A stretch of DNA of 64,000 nucleotides, from the NCBI RefSeq assembly GCF_902728265.1, contig NZ_CACVBR010000002.1, forward strand, positions 231,165 through 295,164, in the 5' to 3' direction. This stretch comes from Chryseobacterium potabilaquae (GTDB lineage Bacteria; Bacteroidota; Bacteroidia; Flavobacteriales; Weeksellaceae). How positions within the stretch are numbered: position 1 is the stretch's first letter; the number at the start of each line of letters is the position of its first letter. Below are positions 1-64,000 of the stretch, in pieces. The notes under the pieces were generated by a model that saw nothing but the letters and a program-made list of their open reading frames with translations, ran no database searches and was not told the DNA's origin. The position numbers were made by a program, and so were the translations under genes.

Positions 1-157
1 TAAAATCTACTCCATTCCAGTCTGATTTTCCGTAATGACGGTCTCTCGTAACCCCTGCTGTAGAATCTACAATAGCTTCTCTTTTTTCTAATAATCGATT
101 AAAAAGTGTGGATTTTCCTACGTTGGGACGCCCAACGATTGCAACAATATTTGACAT
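1..157 (-). CDS. der: GTPase Der (EngA), N-terminal 52 codons only; continues beyond window
   Basis: Reading the minus strand from the ATG at 157 gives an open frame to the window edge. It contains the P-loop motif [18 protein letters not shown] at about residues 9-26 and the switch region with [11 protein letters not shown]. This is the first G domain of the double-GTPase Der, which acts in 50S ribosomal subunit maturation. Only the N terminus is present, so the second G domain and KH-like domain cannot be checked. Era has a similar P loop, but the TRDRHYG stretch and the very short N terminus favour Der. Confidence 0.9.
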
Positions 158-405
158 AAAAAATGTTTAATAATCCTTTCACCTAAGTTCAGGACATGTT
201 ATTAATGGGTATCTCCAACTTTTGGAGCCCAATTTTTTTGCAAAGATAGGATTTTATTATTAAGCGTTAAAAAATTAATAGGTAAGAAAATTTTTCCAGC
301 AAAATAAAAGTATGATTTTCAATCAATAAAGCAAATACAGCACATTTAGCTAAGAAATTGATTTTTATATTTGAAATAAATTCTATAATTTCGCGGCATT
401 AATAA

Positions 406-476
406 AGACTCATGGTGTAGCGGTAACACTACTGATTTTGGTTCAGTCATCTGGGGTTCGAATCCCTGTGAGTCTA
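406..476 (+). tRNA. tRNA-Gln (anticodon TTG)
   Basis: A full cloverleaf can be drawn. The acceptor stem AGACTCA (406-412) pairs with TGAGTCT (469-475). The anticodon stem is ACTGA/TCAGT around a 7-base loop with TTG at 438-440. The T-arm has GGTTCGAATCC. The discriminator base is A476 and CCA is not encoded. A terminator-like hairpin follows at 488-518. Confidence 0.95.
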
Positions 477-487
477 CAGTTTAAATC

Positions 488-523
488 AAGCAATCTTCTG
501 AATATCAGTTGATTGCTTTTTAT
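488..523 (+). terminator. Intrinsic terminator after tRNA-Gln
   Basis: AAGCAATC (488-495) pairs with GATTGCTT (511-518). A small CTGA/TCAG hairpin is nested in the loop and a T-rich tail follows. It lies 11 bases after the tRNA 3' end. Confidence 0.7.
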
Positions 524-610
524 TTTGGTTGTATATTTCCAATCCCTATTCCAGAAAAGGTAACAATATATTTTACACAAAATTGTTCATATTATTATTT
601 TAGAAAGAAT

Positions 611-694
611 CTACAGCAACTTTGTGTGATTGTCCCCCAATCCATTACCATCAGAAAAACTGCCTCCTTCAACTTTATGTATTACTTCTTCCAT
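611..694 (-). other. Possible 27-residue Gly-Gly peptide or remnant of a peptide precursor
   Basis: The minus-strand ATG at 694 opens a 27-codon frame: MEEVIHKVEGG followed by a Gly/Asp/Asn-rich tail SFSDGNGLGDNHTKLL. An in-frame TAG lies directly before the ATG. The EGG resembles the end of a double-glycine leader, and the polar Gly/Asn tail resembles the cores at 51690 and 56236. The leader is too short (11 residues) for a normal precursor. It may be a decayed gene or chance. Confidence 0.25.
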
Positions 695-1264
695 CTATTT
701 CATTTTTATAATTTTTAAACAGTCAAAATTAAATATATTACATGTCCATATATTACTACAAATAGATATATTTATGTTTTACATTGACTTTTTTATGAGC
801 TAGGTATTGAAAGCTTTATTCATAAGAAGCTTTTTATTTTTCAGGACAAAATTCCTCAAATACTTATTAATAGTCTGACATTTTTTCTAATTTTATTAGG
901 GAAATGCATACAAATCATTTCAACAACATTACTACTACTTACTTAAATTATACTTCTTTTTACACCCATTACCCCCATAGAGAGCACTTTAAAGCTTGAC
1001 GTAGGTTTGCAGTATTACTCTTTCTATTCGATATCCAGATATTCGCAGTCACAAATTTACACCCTATATCGAATATAATTTACACTTATAAATAATTACA
1101 TATACGAAATGTTTATTTATAATGTCATTTTAATAATAAATAATAGACATACTACATCTACAAAAAATGAAGATAGGTTTGTTTTTTATAGATGATAAAG
1201 GTATTAAAGTGTAATCCGTTTTCAACAGAGAAATTAACAAGTTTAATGATTTAAAAAGAAAAAT

Positions 1265-2497
1265 ATGTATTGGCAAAAACTTTCAAAAACTACTATACAA
1301 CAAAAGGTATTTGATGAACTTCAAAAAAACATAGACTTTATTACTGAACCTGTTCTCGGTCTACCAGGCAGTTCTGTTGATCAGGAACAATTTCACAATC
1401 CTTCATCTTTAAAAGAGGATGCTTTTCTTTCCGTTTTAATAAATAATCCAAATCACATTGGTTGCCATACCCATAAGAACGGTGAAAGGTATTTCCCGGG
1501 TACAAAACAAATTGAAATAGATCTCATTAAGATTTGTGCTGAAGAAATCTTTGGTGCGGAGGAATCAGATTATGATGGATATGTTACACCTGGAGGAACT
1601 GAGGGAAATATTCAAGCACAATGGATGTATCGCAATTACTTTATGCAGAATGAGAAAGCTAAGCCGGAAGAAATAGGGGTTATATTTTCAGAGGACACTC
1701 ATTATTCGGTATACAAAGCATCTAATCTATTGAATATACATCCTATTACAGTGAAGGTAAATCATGATGATCGGAAAATTTTGTTAGAAGACCTTAAAAA
1801 AAAGTTAGAGGAAGCTCAAGGTAATGGAATACGCTATTTAATTGTTCACCTTTCGATGGGAACAACTATGTTTGGTAGTATAGATTCACCAGAGCCATTA
1901 CTGGAAGTTATTAAACAATATTTTAAACATTACTTTGTCCATGTAGATGCCGCATTTGGAGGATTTGTGTATCCATTTTCTCAAGAAAAAATTGATCTAA
2001 GCTTTAAAAACACAGAGATCAGTTCCATTGCAATTGATGGACATAAAATATTGAGATCCCCTTTTGGTACAGGAGTTTTTTTATGTAGAAAATCATTGAT
2101 AGAACATGTACAGACTCCGGAAGCATCCTATGTATATGGCTCAGATTTCACTCTTTGTGGAAGTCGTTCAGGGGCTAATGCCGTATATATGTGGATGACA
2201 CTTATGACCTATGGTTCTCATGGATGGACTGAGTTAATAAGACAGCTAATAGCTCGTACAGATTATTTATGTAAAGAGTTGGATGAAATTGGGGTTAAAT
2301 ATTATCGACATTCTGATATGAATATTGTGGCAATTGATCATCATGCAATTCCCGAAGACCTTGCTAAAAAGTATTACCTCGTGGCGGATAACTATTCCAA
2401 TCCACAATGGTGGAAGATTGTTGTTATCACTCATGTTACTGATGATATGATTAAAGACTTTTTACTTGAGCTAAAAACAAGCAAAAGCGTGAATTAA
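1265..2497 (+). CDS. PLP-dependent group II amino-acid decarboxylase (histidine/aromatic type)
   Basis: The 410-residue protein has the family hallmarks in order: GYVTPGGTEGN at about 106-115, EDTHYSVYKA with the coenzyme-stacking His146, HVDAAFGG with Asp228 to hold the pyridine nitrogen, and the Schiff-base lysine Lys261 in AIDGHKILRSP. The layout, GGTEGN motif and length match bacterial PLP-dependent histidine decarboxylases and short aromatic amino-acid decarboxylases, all cytoplasmic enzymes removing CO2 from an L-amino acid to give an amine. The substrate cannot be read with confidence; histidine, tryptophan or a modified amino acid are all possible. The next gene, 128 bases downstream on the same strand, resembles tryptophan 2,3-dioxygenase, which suggests a joint pathway acting on an aromatic substrate. 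Confidence 0.85.
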   Translation: MYWQKLSKTTIQQKVFDELQKNIDFITEPVLGLPGSSVDQEQFHNPSSLKEDAFLSVLINNPNHIGCHTHKNGERYFPGTKQIEIDLIKICAEEIFGAEESDYDGYVTPGGTEGNIQAQWMYRNYFMQNEKAKPEEIGVIFSEDTHYSVYKASNLLNIHPITVKVNHDDRKILLEDLKKKLEEAQGNGIRYLIVHLSMGTTMFGSIDSPEPLLEVIKQYFKHYFVHVDAAFGGFVYPFSQEKIDLSFKNTEISSIAIDGHKILRSPFGTGVFLCRKSLIEHVQTPEASYVYGSDFTLCGSRSGANAVYMWMTLMTYGSHGWTELIRQLIARTDYLCKELDEIGVKYYRHSDMNIVAIDHHAIPEDLAKKYYLVADNYSNPQWWKIVVITHVTDDMIKDFLLELKTSKSVN

Positions 2498-2625
2498 ATT
2501 ATGAATACGGGTATTTCAATACTCAATTTCTATAATTTATAATGAGACCTGAGGTCACATTTTATTATATAATAAACCACAAAAATTAAATAGAATCTTT
2601 CACATCTAATAATTATTAAATTGAA

Positions 2626-3696
2626 ATGGAATTAGAATTTAAACTTTTTCAAAAGGAAAAAAAGAAGAATATAGAATCACTTGATCAGGAATTACTTAAT
2701 TTTTGTATAAAATTTAACGAAGATCATCATTTATATTGTTCTGAGAAAGAAGAAGCCTATAGTTTCATGAAAGCGCTCACTAGTTCAGTTTATGGTTTAC
2801 ATAAATTTAAAACTGTAAACTATAATCGATATATTGAAAATAATCTTCTTAATTGGTATTTTTCCAGTACCCATTCTGACGAAGACAATCTTAATAATGG
2901 AATTAATTTATTATACTATTTGTTTTTAAATATTCAAGTAAAGAATAAAGGATTTAATGAAAGAAGAGACTTATTACTTCAAGAGGCATTGAATTTTATT
3001 CTCTCAGAAAATAAAAACTTATTTGAGCTAGAACAAATAAATGAGGTAGATTCAAAAGATTTGAAGTTTTATACACATAATAAAATAAATGCCGTAGTTG
3101 ATTTTTCTTTTTTCCCCATCTCAGATTTTAAGGAAGAGTTTATTTTCATCAGAATTGTTCAGGTAGGAGAGGTTTGTTTTAAATTAATTAATTCAAAAAT
3201 CAAAAAAATTATTAGCGATATTAATAATGATATTTATAATAAGCAGTATTTAAAAGAAATTATTTTCTTAACCGATGTCCTCCATATTAGTGCTAGGATT
3301 TTAAAGACTATGTCTCCTGACCATTTTCTAGAGTTTAGAGCGCTCACCCTAAATGCTAGTGCTATACAGTCTTACATATATCAGGAAATGGATATATTGA
3401 TGTTGGGAATGAATCCTTTAAAAATTCCTTTTTATGAGAAAATTCCTGAATTAAAAAAGTTATGTGAAATATATGATACCACTACAGTGAATTTAAAGAG
3501 TTTAGTGAAGAATGATAAGATTCTAGATGAATCTTTCTGTTCAATGTTGGGTGAATTTAATAAAAAAATGCTAAAATGGAAAGCTATTCATATCGGATTA
3601 GCCATGTCATATATTCCTAAAAAAGCTGAAGGGACAGGGACTAAAGAAGGAATTGACTATTTAAGTAAAGTTTTAAAGGACTCTATTTTTGAGTAA
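2626..3696 (+). CDS. Divergent tryptophan 2,3-dioxygenase-like haem protein
   Basis: This 356-residue protein carries two blocks that fit the tryptophan 2,3-dioxygenase superfamily. One is FLEFRALTLNASAIQSYIYQ, like the family's F-x-x-F-R...ASG-x-QS-x-Q-Y-R block. The other is WKAIHIGLAMSYI followed by AEGTGTKEGIDYL, like the W-x-x-x-H...IG...GTGG-x-x-G-x-x-YL block, where the His (here His322) is the proximal haem ligand. ASAIQS replaces ASGFQS and GTGT replaces GTGG, so it is probably not a standard kynurenine-pathway dioxygenase. The superfamily also holds haem-dependent aromatic oxygenases of natural-product pathways (PrnB, MarE, SfmD). No kynurenine genes are nearby; its neighbour is an amino-acid decarboxylase. 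There is no signal peptide. The assignment rests on motif recognition, so it is a reasoned guess. Confidence 0.65.
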   Translation: MELEFKLFQKEKKKNIESLDQELLNFCIKFNEDHHLYCSEKEEAYSFMKALTSSVYGLHKFKTVNYNRYIENNLLNWYFSSTHSDEDNLNNGINLLYYLFLNIQVKNKGFNERRDLLLQEALNFILSENKNLFELEQINEVDSKDLKFYTHNKINAVVDFSFFPISDFKEEFIFIRIVQVGEVCFKLINSKIKKIISDINNDIYNKQYLKEIIFLTDVLHISARILKTMSPDHFLEFRALTLNASAIQSYIYQEMDILMLGMNPLKIPFYEKIPELKKLCEIYDTTTVNLKSLVKNDKILDESFCSMLGEFNKKMLKWKAIHIGLAMSYIPKKAEGTGTKEGIDYLSKVLKDSIFE

Positions 3697-3845
3697 TCTT
3701 TTTTAAACAAAAACCAGATAAATCTAAACATACTTCTTTTATAATCATTACTACAAATTAGTATTTATGAAACGTGATTAATCCCATAAATAATATGAAA
3801 ATAAAAGAATATACATTTACAATTGATTTTTAATATTCACAACAA

Positions 3846-3881
3846 AAGAGACTATCTAAAATAAATTAAAGATAGTCTCTT
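3846..3881. terminator. Bidirectional hairpin, probable terminator
   Basis: AAGAGACTATCT (3846-3857) pairs perfectly with AGATAGTCTCTT (3870-3881) over 12 bp with a 12-base loop. Read on the minus strand it ends in TCTCTTTTGTT, a better terminator tail than on the plus strand. It resembles the hairpin after deoD (4896-4928). Confidence 0.6.
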
Positions 3882-3887
3882 CTATTA

Positions 3888-3971
3888 CTATGCTATATTA
3901 TTAATAGTAGTAAATACAGAACTGTTGATTGCTGCTTGGTTCGTGGCACTGTTTGTAATTCTTAGAAACAT
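3888..3971 (-). other. 27-codon ORF ending at a terminator, possible gene remnant
   Basis: The ATG at 3971 opens MFLRITNSATNQAAINSSV and ends with FTTINNIA and a TAG at 3888. Six bases later comes a 12-bp hairpin whose minus-strand tail is T-rich. An in-frame TAA lies two codons before the ATG. A stop codon placed right at a terminator suggests the tail of a former gene or a small peptide gene. No family was recognised. Confidence 0.2.
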
Positions 3972-4132
3972 TAACAGTTATAAATAATAATATACCTCAA
4001 TTTTCATCGTCTAAATAACGTTTGCTAAAATTAAAAAATGATCTATTAAATTAATATTAAAAAGCATTCTTTTACAAAGTCAAGATTAGATTTACAATCA
4101 TTTCTTACCTACAAAATCTACTTTATAATTAT

Positions 4133-4140
4133 TATCTTTG
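4133..4140 (+). promoter_or_regulatory. Bacteroidota -7 promoter element of deoD
   Basis: TATCTTTG is a perfect TAnnTTTG -7 element, 20 bases before the deoD ATG. It predicts a leader of about 14 bases. No convincing -33 TTG was found at the expected distance. Confidence 0.55.
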
Positions 4141-4160
4141 CCTCTATTCAAAATAAGATT

Positions 4161-4871
4161 ATGAGTATTCACATCAGTGCACAAAAAGGAGAAATTGCAA
4201 AGGTTTTATTACAACCAGGAGATCCTCTTCGTGCCCAATACATTGCAGAAAATTTTTTAGAAGGAGCTAAGCTAGTAAGCAAAACCCGAGGTATTTTTTA
4301 TTATACAGGTCTTTATCGTGGTAAGGAAATTTCTGTAGGAGCTAGTGGTATGGGGTTTCCAAGTATTGGTATTTATTCTTTTGAGCTTTTCACAGAATAT
4401 GAAGTCGAGACTATTATCAGAATTGGAACTTGTGGAGCATATACTACAGATTTAAAACTTTTTGATATTTTAAATGTTGAAAATGCAGCAAGTGAAAGTA
4501 CCTATGCAAAATATGCGTGGGAAATTGATGGGGATATACTTGCTCATCAGGGGGCTATTTTCAATACCATTAATGAAACTTCTGAAAAGTTATCATTAAA
4601 TGCCAAATCCATCAATGTTCATAGTAGTGATATTTTTTACAGAAAAGATCCAAATATTCCTGCTATTGCAACAAAATACAATTGCCCAGCTGTCGAAATG
4701 GAGGCTTTTGGATTATTTGCTAATGCAAAACATTTAGGAAAAAATGCGGCTACTATACTTACAGTAACTGATATCATCCCTACTCATGAAAAAATTTCTG
4801 CTGACGAAAGAGAAAAAGCGCTCAAACCTATGATAGAGCTAGCTCTCGAAGCAGCTTGGAAAAGTATATAA
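4161..4871 (+). CDS. deoD: Purine-nucleoside phosphorylase, DeoD type
   Basis: The 236-residue protein has the normal length for hexameric DeoD. The N-terminal MSIHISAQKGEIAKVLLQPG with GDPLRA is the phosphate-binding region, and GTCGAY at about 93-98 is the nucleoside phosphorylase signature. EMEAFGLF contacts ribose, and VTDII holds the Asp that protonates purine N7. It splits purine (deoxy)nucleosides with phosphate into base and (deoxy)ribose-1-phosphate in the cytoplasm. It is a single-gene unit: its own -7 element lies 20 bases upstream and a strong terminator follows 24 bases after the stop. Confidence 0.95.
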   Translation: MSIHISAQKGEIAKVLLQPGDPLRAQYIAENFLEGAKLVSKTRGIFYYTGLYRGKEISVGASGMGFPSIGIYSFELFTEYEVETIIRIGTCGAYTTDLKLFDILNVENAASESTYAKYAWEIDGDILAHQGAIFNTINETSEKLSLNAKSINVHSSDIFYRKDPNIPAIATKYNCPAVEMEAFGLFANAKHLGKNAATILTVTDIIPTHEKISADEREKALKPMIELALEAAWKSI

Positions 4872-4895
4872 GCAAAACTGCTCATGACATAATAT

Positions 4896-4928
4896 AAAAG
4901 AGACTGTCTCAAAAGGACAGTCTCTTTT
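4896..4928. terminator. Strong bidirectional intrinsic terminator after deoD
   Basis: AAAAGAGACTGTC (4896-4908) pairs perfectly with GACAGTCTCTTTT (4916-4928), a 13-bp stem with a 7-base loop. A-rich and T-rich flanks allow it to work on both strands. Confidence 0.85.
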
Positions 4929-4990
4929 AATTCCTATACACTCATTTCTTTCATTATAAAAAATTTAAGCTTAATAAATATCAATATTAT

Positions 4991-5002
4991 GCAATCGATT
5001 GC
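4991..5002. promoter_or_regulatory. LacI-type operator palindrome, site 1 (xylB)
   Basis: A perfect 12-bp palindrome, GCAATCGATTGC, with the central CG typical of LacI-family operators. It lies 211 bases before the xylB start. The same word recurs at 6717, 21285 and 40649, and with one mismatch at 20602. Confidence 0.7.
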
Positions 5003-5212
5003 TCAAATTTCATTATTAAACCTCCATTTTGGTTAAAAAAATTCATGCAAATATATCAATGTTAAGGAAAATACAAATACTTAACAGAAGTATAATTGAT
5101 TTAAAATCAATACATTAAACAATAAAAATATTAAAATTTAATATTTTAATAAAATTTTACCACGTATTACATAAAATTATTACATTTAGAGCTTTACAAT
5201 TATTAATAATCC

Positions 5213-6700
5213 ATGAAATTTATAGGATATGATGTAGGAAGTTCATCCATAAAGGCTTCCATTGTCGATAGTCAAGGTAAATTAATTGTTCATGCCAAAT
5301 ATCCGGAACATGAAATGCCTATTCATTCTCCTAAAGTGGGCTGGGCAGAACAAAATCCTGAAGAGTGGTGGCAAAACTTACGTATTCTTACTCAAAAAGT
5401 AATTGCCGAAAGTAAAATTAATAAAAATGAAATTAAGGGAATTGGGATCTCCTATCAAATGCATGGTTTGGTTCTCATTGGGAAAGATAAAAAAGTTCTT
5501 CGCCCTTCTATCATCTGGTGTGATAGCCGCGCAGTTCAAATTGGTAATTGGGCGTTCAATGAAATCGGAGAAGAGGTATGTATGAAAGAGTTACTTAATT
5601 CTCCCGGAAATTTTACGGCTTCAAAATTAAAATGGATAAAAGAAAATGAACCGGAAATCTATGAAAAAATCTGGAAGTTTATGCTACCCGGCGATTTTAT
5701 AGCATTTAAATTAAGTGAGGAACTCACTACGTCTATAACAGGTCTTTCGGAGGCGATTCTTTGGGATTTTGAGAAGAATCAAGTTTCAGAAACGATGCTT
5801 AGTCATTTAGGTATTGATCAATCTCTTGTCTCCAATGTGGTTGAAAATTTTAGCGAACAATGTTATGTTTCCAAGCAAGGCGCAGAAGAAAGTGGTCTTC
5901 CCGAGGGAATTCCTATCTATTATCGTGCAGGTGACCAACCCAATAATGCCTTCTCATTGAATGTTATGAATCCCGGAGAAATTGCGGCTACGGGAGGAAC
6001 TTCGGGAGTTGTATATGGTGTAACTAATCATAGTAGTTCAAAAGAATCTGTAAGGGTGAATAATTTTGCACATATCAATCATACCAAAGAGCAAGTACGA
6101 ATCGGAAAAATGCTATGCTTAAATGGCGCAGGAATTCAGTATAGCTGGCTACGTCATCAGGTAGATCAAAAAAGGCATAGCTATCAGGAACTCAATGATC
6201 TCGCTTCAAAGATCCCCATAGGTTCTGATGGAATTATTGTACTTCCTTTTGGAAATGGAGCAGAAAGAGTATTAAATAATAAAGATATTGGTTCTTCTGT
6301 TTTTAATCTTAATTTTAATCGCCATACAAGTGAACATCTTTTCCGTGCAGGGTTAGAAGGTATTGCCTATTCTTTTGTGTATGGTACTGAAATTTTGATG
6401 GCCGATGGGCTTCAAAAAGGAGTTATAAAAGCCGGAGGTGATAATTTATTCCGTTCTTCCCTATTTACGCAATCCATCGCCACTCTTTTGGATACAGAAA
6501 TAAGAATTATAGATTCTACAGGATCTACAGGTGCTGCAAGAGCCGCAGCCATGGGAGCAGGTGCATTTGAATCTCAAAACGAAATTCTTACAGAAAAAGA
6601 TATTTTAAAAAGCTATTATCCTGACACCCATGGTTATGATCAGTATAAAGAAAGCTATGAATATTGGAAATCTAAATTATTACAGATCATTAATAATTAA
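5213..6700 (+). CDS. xylB: Xylulokinase (FGGY family)
   Basis: This 495-residue FGGY kinase starts with the N-terminal phosphate loop IGYDVGSSSIKASIVD. It carries the substrate block YQMHGLVLI and RPSIIWCDSRA typical of xylulokinases, and the C-terminal ATP-site block GEIAATGGTSGV. It phosphorylates D-xylulose to xylulose-5-phosphate in the cytoplasm, feeding the pentose phosphate pathway. The length is normal. It is followed by xylA 57 bases later with another operator between them, and then by a sugar symporter. The context makes xylulose the likely substrate rather than another FGGY sugar. Confidence 0.93.
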   Translation: MKFIGYDVGSSSIKASIVDSQGKLIVHAKYPEHEMPIHSPKVGWAEQNPEEWWQNLRILTQKVIAESKINKNEIKGIGISYQMHGLVLIGKDKKVLRPSIIWCDSRAVQIGNWAFNEIGEEVCMKELLNSPGNFTASKLKWIKENEPEIYEKIWKFMLPGDFIAFKLSEELTTSITGLSEAILWDFEKNQVSETMLSHLGIDQSLVSNVVENFSEQCYVSKQGAEESGLPEGIPIYYRAGDQPNNAFSLNVMNPGEIAATGGTSGVVYGVTNHSSSKESVRVNNFAHINHTKEQVRIGKMLCLNGAGIQYSWLRHQVDQKRHSYQELNDLASKIPIGSDGIIVLPFGNGAERVLNNKDIGSSVFNLNFNRHTSEHLFRAGLEGIAYSFVYGTEILMADGLQKGVIKAGGDNLFRSSLFTQSIATLLDTEIRIIDSTGSTGAARAAAMGAGAFESQNEILTEKDILKSYYPDTHGYDQYKESYEYWKSKLLQIINN

Positions 6701-6716
6701 AATCATCCACAAGTAT

Positions 6717-6728
6717 GCAATCGATTGC
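6717..6728. promoter_or_regulatory. LacI-type operator palindrome, site 2 (xylA)
   Basis: GCAATCGATTGC, extended here to a perfect 14-bp palindrome TGCAATCGATTGCA. It lies in the xylB-xylA gap, ending 29 bases before the xylA ATG. This suggests separate control of xylA-xylE, or a roadblock for transcripts from xylB. Confidence 0.75.
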
Positions 6729-6757
6729 ATTAAATTCTATACAAAAACATTAAGCAT

Positions 6758-8086
6758 ATGATATTAACCATTGGTAGTAAAGAGTATTTTAAAGGAATTG
6801 AAAAAATCCAATTTGAAGGAAAAGAATCTAATAATCCTTTAGCATTCAAATTTTATGATGAAAGCAAAATAGTTCGTGGAAAAACGATGAAAGAGTATTT
6901 CAAATTTGCAACTGCCTACTGGCACACATTCTGTGCTACAGGAAACGACCCTTTTGGAATCGGCACCCAACATTTTGATTGGTTGACTACTCAGGATGTG
7001 AAATTAAGAGCTACAGAAAAAATGGATGCCGCTTTCGAATTTTTCACTAAACTTGGCACTCCTTACTATTGTTTTCATGATTATGATTTAATTGACGAAG
7101 CAGATCACTTTGCAGAATCCACAAAAAGATTAGAATTCATCACAGATTATGCTAAAGAAAAACAAGCCGCTTCAGGAGTAAAATTACTTTGGGGAACTTC
7201 AAACTGTTTTTCGAATCCTCGATTCATGAATGGAGCAGCCACCAATCCATCTTTTGACGTATTAGCATATGCAGGTGGGCAAGTCAAAAACGCATTGGAT
7301 GCTACTATAAAATTAGATGGAGAGAATTATGTTTTCTGGGGAGGCCGTGAAGGATATATGTCTTTGCTCAATACAAATATGAAACGTGAGCAGGAACATA
7401 TGGCAAAATTCTTACATATGGCTAAAGATTATGCGCGAGCCCAAGGCTTCAAAGGAACATTTTTTATCGAGCCCAAACCCATGGAGCCCACCAAGCATCA
7501 GTATGATTTTGATGCTGCAACGTGTTTAAACTTTCTTCGTCAATATGATTTATTAAATGATTTTAAACTTAATCTTGAAGTTAATCATGCTACACTGGCA
7601 CAGCATACTTTTGAACATGAGCTCCAAGTAGCAGCAGACAACCATGTTCTAGGGAGTATTGATGCCAATCGAGGAGATTATCAAAACGGATGGGATACAG
7701 ATCAGTTTCCTGTCGACCTATATGAATTGACTCAAGCGATGTTAGTGATTATCCAAGCAGGAGGATTACAAGGAGGAGGGGTGAATTTTGATGCTAAAAT
7801 CAGGAGAAATTCAACAGACTTGGAAGATATTTTCATTGCTCATATTAGTGGTATGGACAATTTCGCAAGAGCATTCCTTGCTGCAGATGCCATCTTAGAA
7901 AAATCAAAATATACAGAAATCAGAAGAAATAGATATTCTTCATTTGATTCCGGAAAAGGAAAAAATTTCGAAGAAGGAAAATTATCTCTTATCGATTTAG
8001 CTTATCATGCAGAAGGACTAGGAGAAGTGGGTAGAGAAAGTGGTAAACAAGAATTTCTTGAAAGCATCATCAACCAGTATTTGTAA
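6758..8086 (+). CDS. xylA: D-xylose isomerase
   Basis: At 442 residues this is a class II xylose isomerase of the length usual in Bacteroidota. The catalytic pair sits in [12 protein letters not shown] (His107, Asp110). The metal-ligand blocks [30 protein letters not shown] and [17 protein letters not shown] are all intact. The loop [20 protein letters not shown] supplies the last acidic ligand. It converts D-xylose to D-xylulose in the cytoplasm for the XylB kinase. An operator lies just upstream and the XylE-type symporter follows after 47 bases. Confidence 0.97.
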
Positions 8087-8133
8087 TATTTATATCTCTT
8101 TTTATAACAATCCAACTAAAACTATATGAAATT

Positions 8134-9555
8134 ATGCAAATAGTAGATTCCGGACCAAAATATTCTTCTGAAACAAAAGCTGAAATCAATGTATTATATG
8201 TTACTATTCTTACTTTAGTAGCTACTTTAGGTGGACTTTTGTTTGGTTATGATACGGCCGTAATTTCCGGAGCTGAAAAATCAATACAAGAATACCTGAT
8301 CATTCCATTAGGGTTAAGTTCTCTGGTGCATGGAGCAACCATTTCCAGTGCTTTAATAGGATGTATCTTAGGAGGGGCAATTTCAGGCTACTTTTCAACA
8401 CGATTGGGAAGGAAAAAATCATTGATGCTTTCTGCATTTTTGTTTTTTATCAGTGCTTTAGGGGCTGCTTATCCCGAATTTTTATTTTTTACTCAAGGCG
8501 AACATTCAATGGGTGTTTTATTAGCATTCAATATATACAGAATTATTGGAGGAATAGGAGTTGGACTGGCTTCTGCTGTTTGCCCTATGTACATTGGTGA
8601 AATTGCTCCTGCGGAAATCCGTGGCAGGCTAGTTTCTTTAAACCAATTTGCTATTATCTTTGGTATGCTGGTTGTTTATTTCGTGAACTGGGGGATTGCA
8701 AACGGAAAATCGGTAGAATGGATTCATAATATAGGATGGCGTTATATGTTCTTATCACTCACTATTCCTGCCACCCTGTTTGGAGTTTTGTTATTCTTTG
8801 TTCCAGAAACTCCACGCTATCTTACTTTAATAAAAAAGGATGAAGAAGCTCTAAACATTTTAACCAAAATAAATGGTACAGAAAGAGCAAAAGAAATATT
8901 TGCCGAAATAAAAGCGACAGTAACCGAGCATACCAGTGAAATATTTGCTTTTGGAAAAACAGTACTCCTTATTGGAATTTTGCTTTCTGTTTTTCAGCAA
9001 TTCGTTGGGATTAATGTGGCATTATATTATGCTCCAAGAATTTTTGAAAGTATGGGAGTCCATAAAGATGCTTCGATGCTTCAAACTGTAGTGATGGGAT
9101 TAGTGAATGTGATTTTTACGATTGTGGCTATCTTCACTGTCGATAAATGGGGTAGAAAACCTTTATTGATTGTGGGCTCTATCGGTATGGCAATAGGAAT
9201 GTTTGCCATTGCAATTTTCTCTTATTTGCATATTATTGGCATTACAACATTAATTTTCATCATCATTTATACTGCATCCTTTATGATGTCATGGGGGCCT
9301 ATTTGTTGGGTATTAATCTCAGAAATTTTTCCGAATAAGATAAGAGGTACGGCCATTGCTATCGCGGTTGCGGCACAATGGGCTGCCAATTATTTAATTT
9401 CTTCAACCTATCCTTTCATGATGGAGTTGAGTGGTGCTTTTACTTACGGTTTTTATGGCGTAATGAGTGTTTTATCACTGTTTTTCGTATGGAAAATGGT
9501 TCCTGAAACAAAGGAAAAATCCTTGGAAGAAATTGAAAATATTTGGAAAAAATAA
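8134..9555 (+). CDS. xylE: MFS sugar:proton symporter, XylE/GLUT type
   Basis: The 473-residue protein has about 12 predicted membrane helices. The sugar-porter signatures are present: GGLLFGYDTAVISGA in helix 1, SGYFSTRLGRKKSL in the 2-3 loop, PMYIGEIAPAEIRGRLVSLN after helix 4, QQFVGINVALYYAP in helix 7, DKWGRKPLL, and PETKEKSLEEIE at the C terminus. QQFVGINVALYYAP is typical of XylE-like proton-coupled transporters. It is the likely D-xylose uptake protein of the inner membrane. A closely related pentose or hexose specificity cannot be excluded. Confidence 0.88.
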   Translation: MQIVDSGPKYSSETKAEINVLYVTILTLVATLGGLLFGYDTAVISGAEKSIQEYLIIPLGLSSLVHGATISSALIGCILGGAISGYFSTRLGRKKSLMLSAFLFFISALGAAYPEFLFFTQGEHSMGVLLAFNIYRIIGGIGVGLASAVCPMYIGEIAPAEIRGRLVSLNQFAIIFGMLVVYFVNWGIANGKSVEWIHNIGWRYMFLSLTIPATLFGVLLFFVPETPRYLTLIKKDEEALNILTKINGTERAKEIFAEIKATVTEHTSEIFAFGKTVLLIGILLSVFQQFVGINVALYYAPRIFESMGVHKDASMLQTVVMGLVNVIFTIVAIFTVDKWGRKPLLIVGSIGMAIGMFAIAIFSYLHIIGITTLIFIIIYTASFMMSWGPICWVLISEIFPNKIRGTAIAIAVAAQWAANYLISSTYPFMMELSGAFTYGFYGVMSVLSLFFVWKMVPETKEKSLEEIENIWKK

Positions 9556-9569
9556 AGGGAACAAAAAAC

Positions 9570-9601
9570 AATAAAAGCATGGAGGTTTAGGTGTTTTTAT
9601 T
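9570..9601 (+). terminator. Hairpin after xylE, probable terminator
   Basis: AATAAAAGCA (9570-9579) pairs with TGTTTTTATT (9592-9601), with one G-T wobble and a 12-base loop. It lies 15 bases after the xylE stop. The stem is mostly A-T, so it may be weak. Confidence 0.4.
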
Positions 9602-9799
9602 GACCATCTGGCCTTTCCAATAGTAGGGAAAGTTTATATTTATAAAAAATGATCTAAGTAATGAAATAAGCTGTATCTTTTAACCCGATTTTAATTAAGT
9701 ATAAAATCAAATTATTCCCTCTTTGATTGAGCATAATTTGATTAAATTTACATCACTAATGTATAGCATTGTATATACAAAAATATTCAAAAAATATAT

Positions 9800-10828
9800 A
9801 TGAATAAAAAAAGTGCCACGATATACGATATATCCAAAAAACTCAATGTAAGTGTGGCAACTGTTTCCAGAGCTTTAAATAACCACCCAAGAATAAGTCA
9901 AGCGACAAAAGATTTGGTTGTGAAAACAGCTAAAGAAATGAACTATAAGCAAAATAATCTTGCTAAAGCACTCAAAAGCGGAGAAACCAAAAATGTAGGA
10001 ATTATTGTTCCCTACATTAATACCAACTTTTTCTCCTCAGTTATTAGAGGTATTGAAGAAGAGCTTTCCCCCCACGGTTATCATGTGATTATCTGTCAAA
10101 GTCATGAAGATATCAATATTGAAAAAAGACATTTAAATACATTACTTAATGCTCAAGTAGATGGAATATTTATGTCTGTTTCAAAAACGACAATAGACAC
10201 TGAGCATATTCGAAATATTTTGGATACCAGCAATACACCTATTATATTTTTTGACCGTAAAAAAGACATTTCAGGAATAAGTACAGTCACAATCGACGAT
10301 TACCGAGGTGGATATGTGGCCACAGAACATTTAATAAAAGAAGGCTATAAAAACATTTGTCATTTTGCCGGAGATCTTAATCTTGAAATTTATCAGAATC
10401 GCCTCAATGGATATAAACAAGCATTGATTGATAACAATCTAATGGTAAAGTCAGACAATATCATTTCTACAGGAAGTTCCATTGATGCCGGAATTGAAGC
10501 GATAAAAAAGCTTTGGGAAAAGAAGTCGGTTCCCGATGCTATTTTCTCATCTAGTGATTTTGCCGCTTTAGGAGCTTGTCAAGAGCTGAAAAAACGTAAA
10601 ATAAAAATCCCCCAAGAAGTTGCTGTTATAGGCTTCTCCAACGAACCTTTTACCCAATTTATGGAACTTCCTATCAGCTCCGTAGATCAAACTCCTGTTA
10701 CGATGGGAAAAATGGCAGGACAAGTATTCTTAGAAAATGTAAAAGAAAATGGTTCCGGTGTTTCTATTGAGAAAAAAGTCGTATTGGCACCCCAAATTTA
10801 TATTAGAAAATCTTCAAAGCGGAAATAA
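9800..10828 (+). CDS. LacI-family transcriptional regulator, candidate regulator of xylose and pectin genes
   Basis: This is a 342-residue LacI/GalR regulator. The helix-turn-helix is at about residues 6-25 (TIYDISKKLNVSVATVSRAL), the hinge is near YKQNNLAKALKSG, and a periplasmic-binding-protein-like sensor domain runs to about 335. It follows the xylose genes on the same strand with a 244-base gap. It is the only LacI-type regulator in the window, and five palindromes of LacI type flank the xylose, uronate and SusC genes. Inference: it binds these sites and responds to a pectin or xylose breakdown product. The effector cannot be read from the sequence. No copy of the palindrome precedes its own gene. 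Confidence 0.85.
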   Translation: MNKKSATIYDISKKLNVSVATVSRALNNHPRISQATKDLVVKTAKEMNYKQNNLAKALKSGETKNVGIIVPYINTNFFSSVIRGIEEELSPHGYHVIICQSHEDINIEKRHLNTLLNAQVDGIFMSVSKTTIDTEHIRNILDTSNTPIIFFDRKKDISGISTVTIDDYRGGYVATEHLIKEGYKNICHFAGDLNLEIYQNRLNGYKQALIDNNLMVKSDNIISTGSSIDAGIEAIKKLWEKKSVPDAIFSSSDFAALGACQELKKRKIKIPQEVAVIGFSNEPFTQFMELPISSVDQTPVTMGKMAGQVFLENVKENGSGVSIEKKVVLAPQIYIRKSSKRK

Positions 10829-10851
10829 AATCTGACTGTATATAGTAAAAA

Positions 10852-10885
10852 GAAAATGTTCCTTACTCATGTAAGAAACATTTTC
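10852..10885. terminator. Bidirectional terminator between convergent lacI-type gene and uxaA
   Basis: GAAAATGTTCCTTAC (10852-10866) pairs with GTAAGAAACATTTTC (10871-10885): 15 positions with one mismatch and a 4-base loop. It lies between two convergent genes. Confidence 0.75.
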
Positions 10886-10913
10886 AACCCTAATATTTAT
10901 ATAATTAAAACAA

Positions 10914-12530
10914 TTATAAAGATACTCCTCGTCTCCAAGGAATAAAATCGTTCTGTTGTAAAACAGCTGCTTTTGTTTTTATATTTCCGCTTGCCACTTC
11001 AATAATAAATTCTAGCAACTCGTCTGCTTTTTCTTCGATTGTTTTCTCTCCTTTAATAACGTCTCCCGTATTAAAATCAATAATATCAGGCATTTTTTCA
11101 TACAGAGCTGTATTCGAAGAAATTTTAACTACCGGAACAACAGGGTTTCCTGTCGGAGTTCCTAAACCCGTTGTAAATAAAACCATATTTGAACCTGACC
11201 CCACAAGAGCTGTGGTACATTCAACATCGTTTCCCGGTGTACACAACAAATTTAACCCTGGCTTTTTGATATACTCTGTAAAATCCAGTACATCATTTAT
11301 GAGAGATGAGCCTCCTTTTTTAGCCGCCCCTGCAGATTTCATGGCATCCGTTATTAGCCCATCTTTAATATTCCCCGGTGACGGATTCATATCAAAGCCA
11401 GATCCTGCAGCAACGACTGATTTTTCAAAATCTTTCATTAATTGTAAGAATCGTTCCCCATCTTTCTCATTGACACAACGATTGACTAGCTCCTGCTCTA
11501 CTCCACATAATTCCGGAAATTCAGAAAGAATAGTTGCACCTCCAATTCCGGCCATCAGATCCGATAACTGCCCTAATACGGGGTTAGCAGAAATTCCAGA
11601 AAATCCATCTGAACCACCACATTCCAACCCTAAAACGAGCTTTGAAATGGATGCTGGCTTTCTCTCTATTTCGTTGGCACGTTTGATTGCTTCATAAGAA
11701 TCTTTGATAATTCCACTCAACATTTCATCCACTGTTCCAGACTTTTGCTGTTCATAAACAATAATCGGTTTTTTATGATCAGGGTTCATTTTTTCTAAAG
11801 CATCTTTAAAAATCTGAACCTGCAAATTCTGACAACCTAAACTCAATACCGTTGCTCCGGCTACATTCGGATTATTAACATATCCGGCCAATAATCTTCC
11901 CAACGATTCAGCATCCTGACGAATTCCCCCGCAACCTCCCTGGTGGGTAATAAATTTTACTTCAATATTTTTAAAAACACGAGACTCTTTTTCTTCCTCA
12001 GTAATCGTTTCGAATTCAGAACTATTATTAACCAAAGATCTTAGTAATAATTGATGTTTAGTCACTTTTTCAAATAAAAGCTCCTTCTCAAAAATATCTT
12101 TTAGAATCTCAACATTTCTGTTTTCACAAAATACCAGCGGAAAAAACAACCAAATATTTTCTGTACCCACTTGTCCATCCTCTCTATGATAGCCCATGAA
12201 AGTTCTATCTTTCCATTGAGCAACATCAGGTGCTATCCATGAAGCAGTTTCTGTCTTTCCTTTTACTTTTGTACTTTGATGCTTAACGTTTTCAGTTGTT
12301 ATAACTTCTCCTTTTTGGATGGGTAAATTCGCTTTTCCCACCAAAACACCATACATAATGATAGGATCATCTATATTTAGATGTTCAATTACGAATTTAT
12401 GTTTTGCTTTCGTATCTTTTATTATTTCATAAGTAAGATTATCTAAAATAACAGTTTCTCCCTCCTTCAAATCAACCAATGCCACTGCTACATTATCTTT
12501 GGGATTTACTTTTAGTACTTTCTTTTGCAT
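10914..12530 (-). CDS. uxaA: Altronate dehydratase
   Basis: The 538-residue protein has an N-terminal SAF-like domain (about 1-95), then the UxaA core starting at GYHREDGQVGTENIW and continuing with THQGGCGGIRQDAE, LGLECGGSDGFSGISANP and CTPGNDVECTT. Conserved Cys and His residues are those of the iron-dependent family. It dehydrates D-altronate to 2-keto-3-deoxygluconate in the cytoplasm, the last galacturonate-specific step. It is the third gene of exuT-uxaB-uxaA, 5 bases after uxaB. Confidence 0.95.
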   Translation of the reverse strand: MQKKVLKVNPKDNVAVALVDLKEGETVILDNLTYEIIKDTKAKHKFVIEHLNIDDPIIMYGVLVGKANLPIQKGEVITTENVKHQSTKVKGKTETASWIAPDVAQWKDRTFMGYHREDGQVGTENIWLFFPLVFCENRNVEILKDIFEKELLFEKVTKHQLLLRSLVNNSSEFETITEEEKESRVFKNIEVKFITHQGGCGGIRQDAESLGRLLAGYVNNPNVAGATVLSLGCQNLQVQIFKDALEKMNPDHKKPIIVYEQQKSGTVDEMLSGIIKDSYEAIKRANEIERKPASISKLVLGLECGGSDGFSGISANPVLGQLSDLMAGIGGATILSEFPELCGVEQELVNRCVNEKDGERFLQLMKDFEKSVVAAGSGFDMNPSPGNIKDGLITDAMKSAGAAKKGGSSLINDVLDFTEYIKKPGLNLLCTPGNDVECTTALVGSGSNMVLFTTGLGTPTGNPVVPVVKISSNTALYEKMPDIIDFNTGDVIKGEKTIEEKADELLEFIIEVASGNIKTKAAVLQQNDFIPWRRGVSL

Positions 12531-12535
12531 GGTTT

Positions 12536-14002
12536 TTAAGAATAAAATTGTCTGAAATTATAATAGGCAGTTTCAACATTATGTTGATCGATTTCCCATA
12601 ATGCCTTTGCTACTGCAGATTTCAATCCTTGTACCTTTGTAAGGTCCATCCCCCAAAAAGAGGTTTCACTCAAAGCCAGTTCAGCAACTATTTCATACTC
12701 TTCATTTTCCCAGATTTCTTTAAATTTAGTAATGATTGTATCTTCATCATTTAATGGTAAAAATTTATTACCAAAGCTTCCCTGATAGAATCGAATTAAA
12801 CTTGCCAAAGAGAAAGTTAAATTTAGGGGCAATTTGTTGTTGATTTCAATATAACCTAATAAACTTGGAAGAATTCTTACTTTAAATTTTGACACAAAAT
12901 ATAATGCTATACTTGCTAAGTAATGCTTAATAAATGGATTTCTGAATCGATCGAACACCTCTTCTGAAAAATCTTTCAACTCCTTTTCATCCAACCCTAA
13001 AGTAGGATTCACTTCATTAAAAATAGTTTCATTTAAAAATCCACCAATAAACTCATTATCGATAGATTCTTTTACTGTTTCTTTCCCTGATAAAATAGCA
13101 GGAGCTAGCATAAGCGTATGGCCACCATTTAAAATCCTCACCTTTCTCAAACGGTAGGGTTCAATATCATCAACAACTAAAATCTGTTCATTGATTTCAT
13201 CAAATGGAATTCTATCTTTTAAATTGCCACTCTCTTGGATGACCCAAAGTAAAAAGGCTTCTGCCACCACCATCATCTGATCTTCGTATTCCAATTGATC
13301 TTCATACGCTAGAACATCATCTTTCGGATATCCCGGAACAATTCTATCTACCAGGGTATTGTGAAAATAATTACTTTCTTCAACCCAGTTTATAAACTCT
13401 TCTTCTAAATTCCATAAAGCAGCATATTGCAAAATAATCTTCTTCAGAACTAAAGCATTATCTTCAATCAATTCGCAAGGTATAATTCTCAAACCTTTTT
13501 CAGGGACTCCTTTGAAATGTTTGAATCTTTCATATAACAAAACCGTAACCTTTGCAGGAAAATTTTTATGTGGACCCACATAGCTATTCTCCAATTCATC
13601 ATAAGTAATCCCCGTTTCTGTTGTATTGGAAAAAATAAATTCAAGTTCTTCTTCTTTAGCAATAGCTAGAAATTCATCATAATGGGTATAAGGATTAATG
13701 GACTTTTGAATCGCCGAAATAACTTGTTTTTCATCGATAATTTCACCTTTTTTAATCCCTCTGGTAAAAAGAGTATATAAATTATCCTGTTCTTCCAATT
13801 TATGAACCGACCCCGCTGAAGTAGGCTGTATATTTACAATACCTGCCTTAAATGACGTTTCTGTATTGAGTCGGTCAATTACATAATCTGTAAACCCCCT
13901 CATAAAATTTCCTCCTCCAAACTGTACTATTTTAACGGGGAGTTTTTCCTGTGAACCGTTTAACTCGCGATTTAATTTTTGCTTTATCTGATTTTCCATC
14001 AT
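12536..14002 (-). CDS. uxaB: Tagaturonate reductase (altronate oxidoreductase)
   Basis: This 488-residue protein belongs to the mannitol dehydrogenase family of long-chain, zinc-independent dehydrogenases. The nucleotide-binding block VQFGGGNFMRGFTDYVIDRL is at about 25-45. The catalytic block VRILNGGHTLMLAPA carries the family's K/R-x-x-x-L-N-x-x-H pattern. It reduces tagaturonate to D-altronate with NADH. UxuB (fructuronate reductase) is the nearest alternative. The direct link to uxaA and the absence of a mannonate dehydratase gene favour UxaB. The exuT stop codon ends immediately before this start, so the two genes are translationally close. Confidence 0.9.
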   Translation of the reverse strand: MMENQIKQKLNRELNGSQEKLPVKIVQFGGGNFMRGFTDYVIDRLNTETSFKAGIVNIQPTSAGSVHKLEEQDNLYTLFTRGIKKGEIIDEKQVISAIQKSINPYTHYDEFLAIAKEEELEFIFSNTTETGITYDELENSYVGPHKNFPAKVTVLLYERFKHFKGVPEKGLRIIPCELIEDNALVLKKIILQYAALWNLEEEFINWVEESNYFHNTLVDRIVPGYPKDDVLAYEDQLEYEDQMMVVAEAFLLWVIQESGNLKDRIPFDEINEQILVVDDIEPYRLRKVRILNGGHTLMLAPAILSGKETVKESIDNEFIGGFLNETIFNEVNPTLGLDEKELKDFSEEVFDRFRNPFIKHYLASIALYFVSKFKVRILPSLLGYIEINNKLPLNLTFSLASLIRFYQGSFGNKFLPLNDEDTIITKFKEIWENEEYEIVAELALSETSFWGMDLTKVQGLKSAVAKALWEIDQHNVETAYYNFRQFYS

Positions 14003-15532
14003 TTATTTACTTATTATTTTATATTTTGGAACTAACGTTTTCATTACGCTCCACGCTATTAAGTAGGCCACAGCGCATACCGAAAAAATAATCATATATC
14101 CTTTATCTATACCATCTGAGATCACCGCTCCAGATTTTTCAAGTTGCTCAAGAAATCCCTCCGGTAAACGTTCATTAATATATTGAGGATATTTTTCTAA
14201 TAAAGGAGTTCCATCAATGGTCGTCCAAGCTTTGTGTGAATAATCAAACAACATTCCGGAAGACTTATTAATCAAGAAAGAACCAATTCCTCCTGCCATT
14301 CCACCAATTCCTGTAATTGTTGCAATGGCTTTTTTAGGAAACATATCCCCTACGGTCGAGAATATATTGGCAGACCAAGCCTGATGAGCAGCACCTGCTA
14401 CTCCAATAATCAGAACAGGAATCCAATAACTTATTTTACCTAAAGGCTGTGCTAACAATGCTAATAGTGGAAAAAATGCAAAAATCAACATCGCTTTCAT
14501 CCTTCCTGAGTATGCATTCATTCCTTTTTTTTCTACAAAATATTTGGGGAGCCAACCTCCTATGATCGATAATAATGTTATCATGTAAAGAATAAATAGA
14601 GGAAATGCACTTTGTGTGGAATCCATTTTATATACTGAGCTCAGATAAGCCGGAGTCCAAAAAAGGAAAAACCACCATATCCCATCTGTCATAAATTTTC
14701 CAAAAGCAAATGCCCATGTCTGTTTATGGCTAAAACACTCTTTGAAAGAAAACTTTCTTTCTTGTAGGGATGAACCTTCCGTCGGAATATCTTCATGATC
14801 TTGTTGAATATAGTTAAGTTCATGTTCATTTACTTTATGGTGCTCGTGAGGTTTTTTATAATAAAATACCCAAAGTCCCATCCATACAAATCCTAAGGCT
14901 CCAATAATAATAAATGCCCATTCCCATCCCATTGATTTTGCAATAAACGGAATACTAACCGGGGCCGCTAGAGCGCCCACTGTTGCTCCTGCATTAAAAA
15001 TACTTGTTGCTAAAGCTCTATCTTTTTTCGGAAAATATTCTGCTGTAGTTTTAATCGCTGCGGGAAAGTTTCCTGCTTCCCCAACCGCCAATACAAAACG
15101 AGCAAAAATAAACAGAGTAACACTTGTACTAATAATGGATCCTATATTATCTACTTTGCTAATAATATCTTTAGATTCTTCAAATCCAACCCACCAACTT
15201 CCTGTCAAAATTCCCGACGCTCCTATTCCACAGAAAGCATGAATCACAGCACCCACCGACCAAATTCCAATAGCCCAAAGAAACCCTTTTTTAGTATCCA
15301 TCCAGTCCACGAATTTGCCTGCAAAAAGCATACTTCCTGCATAAAAAATAGAAAACAAAGCCGTAATATTACCATAATCGTTATTGTTCCAATGAAACTC
15401 CGGCGCAATGAAGTCCTTCCATGTGAGAGACAATACCTGTCGATCCATATAATTAATGGTTGTTGCAATGAAAAGAAGAACACAAATTGTCCATCTGAAG
15501 TGACTCGGTTTCGAGGATATTTCTTTTTTCAT
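14003..15532 (-). CDS. exuT: MFS hexuronate transporter, ExuT type (ACS family)
   Basis: The 509-residue membrane protein has about 12 helices. It opens with RWTICVLLFIATTINYMDRQ, the classic ACS-family start, and contains RFVLAVGEAGNFPAAIKTTA and SIFNAGATVGALAAPV as in ExuT/GudP/DgoT proton symporters. A roughly 30-residue insert between the first helices, and a C-terminal loop with an acidic patch, are longer than in Escherichia coli ExuT. The likely cargo is galacturonate or glucuronate at the inner membrane. Its place ahead of uxaB-uxaA supports this. No GCAATCGATTGC copy was found in the 280 bases upstream. Confidence 0.88.
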   Translation of the reverse strand: MKKEISSKPSHFRWTICVLLFIATTINYMDRQVLSLTWKDFIAPEFHWNNNDYGNITALFSIFYAGSMLFAGKFVDWMDTKKGFLWAIGIWSVGAVIHAFCGIGASGILTGSWWVGFEESKDIISKVDNIGSIISTSVTLFIFARFVLAVGEAGNFPAAIKTTAEYFPKKDRALATSIFNAGATVGALAAPVSIPFIAKSMGWEWAFIIIGALGFVWMGLWVFYYKKPHEHHKVNEHELNYIQQDHEDIPTEGSSLQERKFSFKECFSHKQTWAFAFGKFMTDGIWWFFLFWTPAYLSSVYKMDSTQSAFPLFILYMITLLSIIGGWLPKYFVEKKGMNAYSGRMKAMLIFAFFPLLALLAQPLGKISYWIPVLIIGVAGAAHQAWSANIFSTVGDMFPKKAIATITGIGGMAGGIGSFLINKSSGMLFDYSHKAWTTIDGTPLLEKYPQYINERLPEGFLEQLEKSGAVISDGIDKGYMIIFSVCAVAYLIAWSVMKTLVPKYKIISK

Positions 15533-15812
15533 ATCAATCTTTAAATAGTATTGATTTTTATCAATTTGAAATAATGAGAGTACAAACTCACCTTCTTATG
15601 CTGATATCAGCAAAGAAATTTTTATTTTCTCATCATTGTCTTAGTTAATTTTCGAATGTTTTTTAGCGCAAAGATTTATTTTTTGATGCTTATTTTGAAT
15701 GAACAAAATGGTTAATTAATTCTTGGCTTTCATTATATTAGTTTCTTATATACTCTTGCTTCTATCCTTTACATCTAAAATGGATCATGTGACCGAATCT
15801 CTACGCTAAAAA

Positions 15813-16481
15813 TTATCTTAATTTCTGAATGACTTGAATAGAATGCATCACAGTTTCTGTAATTTTTCTATAGTCATATTCTCCATTGTCATTTTTTACA
15901 AATAGTTGTGAACCTAAACCTACACAGTATGCTCCTGCAGCAATCCATTCTGAAATATTTTCCTCTGTGGGTAATACTCCCCCTGTAGGCATAATATGGG
16001 ACCAAGGCATAGGACCTTTTACTGCTTTGATGAATTCCGGTCCTCCCACTTGAGTCGCAGGAAAGATTTTCACAATTTCAGCTCCTAATTCTTCCGCATA
16101 AGAAATTTCAGATACAGATCCACAACCGGGCATCCATGAAATTTTTCTTCTGTTACAAACTTTTGCTACCTCAGGATTGAGCATAGGAGCTACAATAAAA
16201 TTGGTCCCTTTTTGAATGTATAAAGAAGCCGTGCCAGCATCAATAATAGAGCCAATTCCTAAAATCAATTCGGGCAATTCTTTTTCTGCATATTTTATCA
16301 ATTCCGCAAATACTTCATGAGCAAAATCACCTCGATTAGTAAATTCAAAAACTCTAGCCCCCCCTTCGTAACAGGCTTTTAAAATTTTCTTTCCAATTTC
16401 TGTGTCAGAGTGGTAAAATACAGGAACAATACCTGTTTCTTTTATTTTCAATGCCACTTCTATGCGTGTAAATCTTGCCAT
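15813..16481 (-). CDS. eda: 2-dehydro-3-deoxy-phosphogluconate (KDPG) aldolase
   Basis: This is a 222-residue class I aldolase. Glu46 in FEFTNRG is the catalytic acid and Lys138 in EIVKIFPATQVGG forms the Schiff base. IMPTGGV binds the phosphate. It splits KDPG into pyruvate and glyceraldehyde-3-phosphate, the final step of both the saturated and the unsaturated uronate branches. It is the last gene of the kduI-kduD-uxaC-kdgK-eda unit, two bases after kdgK. Confidence 0.95.
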   Translation of the reverse strand: MARFTRIEVALKIKETGIVPVFYHSDTEIGKKILKACYEGGARVFEFTNRGDFAHEVFAELIKYAEKELPELILGIGSIIDAGTASLYIQKGTNFIVAPMLNPEVAKVCNRRKISWMPGCGSVSEISYAEELGAEIVKIFPATQVGGPEFIKAVKGPMPWSHIMPTGGVLPTEENISEWIAAGAYCVGLGSQLFVKNDNGEYDYRKITETVMHSIQVIQKLR

Positions 16482-16483
16482 AA

Positions 16484-17491
16484 CTATCTTTTTATTCTTC
16501 CTCCTGAGTTTCCGTTCATCACTTCCAGAATATCTTCCACACTACAATAATTGATATCTCCAAGAATCGTATGTTTTATTGCGCATGCAGCATTCGCAAA
16601 CTTTAATGCTTTCTCATCATCAAAATTCAATAATCCATAGATCAATCCTGCAGCAAAAGCATCTCCCGTTCCAATTCTGTCAACTACCGGATTTATCTCC
16701 AAAATTGTAGTCTCAAAATACTGACCTTTGATCACAGATCTTCCTTGCGTTTGTTGATCACTAGCAGTAACCCCAATTCTGATCTTATCGAAAACTTTAT
16801 CAATAGAAGGAATTTGTTGTTTTAATTCTTTAGAAGCTGCTATAAAACCTTCTTTATCTGATGAAAACTGAGTTCCCAAGAGTTCATTGATTTCATTCAC
16901 ACCTCCAATAAAAATAGTAGAATAAGAAACCAATTCTTTTAAAATATCCTTCCCTTTTTTGCCGTATTTCCAAAGGTTTGAGCGGTAGGCAGGATCTGTA
17001 GTTACCTCAATCCCCATTTGCCGTGCTATTTCAAGTCCCTCTTTCAAATTGTTATATACACTTTCAGAAATTCCCGGACTAATACCTGTCCAATGAAAAT
17101 ATTTACAGCCTTCAAGTGCTTTTTTCCAATCAATCTGTCCGGAAGGGATATGGGCAAAAGAACCATTCAATCTATTGTATGCAATCCTGCTTGCCCTTAC
17201 TGAAGAACCTACTTCAAGGAAATATAGTCCTAAAGGGTGGTCATTTTTGGTAATGAAAGTCGTGTCAATTCCAAAACTTTTGATGAAAGAAACTGCCGCT
17301 TCCCCGACAAAATCATTAGAAACGCTACTTATATGTCTTACGTCACAACCCATTGTTGCCAATGAAGAGGCTACATTCAATTCTGTCCCTCCGAAAAAGA
17401 ATTCCATTTCGTGGCTTTGTTTCATCGTTCTGTTCCCCGGAGGTGAAAGTCTCATGATCACTTCACCAAATGTGATTATTTTGGTATTCAT
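16484..17491 (-). CDS. kdgK: 2-keto-3-deoxygluconate kinase (PfkB family)
   Basis: The 335-residue protein is a ribokinase-type sugar kinase. It starts with ITFGEVIMRLSPPG, has the FFGGTELNVASSLATMG substrate block, and carries the PfkB signature with catalytic Asp in DRIGTGDAFAAGLIYGLL. It phosphorylates 2-keto-3-deoxygluconate to KDPG, directly ahead of the Eda aldolase in the same operon. Other PfkB sugars are possible in principle, but the context is decisive. Confidence 0.93.
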   Translation of the reverse strand: MNTKIITFGEVIMRLSPPGNRTMKQSHEMEFFFGGTELNVASSLATMGCDVRHISSVSNDFVGEAAVSFIKSFGIDTTFITKNDHPLGLYFLEVGSSVRASRIAYNRLNGSFAHIPSGQIDWKKALEGCKYFHWTGISPGISESVYNNLKEGLEIARQMGIEVTTDPAYRSNLWKYGKKGKDILKELVSYSTIFIGGVNEINELLGTQFSSDKEGFIAASKELKQQIPSIDKVFDKIRIGVTASDQQTQGRSVIKGQYFETTILEINPVVDRIGTGDAFAAGLIYGLLNFDDEKALKFANAACAIKHTILGDINYCSVEDILEVMNGNSGGRIKR

Positions 17492-17500
17492 AACTTTTAA

Positions 17501-18925
17501 TTAAAAATCAAAATAATCCTTCGCATTATGATAACAAATATCCGAAATTGTTTTACCAATTAACTCAATATCATCCGGTAATTCACCATTTTTCATTTCT
17601 TCACCGAAAAGATTACACAAGACTCGTCTGAAATATTCATGTCTCGGATAAGAAAGAAAGCTTCTGGAATCCGTTAACATTCCCACAAAACAACTGATAA
17701 GTCCCATGTTTGACAGAGCGTTCATTTGTTTGACCATTCCGTCTTTTTGGTCCAGAAACCACCATCCAGAACCAAACTGAACTTTCCCTTTGATACTTCC
17801 ATCATTGAAATTTCCAATCATTGTTGCAAAAATTTCATTGTCAGCAGGGTTCAAATTATACAGAATCGTCTTCGTTAATTTATCTTTTCCATCTAACGTA
17901 TTTAAAAATTTAGACAAAGTTTCAGTCTGAACAAAATCACCAATAGAATCCCAACCTGTATCCGGACCTAAAATCCTATGCATTCTTTCATTATTATTCC
18001 TTAATGCTCCCAGATGGAACTGCTGAACCCATCCATATCTATGATATGTTTCACCCAAGAATAATAAAATAGCGGTTTTAAATTGATTCACTTGCTTTTC
18101 TGCAATAACTTTTCCTGATAATTTATCCTTAAAAATGGAATTTAGTTCTGATTCTGTAGCTTCTTCAAAAGAAATATTGTTGAGCCCATGATCACATAAT
18201 CGGCATCCCTTTTCGTGAAAATATTCAATTCTTTTGACCAAAGCATCACACAACGTTTGGTAAGAATTAATTTCAATTCCGGCTGAGTCACCTAATTTTA
18301 ATAAGTAATCTGTAAAATTATGATTTTCAATCAAAATCGCTTTATCAGGACGAAAAGCAGTACTTACTCTAATATCAAAATTACTTTTTGCTAAATATTG
18401 ATGATAATTCAAAATGTCTGTAGGATCTTCAGTAGTACACAGAGATTCTATATTCATCATTTTCAATAATCCTCTTGTTGATTTATTAGGAGTCTGAAGC
18501 TGAGCCGTAATATTATCATAGATATCCGATGCATTATCTTCACTTAACAGCTCATCAATTCCAAAATATCTTTTTAGTTCTAAATGTGTCCAATGATACA
18601 AAGGGTTTCTCAAGGTATAAGGCACGGTTTTTGCCCAAGCTTGAAATTTCTCTTTATCAGAAGCATTCCCTGTGATAAATTTTTCATTGATCCCCAATGT
18701 ACGCATAGCTCTCCATTTGTAATGGTCACCGGCAATCCAAACCTTAGAAATATTTTCGAAAATAGTATCTTCTGCAATATCTTTAGGAATCAAATGATTA
18801 TGATAATCTATGATGGGTTGCTTTTCTGCATATTTGAAATAAAGTTCCTCTGCGTATTTATTTTGTAATAAAAAATTATTTGTAATAAAAGGTTTCATTC
18901 TAAATGTAGTTCTGTTGTTATTCAT
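17501..18925 (-). CDS. uxaC: Glucuronate/galacturonate isomerase
   Basis: At 474 residues it has the usual UxaC length. Recognisable blocks are PIIDYHNHLIPKDIAED (the amidohydrolase-like metal site), KVWIAGDHYKWRAMR, STAFRPDKA, FHLGALRNNNERM and MLTDSRSFLSYPRHEYFRR. It isomerises galacturonate to tagaturonate, and glucuronate to fructuronate, in the cytoplasm. Its start overlaps the end of kduD by 8 bases, which indicates coupled translation. The second and third steps of this branch (uxaB, uxaA) are in the neighbouring unit. Confidence 0.95.
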   Translation of the reverse strand: MNNNRTTFRMKPFITNNFLLQNKYAEELYFKYAEKQPIIDYHNHLIPKDIAEDTIFENISKVWIAGDHYKWRAMRTLGINEKFITGNASDKEKFQAWAKTVPYTLRNPLYHWTHLELKRYFGIDELLSEDNASDIYDNITAQLQTPNKSTRGLLKMMNIESLCTTEDPTDILNYHQYLAKSNFDIRVSTAFRPDKAILIENHNFTDYLLKLGDSAGIEINSYQTLCDALVKRIEYFHEKGCRLCDHGLNNISFEEATESELNSIFKDKLSGKVIAEKQVNQFKTAILLFLGETYHRYGWVQQFHLGALRNNNERMHRILGPDTGWDSIGDFVQTETLSKFLNTLDGKDKLTKTILYNLNPADNEIFATMIGNFNDGSIKGKVQFGSGWWFLDQKDGMVKQMNALSNMGLISCFVGMLTDSRSFLSYPRHEYFRRVLCNLFGEEMKNGELPDDIELIGKTISDICYHNAKDYFDF

Positions 18926-19700
18926 TCACAGGTTTACCTATGGTTGCCAAAATACCTCCATCAACATAAATAATTTGACCGTTGATAAACCTGCTCGCTT
19001 CAGATGCTAAGAAAATAGCTGTCCCTGCAAGATCTTCAGGATTTCCCCACCTTCCTTCGGGTGTCCTGCTAATGATAAAATCATTGAACGGATTTCCCTC
19101 TACTCGGATAGGTTCTGTCTGAGAAGTTGCAAAATATCCCGGGCCAATCCCATTCACCTGAATATTATATTTTGCCCATTCTGTTGCTAGATTTTTCGTC
19201 AACATTTTAAGGCCTCCCTTCGCGGAAGCATATGCTACTACGTTGTCGCGACCCAGTTCACTCATCATTGAACAGATATTGATAATTTTCCCGGATTGTT
19301 TTTTTATCATATGTTTTCCCACTAATTGTGACATAATAAAAGGTCCGGTAAGGTCTACATCAATAACTTTTCTAAAGTCTTCTACTTCCATATCAATAGC
19401 AGGAACACGTTTTATAATTCCTGCATTATTAACTAGGATATCTATTTTTCCATGAGTAGCTTCCATAAGGGCTACTTTCTGAGCTGCTTCACGCTCATCC
19501 GTCACATCAAAAAGATATCCTGTAACTTTATATCCTTTTTCTTGATAAAAATGCAAAGCTTGGTCTAATTTTGAAGGGGTTGTGCTTGTAATAGCAAGTT
19601 CAGCACCTGCAGCAGCAAGGCCTTCTGCCATTGCCATTCCTAATCCGTGAGTACCGCCTGTAATGACGGCTACCTTTCCGGATAAATCAAATAAATTCAT
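18918..19700 (-). CDS. kduD: 2-dehydro-3-deoxy-D-gluconate 5-dehydrogenase (SDR family)
   Basis: This is a 260-residue classical short-chain dehydrogenase. It has the NAD motif TGGTHGLGMAMAEGLA, NNAG at about 93, the catalytic Tyr-Lys in VAYASAKGGLKML, and the C-terminal GQIIYVDGG. KduD reduces 2,5-diketo-3-deoxygluconate to 2-keto-3-deoxygluconate. It follows kduI by 8 bases and overlaps uxaC. SDR specificity cannot be set from motifs alone; the assignment rests on the operon. Confidence 0.9.
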   Translation of the reverse strand: MNLFDLSGKVAVITGGTHGLGMAMAEGLAAAGAELAITSTTPSKLDQALHFYQEKGYKVTGYLFDVTDEREAAQKVALMEATHGKIDILVNNAGIIKRVPAIDMEVEDFRKVIDVDLTGPFIMSQLVGKHMIKKQSGKIINICSMMSELGRDNVVAYASAKGGLKMLTKNLATEWAKYNIQVNGIGPGYFATSQTEPIRVEGNPFNDFIISRTPEGRWGNPEDLAGTAIFLASEASRFINGQIIYVDGGILATIGKPVNE

Positions 19701-19708
19701 TAGAAAAA

Positions 19709-20545
19709 TTACTTTAGTTCGTTTGTCTTGATCCCGTCCATATCACCGTAATCCATATTTTCTCCGGCCATACCCCATATAAAAGTATAATGAGAAGTCC
19801 CTACTCCTGAATGAATTGACCATTCGGGAGATAACACAGCTTGATTATTCTTCATGAAAATATGCCGTGTTTCATGAGGTTCTCCCATAAAATGACTTAC
19901 GGTTTGACCTTCTTCCAGGTCAAAATAAAAATAAGCTTCCATTCTTCTACTGTGTGTATGTGCCGGCATTGTATTCCAAACACTGCCCACTTGAAGTTCC
20001 GTCATTCCCATCTGTAGTTGGCACGTTTCAAGAACACTATTCACAATAAGCTTATTGATAATACGTTTGTTCGCATATTTCGTTTCTCCCAACTCTACAA
20101 TCTCAGCTTCATTTTTAGTAATTTTTTTCGTTGGATAAGCGTGATGTGCGGGTGCAGAATTCATGTAAAAATAAGGTTGCTCATGACCCACTTTTTCAAA
20201 AATTATATCTTTTGAACCTTTTCCAACATATAAAGCTTCTTTATTTCCAAGCTCATATATTTCTCCATCTATCGTTATTTTACCTTTCCCACCAATATTG
20301 ATAATTCCCAGCTCTCTCCTATCAAGGAAATGGGTGGCTTTTAAATCATCTATTGTTTCCAATTTTAAGGCTTTTGAGAAAGGCATTATTCCTCCTACAA
20401 TGAGCCTATCATACATAGAATAGACTAGTTTCACCTTATCCTCATTAAATAAATCATCTATTAGAAACTCCCTCCTAAGCTCTTCAGTTGTATATTTTTT
20501 GACATCTTCAGGATGGTGGGCGTAACGAAATTCAGATTGTATCAT
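19709..20545 (-). CDS. kduI: 5-dehydro-4-deoxy-D-glucuronate isomerase
   Basis: The 278-residue cupin-fold protein has the family length. Its metal site lies around WNTMPAHTHSRRMEAYFYFD, with paired His and Glu, and there is a later His in EPHETRHIFM. The N-terminal RYAHHPEDVKKYTTEELRRE is also typical of KduI. It converts 5-keto-4-deoxyuronate, released from unsaturated pectin ends, into 2,5-diketo-3-deoxygluconate. It is the first gene of a five-gene operon with its own predicted promoter and operator directly upstream. Confidence 0.95.
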   Translation of the reverse strand: MIQSEFRYAHHPEDVKKYTTEELRREFLIDDLFNEDKVKLVYSMYDRLIVGGIMPFSKALKLETIDDLKATHFLDRRELGIINIGGKGKITIDGEIYELGNKEALYVGKGSKDIIFEKVGHEQPYFYMNSAPAHHAYPTKKITKNEAEIVELGETKYANKRIINKLIVNSVLETCQLQMGMTELQVGSVWNTMPAHTHSRRMEAYFYFDLEEGQTVSHFMGEPHETRHIFMKNNQAVLSPEWSIHSGVGTSHYTFIWGMAGENMDYGDMDGIKTNELK

Positions 20546-20582
20546 ACTCTCTATTTTTGTCCTTTATTTTTTATGGTTTCCT

Positions 20583-20590
20583 CAAACCTA
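20583..20590 (-). promoter_or_regulatory. Bacteroidota -7 promoter element of the kduI operon
   Basis: On the minus strand this reads TAGGTTTG, a perfect TAnnTTTG. It lies 37 bases before the kduI ATG. The LacI-type palindrome at 20602-20613 sits 11 bases further upstream, where it would cover the spacer and -33 region. Confidence 0.65.
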
Positions 20591-20601
20591 TTAAACATTG
20601 T

Positions 20602-20613
20602 GTAATCGATTGC
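20602..20613. promoter_or_regulatory. LacI-type operator, site 3 (kduI), one mismatch
   Basis: Reads GTAATCGATTGC on the plus strand, one base off the GCAATCGATTGC palindrome. It overlaps the region just upstream of the kduI -7 element, a typical place for repression by occlusion. Confidence 0.65.
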
Positions 20614-21284
20614 ATAAAATTACACTGAAAATTATAGAAATACCTGTGGTTAAATATATAATTATTATTCAATTAGTTAACAAAAATTTAATTTTAATAC
20701 ATAATTAACTGATTTACAGTTAAATAATTTTTAAATAATGGAAAAAAATCAGGAAAAAATTTAAAATTAGAGGATTTATTTTACCCCAAAATAATGCTCT
20801 GGATTAATTAATAAATAAAATCGTGCCAAAATAGAAAGGAAAAAAACAATATTAATTCATCAAAAATAATCATTTTTCTATTCACATAATACATCATATA
20901 TATACAATCATTAAAAATAGAAAAAATTCAGAGAAAATACTTCTTAGAAAATATGATAAAAATCAGAAAAAAAACTAAAATTTAACTCCTTGAATATCAT
21001 TTTGGGGAAAATTTACACACAAAAAAACATCAAAATCAAGTAAAATATCAAGTATAAAAATATTAAGTATTAAAAAAAATACATTTTTTTCATAAGATTA
21101 TATATTGTCAAATTACACACACAAACACATGAATATCAATTAAATAAAATAAACTAACCAACAATCGTTTAGTGAATTTTAACAACCTAAACAGTCAAAT
21201 TAATAGAAAAATAATATTTTTTTCTTGGTGTATTGGAAAATAATATTAGTTTAGAAGCCAAGATAACTGGTTATGAATAATTAC

Positions 21285-21296
21285 GCAATCGATTGC
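21285..21296. promoter_or_regulatory. LacI-type operator palindrome, site 4 (susC)
   Basis: A perfect GCAATCGATTGC copy, ending 127 bases before the susC ATG. I could not place a perfect TAnnTTTG element next to it; TTAGTTTAG about 37 bases upstream is a weak -7 candidate. Confidence 0.7.
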
Positions 21297-21423
21297 ACTT
21301 TTAAAATGCGTAAAAATTTTAAAAATTTACCACTAGAACATATAGAATACTTGAAAAATCCAAAGAAGAAAAAAAACAACAATTGAAACCTTTTCAATAA
21401 AACTAAACTATAAGGATACAAAA

Positions 21424-24400
21424 ATGGATAAAAGAGTACAATCAATAAAGTGGTTATATTTAACTGTCTTTCTAATTCCTGTCCTTAGTATGGCTCAAGA
21501 AAAAGAACCTAAAAAGGAAAAAGAAACCAAAATAGATGAAGTGGTTTTGGTAGGATACACGAAAGTTTCTAAAAAAGATGTTACGAATGCTGTTTCTTCC
21601 GTAAAAGGAGAAGCTCTTAAAGATATGCCTTCTACTAATGCTGCAGAGGCCATTCAAGGAAGATTAGCCGGTGTACAAGTTTCTCTAAGTGAAGGAGCTC
21701 CAGGAGCCGATGTTGATATTGTGGTTCGAGGAGGAAACTCTATTACACAAAGTAATGCTCCTTTGTATATTGTCGATGGTATTCAAATGGATAACGCATT
21801 AACAATTCTCTCTCCAAAAGAAATTGAATCAATTGAAGTATTAAAAGATGCATCCTCCACCTCAATTTTCGGTTCTAGGGGGGCCAATGGAGTGGTTTTA
21901 ATTACAACCAAGGGTGGGCGGAAAAGAGCAAAAACTACCATCAATTATAACGGTTTTGTAGGAGTAAGAAAAATCCAGAACAAAATCAATGTGTTAGATC
22001 CTTATCAATATGCGCTTTATCAGTATGAACTCTATTACAAAAATGGAGTAGAATCTGATATGACTGCGTTTAATCTACGTTATGGAACATTTGACCAACT
22101 GAGCAAGTATCAGTCGGTAAAAAAAGTGGACTGGCAAGATAAAGTTTTCGGAAGAGAAGCTTTTAATTTCACTCACAACATATCTATTACGGGAGGATCC
22201 GATAACTCTGCATTTTCTTTAACCCTCAATAATGTTCAAGAAGATGGAGTAATGATAGGATCTTCCTTTAAAAGAAACATGGCCAATTTTCGATATGATT
22301 ATGATGTATCTAAAAAATTAAATATTGGTCTTAATGCCCGTTACAGTAGACAAACCATTTATGGAGCAGGAACTTCAGCTTCTGGGTCTCAAAGTACCAA
22401 CAGGTTAAGAAATGCAATAAGATATCAACCTTTTGAAGGAGGATCAACCGTCAATGTAGACGAATTTGATCCTTTATTTGCAGACCAAACCAATCTTGTA
22501 AATCCTGTTTTATTAGCTAATAATGAAATCAAAGAAAATGGTAGACAAGACTTAATGTTGAATGGGACCTTAGAATATAAAATCAGTAAAGATTTCACAT
22601 TCCGAAGCGTAGTAGGATATGTACAGAGAGACCAAACGGTCAATCAGTTTTCTGGTACAGTTACCACTCTTGCAAGACAAAATAATGATCAGCCCGTTGT
22701 ATTTTTAAGTAACACACAATCTAGAAAGATCACCAATACCAATACCTTAAATTATAAGAAAACATTTGGAGATCATAAATTAGATTTCTTAGTGGGACAA
22801 GAAACAGTAAGAACAGATGGAGAATCTACCTCCTTCAATATAAAGTGGTTTCCAGAATCGGTATCAGCACAAGAGGCGTTTGCCAACATCCAATTAGCTT
22901 CTCCTCCTGCAGGAATGGTTCAAGATGCTCCTAGAACCGCAAGAGAAGTAGATCGTTTAGCATCTTTCTTCGGAAGAGCTAATTATATTTATAAAAACAA
23001 ATATATTGCCACTGTTTCGATGAGAACAGATGGTTCAAGTGTTTTCAAACCAGGTGCTAATCAATGGGGATATTTTCCTGCAGCATCTTTAGCTTGGAAA
23101 ATTACAGAAGAAAATTTCTTGAAAGACAATAATTCAATTACAGAATTAAAGCTACGTGTAGGATTTGGACAGTCTGGAAATAATAGAATTGGATCTTTTT
23201 TATATGATACTTTCTTTACCTCATCTTCCGACTATGGTTATGCTTTTGGTACAAGTGTTACACCCGGTGCTACTACCGGAAATATTATGGCCAATCCTAA
23301 TGTAAAATGGGAAACAGCCACCTCACAAAATGCAGGTTTAGATTTTGGTTTTTTCAAAGGGAGACTATATGGAACACTTGATGTTTATCAAACAGATACC
23401 AAAGACTTATTACTTTTAGCAAAGATCCCTCAAACAACCGGTTATGAATATCAATACCAAAATTCCGGGAGTAGTCAAAATAAAGGCATAGAGCTAGCGT
23501 TAGGAGGAACTATTATTAATAAAGAAAACTTTACTTGGAAAATAGATGGTAATATTTCTTCCAATAAAAATACCATCAAAAGTTTAGGAAATAATGCTTC
23601 ATCAAGCTCAAACTTTTATTATTATCCTTCCGGCTGGCAAAACAACCTTTTTGATTTCTTAGTGCAAGTAGGCAAACCCGTAGGGACATATTGGGGCTAT
23701 GTTACTGCAGGAAGATATGAAGTTAGCGATTTTGATTATAATTCTACTACTCAAGCTTATACATTAAAGTCCGGCATAGCAAGCTCTGCGGCAGTAGCTA
23801 ATGGTGCTAAGCCTATTCAACCCGGCGATCTTAAACTACAAGATACTAATGGTGATGGAGTAATTGACTCCAATGACATGACAGATCTAGGAAGTGCTCA
23901 ACCTAAATTCTATGGTGGCTTCAGTCAAACTTTCCGCTATAAAAATTGGGATATGAGCATGTTGTTCAATTTTTCCATAGGAAATAAAGTCTATAATGCC
24001 AATAAGATAGAATATACCACACAATATTTATATAAAGACAATAATATGCTTGCAGAAGTAGCAGACCGATGGAAATGGTTCGATGCGGCAGGAAATAAAG
24101 TTACAGATCCTACTGCTCTTGCTGCTCTTAATGCCAATACAACGATGTGGACTCCGCCAGCTGGAGCATATTTCCTTCACTCGTATGCTATTGAAGACGG
24201 ATCTTTCTTAAGATTAAATAATCTTACTATAGGATATAGCCTTCCTAAGGGGTCACTAGATGCCATTGGTGTCAAAAATCTTAGGTTATATGCAACGGTT
24301 AATAATTTGTTTACAATTACAGGATACTCCGGGTTCGATCCTGAAGCCAATACAAGAAGAAACCCGCTGACTCCCGGGGTAGATTATTCAGCCTATCCAA

Positions 24401-24441
24401 GAAGCCGATTTATTTTATCAGGAATTGATATCACTTTCTAA
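21424..24441 (+). CDS. susC: SusC/RagA-type TonB-dependent outer-membrane transporter
   Basis: The 1005-residue protein has a signal peptide ending at VLSMAQ. It has a TonB box-like DEVVLVGYT, a plug domain (LQGR-like IQGRLAGVQVS, then VRGGNSI, PLYIVDG, ILSPKEIESIEVLKDASST, FGSRGANGVVLITTKGG), and a 22-strand-type barrel ending in GIDITF with C-terminal Phe. It pairs with the SusD protein that follows. The likely substrate is a pectin-derived oligosaccharide, judged by the neighbours. Only about 15 charged residues separate the signal peptide from the TonB box, so the CarboxypepD_reg-like domain usual in SusC proteins is absent. Confidence 0.93.
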   Translation: MDKRVQSIKWLYLTVFLIPVLSMAQEKEPKKEKETKIDEVVLVGYTKVSKKDVTNAVSSVKGEALKDMPSTNAAEAIQGRLAGVQVSLSEGAPGADVDIVVRGGNSITQSNAPLYIVDGIQMDNALTILSPKEIESIEVLKDASSTSIFGSRGANGVVLITTKGGRKRAKTTINYNGFVGVRKIQNKINVLDPYQYALYQYELYYKNGVESDMTAFNLRYGTFDQLSKYQSVKKVDWQDKVFGREAFNFTHNISITGGSDNSAFSLTLNNVQEDGVMIGSSFKRNMANFRYDYDVSKKLNIGLNARYSRQTIYGAGTSASGSQSTNRLRNAIRYQPFEGGSTVNVDEFDPLFADQTNLVNPVLLANNEIKENGRQDLMLNGTLEYKISKDFTFRSVVGYVQRDQTVNQFSGTVTTLARQNNDQPVVFLSNTQSRKITNTNTLNYKKTFGDHKLDFLVGQETVRTDGESTSFNIKWFPESVSAQEAFANIQLASPPAGMVQDAPRTAREVDRLASFFGRANYIYKNKYIATVSMRTDGSSVFKPGANQWGYFPAASLAWKITEENFLKDNNSITELKLRVGFGQSGNNRIGSFLYDTFFTSSSDYGYAFGTSVTPGATTGNIMANPNVKWETATSQNAGLDFGFFKGRLYGTLDVYQTDTKDLLLLAKIPQTTGYEYQYQNSGSSQNKGIELALGGTIINKENFTWKIDGNISSNKNTIKSLGNNASSSSNFYYYPSGWQNNLFDFLVQVGKPVGTYWGYVTAGRYEVSDFDYNSTTQAYTLKSGIASSAAVANGAKPIQPGDLKLQDTNGDGVIDSNDMTDLGSAQPKFYGGFSQTFRYKNWDMSMLFNFSIGNKVYNANKIEYTTQYLYKDNNMLAEVADRWKWFDAAGNKVTDPTALAALNANTTMWTPPAGAYFLHSYAIEDGSFLRLNNLTIGYSLPKGSLDAIGVKNLRLYATVNNLFTITGYSGFDPEANTRRNPLTPGVDYSAYPRSRFILSGIDITF

Positions 24442-24451
24442 AACTAAACTT

Positions 24452-26287
24452 ATGAACAAAAATAAATTTTTAAGCATTTTCTTTTCTCTTGTTGGTATAG
24501 TTTCGTTTAATTCTTGTAGCGATTACTTAGATGTAGAAAATCTTTCCAATACAGCAGAAAAACAGCAATTCGACTCTGCCGCAGATACTTTCTCTGCATT
24601 AGTTGGTGTTTATAACAGTATCATGGGAGATAATACCTATGGCCAAAGAATGAACCTTATTCTTACTCAAGCAGGTGACGATTTAAGAACTTCAGGAGAT
24701 TATAATGCCAATGATAGAAGAGGAATCAGTTGTTTTGGAGCTGTTCCCACTAATACAGAACTCTTAAGACCTTTCTTAGATACGTATGCCGGTATCGAAA
24801 GAGCTAATCTTGTAATTAAAAATATTCCGATCTCTCCTGTTTATCAGACGGGATCTGAAACAGATAAAAGATTAATGGACCGATATCTGGGTGAAGCCCT
24901 CACGTTAAGGGCTCAATTTTATTATGATTTGATTAAAAACTGGGGAGACGTACCTTTTCAAGAAATTCCATCTGCTGATCTTTCTTCAGTATATCTGCCT
25001 AAAACTGATAGGGATATTATTTATGATAAGATTCTTGATGATTTAGCAAAAGCGGCTACATTAGTTCCATGGAGATCCGAAGGAGGAACAACCGCTCAAA
25101 GGATTTCGAAAGCAGCAGTAAAAGGATTACGAGCAAGAATAGCTTTAGCAAGAGCGGGATATTCTCTTCGTAGAAATCCACAATTAATGATGCAAGGCTC
25201 AAATCCTCAAAAATATTATCAAATAGCATATGACGAGTGTAAAGATATTATCAACTCGGGGCAACACAGTCTGAATCCAAGCTATGAAGGACTTTTTAGA
25301 ACATTACATACCAATTCTCAAGATACTTCTAATGAAATCATATTTGCGGTTGGTGCTTTCGGGGGAAATTCAAGAACGGACTCCAAAATAGGATATTACA
25401 ATGGCTTAAGACATGATGATACAGATTGGAAATCATCCGGAGGAATTAATGCTATTCCCACTTATTTTTACGAATTCAGTAAATATGATCTAAGAAGAGA
25501 TGTAAACATCGCTATATTTAGAGTAAGTACATCAAAACAAGAAGATCTTCAAACCTCTATCAACTGGAATGATGGTAAATTTAGAAAATCTTGGACAAGT
25601 ATTACCGGAACTTCCCAAAATCTTGGAATTGATTGGCCTTTATTAAGATACTCCGACATTTTATTAATGTATGCAGAAGCTGATAACGAACTTCACAATG
25701 GAGCTTCACAAGATGCCATGAATGCTGTTCTAGCAGTGCGACAAAGAGCATATACAGGTAATTTAGGACAAGTTGGAACTATTCCTACAGATAAAATAGG
25801 CTTTTTTAATTATATCGTTAAAGAAAGAATGTTAGAATTTGGAGGTGAAGGGCTTAGAAAATATGATTTAATTCGTTGGAATCTCTTAGAGGCAAAAATT
25901 AATGAAACAAGGCAAAAGCTTACCAATTTCATGAACGGAACAGGAGCCTATGCAAATGTACCGGAATATATTTTTTATAAAAAGCCATCTTCAAGTGTTT
26001 CAAACTACACTCCATCTAAAACTGCACAACAAAATGTATTAGATATTGATTTTTATGTAAACGGTATTGCGAAAGCTGATGTTTTTTATAGTCCAAATCA
26101 AAGTGTTGCAACTCCTTCCGGATATACTAAAATAAACTGGAGGCTTGCTATGACACAAGCCTATATAAGTGGAGACCCTATCAAGAGTTATGCTTATTAT
26201 TTTCAGCCGAACAAAAAAGAACTCCTACCCATTGCATTAGATGTAATCAACTCTAATTATAACCTTACTCAAGATTACGGTTACTAG
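24452..26287 (+). CDS. susD: SusD/RagB-family surface glycan-binding lipoprotein
   Basis: I place the start at the ATG at 24452, after the susC stop, because it opens a proper lipoprotein signal peptide (MNKNKFLSIFFSL... with lipobox FNSC). An in-frame TTG further upstream overlaps susC. The mature protein of about 590 residues has the SusD pattern: YLGEALTLRAQFYYDLIKNW with the family's R-A-x-x-Y-x-x-L block, the TPR-like helices, and WPLLRYSDILLMYAEA and KERMLEFGGEGLRKYDLIRW near the C terminus. It would sit over SusC on the cell surface and capture oligosaccharides. Confidence 0.93.
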   Translation: MNKNKFLSIFFSLVGIVSFNSCSDYLDVENLSNTAEKQQFDSAADTFSALVGVYNSIMGDNTYGQRMNLILTQAGDDLRTSGDYNANDRRGISCFGAVPTNTELLRPFLDTYAGIERANLVIKNIPISPVYQTGSETDKRLMDRYLGEALTLRAQFYYDLIKNWGDVPFQEIPSADLSSVYLPKTDRDIIYDKILDDLAKAATLVPWRSEGGTTAQRISKAAVKGLRARIALARAGYSLRRNPQLMMQGSNPQKYYQIAYDECKDIINSGQHSLNPSYEGLFRTLHTNSQDTSNEIIFAVGAFGGNSRTDSKIGYYNGLRHDDTDWKSSGGINAIPTYFYEFSKYDLRRDVNIAIFRVSTSKQEDLQTSINWNDGKFRKSWTSITGTSQNLGIDWPLLRYSDILLMYAEADNELHNGASQDAMNAVLAVRQRAYTGNLGQVGTIPTDKIGFFNYIVKERMLEFGGEGLRKYDLIRWNLLEAKINETRQKLTNFMNGTGAYANVPEYIFYKKPSSSVSNYTPSKTAQQNVLDIDFYVNGIAKADVFYSPNQSVATPSGYTKINWRLAMTQAYISGDPIKSYAYYFQPNKKELLPIALDVINSNYNLTQDYGY

Positions 26288-26314
26288 ACATAAAAAATAC
26301 ATTCATATCAAATT

Positions 26315-26350
26315 AAAATACAGGCTTATCCATGGTTAAGTCTGTGTTTT
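26315..26350 (+). terminator. Hairpin between susD and the first pectinesterase, probable attenuator
   Basis: AAAATACAGGCTTA (26315-26328) pairs with TAAGTCTGTGTTTT (26337-26350), a 14-bp stem with two G-T wobbles, an 8-base loop and a T-rich end. It lies 27 bases after the susD stop and 18 bases before the next gene. It may reduce read-through so that SusC/D are made in excess over the enzymes. Confidence 0.65.
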
Positions 26351-26368
26351 AAATCAAATGAAAACGTT

Positions 26369-27391
26369 ATGAAGACTTCTGCTTTTACTACTCATTTTAA
26401 TTTGTTTTCTATCTCTTCAATAGCATGGTTATGCCTTCTTTCCTTTAAAACTCATGATCCAATAATAGTAGTTTCAAAAGAAGGAAAAGGCAATTTTACA
26501 ACAATACAACAAGCCATTAATGCCGTTAAAGATAACTCCATAACAAGAACAAAAATTATCATAAAAGCCGGAATTTATAAAGAAAAAATTGTTGTTCCAG
26601 AAACCAAAGGTCCTATTTTCCTAGAGGGAGAAAGTCCTGAAAATACCATTATCACTTATGATGATTATGCTTCAAAAAGGAATTCGGAAGGAAAAGAAAT
26701 CGGAACAACAGGTTCTTCTACCATTTTTATTTATTCGAATGATTTTACCGCAAAAGATATTTCATTTGAAAACAGCTCAGGAAGAGTGGGACAAGCCGTA
26801 GCTGTTCTCACTTCCGGGGATCGAATAGCATTCAATAATTGTAAATTTTTAGGAAATCAGGACACTTTATATTTAAAAGGAGCCCAGGATTTACAGGATA
26901 AAACAAAACCATCACGAAATTACTTCAAAAACTGTTATATTGAAGGAACAACTGACTATATTTTCGGAGCCGGAACTGCCCTTTTTGAAAACTGTATCAT
27001 TTACTCAAAAGAGACAGCCAGCTATATAACAGCTGCTTCTACTCCTCAAGAAAACAATTTTGGATTTGTCTTTATTAATTCAACAATGATAGGAAATGCT
27101 ACTGCCCAATCCGTTTATTTAGGAAGACCTTGGAGACCATTCGCAAAAACGGTTTATATTGATTGTAAAATGAGCTCAATTATAAAACCGGAAGGGTGGC
27201 ACAATTGGAACAAACCAGATGCTGAAAAGACCACTTTTTATGGGGAATTTAATTCCAAAGGTACAGGAGGAAATATTTCAAAAAGAGTCTCATGGTCACA
27301 TCAATTAACCCAAGAAGAAAGAAAAAAATATACTACAGACAATATTTTTAAAGGAAAAGAACCTTGGAACGTAAGAAGAAGTTTTAAATAA
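26369..27391 (+). CDS. Pectin methylesterase (CE8), copy 1
   Basis: This is a 340-residue right-handed beta-helix esterase with an N-terminal hydrophobic segment (residues about 13-28). The pectinesterase motifs are all present: GNFTTIQQAINAV, GQAVAVLTSGDR, GNQDTLY with the first catalytic Asp, GTTDYIFGAGTALFENC with the second Asp, and LGRPWRPFAKTVY with the Arg. It removes methyl groups from homogalacturonan outside the cytoplasm. A second copy lies at 36255. Confidence 0.93.
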   Translation: MKTSAFTTHFNLFSISSIAWLCLLSFKTHDPIIVVSKEGKGNFTTIQQAINAVKDNSITRTKIIIKAGIYKEKIVVPETKGPIFLEGESPENTIITYDDYASKRNSEGKEIGTTGSSTIFIYSNDFTAKDISFENSSGRVGQAVAVLTSGDRIAFNNCKFLGNQDTLYLKGAQDLQDKTKPSRNYFKNCYIEGTTDYIFGAGTALFENCIIYSKETASYITAASTPQENNFGFVFINSTMIGNATAQSVYLGRPWRPFAKTVYIDCKMSSIIKPEGWHNWNKPDAEKTTFYGEFNSKGTGGNISKRVSWSHQLTQEERKKYTTDNIFKGKEPWNVRRSFK

Positions 27392-27422
27392 TCCAGGCCT
27401 ATTCATTAAAGAATCTTCTATC

Positions 27423-28832
27423 ATGAAACACTTTACAAAATTTTTAGCCGCAAGCATTATATGTAGTATTTCCGTATTTACAAATGCTCAGAATATTCTC
27501 AGTTTTCCCGGTGCAGAAGGGTTCGGAAGATATACTACCGGTGGACGTGGCGGAAAAGTGTATGTTGTGACAAAATTATCTGATGATGGCTCAGAAGGAA
27601 CTTTAAGATATGCTTTAGATCAAAAAGGTCCGAGATATATCGTGTTTAAAACAGGAGGAACAATTTACTTAGAATCCCCTCTAAAAATACACGAAGGTAA
27701 CGTTACTATTGCAGGGCAAACCGCTCCCGGAGAAGGAATCACGATTGCCAATTACGAAACCTTTGTAGGTGCAGATAACGTAATTATACGTTATATGAGA
27801 TTCAGAATGGGAGATAACAAGCAGGTTGAAGGCGACGCATTAGGAGCCAGGTTTATAAAAAATTTAATCGTAGATCATTGTTCAATGAGCTGGTCAACGG
27901 ATGAAACGGTTTCTATTTATGTGAATAAAAATACAACACTTCAATGGTGCATAATAGCAGAAAGTCTTCGAAATTCAGCACATCAGAAAGGTGCTCATGG
28001 CTATGGAGGAATTGCAGGAGGAAAAGGGGCTTCATTTCATCACAATATATATGCACACCATGACAGCAGAAATCCAAGATTAGGAGAATATGCCGGAAGT
28101 AAATTTGCATTGACTGATCTTACTGATTTCCGAAATAATGTGATTTACAATTGGGGCCACAATAATATCTACGGTGGAGAAGGAATGAATGTAAACATTA
28201 TTAATAATTATTACAAACCCGGCCCTGCGACATTGACCAGAAATCGAATAGTCGCTATCGATAAAAATGAAAACCCTAAAACCGAGGTTTACAACATCTG
28301 GGGAAAATATTACATCGATGGAAATATCTTAGAAGGAAATCCGGAAATCACAAAAGATAATTGGACAAAAGGTGTTTTTGGACAAATGAAACCTTCTTAT
28401 AAATCAACAGATCAAGATAAAAACTCAATTAAAATCAATCATCCACACGATATTCAGAAGAATGTAAAAACCCATTCTGCAAAAGAAGCTTATAAAAAAA
28501 TATTAAATATCGGAGGTGCAAGCCTAGTGAGAGACGCGATTGATTTGCATGTTTTAAAAGATGTAAAAAACGGAAACTTTACCTATAAAGGCTCCAAAGG
28601 AAGTACCAATGGAATTATTGATTCTCAAAAAGATGTTGGAGGATTTCCGAATTTGAAACAAGGAGTACCTCTACTCGATTCAGATAATGATGGAATGCCT
28701 GATAAATGGGAAATTAAATATCAATTAAATCCGAAAGTTGCTAATCCTAATGGAAGAGATTTAGACAAAAATTACGATAATATCGAAGTTTATTTTAATG
28801 ATATTGTTAAAAAAATAACCGAAAAACAATAG
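27423..28832 (+). CDS. Pectate lyase, PL1 family
   Basis: The 469-residue secreted protein has a signal peptide ending SVFTNAQ. The parallel beta-helix starts with FPGAEGFGRYTTGGRGGKVY and continues with GTLRYALDQKGPRYIVFKTGG, TIAGQTAPGEG and VDHCSMSWSTDET. The later HHDSRNPRLGEY holds the Arg-containing catalytic loop. The C terminus has a calcium-loop-like DSDNDGMPDKWE. It cleaves de-esterified homogalacturonan by beta-elimination, giving unsaturated ends for the KdgF/KduI route. Confidence 0.9.
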   Translation: MKHFTKFLAASIICSISVFTNAQNILSFPGAEGFGRYTTGGRGGKVYVVTKLSDDGSEGTLRYALDQKGPRYIVFKTGGTIYLESPLKIHEGNVTIAGQTAPGEGITIANYETFVGADNVIIRYMRFRMGDNKQVEGDALGARFIKNLIVDHCSMSWSTDETVSIYVNKNTTLQWCIIAESLRNSAHQKGAHGYGGIAGGKGASFHHNIYAHHDSRNPRLGEYAGSKFALTDLTDFRNNVIYNWGHNNIYGGEGMNVNIINNYYKPGPATLTRNRIVAIDKNENPKTEVYNIWGKYYIDGNILEGNPEITKDNWTKGVFGQMKPSYKSTDQDKNSIKINHPHDIQKNVKTHSAKEAYKKILNIGGASLVRDAIDLHVLKDVKNGNFTYKGSKGSTNGIIDSQKDVGGFPNLKQGVPLLDSDNDGMPDKWEIKYQLNPKVANPNGRDLDKNYDNIEVYFNDIVKKITEKQ

Positions 28833-28871
28833 AAATAACCATGAAAACTCTTTGTCAAATTCGGCTATCTA

Positions 28872-29879
28872 ATGAAAAGCATTATGAAATTCAATTTATT
28901 TAAAATAGTATTTGTAGGGACGTTTATCAGTTCTCATTTTGCAGCACAAACTTCTGTAATTAGTGAGATTAAAAAGCATCCAAACGCTCCTTTTTCTTAT
29001 GCAGAACTTTCTGTCAAAGAAGGGGGAAAATGGGACGGGAATCAATACATCGGTGGAAGTTTTAAAAACATCCAAGAATTGACCATTCCCGAATCTCATA
29101 CAGATCATTCTACTTATATTCGATACGAAGGTATTGGTTTGGAAAACAATCAAATCGGATATCGATTGTATCTGGATTGGAGAAATGCGACAGATATTTT
29201 CGGTAAAAAAACAACAGCTTTATCTTTACCTGAAGTCGGCCAAGATGGGTTTGAGTCTTATCATCATGATGCTCCTTGGGGGCAAGATATATTAAAATCC
29301 GGACATACTATTGGAATTGGTTCCTATGGAAGATATGATGAACAGAATGATTATGTTGAAACTTTCAAAATAGTAAAAAGTACAACAGCCAAAGTGACTA
29401 ATACAAAAGAGCTGTCTTTTGCAACTATTGATTATGAAGGTTGGAAAACCTGGGGTGATGCCATAGATTTACATTCTAAACTTACTATTTTTCCCAAAGA
29501 TCGTTTTGTAAAAGTAGATTTAGCATTAAGTAATACCATTTCAGGATTATGTACGGGCATTGTTGCCATTAAAAACATCCCACTAAAACAAGGCATCAGT
29601 AAAAATAAAAAATGGGGTTATATTGCGACTTACGGAAATCAAACGGAAACAAAAAAAGATGATAATTTAGGAATGGTCGTATTCTATCCTTTGGAAAACT
29701 TTGATAAATATGTAAAAACAAAATCTACCCACACGATAATTTTCAAAAAAACAAAAAATGTCTCGTACTACTTTATGGGGGCATGGTCATTAGAGCCTAA
29801 TGGTCTCACTACAGAAGATTCGTTTTACCAGGATTTGGCGAAAAAACTGGACATATTAGATCAAAATAATCATCTTTAA
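28872..29879 (+). CDS. DUF4861-family secreted protein, copy 1
   Basis: The 335-residue protein carries a signal peptide (to about FAAQT). Motifs IRYEGIGLENNQIGYRLYLD, SYHHDAPWGQDILKSG and IGIGSYG resemble the DUF4861 family, also represented at 39518. Members are common in pectin and rhamnogalacturonan utilisation loci, probably as polysaccharide-acting enzymes, but I cannot name an activity. It lies between PL1 and GH105 genes in a tight run. Confidence 0.7.
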   Translation: MKSIMKFNLFKIVFVGTFISSHFAAQTSVISEIKKHPNAPFSYAELSVKEGGKWDGNQYIGGSFKNIQELTIPESHTDHSTYIRYEGIGLENNQIGYRLYLDWRNATDIFGKKTTALSLPEVGQDGFESYHHDAPWGQDILKSGHTIGIGSYGRYDEQNDYVETFKIVKSTTAKVTNTKELSFATIDYEGWKTWGDAIDLHSKLTIFPKDRFVKVDLALSNTISGLCTGIVAIKNIPLKQGISKNKKWGYIATYGNQTETKKDDNLGMVVFYPLENFDKYVKTKSTHTIIFKKTKNVSYYFMGAWSLEPNGLTTEDSFYQDLAKKLDILDQNNHL

Positions 29880-29890
29880 AGTTTAAAACC

Positions 29891-31144
29891 ATGAACTTTA
29901 TTAAAAATAACCTTACAATCTACGCATTAGCAGCTTTATGCTTAAGTCCATTTTCTTCTTTTGCACAAAAACCTTCAGATACTTTTCCAAAAGAAATAAG
30001 CCTCGTAGTAAAAGAAAAAATTTCAAGTCAATTACCTTGGTCACAAAGAATGCTGCTTTCTGAAATGAAACGTTTTCCTGAAGCATGGATGCTAGACTAT
30101 AATAAAAATCCAAAATGGAGCTACCCAACAGCAATTGTTTTGGAAGGAGCGGAAAGAATTTACGAAAAAACAGGAGACAAAAAATATTACAATTACATTA
30201 CAAAGTTTGGCGATACTATGGTGAAAGAAGATGGGAGCATTGTTTCTTATGATCTTTCAAAATACAATCTCGATATGTTGAATTGCGGAAATGTATTACT
30301 ATACCTTTATCAAAAAGAAAAAAAGGAAAAATATTTAAAAGCTTTACAAACCCTACGCTCACAAATCGATGGGCAACCAAGAACTTCGGAAGGAGGTTTC
30401 TGGCACAAGAAAATTTATCCTCATCAAATGTGGTTGGATGGTCTTTATATGGGAGAACCATTTTATGCCCATTATACCCAATATTTTTCAAAAGGTACAG
30501 ATACTGAAAAAGCGTACAATGATATTATTAATCAATTTGATGTAATTCAGAAACATCTTATAGATAAAAAAACGGGTTTACTCTACCACGCATGGGACGA
30601 AAGCAGAGAGCAAGCTTGGGCCAATAAAGAAACAGGACTTTCACCCAACTTTTGGTCCAGAGCGATGGGATGGTACGGAATGGCAATAGTTGACGTGTTA
30701 GATTATTTACCACAAAATCATCCAGGAAGGATAAAACTACTCTCCTATTTACAATCTTACTGTGATGCCATTATTAAAGTTCAGGATAAAGAAACCGGAC
30801 TATGGTATCAAGTACTGGATAAAGGTGGGGAAAAAGAAAATTATCTCGAAGCGACAGGTTCATCGATGTTTGTATACACGATGATAAAATCTGTTAACAA
30901 AGGCTATTTATCAAAATCGTATAAAAGCTATGCTAAAAAAGGATATAAGGGAATCCTTAAAAATCTAATCACCGTTGATAAAAATGGAATAGTCAATTTA
31001 AATAAATGCTGTGCCGTAGCAGGTCTCGGTGGAAATCCTTACAGAAGTGGCTCTTATGAATATTATGTAAATGAAGAAATTCGTTCCAATGATCCAAAAG
31101 GAACAGGACCTTTCATTTTAGCATGTTTAGAATTTGAAAAATAA
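29891..31144 (+). CDS. Unsaturated rhamnogalacturonyl/galacturonyl hydrolase (GH105)
   Basis: The 417-residue protein has a signal peptide (to SSFAQ) and an (alpha/alpha)6 barrel. The family blocks are NLDMLNCGNVLLYLY, with an Asp that helps the active site, and EGGFWHKKIYPHQMWLDGLYMGEPF, with the catalytic Asp in WLDG. NFWSRAMGWYGMAIVDVLDY is also typical. It releases the unsaturated uronic acid from oligosaccharides made by the lyases. The gene starts 11 bases after the DUF4861 gene. Confidence 0.92.
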   Translation: MNFIKNNLTIYALAALCLSPFSSFAQKPSDTFPKEISLVVKEKISSQLPWSQRMLLSEMKRFPEAWMLDYNKNPKWSYPTAIVLEGAERIYEKTGDKKYYNYITKFGDTMVKEDGSIVSYDLSKYNLDMLNCGNVLLYLYQKEKKEKYLKALQTLRSQIDGQPRTSEGGFWHKKIYPHQMWLDGLYMGEPFYAHYTQYFSKGTDTEKAYNDIINQFDVIQKHLIDKKTGLLYHAWDESREQAWANKETGLSPNFWSRAMGWYGMAIVDVLDYLPQNHPGRIKLLSYLQSYCDAIIKVQDKETGLWYQVLDKGGEKENYLEATGSSMFVYTMIKSVNKGYLSKSYKSYAKKGYKGILKNLITVDKNGIVNLNKCCAVAGLGGNPYRSGSYEYYVNEEIRSNDPKGTGPFILACLEFEK

Positions 31145-31160
31145 ATGAATCTGATTTTTT

Positions 31161-32804
31161 ATGAAGACTATAAATATTTTACATATAACCGCAATCACAG
31201 CTCTTTCAATCGCTTCTCCCTATCTGAATGCACAGGAAAAAAACTACGTTTCTGAAGTATGGATTGCCGATGAGGGAAAAACCTATAAAAATCCGATTCT
31301 GTATGCAGATTACTCAGACCCCGACGCTATTCGTGTTGGAGAAGATTATTATATGACAGCATCAAGTTTCAATGAAGCTCCCGGATTGCCTATTCTTCAT
31401 TCAAAAGACATGGTGAACTGGAAATTGGTGAACTATGCTATTCAGGATGTTCTACCCAATGAACACTTTTCTACACCAAAACGAGGAGACGGAGTTTGGG
31501 CTCCTAGTATCAGATTCCACAAAGATGAATTTTATATTTATTGGGGTGATCCTGATTTTGGAATTTATATGGTAAAAACCAAAGATCCCCTCGGAGTATG
31601 GGAAAAACCTGTTTTAGTAATGGAAGGAAAAGGTTTGATCGATTCCTGTCCATTTTGGGATGAAGATGGAAATCCTTACTTAGTTCATGGCTGGGCAGGA
31701 AGTCGTGCCGGAGTAAAAAGTATTTTAACCCTTAATAAAATGAATCCTGAAGGAACAAAAGTCCTGGATAAAGGAGTTCATGTTTTTGATGGACATGATG
31801 CACATCCCACCGTTGAAGGTCCAAAAATGTATAAAAGAAATGGCTACTATTATATTTTTGCACCAGCAGGTGGGGTGGCTACAGGATGGCAATTAGTGCT
31901 AAGATCAAAAAATATTTATGGGCCTTATGAAGAAAAAATAGTGCTTGAACAAGGAGCCACAAAAATCAATGGACCTCATCAGGGAGCCTGGGTAGATACT
32001 CCTTCCGGAGAAGATTGGTTTTATCATTTTCAGGATGCTGATACCTATGGCCGAATTGTTCATCTTCAACCGATGAGATGGGAAAAAGACTGGCCTATGA
32101 TGGGAATTGATAACAATAAAAATGGAATCGGCGAACCTGTTTTAGCCTATAAAAAACCAAATGTTGGTCAATCCTACCCTATTGTTACTCCTTCTGAAAC
32201 AGATGAATTTGATGGTGATAAATTAGGATTGCAATGGCAATGGAGCGCCAATGAAAATATCGTTTGGTCATCCAAACTTCCCGGACAAAAATTTTTAAGA
32301 TTATTTTCTATTAAGATTCCTGAAGGTGAAAAAAATCTATGGAATATTCCAAATTTATTAACCCAAAAATTTCCCGCTCCCCATTTTGTCGCTTCAACAA
32401 AAGTGAAATTAACTCCCGAAGACGCCAAAGAAGGAAAAGTTGCAGGATTATTAGTAATGGGTTTAGACCATGAATCCATTGTAATTACTAATAAACCGGA
32501 TGGTTTTTATCTCCAAGTAAGAAAAGCGGAAAAAGCAGATAAAGGTGGTGAGGAAAAAGTTTTATTCGAAACAAAATTAAAAGAGAATGAAGCCTATTTA
32601 AAAGTACATGTTAGCGAACCTAATGGACTATGTCAATTCAGTTACAGTGAAAATGGAAAAAATTTCACAAAAGTAGATCACGTTTTTCAGGCAAAACCCG
32701 GAAAATGGATTGGCGCTAAAGTCGGTTTATATAGTATAAGTACAACGAAAGTCCCTCGTGGAGGATATGCAGATTTTGATTGGTTTAGAATTACCAAAAA
32801 TTAA
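31161..32804 (+). CDS. Glycoside hydrolase family 43 (xylosidase/arabinofuranosidase type)
   Basis: The 547-residue protein has a signal peptide and a five-bladed propeller at about 30-330. The catalytic residues are visible: base Asp in YSDPDAIRVGEDYYM, the pKa-tuning Asp in GLIDSCPFWDEDG, and acid Glu in HPTVEGPKMYKR. A C-terminal beta-sandwich (about 345-545) follows, as in the long GH43 proteins of pectin loci. Likely it trims xylose or arabinose side chains, which would link pectin breakdown to the xylA/xylB genes. The exact sugar is not readable. Confidence 0.88.
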   Translation: MKTINILHITAITALSIASPYLNAQEKNYVSEVWIADEGKTYKNPILYADYSDPDAIRVGEDYYMTASSFNEAPGLPILHSKDMVNWKLVNYAIQDVLPNEHFSTPKRGDGVWAPSIRFHKDEFYIYWGDPDFGIYMVKTKDPLGVWEKPVLVMEGKGLIDSCPFWDEDGNPYLVHGWAGSRAGVKSILTLNKMNPEGTKVLDKGVHVFDGHDAHPTVEGPKMYKRNGYYYIFAPAGGVATGWQLVLRSKNIYGPYEEKIVLEQGATKINGPHQGAWVDTPSGEDWFYHFQDADTYGRIVHLQPMRWEKDWPMMGIDNNKNGIGEPVLAYKKPNVGQSYPIVTPSETDEFDGDKLGLQWQWSANENIVWSSKLPGQKFLRLFSIKIPEGEKNLWNIPNLLTQKFPAPHFVASTKVKLTPEDAKEGKVAGLLVMGLDHESIVITNKPDGFYLQVRKAEKADKGGEEKVLFETKLKENEAYLKVHVSEPNGLCQFSYSENGKNFTKVDHVFQAKPGKWIGAKVGLYSISTTKVPRGGYADFDWFRITKN

Positions 32805-32807
32805 ATC

Positions 32808-33653
32808 ATGAATATAAAAACATTTAATATAGTTTCATTTTTATTCGGAGTTTTGCTGTTGTCTGCATGCCAATCCCAAAACAATGCTCAAACGGCAGCA
32901 GCAAAACAGAATAAAAAAATCACTCATATTTATCTTATCGGAGACTCTACTATGGCAGATTATACCGGTGATTATGAACCCGGTAAAGATTATATGAAAG
33001 TCCGTTATCCGATTACAGGTTGGGGACAAGTTTTCCAACCCTTTTTTGTAAAAGATAGTTTAATGATATTAAAATCTGCGATCACTACAGATTCCGTAGC
33101 CATTATTGATAGAGCTCACGGTGGCAGAAGTACCCGAACTTTTTTCCAGGAAGGCCGATGGAGATATGTGTATGAACACTTACAACCTAACGATTATGTA
33201 CTGATGCAGTTTGGTCACAATGATGGTTCAGAAAAACATATGGAACGTTATGTAAACATTCAAGGATATAAAGAGTTTTTAAGATTATTTGTAACCCAAA
33301 CAAGACAAAAAGGAGGAAATCCAATTATCTTGACACCAGTGGCAAGAAATTATCCTTGGAAAAACGGAAAATTGGAAAATGTACATGGAGAATATGGACA
33401 AGCTCCCATTGATATTGCCAAAGAAATGAATGTACCCTATATTGATTTAAACCAATTATCAATGGAATACTTTACCCGGAAAGGACAAGAATTCACAACC
33501 AATCATTATTTCATGAATCTACCTGATAATGTGTATGAAGCCTATCCAAAAGGTCAGAAAGACAACACTCATTTTCAACCGGAAGGTGCTAAAGTGGTAG
33601 CATCAATTGTTTATCAAGAATTTAAAAAAGTAATTAAAACTCAAAAAAAATAA
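32808..33653 (+). CDS. Rhamnogalacturonan acetylesterase (CE12, SGNH), lipoprotein, copy 1
   Basis: The 281-residue SGNH hydrolase has a lipobox LLLSACQ, so it is membrane-anchored. The blocks are YLIGDSTMADY with the catalytic Ser, DRAHGGRSTRTF, LMQFGHNDG, and DNTHFQPEGA with the catalytic Asp and His. It removes acetyl groups from pectin backbones. It begins 3 bases after the GH43 stop and ends one base before the GH28 start. Confidence 0.9.
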   Translation: MNIKTFNIVSFLFGVLLLSACQSQNNAQTAAAKQNKKITHIYLIGDSTMADYTGDYEPGKDYMKVRYPITGWGQVFQPFFVKDSLMILKSAITTDSVAIIDRAHGGRSTRTFFQEGRWRYVYEHLQPNDYVLMQFGHNDGSEKHMERYVNIQGYKEFLRLFVTQTRQKGGNPIILTPVARNYPWKNGKLENVHGEYGQAPIDIAKEMNVPYIDLNQLSMEYFTRKGQEFTTNHYFMNLPDNVYEAYPKGQKDNTHFQPEGAKVVASIVYQEFKKVIKTQKK

Positions 33654-33654
33654 A

Positions 33655-35322
33655 ATGAAGAAGTCTCTTACCATTATCAGTTTAGTAACAGCCATGATGT
33701 TTTCAGGGCAAATGAATGCTCAGAATCTGAATATTTATCAAAACATTGAGTTTAAAATGCCTCAGGTTGCAGAAGCTTCTTTTCTTCCAAACACTGTTTC
33801 AATTACTCAATTTGGTGGAATTTCAGGTGGAAATGTAAAGAATACAGAAGCTTTCAAAAAAGCAATAGAAGCTCTTAGCAAAAAAGGTGGAGGAAAATTG
33901 ATCATTCCCCGTGGAATGTGGCTAACCGGTCCCATCGAATTAAAAAGCAATATCAATCTTCATGTGGAAGAAGGTGCATTTATTATTTTTAGTAAAGATA
34001 AAAAGGATTATCCTTTAGTGGACGTTAGCTTTGAAGGATTAAATACTATTCGTTGTCAATCGCCTATTTCCGCAAGAAATGCTACTAATATTGCCATCAC
34101 CGGAAAAGGCGTAATCGATGGAAGTGGAGATGCATGGAGAGCCATCAAAAAAAGTAAAGTCTCAGAATCTGAGTGGAAGGAAATTATAAAATCCGGAGGA
34201 ATTGTGTCTTCAGACGGTAAAAATTGGTATCCTTCAGAAAGTTATAAAAAGGGATTTGAAAGCAGTTCAAGCTTCAATGTTCCAGACAAAATTTCTAAGG
34301 AAGAACTCATAACAGTTAAAGACTTTTTACGTCCGGTAATGGTAAGTTTAGTAGGTTGTGATAAGGTTTTATTAGATGGACCTACCTTTCAAAATTCTCC
34401 GGCTTGGAATCTTCATCCATTGATGTGTTCGAATGTTATCTTAAGAAACCTTACCATTAGAAATCCTTGGTTTTCTCAAAATGGTGATGGTGTAGATCTA
34501 GAATCATGTAAAAACGTTTTGATTCACGATAATACATTCGATGTAGGTGATGATGCTATTTGTATTAAATCAGGGAAAAATGAAGACGGAAGAAAAAGAG
34601 GAATGCCTACTGAGAATGTGATCATTAAAAACAATGTCGTATATCATGGTCATGGAGGGTTTGTTGTAGGAAGTGAAATGTCTGGCGGGGCAAGAAATAT
34701 TCACGTTTCCGATTGTACCTTTATTGGAACGGATATTGGTCTTCGCTTTAAAACAACACGAGGAAGAGGAGGAATTGTTGAAAACATTTATATCAAAAAT
34801 ATTGATATGATTAATATTCCCACTCAGACAATAGGATTCAATATGTTCTATGAAGGTTCTTCTCCTGTATTGGAAGACGGACAGAAAAAAGAAGGTAATA
34901 CAACTCCTGAAAAAATATATCCGGTAACAGAAGAGACTCCGATTTTCAGAAATATTTTCTTTAAAAACATCAATGCCGTTAATTCTGATGAAGCAATTAC
35001 TTTATTCGGTTTGGCAGAAATGAACCTTAAAAACATTGTGATTGAAGATTCTCAATTCGATACGAAAAAAGCATTAACCATTGTAGATGCAGATGGGATT
35101 CAATTAAAAAATGTAAAACTGAAATATACCGAAGGGACCGGAGCAACCATTTACAATAGTAAAAACATTAATCTTTCAACAGTAAAATTTGAATCTCAAA
35201 ATAAGCCATACATTAAGGTTTTAGGAAATAAAACGGGAGCAGTATTACTACCAAAAGAAGTAACATCTGATAAAAACTTACTTTCCATCGGTACAGATGT
35301 AGCAAAAAACGCAGTTAAATAA
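33655..35322 (+). CDS. Polygalacturonase-type glycoside hydrolase (GH28)
   Basis: This is a 555-residue secreted beta-helix protein (signal peptide to MNAQ). The GH28 catalytic blocks are NGDGVDLESCKNV (Asp), VGDDAICIKSGKNEDGRKR (paired Asp), GHGGFVVGSEMSGG (His), and LRFKTTRGRGG (R-x-K). It hydrolyses galacturonan or rhamnogalacturonan glycosidic bonds in the periplasm. It is somewhat longer than simple exo-polygalacturonases, with extra strands at the C terminus. Confidence 0.92.
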   Translation: MKKSLTIISLVTAMMFSGQMNAQNLNIYQNIEFKMPQVAEASFLPNTVSITQFGGISGGNVKNTEAFKKAIEALSKKGGGKLIIPRGMWLTGPIELKSNINLHVEEGAFIIFSKDKKDYPLVDVSFEGLNTIRCQSPISARNATNIAITGKGVIDGSGDAWRAIKKSKVSESEWKEIIKSGGIVSSDGKNWYPSESYKKGFESSSSFNVPDKISKEELITVKDFLRPVMVSLVGCDKVLLDGPTFQNSPAWNLHPLMCSNVILRNLTIRNPWFSQNGDGVDLESCKNVLIHDNTFDVGDDAICIKSGKNEDGRKRGMPTENVIIKNNVVYHGHGGFVVGSEMSGGARNIHVSDCTFIGTDIGLRFKTTRGRGGIVENIYIKNIDMINIPTQTIGFNMFYEGSSPVLEDGQKKEGNTTPEKIYPVTEETPIFRNIFFKNINAVNSDEAITLFGLAEMNLKNIVIEDSQFDTKKALTIVDADGIQLKNVKLKYTEGTGATIYNSKNINLSTVKFESQNKPYIKVLGNKTGAVLLPKEVTSDKNLLSIGTDVAKNAVK

Positions 35323-35337
35323 AAATTCCATAAACGA

Positions 35338-36249
35338 ATGATTTTTAACAAAAGACATACTTATATTTCTATTTTTTTTGTAGGGACAATAGCATTCGGA
35401 CAAGTAAATCGACCGAATGCTACTCCTTACACCAATGAAGGAACGTTTGAAAAATTCAAGAAAAAATACCCTTTTACTACTCCAATAGACCGCTCTGTTC
35501 CTCAAAATATTGGCATCGATAAAGATATAGAATATACTCACATCCACGGACTTTCTCTAAAAGCTGATGTATATTATCCTCTTGATACATCGAAGAAATA
35601 TCCGGGAATAGCAATGGTTCATGGCGGTGGTTGGATTTCAGGAAGCAAAGAAAATGAAAAATTTATGGCCATGGAACTGGCTTCAAAAGGGTATGTCGTA
35701 ATAGCTATCGGATATCGATTGGCAGATGTAGCTAAATATCCCGCCGGAGTTGAAGATATTGAAACAGGCATTCGATGGCTAAAGAAAAGTCACAAAAAAT
35801 ATTCTCTAAACAAAAATAAAATGGTGATTTTGGGAGAATCCGCAGGTGCACAGATGGCGACATTGGTGGGAGTGAAGAAAAAGAATAAGCTTCAGGCTAT
35901 TGTAAATGTGGATGGCGTTGTATCCTTTGTTCATGAGGAATCAGGTAAAGAAGGAACTTACGATGCCTATTGGTTGGGATACTCACAAAAAGACAATCCT
36001 AAAATCTGGAAAGAAGCTTCTCCGTTAGAGTATGTAGATAAAGATACCCCTCCTACTCTTTTTATCAATAGCTCACAGCCCCGATTTCATGCAGGAAGAG
36101 ATGATATGATGAAAAAACTAAAAAGCTATGCTATTCCGACTGAGTTTCATGAAATTAAAGATTCGCCCCATTCATTCTGGTCAGCAGAGCCTTGGTTCAC
36201 AGAAACATTGAATTATACCATCGACTTTTTAGATAAGGTTTTAAAGTAA
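35338..36249 (+). CDS. Secreted alpha/beta-hydrolase, probable pectin acetylesterase or carbohydrate esterase
   Basis: The 303-residue protein has a signal-like N terminus. The oxyanion motif is VHGGGWISG, the nucleophile Ser is in ILGESAGAQMA, and the His is in KDSPHSFW, as in the hormone-sensitive-lipase/BD-FAE type esterases. It sits between the GH28 and CE8 genes with 5-15 base gaps, so a role in deacetylating or de-esterifying pectin is likely. The substrate is not fixed by the sequence. Confidence 0.8.
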   Translation: MIFNKRHTYISIFFVGTIAFGQVNRPNATPYTNEGTFEKFKKKYPFTTPIDRSVPQNIGIDKDIEYTHIHGLSLKADVYYPLDTSKKYPGIAMVHGGGWISGSKENEKFMAMELASKGYVVIAIGYRLADVAKYPAGVEDIETGIRWLKKSHKKYSLNKNKMVILGESAGAQMATLVGVKKKNKLQAIVNVDGVVSFVHEESGKEGTYDAYWLGYSQKDNPKIWKEASPLEYVDKDTPPTLFINSSQPRFHAGRDDMMKKLKSYAIPTEFHEIKDSPHSFWSAEPWFTETLNYTIDFLDKVLK

Positions 36250-36254
36250 ATTTT

Positions 36255-37223
36255 ATGAAAAAATTATTTTTAATTTTGTTTATCCTGATCACTCAATTTC
36301 TCTTAGCGGGAAATGATCCCTACATAAAAATTACAGTAGCGAAAGACGGAAGTGGAGACTTTACATCCATTCAGAAAGCAATTAATTCCATAAGAGATTT
36401 AGGCCCGTCAGAAGCACTAGTCCTTATTAAATCCGGAACCTATAATGAAAAAGTTATTATCCCCTCTTCAAAGCATAAAATTATCTTGGAAGGCGAAAAT
36501 AAAAACAATACCATTATCACCAACAATGATTTTTCTGGAAAGCCAGATTCATTTAATGAAAAGATGACAACCTTTAATTCCTATACGCTATTGGTGATGG
36601 GTGATGATATTAATATAAGTAATTTGACCATTCAAAATAGTTCGTGCAATCAAGGTCAAGCTGTTTCTCTCCACGTGGAAGGAGATCGTTTTATCATTAA
36701 AAATTCTATTATTTTGGGCTGTCAGGATACGATCTATTCTGCGACTAATCACAGCAGACAATATTTTGAAAACTGTGATATTGAAGGAACTACCGATTTT
36801 ATTTTTGGACAAGCTACGGTTGTCTTTAAAAACTGTACGATTAAAAGTTTAGCCGATTCTTATATTACTGCCGCCGCAACAGAAGCAGACAGAGCCTATG
36901 GTTTTGTTTTTCTCAATTGTAAATTAATTGCTAAAGAAGGCATCACCAAAGTCTATCTTGGAAGACCTTGGCGGCCCTATGCTAAAACCGTTTTCATCCA
37001 TACTGAAATGGGAAAACATATTGTCCCTGAAGGGTGGAATCCTTGGAAAGGAGATAAAATGTTTCCTGATAAAGAGAAAACAGCATATTATGCAGAATTT
37101 GGGAGTAAGGGTGAAGGCGGAAATACTTCTCATCGTGTAAGCTGGTCAAAGCAATTAGCTAAAAAAGACTTGAAAAATTATACGCTAGAAAAAATATTTA
37201 ATGGCTGGAACCCCCATAAATAA
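36255..37223 (+). CDS. Pectin methylesterase (CE8), copy 2
   Basis: The 322-residue protein has a clear signal peptide (to LLAG). It repeats the CE8 pattern: GDFTSIQKAINSI, GQAVSLHVEGDR, GCQDTIY, GTTDFIFGQATVVFKNC, LGRPWRPYAKTVF and PEGWNPW. It is clearly related to the copy at 26369 but diverged throughout, with a shorter 150s loop. The two are therefore old paralogues, not a recent duplication. Confidence 0.93.
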   Translation: MKKLFLILFILITQFLLAGNDPYIKITVAKDGSGDFTSIQKAINSIRDLGPSEALVLIKSGTYNEKVIIPSSKHKIILEGENKNNTIITNNDFSGKPDSFNEKMTTFNSYTLLVMGDDINISNLTIQNSSCNQGQAVSLHVEGDRFIIKNSIILGCQDTIYSATNHSRQYFENCDIEGTTDFIFGQATVVFKNCTIKSLADSYITAAATEADRAYGFVFLNCKLIAKEGITKVYLGRPWRPYAKTVFIHTEMGKHIVPEGWNPWKGDKMFPDKEKTAYYAEFGSKGEGGNTSHRVSWSKQLAKKDLKNYTLEKIFNGWNPHK

Positions 37224-37257
37224 TAGATCATCTTGAGAGTAATTGAAAAAATTTAAA

Positions 37258-37995
37258 ATGAAAAAACTTTTTTTAATATTATACATTTTCTTCGCAGTAT
37301 TTTTATACGCACAACAAAAGCCGACTCTATTTCTCATTGGTGACTCTACCATGGCCAATAAGGAAAATCCTGACAAAAACCCTGAACATGGTTGGGGACA
37401 AATACTTCCACAACTTCTAACTACAGAGATAGCAATTCAAAATCATGCGACAAATGGCAGAAGTTCAAAAAGTTTCAGAGCAGAAGGAAGATGGGATAAA
37501 GTAATGAAGCAACTTAAAAAAGGGGATTTTGTTATCATCCAATTTGGGCATAATGATCAAAAAGTGAATGACTCTACCCGTTTTACTAATCCCTACACCC
37601 AGTACAGAACAAATTTAGAAAGGTATGTCAATGAAACGAGAGCAAAAGGCGCAACACCTATTCTAATGTCCTCCATTGTAAGAAGAAATTTCAATGAAAA
37701 TGGAGTATTACTTGATACCCACAAAGAGTATCCTTTAGTCGTAAGAATGGTAACGAATGATTTGAAAGTTCCTTTTGTAGATATGCAGCTACTCACTGAA
37801 CAATTGGAAATTTCTTATGGTCCTGAAAATTCAAAAAAACTGCATTTACATTACAAAAAAGATGAAAATCCCTATTATCCACAAGGAAAAGATGATGATA
37901 CTCATTTATCCCAATTAGGAGCTGAAACGATTGCAAAATTAGCAGTAAATTCTTTAAAGAATATGAAAACAGGATTGGAAAGGTTTATTAAATAA
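37258..37995 (+). CDS. Rhamnogalacturonan acetylesterase (CE12, SGNH), copy 2
   Basis: I start at the ATG at 37258, which opens the signal peptide MKKLFLILYIFFAVFLYAQ; the in-frame TTG at 37243 adds a poor charged extension. The roughly 245-residue protein has FLIGDSTMANKE, NHATNGRSSKSFRAEGRW, IQFGHNDQK and DDTHLSQLGAE. Unlike copy 1 it has no lipobox, so it is soluble in the periplasm or exported. It is the typical length for CE12. Confidence 0.9.
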   Translation: MKKLFLILYIFFAVFLYAQQKPTLFLIGDSTMANKENPDKNPEHGWGQILPQLLTTEIAIQNHATNGRSSKSFRAEGRWDKVMKQLKKGDFVIIQFGHNDQKVNDSTRFTNPYTQYRTNLERYVNETRAKGATPILMSSIVRRNFNENGVLLDTHKEYPLVVRMVTNDLKVPFVDMQLLTEQLEISYGPENSKKLHLHYKKDENPYYPQGKDDDTHLSQLGAETIAKLAVNSLKNMKTGLERFIK

Positions 37996-38030
37996 TCCCC
38001 CTTTGTATAATCTTTTAATAATTAACAGGT

Positions 38031-38372
38031 ATGAAATTCAAGAAAGAGCCATTCTTTGACGGTAATTCCGAATGGGAAGATATAGGAAATGGCATTTCAA
38101 GGCAATTCATAGGATATAATTCTCAAATCATGATGGCCAGTATAAAATTTGAAAAAGATGCAATTGGAACTTTACACCAGCATTTCCATTCACAAATTAC
38201 GTATGTTGCTTCAGGAAAATTCGAGGTAACTATTGACAACAAAACAAAAATCTTACAACAAGGGGATGGATTTTTTGCTCAGCCCAATATTTTTCATGGA
38301 GTAAGATGCATAGAAGTAGGAAAATTGATTGATGCTTTTGCCCCGTTTAGAGAAGATTTTTTTGAAGACTAA
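38031..38372 (+). CDS. kdgF: KdgF, cupin protein for unsaturated uronate ring opening
   Basis: The 113-residue single-domain cupin matches KdgF. EWEDIGNGISRQFIGYN is followed by the metal site GTLHQHFHSQITYV (His49, His51, Gln55 candidates), QQGDGFFAQPNIFHGV with His89, and the C-terminal FAPFREDFFED. KdgF speeds conversion of 4,5-unsaturated galacturonate to 5-keto-4-deoxyuronate, the substrate of KduI. There is no signal peptide, so it acts in the cytoplasm. It closes the plus-strand run of pectin genes. Confidence 0.92.
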   Translation: MKFKKEPFFDGNSEWEDIGNGISRQFIGYNSQIMMASIKFEKDAIGTLHQHFHSQITYVASGKFEVTIDNKTKILQQGDGFFAQPNIFHGVRCIEVGKLIDAFAPFREDFFED

Positions 38373-38489
38373 ATACCACGTCCCTATTACAAAATACTAT
38401 TTCAGTATCCACTAACCCACAGAGGAATAAATATAATTTCGAGGTGAAAAAGTGAAACAATAACTGGACTATATCGATAACTTTTTCTT

Positions 38490-39509
38490 TTATTGAGAAA
38501 TTTTATTTTTCTCAATCCATTTTGGGTATTCTTTGGAAATGAGCTTTTCCGCAAAATCACCAAACCAACTATATCCATTTCGCCGCTCTTCCGAAACTTC
38601 ATTATAATTATATTTCACACTTCCATCACGATCTCCAAAAAGAGGCTTATTACTATTAATATCATAAAACCTTGCCCAAATCACGGAATTTTTATCCTCA
38701 GCTAATACTCTTATTGTCTTACCATTCTGCTTGACAACATTATAACTATAACCTTCAATTTTATTCTCCACAAACCATTGAATTGCTGATTGTATTGATT
38801 TTTCAATTACAGGAGTAATAGGTTGCATCATTAAAAATCTTACAATTCCCACCGATTCTCCTGTCGCAAGTGAAATAGGCTCAAACGCTCGGGCTTTATC
38901 GGGTTGTAATGATACTTCATTATACTGGTCTGCCCAGATTGTTGGTCTTCCATTTTGTAAAACTTGAGTCTGTAGAATACATTCAATTCCCTTTTGTACA
39001 GCCTTTTTTGATTTTGTTTTTAACTTTATATCAACCCCCTCAAAATCATTTTTCCCTTCTGCCACATTATATAAAACCGTCAATGCATTAATCATTGCAT
39101 TATCATTATATGTAATTTGCTTTCTATACAAGCCTGTGTTGGGATAATACTGAGGAAAGCCACCATTATCATACTGCATTAAAAGAAGATATTGTATCCC
39201 TCTTTCCGCTGCTTTAAGATAATCAGTATTTTGTGTAGCTTTATATGCTTTCATTAAACCGTTAATTTCTCTAGAAGTGGCATTATTATCAATCGTTGCA
39301 TGATCATTTCCGGTTGCCTTTATTATTTTTAAAAGATTTTTGTCAATTTGTAAAGAATAATTCACAACAGATTTATCTTTCAATTGTTTTCCCCAACCTC
39401 CATTGGGCAGTTGATACATTACCATTTTTTCTGCTAATGTATCTTTTACTTGAGCAAATGAATTAAAAGCAATAACAATAAAGAACGGTATATAGATTTT
39501 TAATTTCAT
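38490..39509 (-). CDS. Pectate lyase, PL10 family
   Basis: The 339-residue protein has a signal peptide (to SFAQ). Its motifs are TIDNNATSREINGLMKAYK, NGGFPQYYPNTGLYRKQITY followed by NDNAM, WARFYDINSNKPLFGDRDG and RRNGYSWFG, all typical of the PL10 toroid lyases. The catalytic Arg lies in the RDG/RR region. It eliminates de-esterified galacturonan in the periplasm. It is convergent to kdgF; a TTGAGAAA/TTTCTCAA inverted repeat at its very end (38493-38515) could serve as terminator for kdgF. Confidence 0.9.
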   Translation of the reverse strand: MKLKIYIPFFIVIAFNSFAQVKDTLAEKMVMYQLPNGGWGKQLKDKSVVNYSLQIDKNLLKIIKATGNDHATIDNNATSREINGLMKAYKATQNTDYLKAAERGIQYLLLMQYDNGGFPQYYPNTGLYRKQITYNDNAMINALTVLYNVAEGKNDFEGVDIKLKTKSKKAVQKGIECILQTQVLQNGRPTIWADQYNEVSLQPDKARAFEPISLATGESVGIVRFLMMQPITPVIEKSIQSAIQWFVENKIEGYSYNVVKQNGKTIRVLAEDKNSVIWARFYDINSNKPLFGDRDGSVKYNYNEVSEERRNGYSWFGDFAEKLISKEYPKWIEKNKISQ

Positions 39510-39517
39510 CTTTACAA

Positions 39518-40699
39518 CTATTTTATTTTAACAACTAAAGGATGAGCTATTATTTGGGCTTGTTTTTGGAGCATGTTTTCCCAGTCTTTCTGAGTTTGAA
39601 CCTGCCCACTTTTTTGCCATGCAAATCCGGCATAATAAGTCAGCTTTTTCTGAGGTTGAGTCACAATCAATATATTACTTTGATCTGGTATTTCTGATGT
39701 ATAAGCAATTGACTTTTCAACAATATTAGGATGTACCACTACTCCTTCTCCTACAAAAGCATCATCAATTTTCTCCCAATGAAGATAGTATCCACTTTTA
39801 TCATTGAGTTTTACCTTACCTTCATTTTTGTGTAATGTAATCCCGATCGTATAATTGGGAACCGAAGCTTTTACATCAAAGGAGGATTCAAATTTAGAAA
39901 AGTTTGAACCTAAATCTAAAGAAATCCTTTTTGTTTCACGAATTCCATATTCACTCCACGGATTATAAGTCAATTCAAAAATGGTACGTAAAGGACCTTC
40001 AGCAATGGTTTTTGAAGTTACAAAATTTTCTGAGACCTGTAAACTATCTTTATTCCATATCCCTATACCTCCCGTTCCTCGACTATTTCCTACATGATAA
40101 GGATCATATCCCTCTCCTCTTGTATCTTTATGATAATACATAGGATCAGTCAAATATCCTTTATACCATTTATTAATAATAGATTTATCGGTTCTTTTTA
40201 ACCAAATATCTACTCCACTCGATAAAGTACTTCCTTGTATCCCTTTCAAAGCTTCCTGCTGTCCTTTGGGACCATATACTCTGAATGCAACTTTGTCATT
40301 TTCCCAAGTATAATCATCTACCCGCTCCGGAACTAATCTTGAATATGTTGTCAATTGACTGATAGGAGGAGGAGTTTTCGCATCTATTATTAGTATATAA
40401 TTTTCTGTTTTTTTAGCTTCAATATTTACTTGGAAAAGTAATTCATCATTTTTACCATCTCCATCATAATCAATCCATTGAATAGGTGTATTTTGATTTT
40501 TGTCTGTTTTTATTCTGACGTTCACTTCCTCATTTTCATTTATAAAATGACGTAACTCTGAAACCGAAATGGCAACGACTTCCTTTCTTGAAAAATCTAG
40601 TGTATTTCTGATCTCAATAGAAGTTTGCGCATAGAACATAGAAATTGAGCAATCGATTGCGCAAATAAGTATAAATAGAAGAAAATTAGTTTTATTCAT
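39518..40699 (-). CDS. DUF4861-family secreted protein, copy 2
   Basis: I place the start at the ATG at 40699. It opens a signal peptide (MNKTNFLLFILICAIDCS...MFYAQ), whereas the longer frame begins at a TTG inside a predicted -7 element. The mature protein has DYDGDGKNDELLFQ and then the DUF4861 block VPERVDDYTWENDKVAFRVYG, with YHVGNSRGTGGIGIW and EGPLRTIFELTYNPW. Activity is not known to me. An operator palindrome lies inside its signal-peptide codons. It precedes PL10 with an 8-base gap. Confidence 0.8.
   Translation of the reverse strand: MNKTNFLLFILICAIDCSISMFYAQTSIEIRNTLDFSRKEVVAISVSELRHFINENEEVNVRIKTDKNQNTPIQWIDYDGDGKNDELLFQVNIEAKKTENYILIIDAKTPPPISQLTTYSRLVPERVDDYTWENDKVAFRVYGPKGQQEALKGIQGSTLSSGVDIWLKRTDKSIINKWYKGYLTDPMYYHKDTRGEGYDPYHVGNSRGTGGIGIWNKDSLQVSENFVTSKTIAEGPLRTIFELTYNPWSEYGIRETKRISLDLGSNFSKFESSFDVKASVPNYTIGITLHKNEGKVKLNDKSGYYLHWEKIDDAFVGEGVVVHPNIVEKSIAYTSEIPDQSNILIVTQPQKKLTYYAGFAWQKSGQVQTQKDWENMLQKQAQIIAHPLVVKIK
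40649..40660. promoter_or_regulatory. LacI-type operator palindrome, site 5, inside the DUF4861 coding region
   Basis: A perfect GCAATCGATTGC copy that encodes part of CAIDCS in the signal peptide of the gene starting at 40699. It would lie about 57-68 bases downstream of the predicted transcription start, a position where a bound repressor could block elongation. Confidence 0.65.
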
Positions 40700-40723
40700 A
40701 AAGTAGTCCAATGAAATGATATC

Positions 40724-40731
40724 CAAAAATA
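40724..40731 (-). promoter_or_regulatory. Bacteroidota -7 promoter element of the DUF4861-PL10 unit
   Basis: On the minus strand this reads TATTTTTG, a perfect TAnnTTTG, 24 bases before the ATG at 40699. It supports that ATG, since the upstream TTG lies inside this element. Confidence 0.5.
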
Positions 40732-41124
40732 TAAAATTTTTCTAATAATTATTTAAAATATAAAAAATAATTTGTATCTTGAAAATTAGAAATACTCTAC
40801 TTCTCCGGATTGAAAACAACTCGATCCAATTCATCTATATATACCTAAACATTAGTATTTAAGATAAATCTTTACTTAAATAGGTACTTTACGTCAAAAA
40901 AGAGAGGAAAAAGTAAATATATAAAATATAATTATAATGCTAATCTATAAAATTAACATATCATAATTGAATTTTTATTACACTTTAAACAAAATATTAA
41001 ATTAAATATTAAATTATTTTGACAAAGAAAAAGAACAGCTGTATTTGTAAATAAAAAACTATTTTTATGTAGAGAAAATTCTATATAACCTACTGTGAAA
41101 TTTTAAAGTTATTATCCATAGATT
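40727..41124. other. Divergent intergenic region upstream of the histidine kinase
   Basis: The 398 bases are AT-rich and contain the -7 element of the DUF4861 unit at the left end. I see no copy of either palindrome and no ORF or hairpin I can support. Confidence 0.5.
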
Positions 41125-44100
41125 ATGATTATGAAAAGACTGTTATTATCTTTTTGCTTATGTCATTTTTTACTTTTTTTCGGACAACAATATTCATCAT
41201 TCTGGTACAACACAGATAATGGATTACCGCAAAATAGTATCAAAGACATTATAAAAGATAAATATGGGTTTATTTGGCTATCTACAGATGGAGGAATCGT
41301 AAGATATGATGGAAAAAACTTCCTTACTTATAAAAACCTCAAGCTTTCAAATTTTAATTTTTTATATTTTTCGGGAAACGTAAAAAAAGATAGTCTTGTA
41401 ATCTCCAATGCAAGAGGATCAGAATACTTACTTATCACAAAAAGAAAAATTACGATACATCGGGAAAATTCACCTTCTATAAAAGACGAAACTTATAACT
41501 TTAAATATAAGAATAAAGAATACATTCTTTTCAATAAAAATAATTCACAGTCCATCATCACTTATCCTTTCAAGGCATTTATAAGATGTAAATCAGGAAT
41601 ATATTTAATGGAGGAAGGTAAAAATATAATCTATTTAGATCATACTTTTAAAACGGAAAAAACCATTCCAATACCATTTTATTTAAAAAACTTAGTTAAC
41701 CTCTTCGGTTTTGGAGACACCTTATTTTTACGAGATCATAGTAAAAAAAGCATTATTAAGATTGAGAATGGAGAAGTTTCCCATTTTATTTCAGACGACC
41801 CTCTCTATACTGATCCATTGAGTCGTATATATTGGCTACCAACTCTTAACCAAAATTTCATTATTAATAAAGGAAAAATTTACCTGTCAGAATTAAAAGA
41901 TGGGAAATTAAAAGCAAGTTTCATTATTAAAATTAAAAGCTCTGATATTGACATGTCTTCGATATCTAGTATCTATTTTGACAAAGAAAATAATTTAATT
42001 TATATAGGTACTGTCAATAAAGGCTTAGATATTATTAAGCTGGCCAACTTTAGTACTCCGGAACTCAGCCCAGCTGTAGAATATAGAGTCCAATACTCTA
42101 TGCTTCCATTTTCAAAAGATCAAATCATTAATCTTCAAGGTCGTATCTATGATAAAAAATCTTTAGTCAAGGATTATCATTTCAATACCTTGGATGAAAG
42201 TAGTATGGTATATGACCATGACCAGAATATTTTATTTTCGAATAATAATGGGAGGATATACAGACGATACGCCAATTCCTGTTATCAAAAATATGATTAT
42301 TTAAAACTGACGCAATTTCCATACCTTATTTTTAAAGATCGTGGATACTATATGCTAACCCTCTCCGATGAAAACCTTTCTAGCTACTTTTTAAACATTT
42401 ACGAGAATGATTGTTTTGAAAAGGTGGATCATACTTTTATGTTTAAAAATTATATTAATAGTGTAAAACATATTGATTCTGATAAAATTCTTGTAGGATG
42501 TACTGATGGTTTATATCTAGTATCTAAATCACAACAACGTATAAAAAAAATTAGCACGGGTATATTAGATATAAAAAAGATCACCTCTACAAATGACGGT
42601 AATATTTGGATAATTACTCGAGGTAAAGGATTTTATTTACTCAAATCTAATCGGCTCATCAAAATGCCTTATGACGAAAATAGTTATCTATCATATCCGC
42701 ATGAAGTATTAAAAGATAAAAAAGGATTTTTATGGATCCCTAGTAATAACGGTTTATTTAAAGTTCCGGAAAAAAAATTACTAGAATATGCCATTAACAA
42801 TAAGACCAAAGTTTTTTATTATCGCTTTACAAAAGACGATGGTTTTAAAATTAATGAATTCAATGGATCAGGAGCTTCATCTTCTTTTGTAGAACTACAA
42901 AATGGAGACTTTGTTCTACCCTCGATGGATGGATATGTATTTTTTAATCCTCTCAAGGTTAATACTTATTATCCCAAAAAAAATGACATTTATATTGAGA
43001 GAATAAAAGATAAAACAAATGGATCCGATTTCACTCCCATTAATGACACTCTACACTTAAAAAACGATCTTGAAGAAACATTCATTTACATCGACATCCC
43101 GTACTTTTCAAATAATGATAATCTTCATATAGATGCAAAATTGCAAGATGGGGACGAAATAACCACCAATTGGGAACCTGTAAAAGATAGAATATATAAC
43201 CTTAACCCTCTTCCTCCCGGAGATTACACATTAAATATAAGAGCTCTTATCTCTCCGAATAACCACTTTGCTTATAAAAAAATTTTCATCCATATCCCTC
43301 CTCTTTTTTATCAAACCCTATGGTTTAGAATTTTTATAATTGTAATTCTCATATCTATTATCACTTTAATTATCATTTCAAGAACAAGATTTTTGAAAAC
43401 AGAAAATGATGAATTAAAAAAAATTGTTGAGGAAAAGAATAGTGAGCTCAAAGAAACCCAAAATATGCTAAAGAGTGAATCAGAATATCAAAAAAATTTG
43501 ATTCAGACGATCAATCATGATATTACCACTCCTATTAGGTACCTTTCAATGATGTCACAAAAACTAGTAGAAACCAATAGTCCTAAGCTCCAGAAACAAT
43601 ACTTTAATATGATTCATAAATCTTCTGAGGAACTTTATAAATTTACCTTGAACTTAAAAAATTATACCGAATTATTTAATAGCCAAACTCCTACATTTCA
43701 AGAAGAAGAATATTATATTTTTAATCTTATTGAAGAGAAGAAATCACTATTTAAAGAAATTGCCTTACAAAATCAAACGGTAATCTACAACAATTCAGAA
43801 AAAAACATCAAATTACAAGTCAATAAAACCATTCTCATGGTAATTATTCATAATCTTATAGATAATGCCGTAAAAAACACCTATGAAGGAGAGATTATGA
43901 TTTCGACAAGTACAAAAGACTCCTTAATACTTATCCATATAATAGATAATGGTATAGGAATGAAAGAACCATTTTTAGATTATTATAACAAGCTAAACAA
44001 TAATCATCTAGACAGTATTTCATCATTTAAGACCAAAGGATTAGGACTTCACCTTGTTATTCAACTCTTGAAAAAACTAAATGGAAATATATCTTTTGAA

Positions 44101-44157
44101 AAAAATCAGCCAAAAGGAACCCAAGTAGAAATATCCATTCCTACATTCTCACAATAA
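41125..44157 (+). CDS. Reg_prop/Y_Y_Y sensor histidine kinase without receiver or HTH domain
   Basis: The 1010-residue protein has a signal peptide (to LLFFGQ) and a large periplasmic two-propeller region built of Reg_prop-like repeats (NGLPQNSIKDIIKDKYGFIW, DKKGFLWIPSNNGLFKV). A Y_Y_Y-type domain and one membrane helix at about 731-753 follow. The cytoplasmic part has a coiled coil, the H-box NHDITTPIRYLS with phospho-acceptor His798, the N-box HNLIDNAVKNT, and DNGIGM and GLGLHLV. It stops there. Most Bacteroidota proteins with this sensor are hybrids carrying a receiver and an AraC-type HTH; this one lacks both and no response regulator is adjacent. Its signal may be a pectin oligomer given the location, but that is inference. 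Confidence 0.88.
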   Translation: MIMKRLLLSFCLCHFLLFFGQQYSSFWYNTDNGLPQNSIKDIIKDKYGFIWLSTDGGIVRYDGKNFLTYKNLKLSNFNFLYFSGNVKKDSLVISNARGSEYLLITKRKITIHRENSPSIKDETYNFKYKNKEYILFNKNNSQSIITYPFKAFIRCKSGIYLMEEGKNIIYLDHTFKTEKTIPIPFYLKNLVNLFGFGDTLFLRDHSKKSIIKIENGEVSHFISDDPLYTDPLSRIYWLPTLNQNFIINKGKIYLSELKDGKLKASFIIKIKSSDIDMSSISSIYFDKENNLIYIGTVNKGLDIIKLANFSTPELSPAVEYRVQYSMLPFSKDQIINLQGRIYDKKSLVKDYHFNTLDESSMVYDHDQNILFSNNNGRIYRRYANSCYQKYDYLKLTQFPYLIFKDRGYYMLTLSDENLSSYFLNIYENDCFEKVDHTFMFKNYINSVKHIDSDKILVGCTDGLYLVSKSQQRIKKISTGILDIKKITSTNDGNIWIITRGKGFYLLKSNRLIKMPYDENSYLSYPHEVLKDKKGFLWIPSNNGLFKVPEKKLLEYAINNKTKVFYYRFTKDDGFKINEFNGSGASSSFVELQNGDFVLPSMDGYVFFNPLKVNTYYPKKNDIYIERIKDKTNGSDFTPINDTLHLKNDLEETFIYIDIPYFSNNDNLHIDAKLQDGDEITTNWEPVKDRIYNLNPLPPGDYTLNIRALISPNNHFAYKKIFIHIPPLFYQTLWFRIFIIVILISIITLIIISRTRFLKTENDELKKIVEEKNSELKETQNMLKSESEYQKNLIQTINHDITTPIRYLSMMSQKLVETNSPKLQKQYFNMIHKSSEELYKFTLNLKNYTELFNSQTPTFQEEEYYIFNLIEEKKSLFKEIALQNQTVIYNNSEKNIKLQVNKTILMVIIHNLIDNAVKNTYEGEIMISTSTKDSLILIHIIDNGIGMKEPFLDYYNKLNNNHLDSISSFKTKGLGLHLVIQLLKKLNGNISFEKNQPKGTQVEISIPTFSQ

Positions 44158-44246
44158 TGTAAAAATTTAATTTTTAAGTATATAACTTTTATACCTATAC
44201 TAATCCTTAGATAAGGTCGCATTTCATAGGATTATAAAACTTAATT

Positions 44247-44825
44247 TTATAAGTCTTTGGCATGCTTAGCTCCTTTATTTTTTAATATATTATATATTTT
44301 TTCATATTCATCAATTTTTGCCTGATCAATTGGAGGTTGCTTGAGCATTACTTCTTGTCTGTCTTTGATATAATCCATTATGGTTTTATTATCTGCAGGA
44401 TCTTTAAAATTCATATCTAAATTATACCGTTTAATAGCTTCTAATATAAATCCTGGGACACCCGATTCTAAACTGAATTTAGTTATATTTTTATCTGTGG
44501 CAATTGAGTTCGGAAAATTAAAACAACGAAAGTTTTCACGATTTTTCAACCACATCTTTTGTATTTTCGCTTTGGCTATTTCAAATGAATCTACGCTAGG
44601 CTTTGCACAAGCAATTTCCCATATTTTTTCTTGATAAGTATATCCAAAACCAGCCGTTGTAGCATAAGAGGTATTCCAAATAGCATTACAAACGCCCAAA
44701 AACTGAGATGGATTTGGTGAAGGGCAATCTTCAGGATTTTGTTGAGAAGTTTCTTCTTTGCCTACCCTATTTTGAGCATAACTAATACTACCATTTAGTA
44801 ATAGAAAAATAAAAATTAGTTTCAT
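44247..44825 (-). CDS. Secreted protein of unknown function
   Basis: I choose the ATG at 44825, which opens a signal peptide MKLIFIFLLLNGSISYAQ. In-frame alternatives are the ATG at 44846 and a TTG at 44861. The mature part of about 175 residues has four Cys (DCPSPNPSQFLGVCNAIWN, IACAKP, FRCFNF). YNLDMNFKDPADNKTIMDYI near the C terminus resembles one ankyrin-like repeat. I do not recognise the family. It is convergent with the histidine kinase and divergent from the secreted TonB_C-like protein. Confidence 0.65.
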   Translation of the reverse strand: MKLIFIFLLLNGSISYAQNRVGKEETSQQNPEDCPSPNPSQFLGVCNAIWNTSYATTAGFGYTYQEKIWEIACAKPSVDSFEIAKAKIQKMWLKNRENFRCFNFPNSIATDKNITKFSLESGVPGFILEAIKRYNLDMNFKDPADNKTIMDYIKDRQEVMLKQPPIDQAKIDEYEKIYNILKNKGAKHAKDL

Positions 44826-45061
44826 ATTTTGAATATCATTTTTCATATTAATAATTGACAAAAATATTTCTCCTCCATAGAATTTTGGTACCTACCTACA
44901 CAAATCCGATTATACTCAACAAGCCCATAGGATAGAAATAAATATTAAATTATAGTAAATTAAAATAAATATTTATACTTAAAGTTAAAAATACAGAAAA
45001 ATATTTATTGAAATTAAAAAATTAGTTCATAGCTTTATGTAGAATTAAAAGCGCAGACACC

Positions 45062-46216
45062 ATGAAAAAATTTCATTTTTTACTCGTATTATTAAGTACT
45101 GTATTGTGTTTTGGGCAATCTTCTGGAACAATATGTAGTGAGTTTGGACTAACGATATCATATTCGTACCAAAAAACAGGTAATACCATTGTCAATCCTC
45201 AAACAGAAACAAAATTTGATGAGTATATTATTACCTGTACTGCAAATAATACTTCAAGTAAATGCGTAGGCTTCAAAGACCCCATTGTTGAACTTAATCT
45301 TCTTGGTATTGATTTCGGTGTTGAAGATAATCGTTTTACAGCAGAAAGAGCAGCCCATATGTCGGGACACTTAAATCATAATTATAACCATGACAAATGC
45401 AGTTGCACGGACAGCCGGGGATACAATTTTGGGATTCTTGCCACTCCATGTCCAGGTACTAAGTCGGAAACTCATTATACATTTGTTTACCCTAAAGGTG
45501 AAACTCCCCGCATTAAATGGTATGAATGTTATTTAGAACAAGTCGGAGATGTACAGGCAACCACTAAAGACACAGAAATAACTGAAAATAAAGAAGATAC
45601 AGAAAATAGAGGAATTATTGTTGAGGAACCGCAAATACCGGATGAGATTATTGCTATTGTAGCAAAAAGATCTGCTCTATGTGATGAATTAGAATCCTTA
45701 GTAAATCAAAAAAATATTACCAATTCAACATATGATATATATTGCCCTAAGAGTGCTAGTGAAAAAGTTATTTATGCTTCCACAGATGATTATACTCTTG
45801 AAGATCTCGGATGGCTACAAAAACAAGTTCAAAGCATGGAAGAAGCTATAGAAGAGATCAACAACCCTACAAATACAGATAATGAAGCCACTAATAATGA
45901 AACAGAAGATAGTGAAGATGAAATAATACAAGAACCTGAATTTCCTAATGGTGCAGCAGCCTTTGCCCAATTAATCATGGATGGTTTGAATATGAATAAT
46001 ATTACAAATAAAGGAAAAATAAGGTCCATACTCAAGTTTGTCGTGTTGACAGATGGTAGTATTACTAATATTGAAGCAAGTGGCGAAAACGAATCATTAA
46101 ACAACGAAGCGGTAAAAGCAGCAAGATCTATTACTACACTATGGACACCCGCAATGAAAAAAAGTGGAGTTGTACAATACCAATTAACTCTACCTATTGT
46201 ATTTGTAATTCAATAG
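45062..46216 (+). CDS. Secreted protein with a C-terminal TonB_C-like domain
   Basis: The 384-residue protein has a signal peptide (to LCFGQS). A Cys-rich domain of about 25-160 contains C-x-C in HDKCSCTDSRGY. An acidic Glu/Thr/Asn-rich linker follows at about 165-190 and 270-290. The C-terminal 90 residues match the TonB C-terminal pattern: FPNGAAAFAQLI, ILKFVVLTDGSITNIE, LNNEAVKAARSITTLWTPA and VVQYQLTLPIVF. There is no membrane anchor or proline-rich spanning region, so it is not a normal energy transducer. The N-terminal part is unknown to me. A clear terminator follows. Confidence 0.7.
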   Translation: MKKFHFLLVLLSTVLCFGQSSGTICSEFGLTISYSYQKTGNTIVNPQTETKFDEYIITCTANNTSSKCVGFKDPIVELNLLGIDFGVEDNRFTAERAAHMSGHLNHNYNHDKCSCTDSRGYNFGILATPCPGTKSETHYTFVYPKGETPRIKWYECYLEQVGDVQATTKDTEITENKEDTENRGIIVEEPQIPDEIIAIVAKRSALCDELESLVNQKNITNSTYDIYCPKSASEKVIYASTDDYTLEDLGWLQKQVQSMEEAIEEINNPTNTDNEATNNETEDSEDEIIQEPEFPNGAAAFAQLIMDGLNMNNITNKGKIRSILKFVVLTDGSITNIEASGENESLNNEAVKAARSITTLWTPAMKKSGVVQYQLTLPIVFVIQ

Positions 46217-46269
46217 CAAAAATATATTGTTTTCTTAATACTGAAAATAAAAACCCTTTTTAGATTGGT

Positions 46270-46301
46270 AATGGTCGGAAGAAAAACTTCCGACCATTTT
46301 T
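46270..46301 (+). terminator. Intrinsic terminator after the TonB_C-like gene
   Basis: AATGGTCGGAAG (46270-46281) pairs perfectly with CTTCCGACCATT (46287-46298). The stem is 12 bp with a 5-base A loop and a T run follows. Confidence 0.88.
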
Positions 46302-46514
46302 CCCCCTTACAAAACACCCATCATACAACTATCATTCCCAAATCACACACCTCTTTATAGTCATACTAATTACCGTATTCCTTTTATTAAAACCCTACTC
46401 ATTCGGATTATTTTTTCACATAACAGAGTATAAGAGCTCCATTATAAACAACAGTAAATCAATCATAATTTGTGATTTTAGAATATTTAATATTACTATA
46501 CATTTTTCAAAAGA

Positions 46515-46904
46515 TTAGTTCAAGTTTATTTTTTGTTTTTCCCACATAGATCTATAAACAGAGTCTTTGGATATAAGTTCATTGTGATCTCCTTTCTCTA
46601 TAATTTGTCCTTCTTTCATAACCAAAATAGTATCAGCATTTGCAATTGTACTCAATCGATGTGCTATCACAATCATCGTTTTTCCTTGATTTCTAAATTC
46701 CTGTAAGGTATTTTGAATAGCCATTTCTGATTCAGAATCTAATGAAGACGTCGCTTCATCTAAAATTAATATTTCTGGACTTTTATATAAAGCTCTGGCA
46801 ATAGCAATTCTTCGTTTTTGCCCCCCAGATAATAGCGCTCCATTTTCACCTAAATAAGTTTGAAAACCATTGGGTAATTTTTCAACAAAACTCAGGATGC
46901 CCAA
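46515..46904 (-). pseudogene. C-terminal fragment of an ABC exporter ATPase
   Basis: Only about the last 130 residues of an exporter ATPase domain are present. The ABC signature LLSGGQKRR, Walker B ILILDEATSSLD and the switch His in VIAHRLST are intact. The Walker A motif and all membrane segments are missing. The frame has only a TTG as start and an in-frame TAA about 14 codons upstream. It is related to, but not a copy of, the C39 exporter at 48027. It lies downstream of the peptide gene at 47145, so it looks like the scar of a deleted second exporter gene. Confidence 0.75.
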
Positions 46905-47144
46905 TTTTTTAGTGATGAAGTTGTTTAAATTTATTTTTTAACATTGAAAAAAATGATTTTACACTAAACAGGTTAAAATAGGATATAGAAGGAGACGATT
47001 AAAACTATGTTTATGAACATATTGGCCATAACAAATGAAACGATAAAAAATCATTCGATTTTCAAACTAACTAAATTGGGCTATTTCAGGTGAAACAACC
47101 CAAAATTTAACTAACTCATAAAGTATTAGTTGTTTTATTGAATG

Positions 47145-47294
47145 TTAACTGAGAAAGAACCCAATAGCTGTTATAGCATATTTTCCATATTTTACTATTT
47201 TTGCAGCTGTTTGGACTGCTTCATATGCCATACCATTATGTCCCCCATTACATTCATTTAGTTCTTCAATTGTTAATAATTTTAAATTCTCCAT
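47145..47294 (-). CDS. Double-glycine leader peptide, bacteriocin-like precursor B (49 aa)
   Basis: A 49-codon frame, too short for usual gene-finding limits. The leader MENLKLLTIEELNECNGG ends in Gly17-Gly18. It fits the class II bacteriocin leader pattern with Leu -12, Glu -8 and Leu -7. The 31-residue core starts HNGMAYEAVQTAAKIVKYGK and ends YAITAIGFFLS. It is cationic, Cys-free and able to form an amphipathic helix, like an unmodified pore-forming bacteriocin. The start is 9 bases after the CPBP-protein stop, and the C39-peptidase exporter lies two genes upstream in the same run. The context strongly supports a real gene; antibacterial activity is inference. Confidence 0.8.
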   Translation of the reverse strand: MENLKLLTIEELNECNGGHNGMAYEAVQTAAKIVKYGKYAITAIGFFLS

Positions 47295-47303
47295 ATTGAT
47301 TAT

Positions 47304-47978
47304 TTAAAGATAAATATTGATTAAATTTATTAAACAATGTAATAATATTCCCCATATAAATCCTAGTTTCATACGTATGTTAGTAATAAAGTATCCTAGT
47401 ATTATTTGAGGAATAATAAATACGGGATAAAATATAATCAAAGGTAGATGAAAAGGCTTAATATTTGAGATATGTGCCAAACCAAATAGAATTATAGAAA
47501 ATATAACAAAAAATTTATTGTGATTATTTATAAACGAAATAACATATTTATCTTTCCAATAAACTATCATAGCTATTGAAATTGCTATTCCAAATTTTAG
47601 ATAAAAAGCAAAATCGGTAAATTCTACTTTTGTAAAGTTTCCATTTAATATATAAAATGAAAAGAATAAAAAAAATATACTTATATAAAATGTATTAGGC
47701 TTTAAAATTAACCTGAATAAAATTTCTTCAATTATAGGAACTATAATTGCAACTTTTAAAATATTTTCATTACTAATCTCATTCGTTGATTCCGATATAA
47801 GATTAATTATAGATTCATAATTTAATATATTAACTATAAAATAATCTACCGGCGCTATAAGTAATAAACTGAATAGAGTACAAATACATATAAAAATATA
47901 CGAACCCAATACTAATAAAACTTTCTTAAAAATGTGTATTTCTAAAAAGTTGGCTTTTGAGAAAATATTATAAAACAT
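47304..47978 (-). CDS. CPBP-family intramembrane protease, possible immunity protein
   Basis: The 224-residue protein has about 6-7 membrane helices. The three CPBP motifs are present: EEILFR (E-E-x-x-x-R, in VPIIEEILFRLIL), FGLAHISN (F-x-x-x-H), and HCLINL (H-x-x-x-N). Members of this family act in self-immunity to bacteriocins in several Gram-positive systems (PlnI type) or in peptide processing. It is encoded between the exporter (48-base gap) and precursor B (9-base gap), which is the usual place for an immunity gene. Confidence 0.85.
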   Translation of the reverse strand: MFYNIFSKANFLEIHIFKKVLLVLGSYIFICICTLFSLLLIAPVDYFIVNILNYESIINLISESTNEISNENILKVAIIVPIIEEILFRLILKPNTFYISIFFLFFSFYILNGNFTKVEFTDFAFYLKFGIAISIAMIVYWKDKYVISFINNHNKFFVIFSIILFGLAHISNIKPFHLPLIIFYPVFIIPQIILGYFITNIRMKLGFIWGILLHCLINLINIYL

Positions 47979-48026
47979 TATTTTGAAAATAGGAGTTCCA
48001 AGCTAAAATCGGAACTCCATTTAAAT

Positions 48027-50225
48027 TTAATTTCCTAATTCTAATTGATTTTTGACTAGATAATAATAATCTGCCTTATTATCTACTAACTCTTTATGGT
48101 CCCCTTGCTCTACTATTTTCCCATTTTTAAGCACAATAATTTGATCCGCACTTTTTACTGTAGATAATCTATGCGCTATTACAATAACAGTTTTTCCTTT
48201 AAAAAAGCTTTGTAAATTATCATGAATAATTTTCTCATTTTCAGCATCTAGAGCACTTGTTGCTTCATCTAAGAAAATATAATGAGGGTCTTTGTATACT
48301 GCTCTTGCAATTAATATCCTTTGCTTTTGTCCTCCAGAAATACCATTTCCGGTTGCTCCTATTTTTGTATTAAATTTCAAAGGTAAGGAATCGATAAACT
48401 CTTCTATATTAGATATTTTAGTAGCTTTTTGAAGTCTATCGACACTAATATTTTCATCTCCTGTAGCAATATTTCTTTCAATAGTATCAGAAAAAATGAA
48501 TCCATCTTGCATAACAACCCCACAATTTTCTCTTAGGCTTTTTGCAGATAACCTGCTTATTTGCATCGAATTATATAATATCTCTCCTTCTGAAGGTTCA
48601 TAAAATTTCAGCAATAACTTCATTAATGTTGTTTTTCCACTTCCGCTTGCCCCCACAATCGCAGTTATTTTTCCTTTAGGAATAGATAAATTAATATCTT
48701 TTAGTACGTATGGAGATTTTGGTCCTTCATATTGGAAATTCACATTTCTAAGTTCAATGTCATTGGTAACTCCATTAATTGTAGAGGAATTTAAATCTAA
48801 CTTTATTTGTTCTGAATTTTCTTCCACAGCATGATTTTGGACCTCACTCAATCTTTCTAAACTTAACTTTGCATCCTGTAAAGAACGAAAAAACACTACT
48901 AATTGATTAATAGGAGAATTCATTTGTCCTATAATATAGGAAATACTTAAAAGTTCTCCCAAAGTCATTTTTCCATGTACTACAAAAGTAGCAGCTAAGA
49001 ATGTTACCAATATATTTTTAACTTGATTGAGAAAATCAAAACCTGAAATTTGTATTTGGTTAAGCTTTAAAATCCTGATATTGATATTAAAAAGTTTTTG
49101 TTGGATATTTTCCCACTCTTTACGCTTATAGTCTTCAAATTGATTTAATTTAATTTCTGTAACCCCATTAATAATTTCATAAATTGACTCTTGATTTCTA
49201 CTCCTTTCTTGAAATTTGTAATAATCTAAAATTTTCTGTTTCTTTAGCCAATAAAAAGACCATGAAATAGAGATGAAGGTAAGTGATATATAAGCCAATA
49301 AAATGTTACCATCATAATGCCATAATACACCAAAGAAAACGAGAAAAGTAATCATGGAAAAAAAAGTCAATAAACTTTGTGAAGTTAAAAACTGCTCTAT
49401 TCTTTCATTATCTTGTATCCTTTGATTAAAATCTCCAATCATCTTCGTATCAAAAAATTTAATGGGAAGTTGAAGCAATTTTTTCAGAAAATCTGAAATA
49501 ATGGTTATGCTTAGCTTTGTTCCCATATAAAGCATCAACCAGTTTCTTATAACCTCAATAATTATAGATCCTAAAAATAATCCCAATTGTGCCAACAAAA
49601 TGACTGTGATGAGATTTAGATTTTTTGCATTAACCCCCTTATCAATTAAGTTTTGAGTGAGAAAAGGAAATATTAAAGTAATTCCACTTCCTACCAATAA
49701 CATCAAAAACATTAAAAAAAGTTGTTTCTGATATGATTTAAGATACTTTAACAAAAAACCTAAGCCAATTTCTTCTTCTTTTGGGAGCTGTAATTTATAA
49801 AAATATTCTGTAGGTGTAAGAAATAAGGCAACCCCTTTTTCTTTATCTGAAAGCCAAGATCTTTTAAAATTTTCTTCAGAAATAGAAATAAAACCATATC
49901 CTGGGTCTGCTATCTTATAAATAATTTTGCTAGATAACCAATTCTTTTTTATCCTGTATAGAACAACAAAATGATTTTGATTCCAATGGAGGATGCAAGG
50001 AAAGAGTTCTTCTTTAAAGTCTTCAGATTTCAGTTTCGCCGACAAAGTTTTAAAACCGATTTTTTCTGCTGCGTCACTAATTCCCAACAAAGAGACTCCT
50101 TCTTTTGTTATATGACTTTTATCGTGAAGATATTGGATATCAATTTTTTTTCCATAATGCATACTGATCATAGCAAGACAGGCCGGCCCACAGCCCATTT
50201 GGTCATGTTGGGGGATAATCTTCAT
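48027..50225 (-). CDS. Peptidase-containing ABC exporter (C39 domain), cleaves Gly-Gly leaders
   Basis: The 732-residue protein has an N-terminal C39 cysteine peptidase: QMGCGPACLAMI with catalytic Cys12, NQNHFVVLY with His85, and KIADPGYG with Asp107. About 6 membrane helices follow at about 165-440. The ATPase has Walker A VGASGSGKTTL, signature ISGGQKQR, Walker B FLDEATSALD and the HRLST switch. Such proteins cut leaders after Gly-Gly and export the core peptide across the inner membrane. It follows the radical SAM gene by 90 bases and precedes the CPBP gene. Both the 51690 and 47145 peptides are plausible cargo. No HlyD-type adaptor gene is seen in this window. Confidence 0.94.
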   Translation of the reverse strand: MKIIPQHDQMGCGPACLAMISMHYGKKIDIQYLHDKSHITKEGVSLLGISDAAEKIGFKTLSAKLKSEDFKEELFPCILHWNQNHFVVLYRIKKNWLSSKIIYKIADPGYGFISISEENFKRSWLSDKEKGVALFLTPTEYFYKLQLPKEEEIGLGFLLKYLKSYQKQLFLMFLMLLVGSGITLIFPFLTQNLIDKGVNAKNLNLITVILLAQLGLFLGSIIIEVIRNWLMLYMGTKLSITIISDFLKKLLQLPIKFFDTKMIGDFNQRIQDNERIEQFLTSQSLLTFFSMITFLVFFGVLWHYDGNILLAYISLTFISISWSFYWLKKQKILDYYKFQERSRNQESIYEIINGVTEIKLNQFEDYKRKEWENIQQKLFNINIRILKLNQIQISGFDFLNQVKNILVTFLAATFVVHGKMTLGELLSISYIIGQMNSPINQLVVFFRSLQDAKLSLERLSEVQNHAVEENSEQIKLDLNSSTINGVTNDIELRNVNFQYEGPKSPYVLKDINLSIPKGKITAIVGASGSGKTTLMKLLLKFYEPSEGEILYNSMQISRLSAKSLRENCGVVMQDGFIFSDTIERNIATGDENISVDRLQKATKISNIEEFIDSLPLKFNTKIGATGNGISGGQKQRILIARAVYKDPHYIFLDEATSALDAENEKIIHDNLQSFFKGKTVIVIAHRLSTVKSADQIIVLKNGKIVEQGDHKELVDNKADYYYLVKNQLELGN

Positions 50226-50315
50226 AAATTGTAATCTTTTCGTTTTTATTTAAGGAGAAAAAGACGGAGTAAATCAATTGAATGTATTTATAAACCTGAA
50301 TTAAAAACAATTATT

Positions 50316-51629
50316 TTACAGATTGACTGTTTCTACGATTCTAGAATAAAATTTCTGCCTAATTAGTTCTAACTTACTATTTTCATCAAAATTATGAACA
50401 CAATACTCCTTACCCTCATTCACCATTCTATGTTGAGAACATCCTCCATTGCAAATAGGTAATATTTTACATTTTAAACAAGGAGGGTTTTTAAAACGGG
50501 TATCATATATTCTCTTTTGAAACTTATCATTCCATACAATGCGGCCATTATCTTTTAAATCACCTTCTTTCGATGCGGTATCAAAATCTCTTGCGGTACA
50601 TTTAAATACTTCTCCATTATAATTTATAGTGGCTTGATTCAATTTATCAGCATAACATGAGGACTTTATTGAGGCTGTTTGCTCTCCTTTATAAGTACAT
50701 CTAAATTTATTTTCTCGAAATATATCTACTATATTAGAAATATCACATGTTAAATTTTTTTCTTCTTGCCAAACCTCATGAAAAGAAAATGTTAAAAAGT
50801 CTCTATCAGCTAAGTTAACATCATCAAAATCTTCAATTATTTTTATTAGATCAGAAATAGTTTCTTCAGATATATTTATTCTGATATTTATATTAAATTT
50901 ATTTTTTACAGAAAGTTTAATATTGTTAACAATTTCATCGTAACTACCTCGAGTTTTAGAAATAAATCTTACTTTATTATGTCTTTCTCTATGACCATCT
51001 AAGGTTATTTGAAAAAAATTCACACCATAATTTTTACATTCCTCTAAAATATTTTGATTGATTAATAATCCATTCGTAGTGAAACCAGATTTAAAACTAA
51101 TATTATTTTTAATTATTTTAGGATAGATATTTTTAAGCAATGGCAAAACCGTTTTATCAAAATATAACAATGGTTCCCCCCCAAACCAACTAAGAGTAAA
51201 CTGTTCCAAAATATTTTTTTTATCCTCTAAAATATGGTCAATATGAGTAACTATTTTCTGAAGAGTTTCTTCAGACATTTTTGAATCCTTAATATGAGTT
51301 TCATAACAATACCAACATTTGAAATTGCAATTCATTGTCGGATTAATTATTAAATGATACTCTTTTTCATCAAAATCATGATCAAAGCTTATCCTTTTGA
51401 TTTCTTCGAGTTCATCAAATTCATCGTTTATAATAAAGCCATTTGATACAAGAATAGTATATAAATCCTCATGCACTAATTGCAAATCCTCAATAATATT
51501 TTCATTTAAACTTGCTTCGAATAAATCAAATAGTATTGGTTCTAATATAATGAAACTGTTGCTCAAAGAATTATATCCTACTTTTTTATTCTCATAATCA
51601 AAAAAACTATTATAATAGCTACTTTTCAT
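50316..51629 (-). CDS. Radical SAM/SPASM peptide maturase
   Basis: The 437-residue enzyme has an N-terminal region (about 1-90) that could bind a leader peptide. The radical SAM cluster motif follows in NPTMNCNFKCWYCYE (Cys101, Cys105, Cys108), then LSWFGGEPLL and FTTNGLLI. The C-terminal SPASM domain has CLKCKILPICNGGCSQ (384-399) and a late Cys410, as in peptide-modifying enzymes that carry auxiliary iron-sulphur clusters. It probably modifies the peptide encoded directly upstream at 51690. The chemistry (thioether, carbon-carbon crosslink or other) cannot be told. No ATP-grasp, LanB or cyclase gene is near. Confidence 0.9.
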   Translation of the reverse strand: MKSSYYNSFFDYENKKVGYNSLSNSFIILEPILFDLFEASLNENIIEDLQLVHEDLYTILVSNGFIINDEFDELEEIKRISFDHDFDEKEYHLIINPTMNCNFKCWYCYETHIKDSKMSEETLQKIVTHIDHILEDKKNILEQFTLSWFGGEPLLYFDKTVLPLLKNIYPKIIKNNISFKSGFTTNGLLINQNILEECKNYGVNFFQITLDGHRERHNKVRFISKTRGSYDEIVNNIKLSVKNKFNINIRINISEETISDLIKIIEDFDDVNLADRDFLTFSFHEVWQEEKNLTCDISNIVDIFRENKFRCTYKGEQTASIKSSCYADKLNQATINYNGEVFKCTARDFDTASKEGDLKDNGRIVWNDKFQKRIYDTRFKNPPCLKCKILPICNGGCSQHRMVNEGKEYCVHNFDENSKLELIRQKFYSRIVETVNL

Positions 51630-51651
51630 TCTTTATCATTTTATTATAAAA

Positions 51652-51676
51652 CCTGTTAGATCAATGACCTAACAGG
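51652..51676 (-). terminator. Attenuator hairpin between precursor A and the radical SAM gene
   Basis: On the minus strand CCTGTTAG pairs with CTAACAGG, extended inward by a G-T and a T-A pair to 10 bp with a 5-base loop, and TTTTATAA follows. It lies 13 bases after the precursor stop. Partial termination here would give more peptide than enzyme. Confidence 0.75.
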
Positions 51677-51689
51677 CTGCTTTATTAAA

Positions 51690-51845
51690 CTAGCAAACAG
51701 AGTTATGACACTGATTATTATTCCCGTCAAGTCCACCAGACTTTATAGGCTGAATTGCCTTTATCCCTCCTTTCAGTTTACCTTTTTCATTTTCGCTTAA
51801 TATTTCCATTTTTGCTATTATAGCTTTGAAATTTAAATTTTTCAT
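51690..51845 (-). CDS. RiPP precursor peptide A (51 aa) with Gly-Gly leader
   Basis: A 51-codon frame directly upstream of the radical SAM gene. The leader MKNLNFKAIIAKMEI + LSENEKGKLKGG ends at Gly26-Gly27, with Leu -12, Ser -11 and Glu -8 as in double-glycine leaders of Bacteroidota peptides. The 24-residue core IKAIQPIKSGGLDGN + NNQCHNSVC has two Cys (46, 51), three Asn in a row and no Phe, Tyr or Trp. A second Gly-Gly (37-38) could be an alternative cut site. Position, hairpin and neighbours make it the likely substrate of the maturase and of the C39 exporter. Confidence 0.85.
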   Translation of the reverse strand: MKNLNFKAIIAKMEILSENEKGKLKGGIKAIQPIKSGGLDGNNNQCHNSVC

Positions 51846-51975
51846 TTTTGATTAAGTTTATTATTAATTATTGTGAGTAATAGTTTTCTTACATTAACTC
51901 GTTCGGTAATTGCTTGCAAGCTTTATATTGTTACCTTCATTTGAATTGGCCATTTCAAAATATTAGGCTATACAA

Positions 51976-54141
51976 TTAGTTATTTCTATTCTTTTCCTCT
52001 TGATTTCCTGTAGCTCTTTTATTAATATTTATGTTCTTATTTCCGAAATTATAATTCAACGCAAATCTTATAAACCTTGTATCATAATATTGTGTGAAAT
52101 TTTGTCTAATTCCCGAAGTTCCATTCGCAGAAGTTCCATAATCTGTCTTCAGGATATCATTAAAGTTGAGTGCTAACGTCATTTTTTTATCAAGTAGTAA
52201 ATATTTAAGTCCTATATTAAGACTTGAAGATGCAGTAAAACTATTCATTCCCGTAGAAGGAAAATTGTATTCGTAATAAATAGTTGCCAAAAAGGTTTTA
52301 TTTGCATTTAAGATAAAATTATTAGCCATATTACTATATCCATACCACCCTGAATAATGAGTAGCAAGAATATCTATATAAGGATTTGATTCGTAGTATC
52401 CCGATCCAATTTCAGTAGAAAAATTCCACCAGCTTAATGGTTTATGATTGACAGAGAGAGTTCCCCCTATAAACTTTTCATGGGCAAAGTTTAACCTTTT
52501 AAAAGTTTGCTGCTCATTTTGAGTATCATGAAAAGTTAGCTGTCCAAAATTATTAATAGCATTACTATAATATAAATTCAGATTAAGTAGCGTTTTATAT
52601 GCATAATTCACTTCAATGTTATATATAAAAGAAGGTTGTAAAAAAGGATTCCCTTCCGCGTAAGAATTTGGATTTTGATACCATCTTGCAGGATTTAGCT
52701 CCCAAAAACTAGGACGTCGTATCCTTCTTCCGAAACTTGCGAACATCATATTATTTTCATTAGCTTTATAAGAAAGATACATTGTGGGAAACAACTTAAA
52801 ATATTTATTTTTGTTCATTTGATTATTGGAGATAGAATTAGAAATTGTTTGTGTATATTCACCTCTTAGTCCTATTTTTGCTTCCCATTTCTTATTAAAA
52901 GTTTTATTTATCGAGAAATAAAGGGACTGTATATTCTCAGTATATTTGAAATTATCACTTTGTGAACTGATAGGAATATAATCTACGATATTGTATAAAT
53001 TAGCATCAACACTGTTTCTTGTATTGGTCGTAACTACTTTTGCACCAAAAGATAAATGAGCAAATCGATATGGTAAATCAAAATCTGTTTTGAGAGAGTA
53101 ATTTTTAACATTCTGGTTAGAGGTATTAATAGCATGCACCTTTTCTACCGAAGCATCCCCAATATCATTCATTACACTATTAAACTGATTGTTTTTTGGC
53201 GATTGGGTATCGAAATAATCTAAATCAACAGAAACTTTTTTACCAAGAGAATCTATTTTGTATGTGTAATTTGTATTAAAGGAAAGATTTTGGGGTCTTG
53301 TAAAGGATCTACCATTAGTTTCATAATCTTTTGATAAAGAATTAATGCCATTATAACTTTTATTGAAATTGAATTCGTCTGTAGAATTATCTGAAAAAGT
53401 CCCCGAATATTGAAAACCTAATACACTCTTTTTTGACAGTTCATATTGAAAATTGATAGAACTTCCCACATTATTGATATGTTTTCTATTAAATATATAA
53501 TTTTTCCAATGTTCTAAAGGATAATAATAGTTAATATCATTAGTATAAAGCTCTTTTCCATACCTATAAGACAAATCTGTTAAAATAGAAAGTTTGTTTT
53601 TTTGATAAGAAAATCCTACTCCGTGGGTCAAGCTTGTATAATTTGCCTGTTGGTAAGTTGAGCGAAGACCTACGCTCCAAGCATTTTGTTTTGATGTTTT
53701 CAGTTGAATATTTATTAAACCACTGCTTCCCTCAGCATCATATTTTGCGGGTGGATTAGTGATAACTTCAATTTTTTTAATAGTTTCAGCAGGGATATTT
53801 TTCAAGTAATTCATCAAATCTTCCCCAGAAAGTTGAGTAAGTCTATCGTTGATCATTACTTTTACTGAATTTTTTCCTGTTAATAATATATTCTCACTTT
53901 GAATCCTAATACTTGGTGTAATTTTCAAAATTTCTAATGCATTACCTCCTATTCCGGATATAGAATTTTCCACATTGAAAACAATCCTATCTATTTTTCT
54001 TTCAACAAGTTTTTTATTAGCCTTTATTTCGACTTCTTGTATTTCTTTTTCTACTATCTTACCCAGAGAATCATTTTTTTTCTCTTGTGAGAAAGTAATT
54101 ATAGGAAAGGTAATACAGAATATGGAGATTATATTTTTCAT
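51976..54141 (-). CDS. TonB-dependent receptor, outer membrane beta-barrel family
   Basis: The 721-residue protein has a signal peptide (to TFSQE) and a short N-terminal TonB-box-like IQEVEIKANKK. The plug is of the type NALEILKITPSI, VKVMINDRLTQLSGEDLMNY and KIEVITNPPAKYDAEGSSG. A barrel ends in RFALNYNFGNKN. The plug pattern is that of receptors whose barrel falls in the OMP_b-brl_3 group, not SusC. It lies upstream of precursor A on the same strand (130-base gap) and behind a predicted promoter with two upstream palindrome sites. It may move the peptide, or a metal-peptide complex, across the outer membrane. Confidence 0.87.
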   Translation of the reverse strand: MKNIISIFCITFPIITFSQEKKNDSLGKIVEKEIQEVEIKANKKLVERKIDRIVFNVENSISGIGGNALEILKITPSIRIQSENILLTGKNSVKVMINDRLTQLSGEDLMNYLKNIPAETIKKIEVITNPPAKYDAEGSSGLINIQLKTSKQNAWSVGLRSTYQQANYTSLTHGVGFSYQKNKLSILTDLSYRYGKELYTNDINYYYPLEHWKNYIFNRKHINNVGSSINFQYELSKKSVLGFQYSGTFSDNSTDEFNFNKSYNGINSLSKDYETNGRSFTRPQNLSFNTNYTYKIDSLGKKVSVDLDYFDTQSPKNNQFNSVMNDIGDASVEKVHAINTSNQNVKNYSLKTDFDLPYRFAHLSFGAKVVTTNTRNSVDANLYNIVDYIPISSQSDNFKYTENIQSLYFSINKTFNKKWEAKIGLRGEYTQTISNSISNNQMNKNKYFKLFPTMYLSYKANENNMMFASFGRRIRRPSFWELNPARWYQNPNSYAEGNPFLQPSFIYNIEVNYAYKTLLNLNLYYSNAINNFGQLTFHDTQNEQQTFKRLNFAHEKFIGGTLSVNHKPLSWWNFSTEIGSGYYESNPYIDILATHYSGWYGYSNMANNFILNANKTFLATIYYEYNFPSTGMNSFTASSSLNIGLKYLLLDKKMTLALNFNDILKTDYGTSANGTSGIRQNFTQYYDTRFIRFALNYNFGNKNININKRATGNQEEKNRNN

Positions 54142-54188
54142 CTATGATTTCATTTTGTGTACTTGACACGGTACACATTTATCGGTGG

Positions 54189-54220
54189 CAAAGATGCTGT
54201 AAGATCAACTGATTATGCAA
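54189..54220 (-). promoter_or_regulatory. Promoter-like elements of the TonB receptor gene
   Basis: On the minus strand there is TTG (54220-54218), 21 bases, then CATCTTTG (54196-54189), one mismatch from TAnnTTTG. It lies 48 bases before the ATG. Two copies of the AAATTCAT box lie just upstream. Confidence 0.5.
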
Positions 54221-54233
54221 GCGGTTGGCTCAT

Positions 54234-54269
54234 AAATTCATAAATCCATGAAAGCAAATTCATGAATTT
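54234..54269. promoter_or_regulatory. Tandem palindromic boxes upstream of the TonB receptor
   Basis: AAATTCATGAATTT at 54256-54269 is a perfect 14-bp palindrome. A degenerate copy, AAATTCATAAATCC, lies at 54234-54247, exactly 22 bases (two helical turns) closer to the promoter, and ends 14 bases before the -33 TTG. The perfect palindrome recurs at 56146-56159. Candidate activator site for the AraC-type regulator encoded next door. Confidence 0.6.
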
Positions 54270-54309
54270 AAAAATAATAATTCATTAAAAACCAGAAATT
54301 TAAATAATT

Positions 54310-56034
54310 TCAACGTCCCATTTTTTCAATTTCTTTTAAATAAATAGAAAGTGGGGTTCCTGTTCGTTTTTTAAATGCTAAAGTAAATGCTTGTTCTGTA
54401 TTATAACCTAATTCATCTGCAATAGACGATATTTTATACGAGCGGAATTTTTTACTCTCAGCAAGTTTGTTTATAGCATAATCAATCCGAAGGTCATTTA
54501 AATAAGCAGCGAAATTTTTACCTTTATGAGTATTAATTATTTCCGATAAGTATTTAGAATTTGTTTTTATTTTTTTTGCAAGATTTCCTAAAGTAATTCC
54601 TTTATTTAAAAATTGCTTTTTTATTTCAAAGATTTCCAATTCTTTCAGAACAGCTTGAACTACATTTTTTGAAATAACACTAGTGTTTTTATCTTTTATG
54701 TTTTCTTGTTCTATTGTATTAAAAGAATTTTGTTGTTGAGATTCTATTGGAAGATGAATCCTATTATCTGCCTGAACTTTTTGGATTAAATCTTGAGCAA
54801 TCTTTCTATATTGCTTTTCAGATTTTTTAGATTTATTGTATAGAAATATTAATATTAATAGGATCAATAATAAAATTACAAGAGAAAAGTAAAATATTTT
54901 TTTTTTATTTTTTAGTTCATTAATGATAGTTTCTTTTTCATGTATAAGTTTTGGGGTGTCATATCGTCTGGGCAATTCGCGAGATACATATTTGAATTGA
55001 GAATCCAACATTTGATTTATTTTTAAAAATCTTTCGATGTAATACAACTGCTTTTCTTTATCTTTCTTTTCTTTATAATAATCTATCAGATAAGTATAAG
55101 CTTCTCCAAGCTCAAGGAATACATAATTATTCTTATGAACCATAGAGTCAATTTTAACAAAACTCTCTGCAGCCTTTTCATTTTCATTTAATCCTGTATA
55201 GGATTTTCCTAAATATAAAAGAGTATAATTTTTATTTCTTATATCATCTGTTGCAAGAAAATATCTTTTGCATAATAATAAATCATTAATAGCAAGCTGA
55301 TATTTTTTAAGTCTTAAATTATAGAAACCTGCTAAAGTCAAATACTGATAATATCTATAAGTCTTCTTATTTTTAAAAGCACCCAGCCCTCTGCTAATTA
55401 AAATTTTAGCCGAATCTAAATTGTTAATTTCAATATAACAATCTGCGAGATTTAGTCGAATTTTTTCTAACTCATTTTCAGTTAGATAGAATGCGTTATC
55501 TAGATAATACCTTAACACTTTAGCCGCTTCAGAATCTTTTCCGATATAACTATTTAAATAAGCAATATTAGTTTCCGCTAATGCGATTTGCCTTTTATTA
55601 TTATTTTGTTTTGCATATTTTAATCCTATTATATAATTATTTAATGCTTTTTTTTGATCATTAAATTTAAAATATATATTCGCCCTTAATAAGTAAATAC
55701 GTGTAGGGTATATATTTTCTTTTGAGTTTTTAGTTAATTCCGCCAAACTGTCTATGTATTTTAATGCATCCCTTTCATTTTCATTAACACACATAAAAGC
55801 ATATCCTTCGGCTATTTGGAGATTGTTTTTTTCTTGTTTGGATTTTGCTATATAGTATTGTGCAATCATCCTAGATTGCTCAGGTTGCCCATCATAGTTA
55901 TAATCATAAAATTTTTCCTGCAGTTCCTTATAAGAATACTTCTTTAATGAATCTATTGATCTATTTTGTGAACAAAGTAAATTATAGGATAAGATTATTA
56001 AAATACAATAGGTAAGCTTCATCGTTTGTATCAT
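54310..56034 (-). CDS. Membrane-anchored TPR/AraC-family transcriptional regulator
   Basis: The 574-residue protein has a signal peptide or first helix, then TPR-like repeats at about 30-360 (for example QKKALNNYIIGLKYAKQNN, QLAINDLLLCKRYF). One membrane helix follows at about 378-398 (IFYFSLVILLLILLILIFLY), then a linker, and a C-terminal AraC-type double HTH at about 465-570 with LGNLAKKIKTNSKYLSEIIN and SSIADELGYNTEQAFTLAFK plus KRTGTPLSIYL. The layout lets it sense outside peptides and bind DNA at the membrane. Its gene lies between the receptor and the third peptide gene, with a palindrome on each side. The likely real start is the ATG at 56022. Confidence 0.85.
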   Translation of the reverse strand: MIQTMKLTYCILIILSYNLLCSQNRSIDSLKKYSYKELQEKFYDYNYDGQPEQSRMIAQYYIAKSKQEKNNLQIAEGYAFMCVNENERDALKYIDSLAELTKNSKENIYPTRIYLLRANIYFKFNDQKKALNNYIIGLKYAKQNNNKRQIALAETNIAYLNSYIGKDSEAAKVLRYYLDNAFYLTENELEKIRLNLADCYIEINNLDSAKILISRGLGAFKNKKTYRYYQYLTLAGFYNLRLKKYQLAINDLLLCKRYFLATDDIRNKNYTLLYLGKSYTGLNENEKAAESFVKIDSMVHKNNYVFLELGEAYTYLIDYYKEKKDKEKQLYYIERFLKINQMLDSQFKYVSRELPRRYDTPKLIHEKETIINELKNKKKIFYFSLVILLLILLILIFLYNKSKKSEKQYRKIAQDLIQKVQADNRIHLPIESQQQNSFNTIEQENIKDKNTSVISKNVVQAVLKELEIFEIKKQFLNKGITLGNLAKKIKTNSKYLSEIINTHKGKNFAAYLNDLRIDYAINKLAESKKFRSYKISSIADELGYNTEQAFTLAFKKRTGTPLSIYLKEIEKMGR

Positions 56035-56143
56035 TATGCAAAAATATCATATTTAAATCATTTGATTAAGATAACAATTTCATTAATAAAAGCCCCTTCC
56101 AATACTCTTTGATTTTCAACAAATTAAACCACTTTCAATACTT

Positions 56144-56161
56144 ATAAATTCATGAATTTAT
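56144..56161. promoter_or_regulatory. 18-bp palindrome upstream of precursor C
   Basis: ATAAATTCATGAATTTAT is a perfect 18-bp palindrome whose 14-bp core is identical to the box at 54256-54269. It ends 8 bases before a TTTG -33-like element. It lies between the AraC-type regulator and the divergent peptide gene, so it may control both. Confidence 0.65.
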
Positions 56162-56168
56162 GAACTTA

Positions 56169-56203
56169 TTTGATTATGAATTAAAAAAATATCATTTACT
56201 TTG
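56169..56203 (+). promoter_or_regulatory. Promoter-like elements of the precursor C gene
   Basis: TTTG (56169-56172), 23 bases, then TTACTTTG (56196-56203), one mismatch from TAnnTTTG. It lies 32 bases before the ATG at 56236. Confidence 0.45.
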
Positions 56204-56235
56204 TTCTCTTAAATTTAATATTTAACTTGGTCAAA

Positions 56236-56403
56236 ATGAAAAAACAAATCAAAAAGGAAAAAAAATTATCTCTAGAAAAATTACAATTAGTAAAAATTAA
56301 TAATCCTAAGAAAATCTTTGGTGGAACAAAACAATTTATTGAGGGTTGTGGTGACCCAAACAACGCAAGTGGTAACAATGGAGGTATTGATACTGGCAAA
56401 TAA
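56236..56403 (+). CDS. RiPP precursor-like peptide C (55 aa) with Gly-Gly leader
   Basis: A 55-codon frame. The lysine-rich leader MKKQIKKEKKLSLEKLQL + VKINNPKKIFGG ends at Gly29-Gly30, much like leaders of Bacteroidota lanthipeptide-type precursors (K-K-L-x-L-x-K...GG). The 25-residue core TKQFIEGCGDPNNASGN + NGGIDTGK has one Cys and is rich in Gly and Asn. It shares GG(I/L)D and GNN words with precursor A. The secreted prolyl oligopeptidase gene starts 11 bases after its stop. No dedicated maturase is adjacent, so it may use the radical SAM enzyme at 50316 or stay unmodified. Confidence 0.8.
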   Translation: MKKQIKKEKKLSLEKLQLVKINNPKKIFGGTKQFIEGCGDPNNASGNNGGIDTGK

Positions 56404-56414
56404 CTTTTAAGCTT

Positions 56415-58598
56415 GTGAAAAATATTATATTTATCATTACTATTTTATTTACAGTGAATTTCCATTCACAAAAAATTAATTTAGCACCAAATTTCCCTGC
56501 CACAAACCAATATTTTGGAACTAAAATAATCGATGAATATAGAAATCTTGAAGATTTAAAAGATCTTCAAGTGGATAATTGGATGAAATCCCAAACAGAT
56601 TATGCTAATTTGATATTAGATAAAATTCCAAACCGAAATTATTATGTAGAAAAAAGACTAGAACTAGATAAAAGGCAAGGATATTCTATATCTGATTTAA
56701 AAATAACGAGTAATGATAAATATTTTTATTTAAAAAGAAATGCTGAAGAAAAAGCATCTAAATTATATTTTAAAGCAGGGTTTAATGAAAGAGAAGAACT
56801 ACTTTATGATCCATATAATTTCAAATCTAAAAGTGGAAATAATTTTATAATTAATTTAATCAGCCCCAGTTGGGATGGGAATAAAATAGCCATTTCTTTA
56901 ACTGAAAAAGGGAAAGAATTGTCTGAAGTTATTATTATGGATGTAGAAACCAAATATATACATCCTGAAATAATTACCAATACGAATCCTTCAAATATTG
57001 GTGGAATCAAATGGTTAGAAGATAATTCCGGTTTTTTCTATGTATATTACCCCGTGATTGAAAATAATTCTGAGCAATTTGGCAAAAATACTCAATCAAT
57101 TTTATATAAAATAGGCACAGATCCTAAAAAATTAAATGATGTCTTTTCAAATGTAAATAATCCCGAGTTAAAAATTGGTAAGGATGAACTTCCTGCTATC
57201 CTAGTTTTTAATCCTAAAGACAAATACTATATTGGAATGCCAGTAGGTGCCGAAAATTTCAGAAATGCATTTATTATTGACAAAAAAGATCTACTCAATG
57301 GTGAAAAAAATTGGAAAGTTTTATACCATAAAGATTCGAAAGTCTTTTTTATAAGATTATCAGAAGATAATATTTATTTTTTATCTGGTTACAATTCCCC
57401 TAATTTTAAGTTATGCAGAACCAGCATCCATAATCCTAATTTTAAAAATCCAGAGGTATTAGTATCACAAAAAAAAGATGAAGTTATTACTCAATATGCT
57501 CTTACAAAAGATGGGATTTATTATACCACATCTAAAAATGGAGTAGAAGCTAAGTTATACCTATATAAAAATAAAAAAGAAACATATATTAAACTTCCTT
57601 TTATTGCAGGTAATATCAATTTACAATCCAAAGGAAAGAATTTTTCTGATATATGGGTGAATTGTTCAGGGTGGGCAAATGAAGAACAACGCTTCCGTTA
57701 TAATTTGATCACAAATACCTTTAAACCAGAAAATCTCACTCCAGTTGCTGAATATCCTGAATTCAAAAACATTGTAGTTGAAGAAACTACAGCAAAGTCT
57801 CATGATGGAGTTGAAATACCACTATCTTTAATTTACAATAAAAATATTAAAAAAAATAGCACAGCTTCTGTTTTAATAGATTGCTATGGAGCATATGGAA
57901 TATCTAGAAATCCTTTTTTTGCTAAAAGTTTTTTATTATGGGCTAGTCAAGGTGGAATAATGGCAATTGCTCATGTAAGAGGAGGAGGAGAAAAAGGTGA
58001 AGAATGGCGTTTGGGAGGATATAAAGAAAAGAAACCTAATTCTTGGAAAGATCTAATTGCATGTACTGAGTATTTGATAAAGAAAAAATTTACTTCAAAA
58101 AAAAAGATTGCCATTTGGGGAGGAAGTGCAGGTGGTATTACTGTTGGGAGAGCAATGACCAAACGTCCAGATTTATTTGGAGCTGTAATTGTAGAAGCTG
58201 GTGTTTTAAATACCATAAGATCTGAAAAAAATGGAATAGGTGGAACCGATGTGTCTGAATATGGAAGCATAAAGGATCCGAAAGAATTTAAAGGAATATT
58301 AGAAATGGATGCCTATCTCCATATAAAAAAGGGAATAAAATATCCCGCAACTCTAATTTCTACAGGAATTAATGACCCTAGAATTGCCCCTTGGCAATCA
58401 ACAAAATTTGCAGCTAAATTGATGGCAGATGATGCTTCTTCTCATCCTATACTTTTGAAAATAGATTATGAAGGCGGCCATGGAGGGGGATCTATTCCTA
58501 TCTTTCAGCGATATTCTGATTTAAGTGACATATTTGCATTTGCATTTTGGCAGCTAGGTCATCCTGATTACCAACCAAAAGAAAATCTAGACAAGTAA
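56415..58598 (+). CDS. Secreted prolyl oligopeptidase family protease (S9A)
   Basis: The 727-residue protein starts at a GTG that opens the signal peptide KNIIFIITILFTVNFHSQ. The beta-propeller (about 75-420) is followed by an alpha/beta-hydrolase domain with nucleophile Ser571 in WGGSAGGITVG, an Asp in STGINDPRIAPWQ, and the His in YEGGHGGGS. These enzymes cleave short peptides after Pro. Close linkage (11 bases) to precursor C suggests it processes that peptide or degrades a related one in the periplasm. The core contains one Pro (GDPNN), a possible cut site. Confidence 0.9.
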   Translation: MKNIIFIITILFTVNFHSQKINLAPNFPATNQYFGTKIIDEYRNLEDLKDLQVDNWMKSQTDYANLILDKIPNRNYYVEKRLELDKRQGYSISDLKITSNDKYFYLKRNAEEKASKLYFKAGFNEREELLYDPYNFKSKSGNNFIINLISPSWDGNKIAISLTEKGKELSEVIIMDVETKYIHPEIITNTNPSNIGGIKWLEDNSGFFYVYYPVIENNSEQFGKNTQSILYKIGTDPKKLNDVFSNVNNPELKIGKDELPAILVFNPKDKYYIGMPVGAENFRNAFIIDKKDLLNGEKNWKVLYHKDSKVFFIRLSEDNIYFLSGYNSPNFKLCRTSIHNPNFKNPEVLVSQKKDEVITQYALTKDGIYYTTSKNGVEAKLYLYKNKKETYIKLPFIAGNINLQSKGKNFSDIWVNCSGWANEEQRFRYNLITNTFKPENLTPVAEYPEFKNIVVEETTAKSHDGVEIPLSLIYNKNIKKNSTASVLIDCYGAYGISRNPFFAKSFLLWASQGGIMAIAHVRGGGEKGEEWRLGGYKEKKPNSWKDLIACTEYLIKKKFTSKKKIAIWGGSAGGITVGRAMTKRPDLFGAVIVEAGVLNTIRSEKNGIGGTDVSEYGSIKDPKEFKGILEMDAYLHIKKGIKYPATLISTGINDPRIAPWQSTKFAAKLMADDASSHPILLKIDYEGGHGGGSIPIFQRYSDLSDIFAFAFWQLGHPDYQPKENLDK

Positions 58599-58706
58599 TA
58601 CTCCTATTCACATACCCCTTAAAATATATGAGGAAAATATATTTATTCTTCTGATTAATTTAATTTAACATCATAAAAGCAGACTACAGATTTCTAAAAA
58701 AATAAA

Positions 58707-58739
58707 TAGTGTCTCATTAATTGTATAAGTGAGACACTA
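58707..58739. terminator. Bidirectional terminator between the S9 protease and TauE genes
   Basis: TAGTGTCTCA (58707-58716) pairs with TGAGACACTA (58730-58739), a perfect 10-bp stem with a 13-base loop, between convergent genes. Confidence 0.65.
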
Positions 58740-58770
58740 CCAAAACTTTAAACAAAGTCATGTTTTTATT

Positions 58771-59514
58771 TTATCTGTGAAATTTTTCAAAAAAACTTAT
58801 TAACATAACAACTCCAGATACTACCATCGTAGAAAAACCAAGAGTATAAAACCATTTTATACTAATTCGTGGTATAATTTTCTTCATAATATAAGAAGAT
58901 AATATGGCAGCACATCCTACAACAATTCCTATTTTAAGAGAGGTCATTGTAAATAATCCAAGGTATATATATATGATAAGTTTTACAATATTCAGTACAA
59001 TCTCATTCGCAGCCCTGGTAGCAACGATTTGTTGATTGGTCATTCCGATTTTCATGTAAAATTTATTAAAAAGAATTCCTCCTGCACTGATAAAACCCGA
59101 AGTAAGACCTGCAAAAAAACCTATGGTAAGTAAATTTGACATTCCTAATTCTTTTTCTTCGGTTTTATAATCTTTACCTTTAAATACTTGTGGTAAATTT
59201 CCAATAAGGAAAAGTGCCATGATCAATTCAACCCATAAAGAATTAACATACGTAAGCATCCAACTTCCCAATAATACACCCGGTAACGCTGTCGGTAAAA
59301 AGAACTGGACAATCTTCCAGTTAATGTCCCGATAAAAAATAATAACACGGGAAAAAGAGCTACTGGAAGTCCCAATTGACAAAACAGCAGGAACCTGAAT
59401 TACGGGTAAAAATCGATTAAGAACAGATAACAATATTAGGCCCGCGCCACCACCACAGATCACACTTATCCCAAATGCAATAAAACTGCATACAAAAATT
59501 ACAACGTAAAGCAT
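58771..59514 (-). CDS. TauE/SafE-family membrane permease
   Basis: The 247-residue protein has about 7-8 membrane helices. GGGAGLILLSVLNRFL in the first half and GLTSGFISAGGILFNKFYM in the second are the paired half-repeats typical of TauE/SafE (DUF81). Members export sulfite, sulfoacetate or other small anions. The substrate is not readable. It is preceded by a small ORF with a 9-base gap. Confidence 0.88.
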   Translation of the reverse strand: MLYVVIFVCSFIAFGISVICGGGAGLILLSVLNRFLPVIQVPAVLSIGTSSSSFSRVIIFYRDINWKIVQFFLPTALPGVLLGSWMLTYVNSLWVELIMALFLIGNLPQVFKGKDYKTEEKELGMSNLLTIGFFAGLTSGFISAGGILFNKFYMKIGMTNQQIVATRAANEIVLNIVKLIIYIYLGLFTMTSLKIGIVVGCAAILSSYIMKKIIPRISIKWFYTLGFSTMVVSGVVMLISFFEKFHR

Positions 59515-59523
59515 ATCAATGAA

Positions 59524-59757
59524 TTAATGAATGAGATGGGAACTGTGTAGAAAATCATCTGTCGGAATCATAAAGACCAAACCGACAAGAGGTCGTTGTG
59601 TAGTTGGAATAAGAACGTGAAAAGGAATTACACTTCCTATATAATCCTGAAAACCAAATAGGCAATCAATTGAACTTTTTATTTCAGCTTTAAAATAAAA
59701 CTGAATATTATTACACCTGGAATAAAGTTTTTTCCAAGTTAAGGGAATTTTTATCAT
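59524..59757 (-). CDS. Small hypothetical protein (77 aa) upstream of the TauE gene
   Basis: A 77-codon frame with an ATG start, 9 bases upstream of the TauE/SafE gene. The sequence starts MIKIPLTWKKLYSRCNN and contains PLVGLVFMIPTDDFLHSSH. It is more balanced in composition than random AT-rich frames. No signal peptide or motif was recognised. The tight spacing is the main support. Confidence 0.45.
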   Translation of the reverse strand: MIKIPLTWKKLYSRCNNIQFYFKAEIKSSIDCLFGFQDYIGSVIPFHVLIPTTQRPLVGLVFMIPTDDFLHSSHLIH

Positions 59758-60260
59758 TGCGTTTTAATTGTGTTTTTCTAAATACTAAAATTATAATCCA
59801 TATTTAATTTATTTTTTGCATAATTAAATAAGTATTTCTTTATTTACTAAAGATGTAATACTCTATGGATTAATTTTCCACAAAAGTAGAGTATCTATTT
59901 TTCGAAATACTATTTTTATTAAAAAAAAATAAATTATACAAATAGATACTAACAATTAAGCCCCATATTAAGGCTCTCATTCCCCATCTGCGAGAAAAAA
60001 CGTTTTCAAAAATTGACTGTAATTACTTCTTACATTTTCAGGGAAACAAAATAACCATAAAAGTAGGCCCTTTTGAACACCTAAATGATCATTGGGCCTC
60101 TTCTTCTTTATTCCATAGTTGAGAAAATTAAAAATTGGATTGTTAAATCAATAAAAATATCTCAATGTAACAAGTCATTTTATCTTTGAATATGTAGAAT
60201 CAATTTTTTCAAAATATTGTATTCATAATTTCCTTATACTTTGTTTAGCTTAAAAATATT
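59758..60260. other. Intergenic region between the small ORF and the NRPS gene
   Basis: The 503 AT-rich bases contain a hairpin (60065-60099) that could end the NRPS transcript. A run of nine A residues occurs near 59930. No gene or palindrome was recognised. Confidence 0.5.
60065..60099 (-). terminator. Possible terminator of the NRPS transcript
   Basis: AGGCCC (60065-60070) pairs with GGGCCT (60094-60099) around a 23-base loop that itself contains the palindrome AATGATCATT. It is the only GC-rich hairpin in the region, about 160 bases after the NRPS stop. Confidence 0.35.
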
Positions 60261-63200
60261 TTAATCTAATGTTCTTTTTATAATGTCTATTATTTGCTGT
60301 TCTTCTTGCATTATATAATGATGTGCCACATTAAGAGGATAAACTGTTACTAAATTTTGTTTTTCAAGTAATGTATCCACGTTATTACATGGCAACTGAT
60401 GTATATAGCCTGCAAGTAATGGATTTTTATACTCTTCTTCAATCATTGCTTTTAATAATATGGTCTTTGTATACTTCAGATTTGTAGAAATTTTTTGATT
60501 TGCAATAGCATATTCACTCACCAATATTTTTTTAATTTCTATAAAATGATCACTATTGATAGAGACATGGTGTTTTTCATTTATATCTTCATCGGAAGGT
60601 AATGAAATTAATTTCATCAATTCTGGATCTGTAGCACGAATAATGGTATCCAATAAGAATACAGTAATTTTTACATGTCCTCTCCTTTCTAACTCGGAAG
60701 CTATTTCCAGTGCTATCTGTCCCCCTAAAGACCACCCCAATAATATATATTCCTCTTGTTGGCTTTCATGCTGTATCTTTTCAATATAATTCAAATAATA
60801 GGTGGCTAATTGATGAAGATTATCAATCTTTTTCTCATTATATAAATTGTAAGAATCTAATCCATAGCAATGATAATCAGATATTAATTGATCAGAAAGT
60901 GATTGATAAACCTCACATCCTGCAGATGCGGGATGGATCATAAACATGTTTGGTTTACCTTTAGCATCATTAAGAGAAACTATTGCTTTATAATCTCCCT
61001 CATCAAATTCTATTTCATTGTTCTTCGTATTCATATCTAATTTCTCCATAGAAGAAAGTGTATCCACTATTTCTATCATGCGCTTCTTAAATAATTCTGT
61101 AAAATATTCCACTTGGGTCTCAGGCAAATAACCCAAAATGGAAAAATGTAGCTCTCCTTCGGTAATTGCTCCATTAATCGTAATGATTGAAGTACTTCGG
61201 TTATCATTTCCAAAAGAGAGACCACTGCTCTCTGAGGAGATATGCCACGCCCCTTCTCTATCTGAATTTTCCTGATCTAATTGCCCTAAATAATTAAAGC
61301 TTATATGAGGAAGAGCCTGATCTACATATCCCATAAGGCTTCCATAGCCAATACCATTATTAGGGACTGCTCTTAATGACTGCTTAGTTATCATTAGTGT
61401 TTCCAAAAGACTTGAAGAACTATGAAGCCCAAATGGATACATATTGGTAAACCAACCCACTGTTTCTGTAATATCTAAATCATCAAAGATATCTTCTCTT
61501 CCATGACTCTCCAATAAAATCGTATGCGAAAAAGAACCCGTAAAATCCGTGAGAGCCAAAGATAGCGCAGAGAGCAAAATATCATTAATCTGAGTATGAT
61601 ACACCTGATGACATTCACGAAGTAGCTTCTCCGTATAAGTTACATCCAATACAACATGGCCATAATAAGAATTCTGAACGGATAAGCCACTCAGGAAATG
61701 ATTACTATTATTACTTTCAACAACTACATCATTCCAATAAGCAATTTCCGTTTCTCGGTCTACAGGTGATTCTTTTTTATAACCAGCTATAGCTTCTGAC
61801 CATTGACGATAACTACTTCCTTTGGAATCAGCAGATATTTCTTCTGACAACCCTTTTTCAAAAGACTGATAAATCGTTTTAAGATCTTCAGTTATAATCC
61901 TCCAGCTTACAACATCGATAATAAGGTGATGAAATGCAAAAAATATTCTAGCCCTTCCATCTTCATAACCCGTTATATAGCCTATATGCAATAAAGGACC
62001 TTCACTGATATTAAACCCACTCTGCCAATCTGTAAAAATATCAATAAGCTGTGTTTCTGTAATACCAGAACAATCTAGAAGACTTACAGGAGGTACAAAT
62101 AAACCACCGTAATGTTGAACATATGTACCATCTATATTCGGATAAGACATACGTAAAACATCATGCTTCTCTATAAGTACACCTAAACTCTTTTTTAATA
62201 CTTCCAAGTCTAACTTAGGGACATTAATTAAAAATGATTGATTCCAATGATTAAAATCAGGAAATACGCCATCTTTAACCTGTTCAAAGAACCATTCTTG
62301 AATAGGTAGAAGTGGAACAACACCCTGTAAAACACCCTGTTCTGAACGAACAACTCTCACTTTATTTTTCAAATTCCTTTCAATAAAAGCTGAAAGCTTT
62401 TCTACTGAACGATAAGTAAAGATATCTTTCACAGTGATATAAAAATCCAATCTCTTTCGTAAACGACTCACCAACTGAATACTGATAATACTATCTCCTC
62501 CTAATCTGAAAAAATCATCATGAATACTGATACTGGAAGATTCCAAGCCTAAGACCTCTCCATATAACTCCGCTAATTGTTTTTCCAGAACCGTTGTTGG
62601 TGCGATATATTCCTTATCTCCTGTGAAGTTAGGTTCAGGTAAAGCCTTGCGATCCAACTTACCATTAAGCGTAACAGGAAGCTCTTCCAAATGAACATAC
62701 ACAGAAGGGACCATATAATCAGGAAGAAGACCTGATAAGTGCATAGATAAGTCTTCATGATTAACTACATCATCAGACACATAATAACCTACTAAGTATT
62801 TTATCCCTGAACCTTGTTCCTTAGCCAAAACAACTCCCTGACGAATACCTGCATAACTCAATAAGGCGTTTTCTATCTCTCCCAATTCTATCCTATAACC
62901 TCGGATCTTTACCTGGAAGTCATTACGACCTATATATTGTAAATTACCATCTGGTAGAAAACGTACTAAATCTCCTGTCTTATACATCCGTCCATTATAA
63001 CCTATTTCCTTCTCCTCTTCTCTCTGGAAAGGATTAACAACAAAACGCTCAGCCGTAAGCTCAGAAAGATTCAAATAGCCCCGCGAAACTCCTACTCCTC
63101 CGATATATAGCTCTCCTACTCCCCCCAAAGGAACATGACGTAAGTATTCATCTAATACATAAGTGGTGGTATTCACAAGAGGCTTACCTATCACATGAAC

Positions 63201-64000
63201 CTCTCCTTCAACGATCTCCTTACAGGTAGCATATATCGTAGATTCAGTAGGACCATAAAGATTATACAACTTCTTATGCTCGCCCCAATATATTCCCGTT
63301 TCCTCATCACAAGGTTCACCAGCATAAAGAATAGCCTGTAAATGAGGATAAACATTACGGGGTAATAAAGATAATAATACCGGCGGAAGATAAGTATGCG
63401 TAATTTCTTGAGCAAGAAGATAATCACTGATCGAAGATGAATCCTTTCTTATAGTATCTGATAATAAATGCAATTCATTACCATACAATAAAGCACTAAA
63501 GATCTCCGAAACAGAAACATCAAAAACATAAGAGGTATAAGCGGTAAACTTGCCCCTTTCACTACAATCATAAACTACTCTTATACTTTCAACTAGATTT
63601 ACAACACTTCTATGCTCTATCATCACTCCCTTGGGTTTACCAGTGGTGCCACTCGTATAAATAACATACGCCAGATCTGAAGAGCTCACAGAGGGAAGAG
63701 GATTTTCTATAGAACATATATTCAAGCTATCTTTCATATCTGAAGAATTCAGACTAAGAATACTTAGAGTTGATTCCTCTTCTCTATCTACTAATTCCTT
63801 ATAGTCATATAAACGATCCTTCGTACTCTCTTCAACGATTACAACTCTAGCCTTGGTATCTCCCAAAATATGCTCTATTCTATCCATAGGATAACCAGGA
63901 TCCATAGGAACATACGCTCCGCCTGATTTTAATACCCCTAAGATTCCAATCAACATCTGCTCAGATCTTTCCAAACATAGAGGAATCAATTCATCGGGCT
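60261..64000 (-). CDS. Non-ribosomal peptide synthetase, C-terminal module A-PCP-E-TE; 5' part outside window
   Basis: The frame is open to the window edge; codons before the TTG at 63989 continue the A domain (CPDEL-like), so the N terminus is missing. Counting from that TTG, the A domain has LKSGGAYVPMDP, YTSGTTGKPKG (about 111-121), NLYGPTEST and NGKLDRK. The PCP has LGGDSIISIQ (about 500). The next domain has HHLIIDVVSW (about 685) and, later, the VGWFTNMYPF and ISFNYLGQLD blocks that mark epimerisation domains. A thioesterase with GWSLGG (about 1083) ends the protein. This is therefore a last module that sets a D-configured residue before release. A-domain pocket residues read D157, V158, S161, Y200, L221, A223, L244, I252, Y253; I do not assign a substrate. 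Confidence 0.93.
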   Translation of the reverse strand, partial: PDELIPLCLERSEQMLIGILGVLKSGGAYVPMDPGYPMDRIEHILGDTKARVVIVEESTKDRLYDYKELVDREEESTLSILSLNSSDMKDSLNICSIENPLPSVSSSDLAYVIYTSGTTGKPKGVMIEHRSVVNLVESIRVVYDCSERGKFTAYTSYVFDVSVSEIFSALLYGNELHLLSDTIRKDSSSISDYLLAQEITHTYLPPVLLSLLPRNVYPHLQAILYAGEPCDEETGIYWGEHKKLYNLYGPTESTIYATCKEIVEGEVHVIGKPLVNTTTYVLDEYLRHVPLGGVGELYIGGVGVSRGYLNLSELTAERFVVNPFQREEEKEIGYNGRMYKTGDLVRFLPDGNLQYIGRNDFQVKIRGYRIELGEIENALLSYAGIRQGVVLAKEQGSGIKYLVGYYVSDDVVNHEDLSMHLSGLLPDYMVPSVYVHLEELPVTLNGKLDRKALPEPNFTGDKEYIAPTTVLEKQLAELYGEVLGLESSSISIHDDFFRLGGDSIISIQLVSRLRKRLDFYITVKDIFTYRSVEKLSAFIERNLKNKVRVVRSEQGVLQGVVPLLPIQEWFFEQVKDGVFPDFNHWNQSFLINVPKLDLEVLKKSLGVLIEKHDVLRMSYPNIDGTYVQHYGGLFVPPVSLLDCSGITETQLIDIFTDWQSGFNISEGPLLHIGYITGYEDGRARIFFAFHHLIIDVVSWRIITEDLKTIYQSFEKGLSEEISADSKGSSYRQWSEAIAGYKKESPVDRETEIAYWNDVVVESNNSNHFLSGLSVQNSYYGHVVLDVTYTEKLLRECHQVYHTQINDILLSALSLALTDFTGSFSHTILLESHGREDIFDDLDITETVGWFTNMYPFGLHSSSSLLETLMITKQSLRAVPNNGIGYGSLMGYVDQALPHISFNYLGQLDQENSDREGAWHISSESSGLSFGNDNRSTSIITINGAITEGELHFSILGYLPETQVEYFTELFKKRMIEIVDTLSSMEKLDMNTKNNEIEFDEGDYKAIVSLNDAKGKPNMFMIHPASAGCEVYQSLSDQLISDYHCYGLDSYNLYNEKKIDNLHQLATYYLNYIEKIQHESQQEEYILLGWSLGGQIALEIASELERRGHVKITVFLLDTIIRATDPELMKLISLPSDEDINEKHHVSINSDHFIEIKKILVSEYAIANQKISTNLKYTKTILLKAMIEEEYKNPLLAGYIHQLPCNNVDTLLEKQNLVTVYPLNVAHHYIMQEEQQIIDIIKRTLD

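Follow-up and report, generated by a model that had tools for sequence, protein, structure and literature searches.

The three Gly-Gly frames at this Chryseobacterium potabilaquae locus and their neighbours are genuine but split among separate units, and one of these, consisting of peptide C, a prolyl oligopeptidase (POP) and a membrane TPR-AraC regulator, may be a regulatory cassette. According to this reading, which we hold tentatively and rate just short of probable, palindromes flanking the regulator gene would allow it to switch both the C–POP genes and a neighbouring radical SAM (rSAM) operon, with a C-derived peptide as the probable signal. Within the window, i.e., the whole stretch of 64,000 nt that was analysed, every feature named in the preliminary description was located (three Gly-Gly frames, rSAM enzyme, exporter, CPBP-like protein, TonB-dependent receptor (TBDR), TPR-AraC and POP). 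The tail of a second exporter gene (46515–46904) and a pair of palindromes (54256–54269 and 56146–56159) are absent from that description.

Peptide C (56236–56403, forward strand, 55 aa) combines an LxLxKx5[LIV] and Gly-Gly leader with the core TKQFIEGCGDPNNASGNNGGIDTGK and is followed on the same strand by the S9A-type POP (56415–58598; Peptidase_S9 153 bits, S9_N 126 bits). The regulator gene lies on the reverse strand (54310–56034; HTH_18 47.7 bits). Together they constitute a Chryseobacterium unit that is found without rSAM genes: 66 of 87 clade-I POP copies have a C-like leader peptide upstream, 64 of them also with an adjacent TPR-AraC gene, and by the same distances none of the 19 clade-II copies has such a leader. 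C and POP are thus a conserved pair, in agreement with the previous claim of a third peptide with its own protease. Counting against a cassette are the 21 of 87 clade-I POPs that lack the peptide and two of the 19 clade-II POPs (L225 and L270) that sit further down in LanB-bearing units. The leader pattern was found in 58 of 66 C peptides, and the window's own leader fits it by eye (LSLEKLQLVKI); a database of 5.8 billion proteins yielded peptide C itself and six other matches. Searches with NCBIfam profiles on four C-like peptides, three rSAM precursors and one protein fragment gave nothing above cut-off, and one of these eight queries had any match (TIGR04149, 14.6 bits against a cut-off of 25).

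Proline is present in 60 of 62 unique C cores, and cysteine is absent from 28 of them; the window's core has one Cys. In three units the gene immediately after the peptide encodes an S15 peptidase instead of POP, and none of their cores contains Pro (Fisher 2e-4). Since two of these units (L263 and L202) carry a POP further on, leaving L287 as the one without POP, the association of core Pro with POP is weak. The catalytic triad (Ser571, Asp654, His689) is kept in 63 of 63 aligned POP copies, the N-terminal propeller domain PF02897 and PF00326 were both matched, the nearest solved relative by sequence is 2bkl, and an N-terminal hydrophobic segment predicts secretion.

The regulator consists of an N-terminal hydrophobic segment, a TPR region, one transmembrane helix at about residues 380–398 (hydropathy peak of 3.34 at residue 380) and an AraC helix-turn-helix. 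Its predicted model (pLDDT 85.7) contains a TPR-like superhelix, for which the top structural matches were LGN TPR domains solved with partner peptides. Across units, the distance between C cores correlated with that between TPR domains, given POP and HTH (partial r 0.23), as opposed to −0.16 for the HTH; this rank partial correlation is supportive only, and the correlations of the leader with the TPR domain (0.18) and, weakly, of the core with POP (0.10) count against the cassette.

The 4.35-Mb genome holds just two exact copies of the palindrome AAATTCATGAATTT, and the TPR-AraC gene lies between them. One copy (56146–56159; 112 bp to the AraC start, 77 bp to the C start) precedes C–POP and is the predicted operator of AraC and C–POP; the other (54256–54269) stands 115 bp ahead of the TBDR start codon and is the predicted TPR-AraC operator of the rSAM operon. 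Two copies per genome are not rare (expected 0.69, P 0.15), but the probability of a second copy within 600 bp of the first is about 1e-4. Seven other loci (L235–L240 and L249) have this 14-mer in the corresponding stretch. Allowing up to two mismatches there was no enrichment in the window (5 found, 4.1 expected), so that only the exact form is informative. That identical palindromes flank the regulator gene lends support to the earlier suggestion of shared control.

A word of at least 14 bp common to the AraC|C stretch and to the 400 bp beyond AraC was found in 35 of 64 loci, compared with 28 of 2078 random windows and, for intergenic DNA from these loci, 6 of 239 stretches, and all 35 words hold TTTATAA, TTATAAA or TTCATGAA. 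Against the cassette, 17 of the 64 loci share not even a 12-bp word between the two positions, shuffling the two stretches produced a 14-bp palindrome in 13 and 44 of 500 shuffles, and words of 14 bp or more are likewise shared by 241 of 1256 mismatched locus pairs, owing to the family-wide similarity of the palindromes. The operator class was concordant in 51 of 52 loci having one class on each side. A screen of alignment columns picked out position 494 in the helix-turn-helix, which is Lys (K494) in 10 of 10 CATG loci and in 0 of 49 TATA loci, a link that may be partly phylogenetic as the CATG loci may be one lineage. Among 17 further regulators ten were readable, and all seven with a class call agree with residue 494. 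Exceptions are L254 (discordant classes, Arg at 494), L241 (CATG on the far side only, Asn at 494) and L095 (Lys at 494, yet no CATG found). In one other genome (G051; 6.2 Mb), all four exact copies of TAAATTCATGAATTTA lie beside the unit (contig C21, 76076–85502). The exact 16-mer occurs once in G009 and not in G042, which counts against the cassette; these two genomes have five one-mismatch copies, two of them beside the unit.

Beyond the regulator, the unit's neighbours vary. In 59 of 62 loci the first gene beyond AraC is oriented away from POP, and a RiPP-type gene lies within 6 kb on that side in 41 of the 62, compared with two on the POP side. By gene labels assigned in this analysis, the neighbours are grasp-with-spasm (20), C39/HlyD only (11), LanB/LanC (6), rSAM (4) and other kinds (21); the 21 loci without a gene labelled RiPP-type on the AraC side count against the cassette. 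Recurrence beside varied peptide clusters and the same palindrome flanking the regulator argue for a secreted-peptide switch of the neighbour cluster.

The neighbour in the window, TBDR–B–rSAM/SPASM–C39 exporter, is a RiPP operon widespread in Bacteroidota. On the reverse strand, the TBDR (51976–54141; OMP_b-brl_3 276 bits), judging by gene order its first gene, is followed by peptide B (51690–51845; Gly-Gly precursor of 51 aa with two C-terminal Cys), directly upstream of the rSAM/SPASM peptide maturase (50316–51629; Radical_SAM 73.8 bits), and by a C39-peptidase ABC exporter (48027–50225; Peptidase_C39 108 bits, ABC_membrane 121, ABC_tran 112). Among 80 related rSAM loci, 73 carry a Gly-Gly frame containing two or more Cys ahead of the enzyme gene, 72 a C39 ABC exporter downstream on the same strand and 69 a TBDR within 8 kb of rSAM (same strand and upstream in 62). 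Precursor, exporter and TBDR are jointly present in 59, which supports the previously proposed association of a Gly-Gly precursor, here one with Cys, with rSAM/SPASM and C39 exporter genes. The window's exporter reaches at most 71% full-length identity to those of the other rSAM loci. The enzyme has the CxxxCxxC motif (CNFKCWYC at residue 101) and a SPASM domain according to TIGR04085 (46.3 bits, cut-off 27), with Pfam SPASM below its cut-off (18.7 against 21.5). No named NCBIfam maturase equivalog scored above cut-off among the best 25 of 61 families, the best named maturase family being TIGR04463 (176.9 bits against 525).

Peptide B is the predicted rSAM substrate. Searches with phmmer revealed relatives in C. 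oleae (L032, E 5e-7) and, weaker, at six other loci, and it was its own sole match among the 5.8 billion proteins. The frames of B and C, whose positions recur across related loci, are more than chance. Conservation of all three frames in related genomes, which the preliminary description had named as a check, held for the positions of B and C and failed for peptide A (47145–47294, reverse strand; 49 aa, hydrophobic C-terminal part), which had no match beyond its own genome among 148 same-genus genomes and one other match, with 82% identity, among the 5.8 billion proteins. Peptide A has no Pfam match, no bacteriocin family match above cut-off and a weak score for the lactococcin G-alpha family (16.2 bits against 37), and may be called bacteriocin-like by resemblance alone. 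That the adjoining CPBP/Rce1-like membrane protein (47304–47978, reverse strand; PF02517 20.8 bits, cut-off 22.4; NF052640 30.6 bits, cut-off 220) is a candidate immunity or processing protein for A is a guess. Peptide A was dropped as an rSAM substrate because peptide B sits at the conserved precursor position.

The C unit itself appears eroded in the window. In 55 of 66 units a LanB dehydratase follows POP at a distance of no more than 3.5 kb, and it is split in relatives (PF04738 462 bits, PF14028 214 bits); tblastn searches of the window with LanBs from five loci returned one chance match (E 0.82). Elsewhere in the same genome there is one intact LanB copy on contig C23, with broken copies on C22 and C47. 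LanC was found in few of the neighbourhoods examined (a three-member component). A pure signalling cassette without enzymes was dropped as an interpretation, since most units hold a split LanB downstream of POP. The C39-type exporter tail at 46515–46904 (reverse strand) has 86–91% identity over 124–129 aa to the exporters of L269, L206, L173, L262, L187 and L264 and 79% over 111 aa to that of L193; in all seven loci exporter and HlyD sit next to a C–POP unit, on its TPR-AraC side. Its upstream part was not found in the adjacent gap, and the tail is probably the remnant of the C unit's own ancestral exporter. With the LanB pair missing and the exporter apparently reduced to a tail, peptide C would here either stay unmodified or be modified in trans, and its export would depend on another exporter.

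We infer that a C-derived peptide is the signal of TPR-AraC. Peptide C would be exported and cleaved after Gly-Gly, and POP, whether in the periplasm or outside, would trim the core after Pro. The trimmed product could then bind the periplasmic-side TPR domain, upon which the cytoplasmic AraC domain, with the regulator bound to the palindromes that flank its gene, would activate both promoters, C–POP and TBDR–B–rSAM–C39. The rSAM operon would turn B into a modified peptide exported by its own C39 transporter.

A quite possible, if rather doubtful, alternative is that both RiPP operons are co-regulated without peptide signalling. TPR-AraC would then respond to another cue, C would be a second LanB-type RiPP, and POP would trim its leader or core. 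The palindromes fit this equally well, LanB downstream of POP in 55 of 66 units is what a biosynthetic operon predicts, and POP-type proteases are known in lanthipeptide maturation, as far as the accessible text of the two accounts goes (PMC7268733, PMC10885120). By itself, however, it leaves unexplained why C, POP and TPR-AraC stay together in the 11 units without LanB there, and why the core is linked to the TPR domain and not to HTH distance. It is unlikely that the rSAM operon is a chance arrival, in a RiPP hot spot, next to a LanB-type cluster in decay and shares no function with it: the exporter remnant and missing LanB do show erosion, and POP occurs in just 3 of the 80 rSAM loci within the stretch examined, but the genome's only two exact palindromes flank the regulator, the C, POP and AraC frames are intact, and a similar gene order exists in Chryseobacterium sp. 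JUb7 (L099/L250), in G065 (L293, with a more distant rSAM), in Flavobacterium soyae (L040, LanB in between) and in a Tenacibaculum MAG (L095), in the last without a detected C peptide. Very improbable is the single composite bacteriocin system of the preliminary description, with three products leaving through one C39 exporter, since, even though all three frames have the Gly-Gly motif and the locus has no full C39 exporter besides this one (C's own seeming reduced to a tail), peptide A has almost no counterparts elsewhere, C bears a leader of LanB type, usually a LanB downstream, and an independent history, the rSAM operon mostly occurs without C–POP, and rSAM lies within 6 kb beyond the regulator in 4 of 62 C–POP–TPR-AraC loci (by gene label).

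The signalling cassette might represent something more general, which we regard as possible but less than probable: a Gram-negative peptide-signalling module, present in several insulated copies per genome, with a RiPP-leader peptide, its own prolyl peptidase, a one-protein membrane receptor and an exchangeable cluster. If so, TPR-AraC genes would point to the switch that controls silent clusters nearby, each regulon would be predictable from the palindrome, a synthetic peptide could wake silent clusters in culture, and pairs of operator and recognition helix would serve as separate expression tools.

RRNPP receptors are cytosolic and are reached by imported peptide; TPR-AraC, with its AraC-type HTH and a transmembrane helix near residue 380, falls outside this definition. 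In the open-access PMC literature we found no description of the C–POP–TPR-AraC unit or of peptide control of such clusters. According to the accessible part of one account, class I lanthipeptide clusters of Bacteroidota, including those of the pinensins, have LxLxKx5L/Gly-Gly leaders and a split LanB (PMC7268733). The C leader and the split LanB of relatives correspond to this, unlike the lack of LanB at the window locus, the POP in the operon, the rarity of LanC and the 28 of 62 unique cores without Cys. An S9 prolyl oligopeptidase encoded with a RiPP precursor also recalls FlaP and LanPB, described in the available text for class III/IV clusters (PMC10885120, PMC7268733), but the POP here is predicted to be secreted and is paired with LanB-type precursors and Pro-rich cores. 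Grasp-with-spasm (NCBIfam) and chryseoviridin graspetide loci of Chryseobacterium are also related. With 20 of 62, genes of the grasp-with-spasm type adjoin the cassette more often than any other named kind, although its cargo here is rSAM, not ATP-grasp; the graspetide study, in the part available, treats TPR proteins as ATP-grasp associates of unclear role, and its main text does not mention "oligopeptidase" (PMC8939145). In streptococci, as the accessible text of a further report has it, RaS-RiPP operons are under Rgg/SHP quorum sensing, and the regulators recur with different RiPP subfamilies (PMC13361665). Likewise, a short peptide gene and a dedicated regulator here adjoin an rSAM RiPP operon, and the TPR-AraC cassette recurs with different RiPP clusters. 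SHP, however, is imported and binds Rgg in the cytoplasm (PMC13361665), whereas the present regulator joins an AraC domain to a transmembrane helix and a TPR part predicted to be periplasmic, and its unit includes a prolyl oligopeptidase and usually LanB. By analogy, the cassette reads as working like Rgg/SHP control of RaS-RiPPs, with different parts.

The window is the final 64 kb of contig C2 (295,164 bp) in the 4.35-Mb genome of Chryseobacterium potabilaquae, genus Chryseobacterium, and all frames and genes named in the preliminary description are present in it. From 56034 down to 46515, the minus strand carries the membrane regulator TPR-AraC (54310-56034), a TonB-dependent receptor (TBDR), peptide B (51690), the radical SAM/SPASM enzyme (rSAM), a C39 ABC exporter, a CPBP-like protein, peptide A (47145) and a 129-aa exporter tail; the plus strand carries peptide C (56236), then a prolyl oligopeptidase (POP). 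Adjoining the exporter remnant is a protein whose C-terminal domain matches TonB weakly (45062-46216), and near the locus lies a sensor protein whose domains include a Reg_prop propeller and a histidine-kinase ATPase (41125-44157). Part of an NRPS with adenylation, carrier, condensation and thioesterase domains (60261-63998) continues past the contig end.

The strongest new evidence is a putative operator shared by the two sides of the regulator. The non-coding stretches flanking TPR-AraC have a 15-bp word in common, around the palindrome AAATTCATGAATTT (54256-54269 and 56146-56159). The genome contains this 14-mer exactly twice, both times at this locus, and has eight one-mismatch sites elsewhere. 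As 0.69 copies are expected under a first-order Markov model, the presence of two is not unusual (P 0.15), whereas their closeness is (P about 1e-4). Among 64 loci from the window and related genomes (L263 was left out, its stretch being too short), 35 had a word of 14 bp or longer common to the stretch between TPR-AraC and peptide C and the 400 bp beyond TPR-AraC, vs 28 of 2078 random windows, 6 of 239 intergenic stretches and 241 of 1256 mismatched locus pairs; 17 of the 64 shared only words shorter than 12 bp. The palindrome core was present in all 35 common words, which vary by locus, e.g., TAAATTCATGAATTTAGGGA in L235 and CCATAGATTTATAAATCTA in L269.

Palindromes on the two sides of the regulator were assigned to two classes, TATA and CATG, across 65 loci: TATA/TATA in 44, CATG/CATG in seven and TATA/CATG in one; in the remaining 13, at least one side had no class call or showed both classes. 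Residue 494 of TPR-AraC is located in the first helix-turn-helix (HTH) and presumably resembles a position at which MarA contacts DNA. It is Lys in all 10 CATG loci and in none of 49 TATA loci. Six loci fall in neither group: two with both classes have Lys (L249, L257), two with TATA on the far side have Ser (L244, L246), one without a call has Arg (L245), and L241, with CATG on the far side, has Asn, contrary to the rule. Among 17 further regulators the residue was readable in 10, and all seven with a class call agreed (two Lys with CATG, one of them with both classes; five non-Lys with TATA); one of the three without a call has Lys. The C. potabilaquae unit on contig C22 has its own predicted operator, CGAAATTTATAAATT, with four exact matches, three on C22 on both sides of its regulator and one on C23. 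Genome G051 holds four exact copies of TAAATTCATGAATTTA, all beside the unit on its contig C21 (76076-85502); G009 has one, at the unit, and G042 none. Copies with one mismatch number three in G009 and two in G042, and in each genome one of them is next to the unit. A second inverted repeat, GTGTAC/GTACAC, spotted by eye at about 54160-54182 close to the TBDR start codon, is possibly a site for another regulator.

Searching genome contigs for rSAM relatives yielded 100 stretches from many Bacteroidota, of which the best 80 were retained. The preliminary description had assigned all three peptides to one system; among these 80 loci, some on short contigs, the conserved rSAM neighbourhood comprised the position of peptide B, with a Gly-Gly frame containing at least two Cys upstream in 73, but not POP, found in only three of the fetched stretches (TPR-AraC in 11). 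A C39 ABC exporter followed downstream on the same strand in 72 and a TBDR lay within 8 kb in 69, all three elements co-occurring in 59. The TBDR–B–rSAM–C39 layout is common. By position, peptide B is the cognate precursor of the rSAM enzyme; by sequence, it matched nothing but itself in a large protein database, with weak relatives at seven of the 80 loci. Across loci L032-L111, the rSAM family is widespread in Bacteroidota, and its precursors are varied and Cys-rich with leaders often ending in GGFS. Despite this, among the best 25 of 61 NCBIfam families listed, all maturase models scored the window rSAM under their cut-offs and no equivalog covered it, so that this member looks unnamed there. 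Peptide A had no match outside its own genome among 148 same-genus genomes and matched a single further protein in the large database; our guess is that this gene may be bacteriocin-like and of recent origin, with the CPBP protein conferring immunity.

Peptide C, POP and TPR-AraC form a second unit. Of the 148 genomes, 53 encode a C-like peptide (E <=0.001) and 93 a POP (E <=1e-80). We fetched 100 stretches, a subset of the listed copies, containing 106 POP frames longer than 1.2 kb: 77 scored at least 900 bits against the window POP, 10 scored 600-900 and 19 lower. A leader peptide, detected with a profile restricted to the first 34 residues, preceded 58 of the 77, eight of the 10 and none of the 19, with an adjacent TPR-AraC in 56, eight and none; the 19 are an imperfect control, as L225 and L270 sit further down in LanB-bearing units. 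Two of the 66 leader frames (L259, L268) were broken or cut. LanB (Lant_dehydr_N; the second half of the split LanB is Lant_dehydr_C) lay within 3.5 kb downstream of POP in 55 of the 66 units with a peptide, being absent there in 11, and in seven of 21 POPs without one. The window has no LanB; elsewhere in its genome, an intact copy exists on C23 and broken copies on C22 and C47, within two more units (L209 and L205, respectively).

The 65 C peptides examined, the window's among them (L259, L268 and L212, whose start was not located by the script, were left uncounted), gave 62 unique cores, with Pro in 60, Thr in 61 and Cys in 34. Pro made up 9.2% of core residues, whereas its share was 3.2% across the 194 cores taken from rSAM-type Gly-Gly frames. 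The POP catalytic triad was intact in all 63 aligned copies, and POP would cut at the core Pro. In three units an S15-family peptidase directly follows the peptide (Pfam assignment for the C23 copy), and their cores lack Pro; L201 is a fourth case, in which the S15 gene is fragmented and the peptide unusual. The link between core Pro and POP is suggestive, because two of the three S15 units (L263, L202) hold POP further on, only the C23 unit (L287) being without. The latter (2775-10289) comprises TPR-AraC, a C-like peptide, the S15-family peptidase replacing POP, and a split LanB. S15 peptidase, POP and LanB genes co-occur in varying order in L201, L202, L225 and L263.

TPR-AraC begins with a hydrophobic stretch, followed by a TPR region, which would be periplasmic, a TM helix around residue 380 and, at the C-terminus, the AraC domain (residues about 450-574). 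Its AlphaFold model (10 sequences; pLDDT 85.7, pTM 0.60) consists of helices throughout, a long one preceding the HTH, and its top-ranking PDB hits are LGN TPR domains whose structures include partner peptides. Across 57 units (dereplicated from 63), core distance correlated with that of the TPR region when POP and HTH were controlled for (0.23, permutation P 0.001), and not with HTH distance given POP and TPR (-0.16). Core vs POP gave 0.10 (P 0.007) and leader vs TPR 0.18 (P 0.005). The core–TPR correlation is consistent with ligand-receptor coevolution, short of proof; that peptide C might act as a signal is our boldest inference.

The 129-aa tail shares 86–91% identity with the exporters of six loci and 79% with that of another. 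All seven loci have this exporter, together with HlyD, next to a C-POP unit on its TPR-AraC side. The window thus resembles such a unit whose exporter and HlyD have been displaced, presumably by the rSAM operon. At 59 of 62 loci, the first gene beyond TPR-AraC is directed away from POP. RiPP-type genes lay within 6 kb on the TPR-AraC side in 41 vs two on the POP side, where the fetched stretch is shorter in many loci. The neighbours were grasp-with-spasm (20), exporter genes only (11), LanB/LanC (six), rSAM (four) and other (21). For grasp-with-spasm, one protein each was scored, with TIGR04193 at 409.6 bits (cut-off 175) and TIGR04192 at 202.3, below its cut-off of 230. The window-like order, with the C-POP-TPR-AraC unit next to a TBDR-rSAM-C39 operon, recurs in L099/L250 (one genome) and L293, whose rSAM scores 80 bits only, and in other genera in L040 (with a LanB pair between) and L095 (C peptide not detected). 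The locus is an rSAM RiPP operon of a common type, likely controlled by the regulator of another, LanB-type peptide unit.
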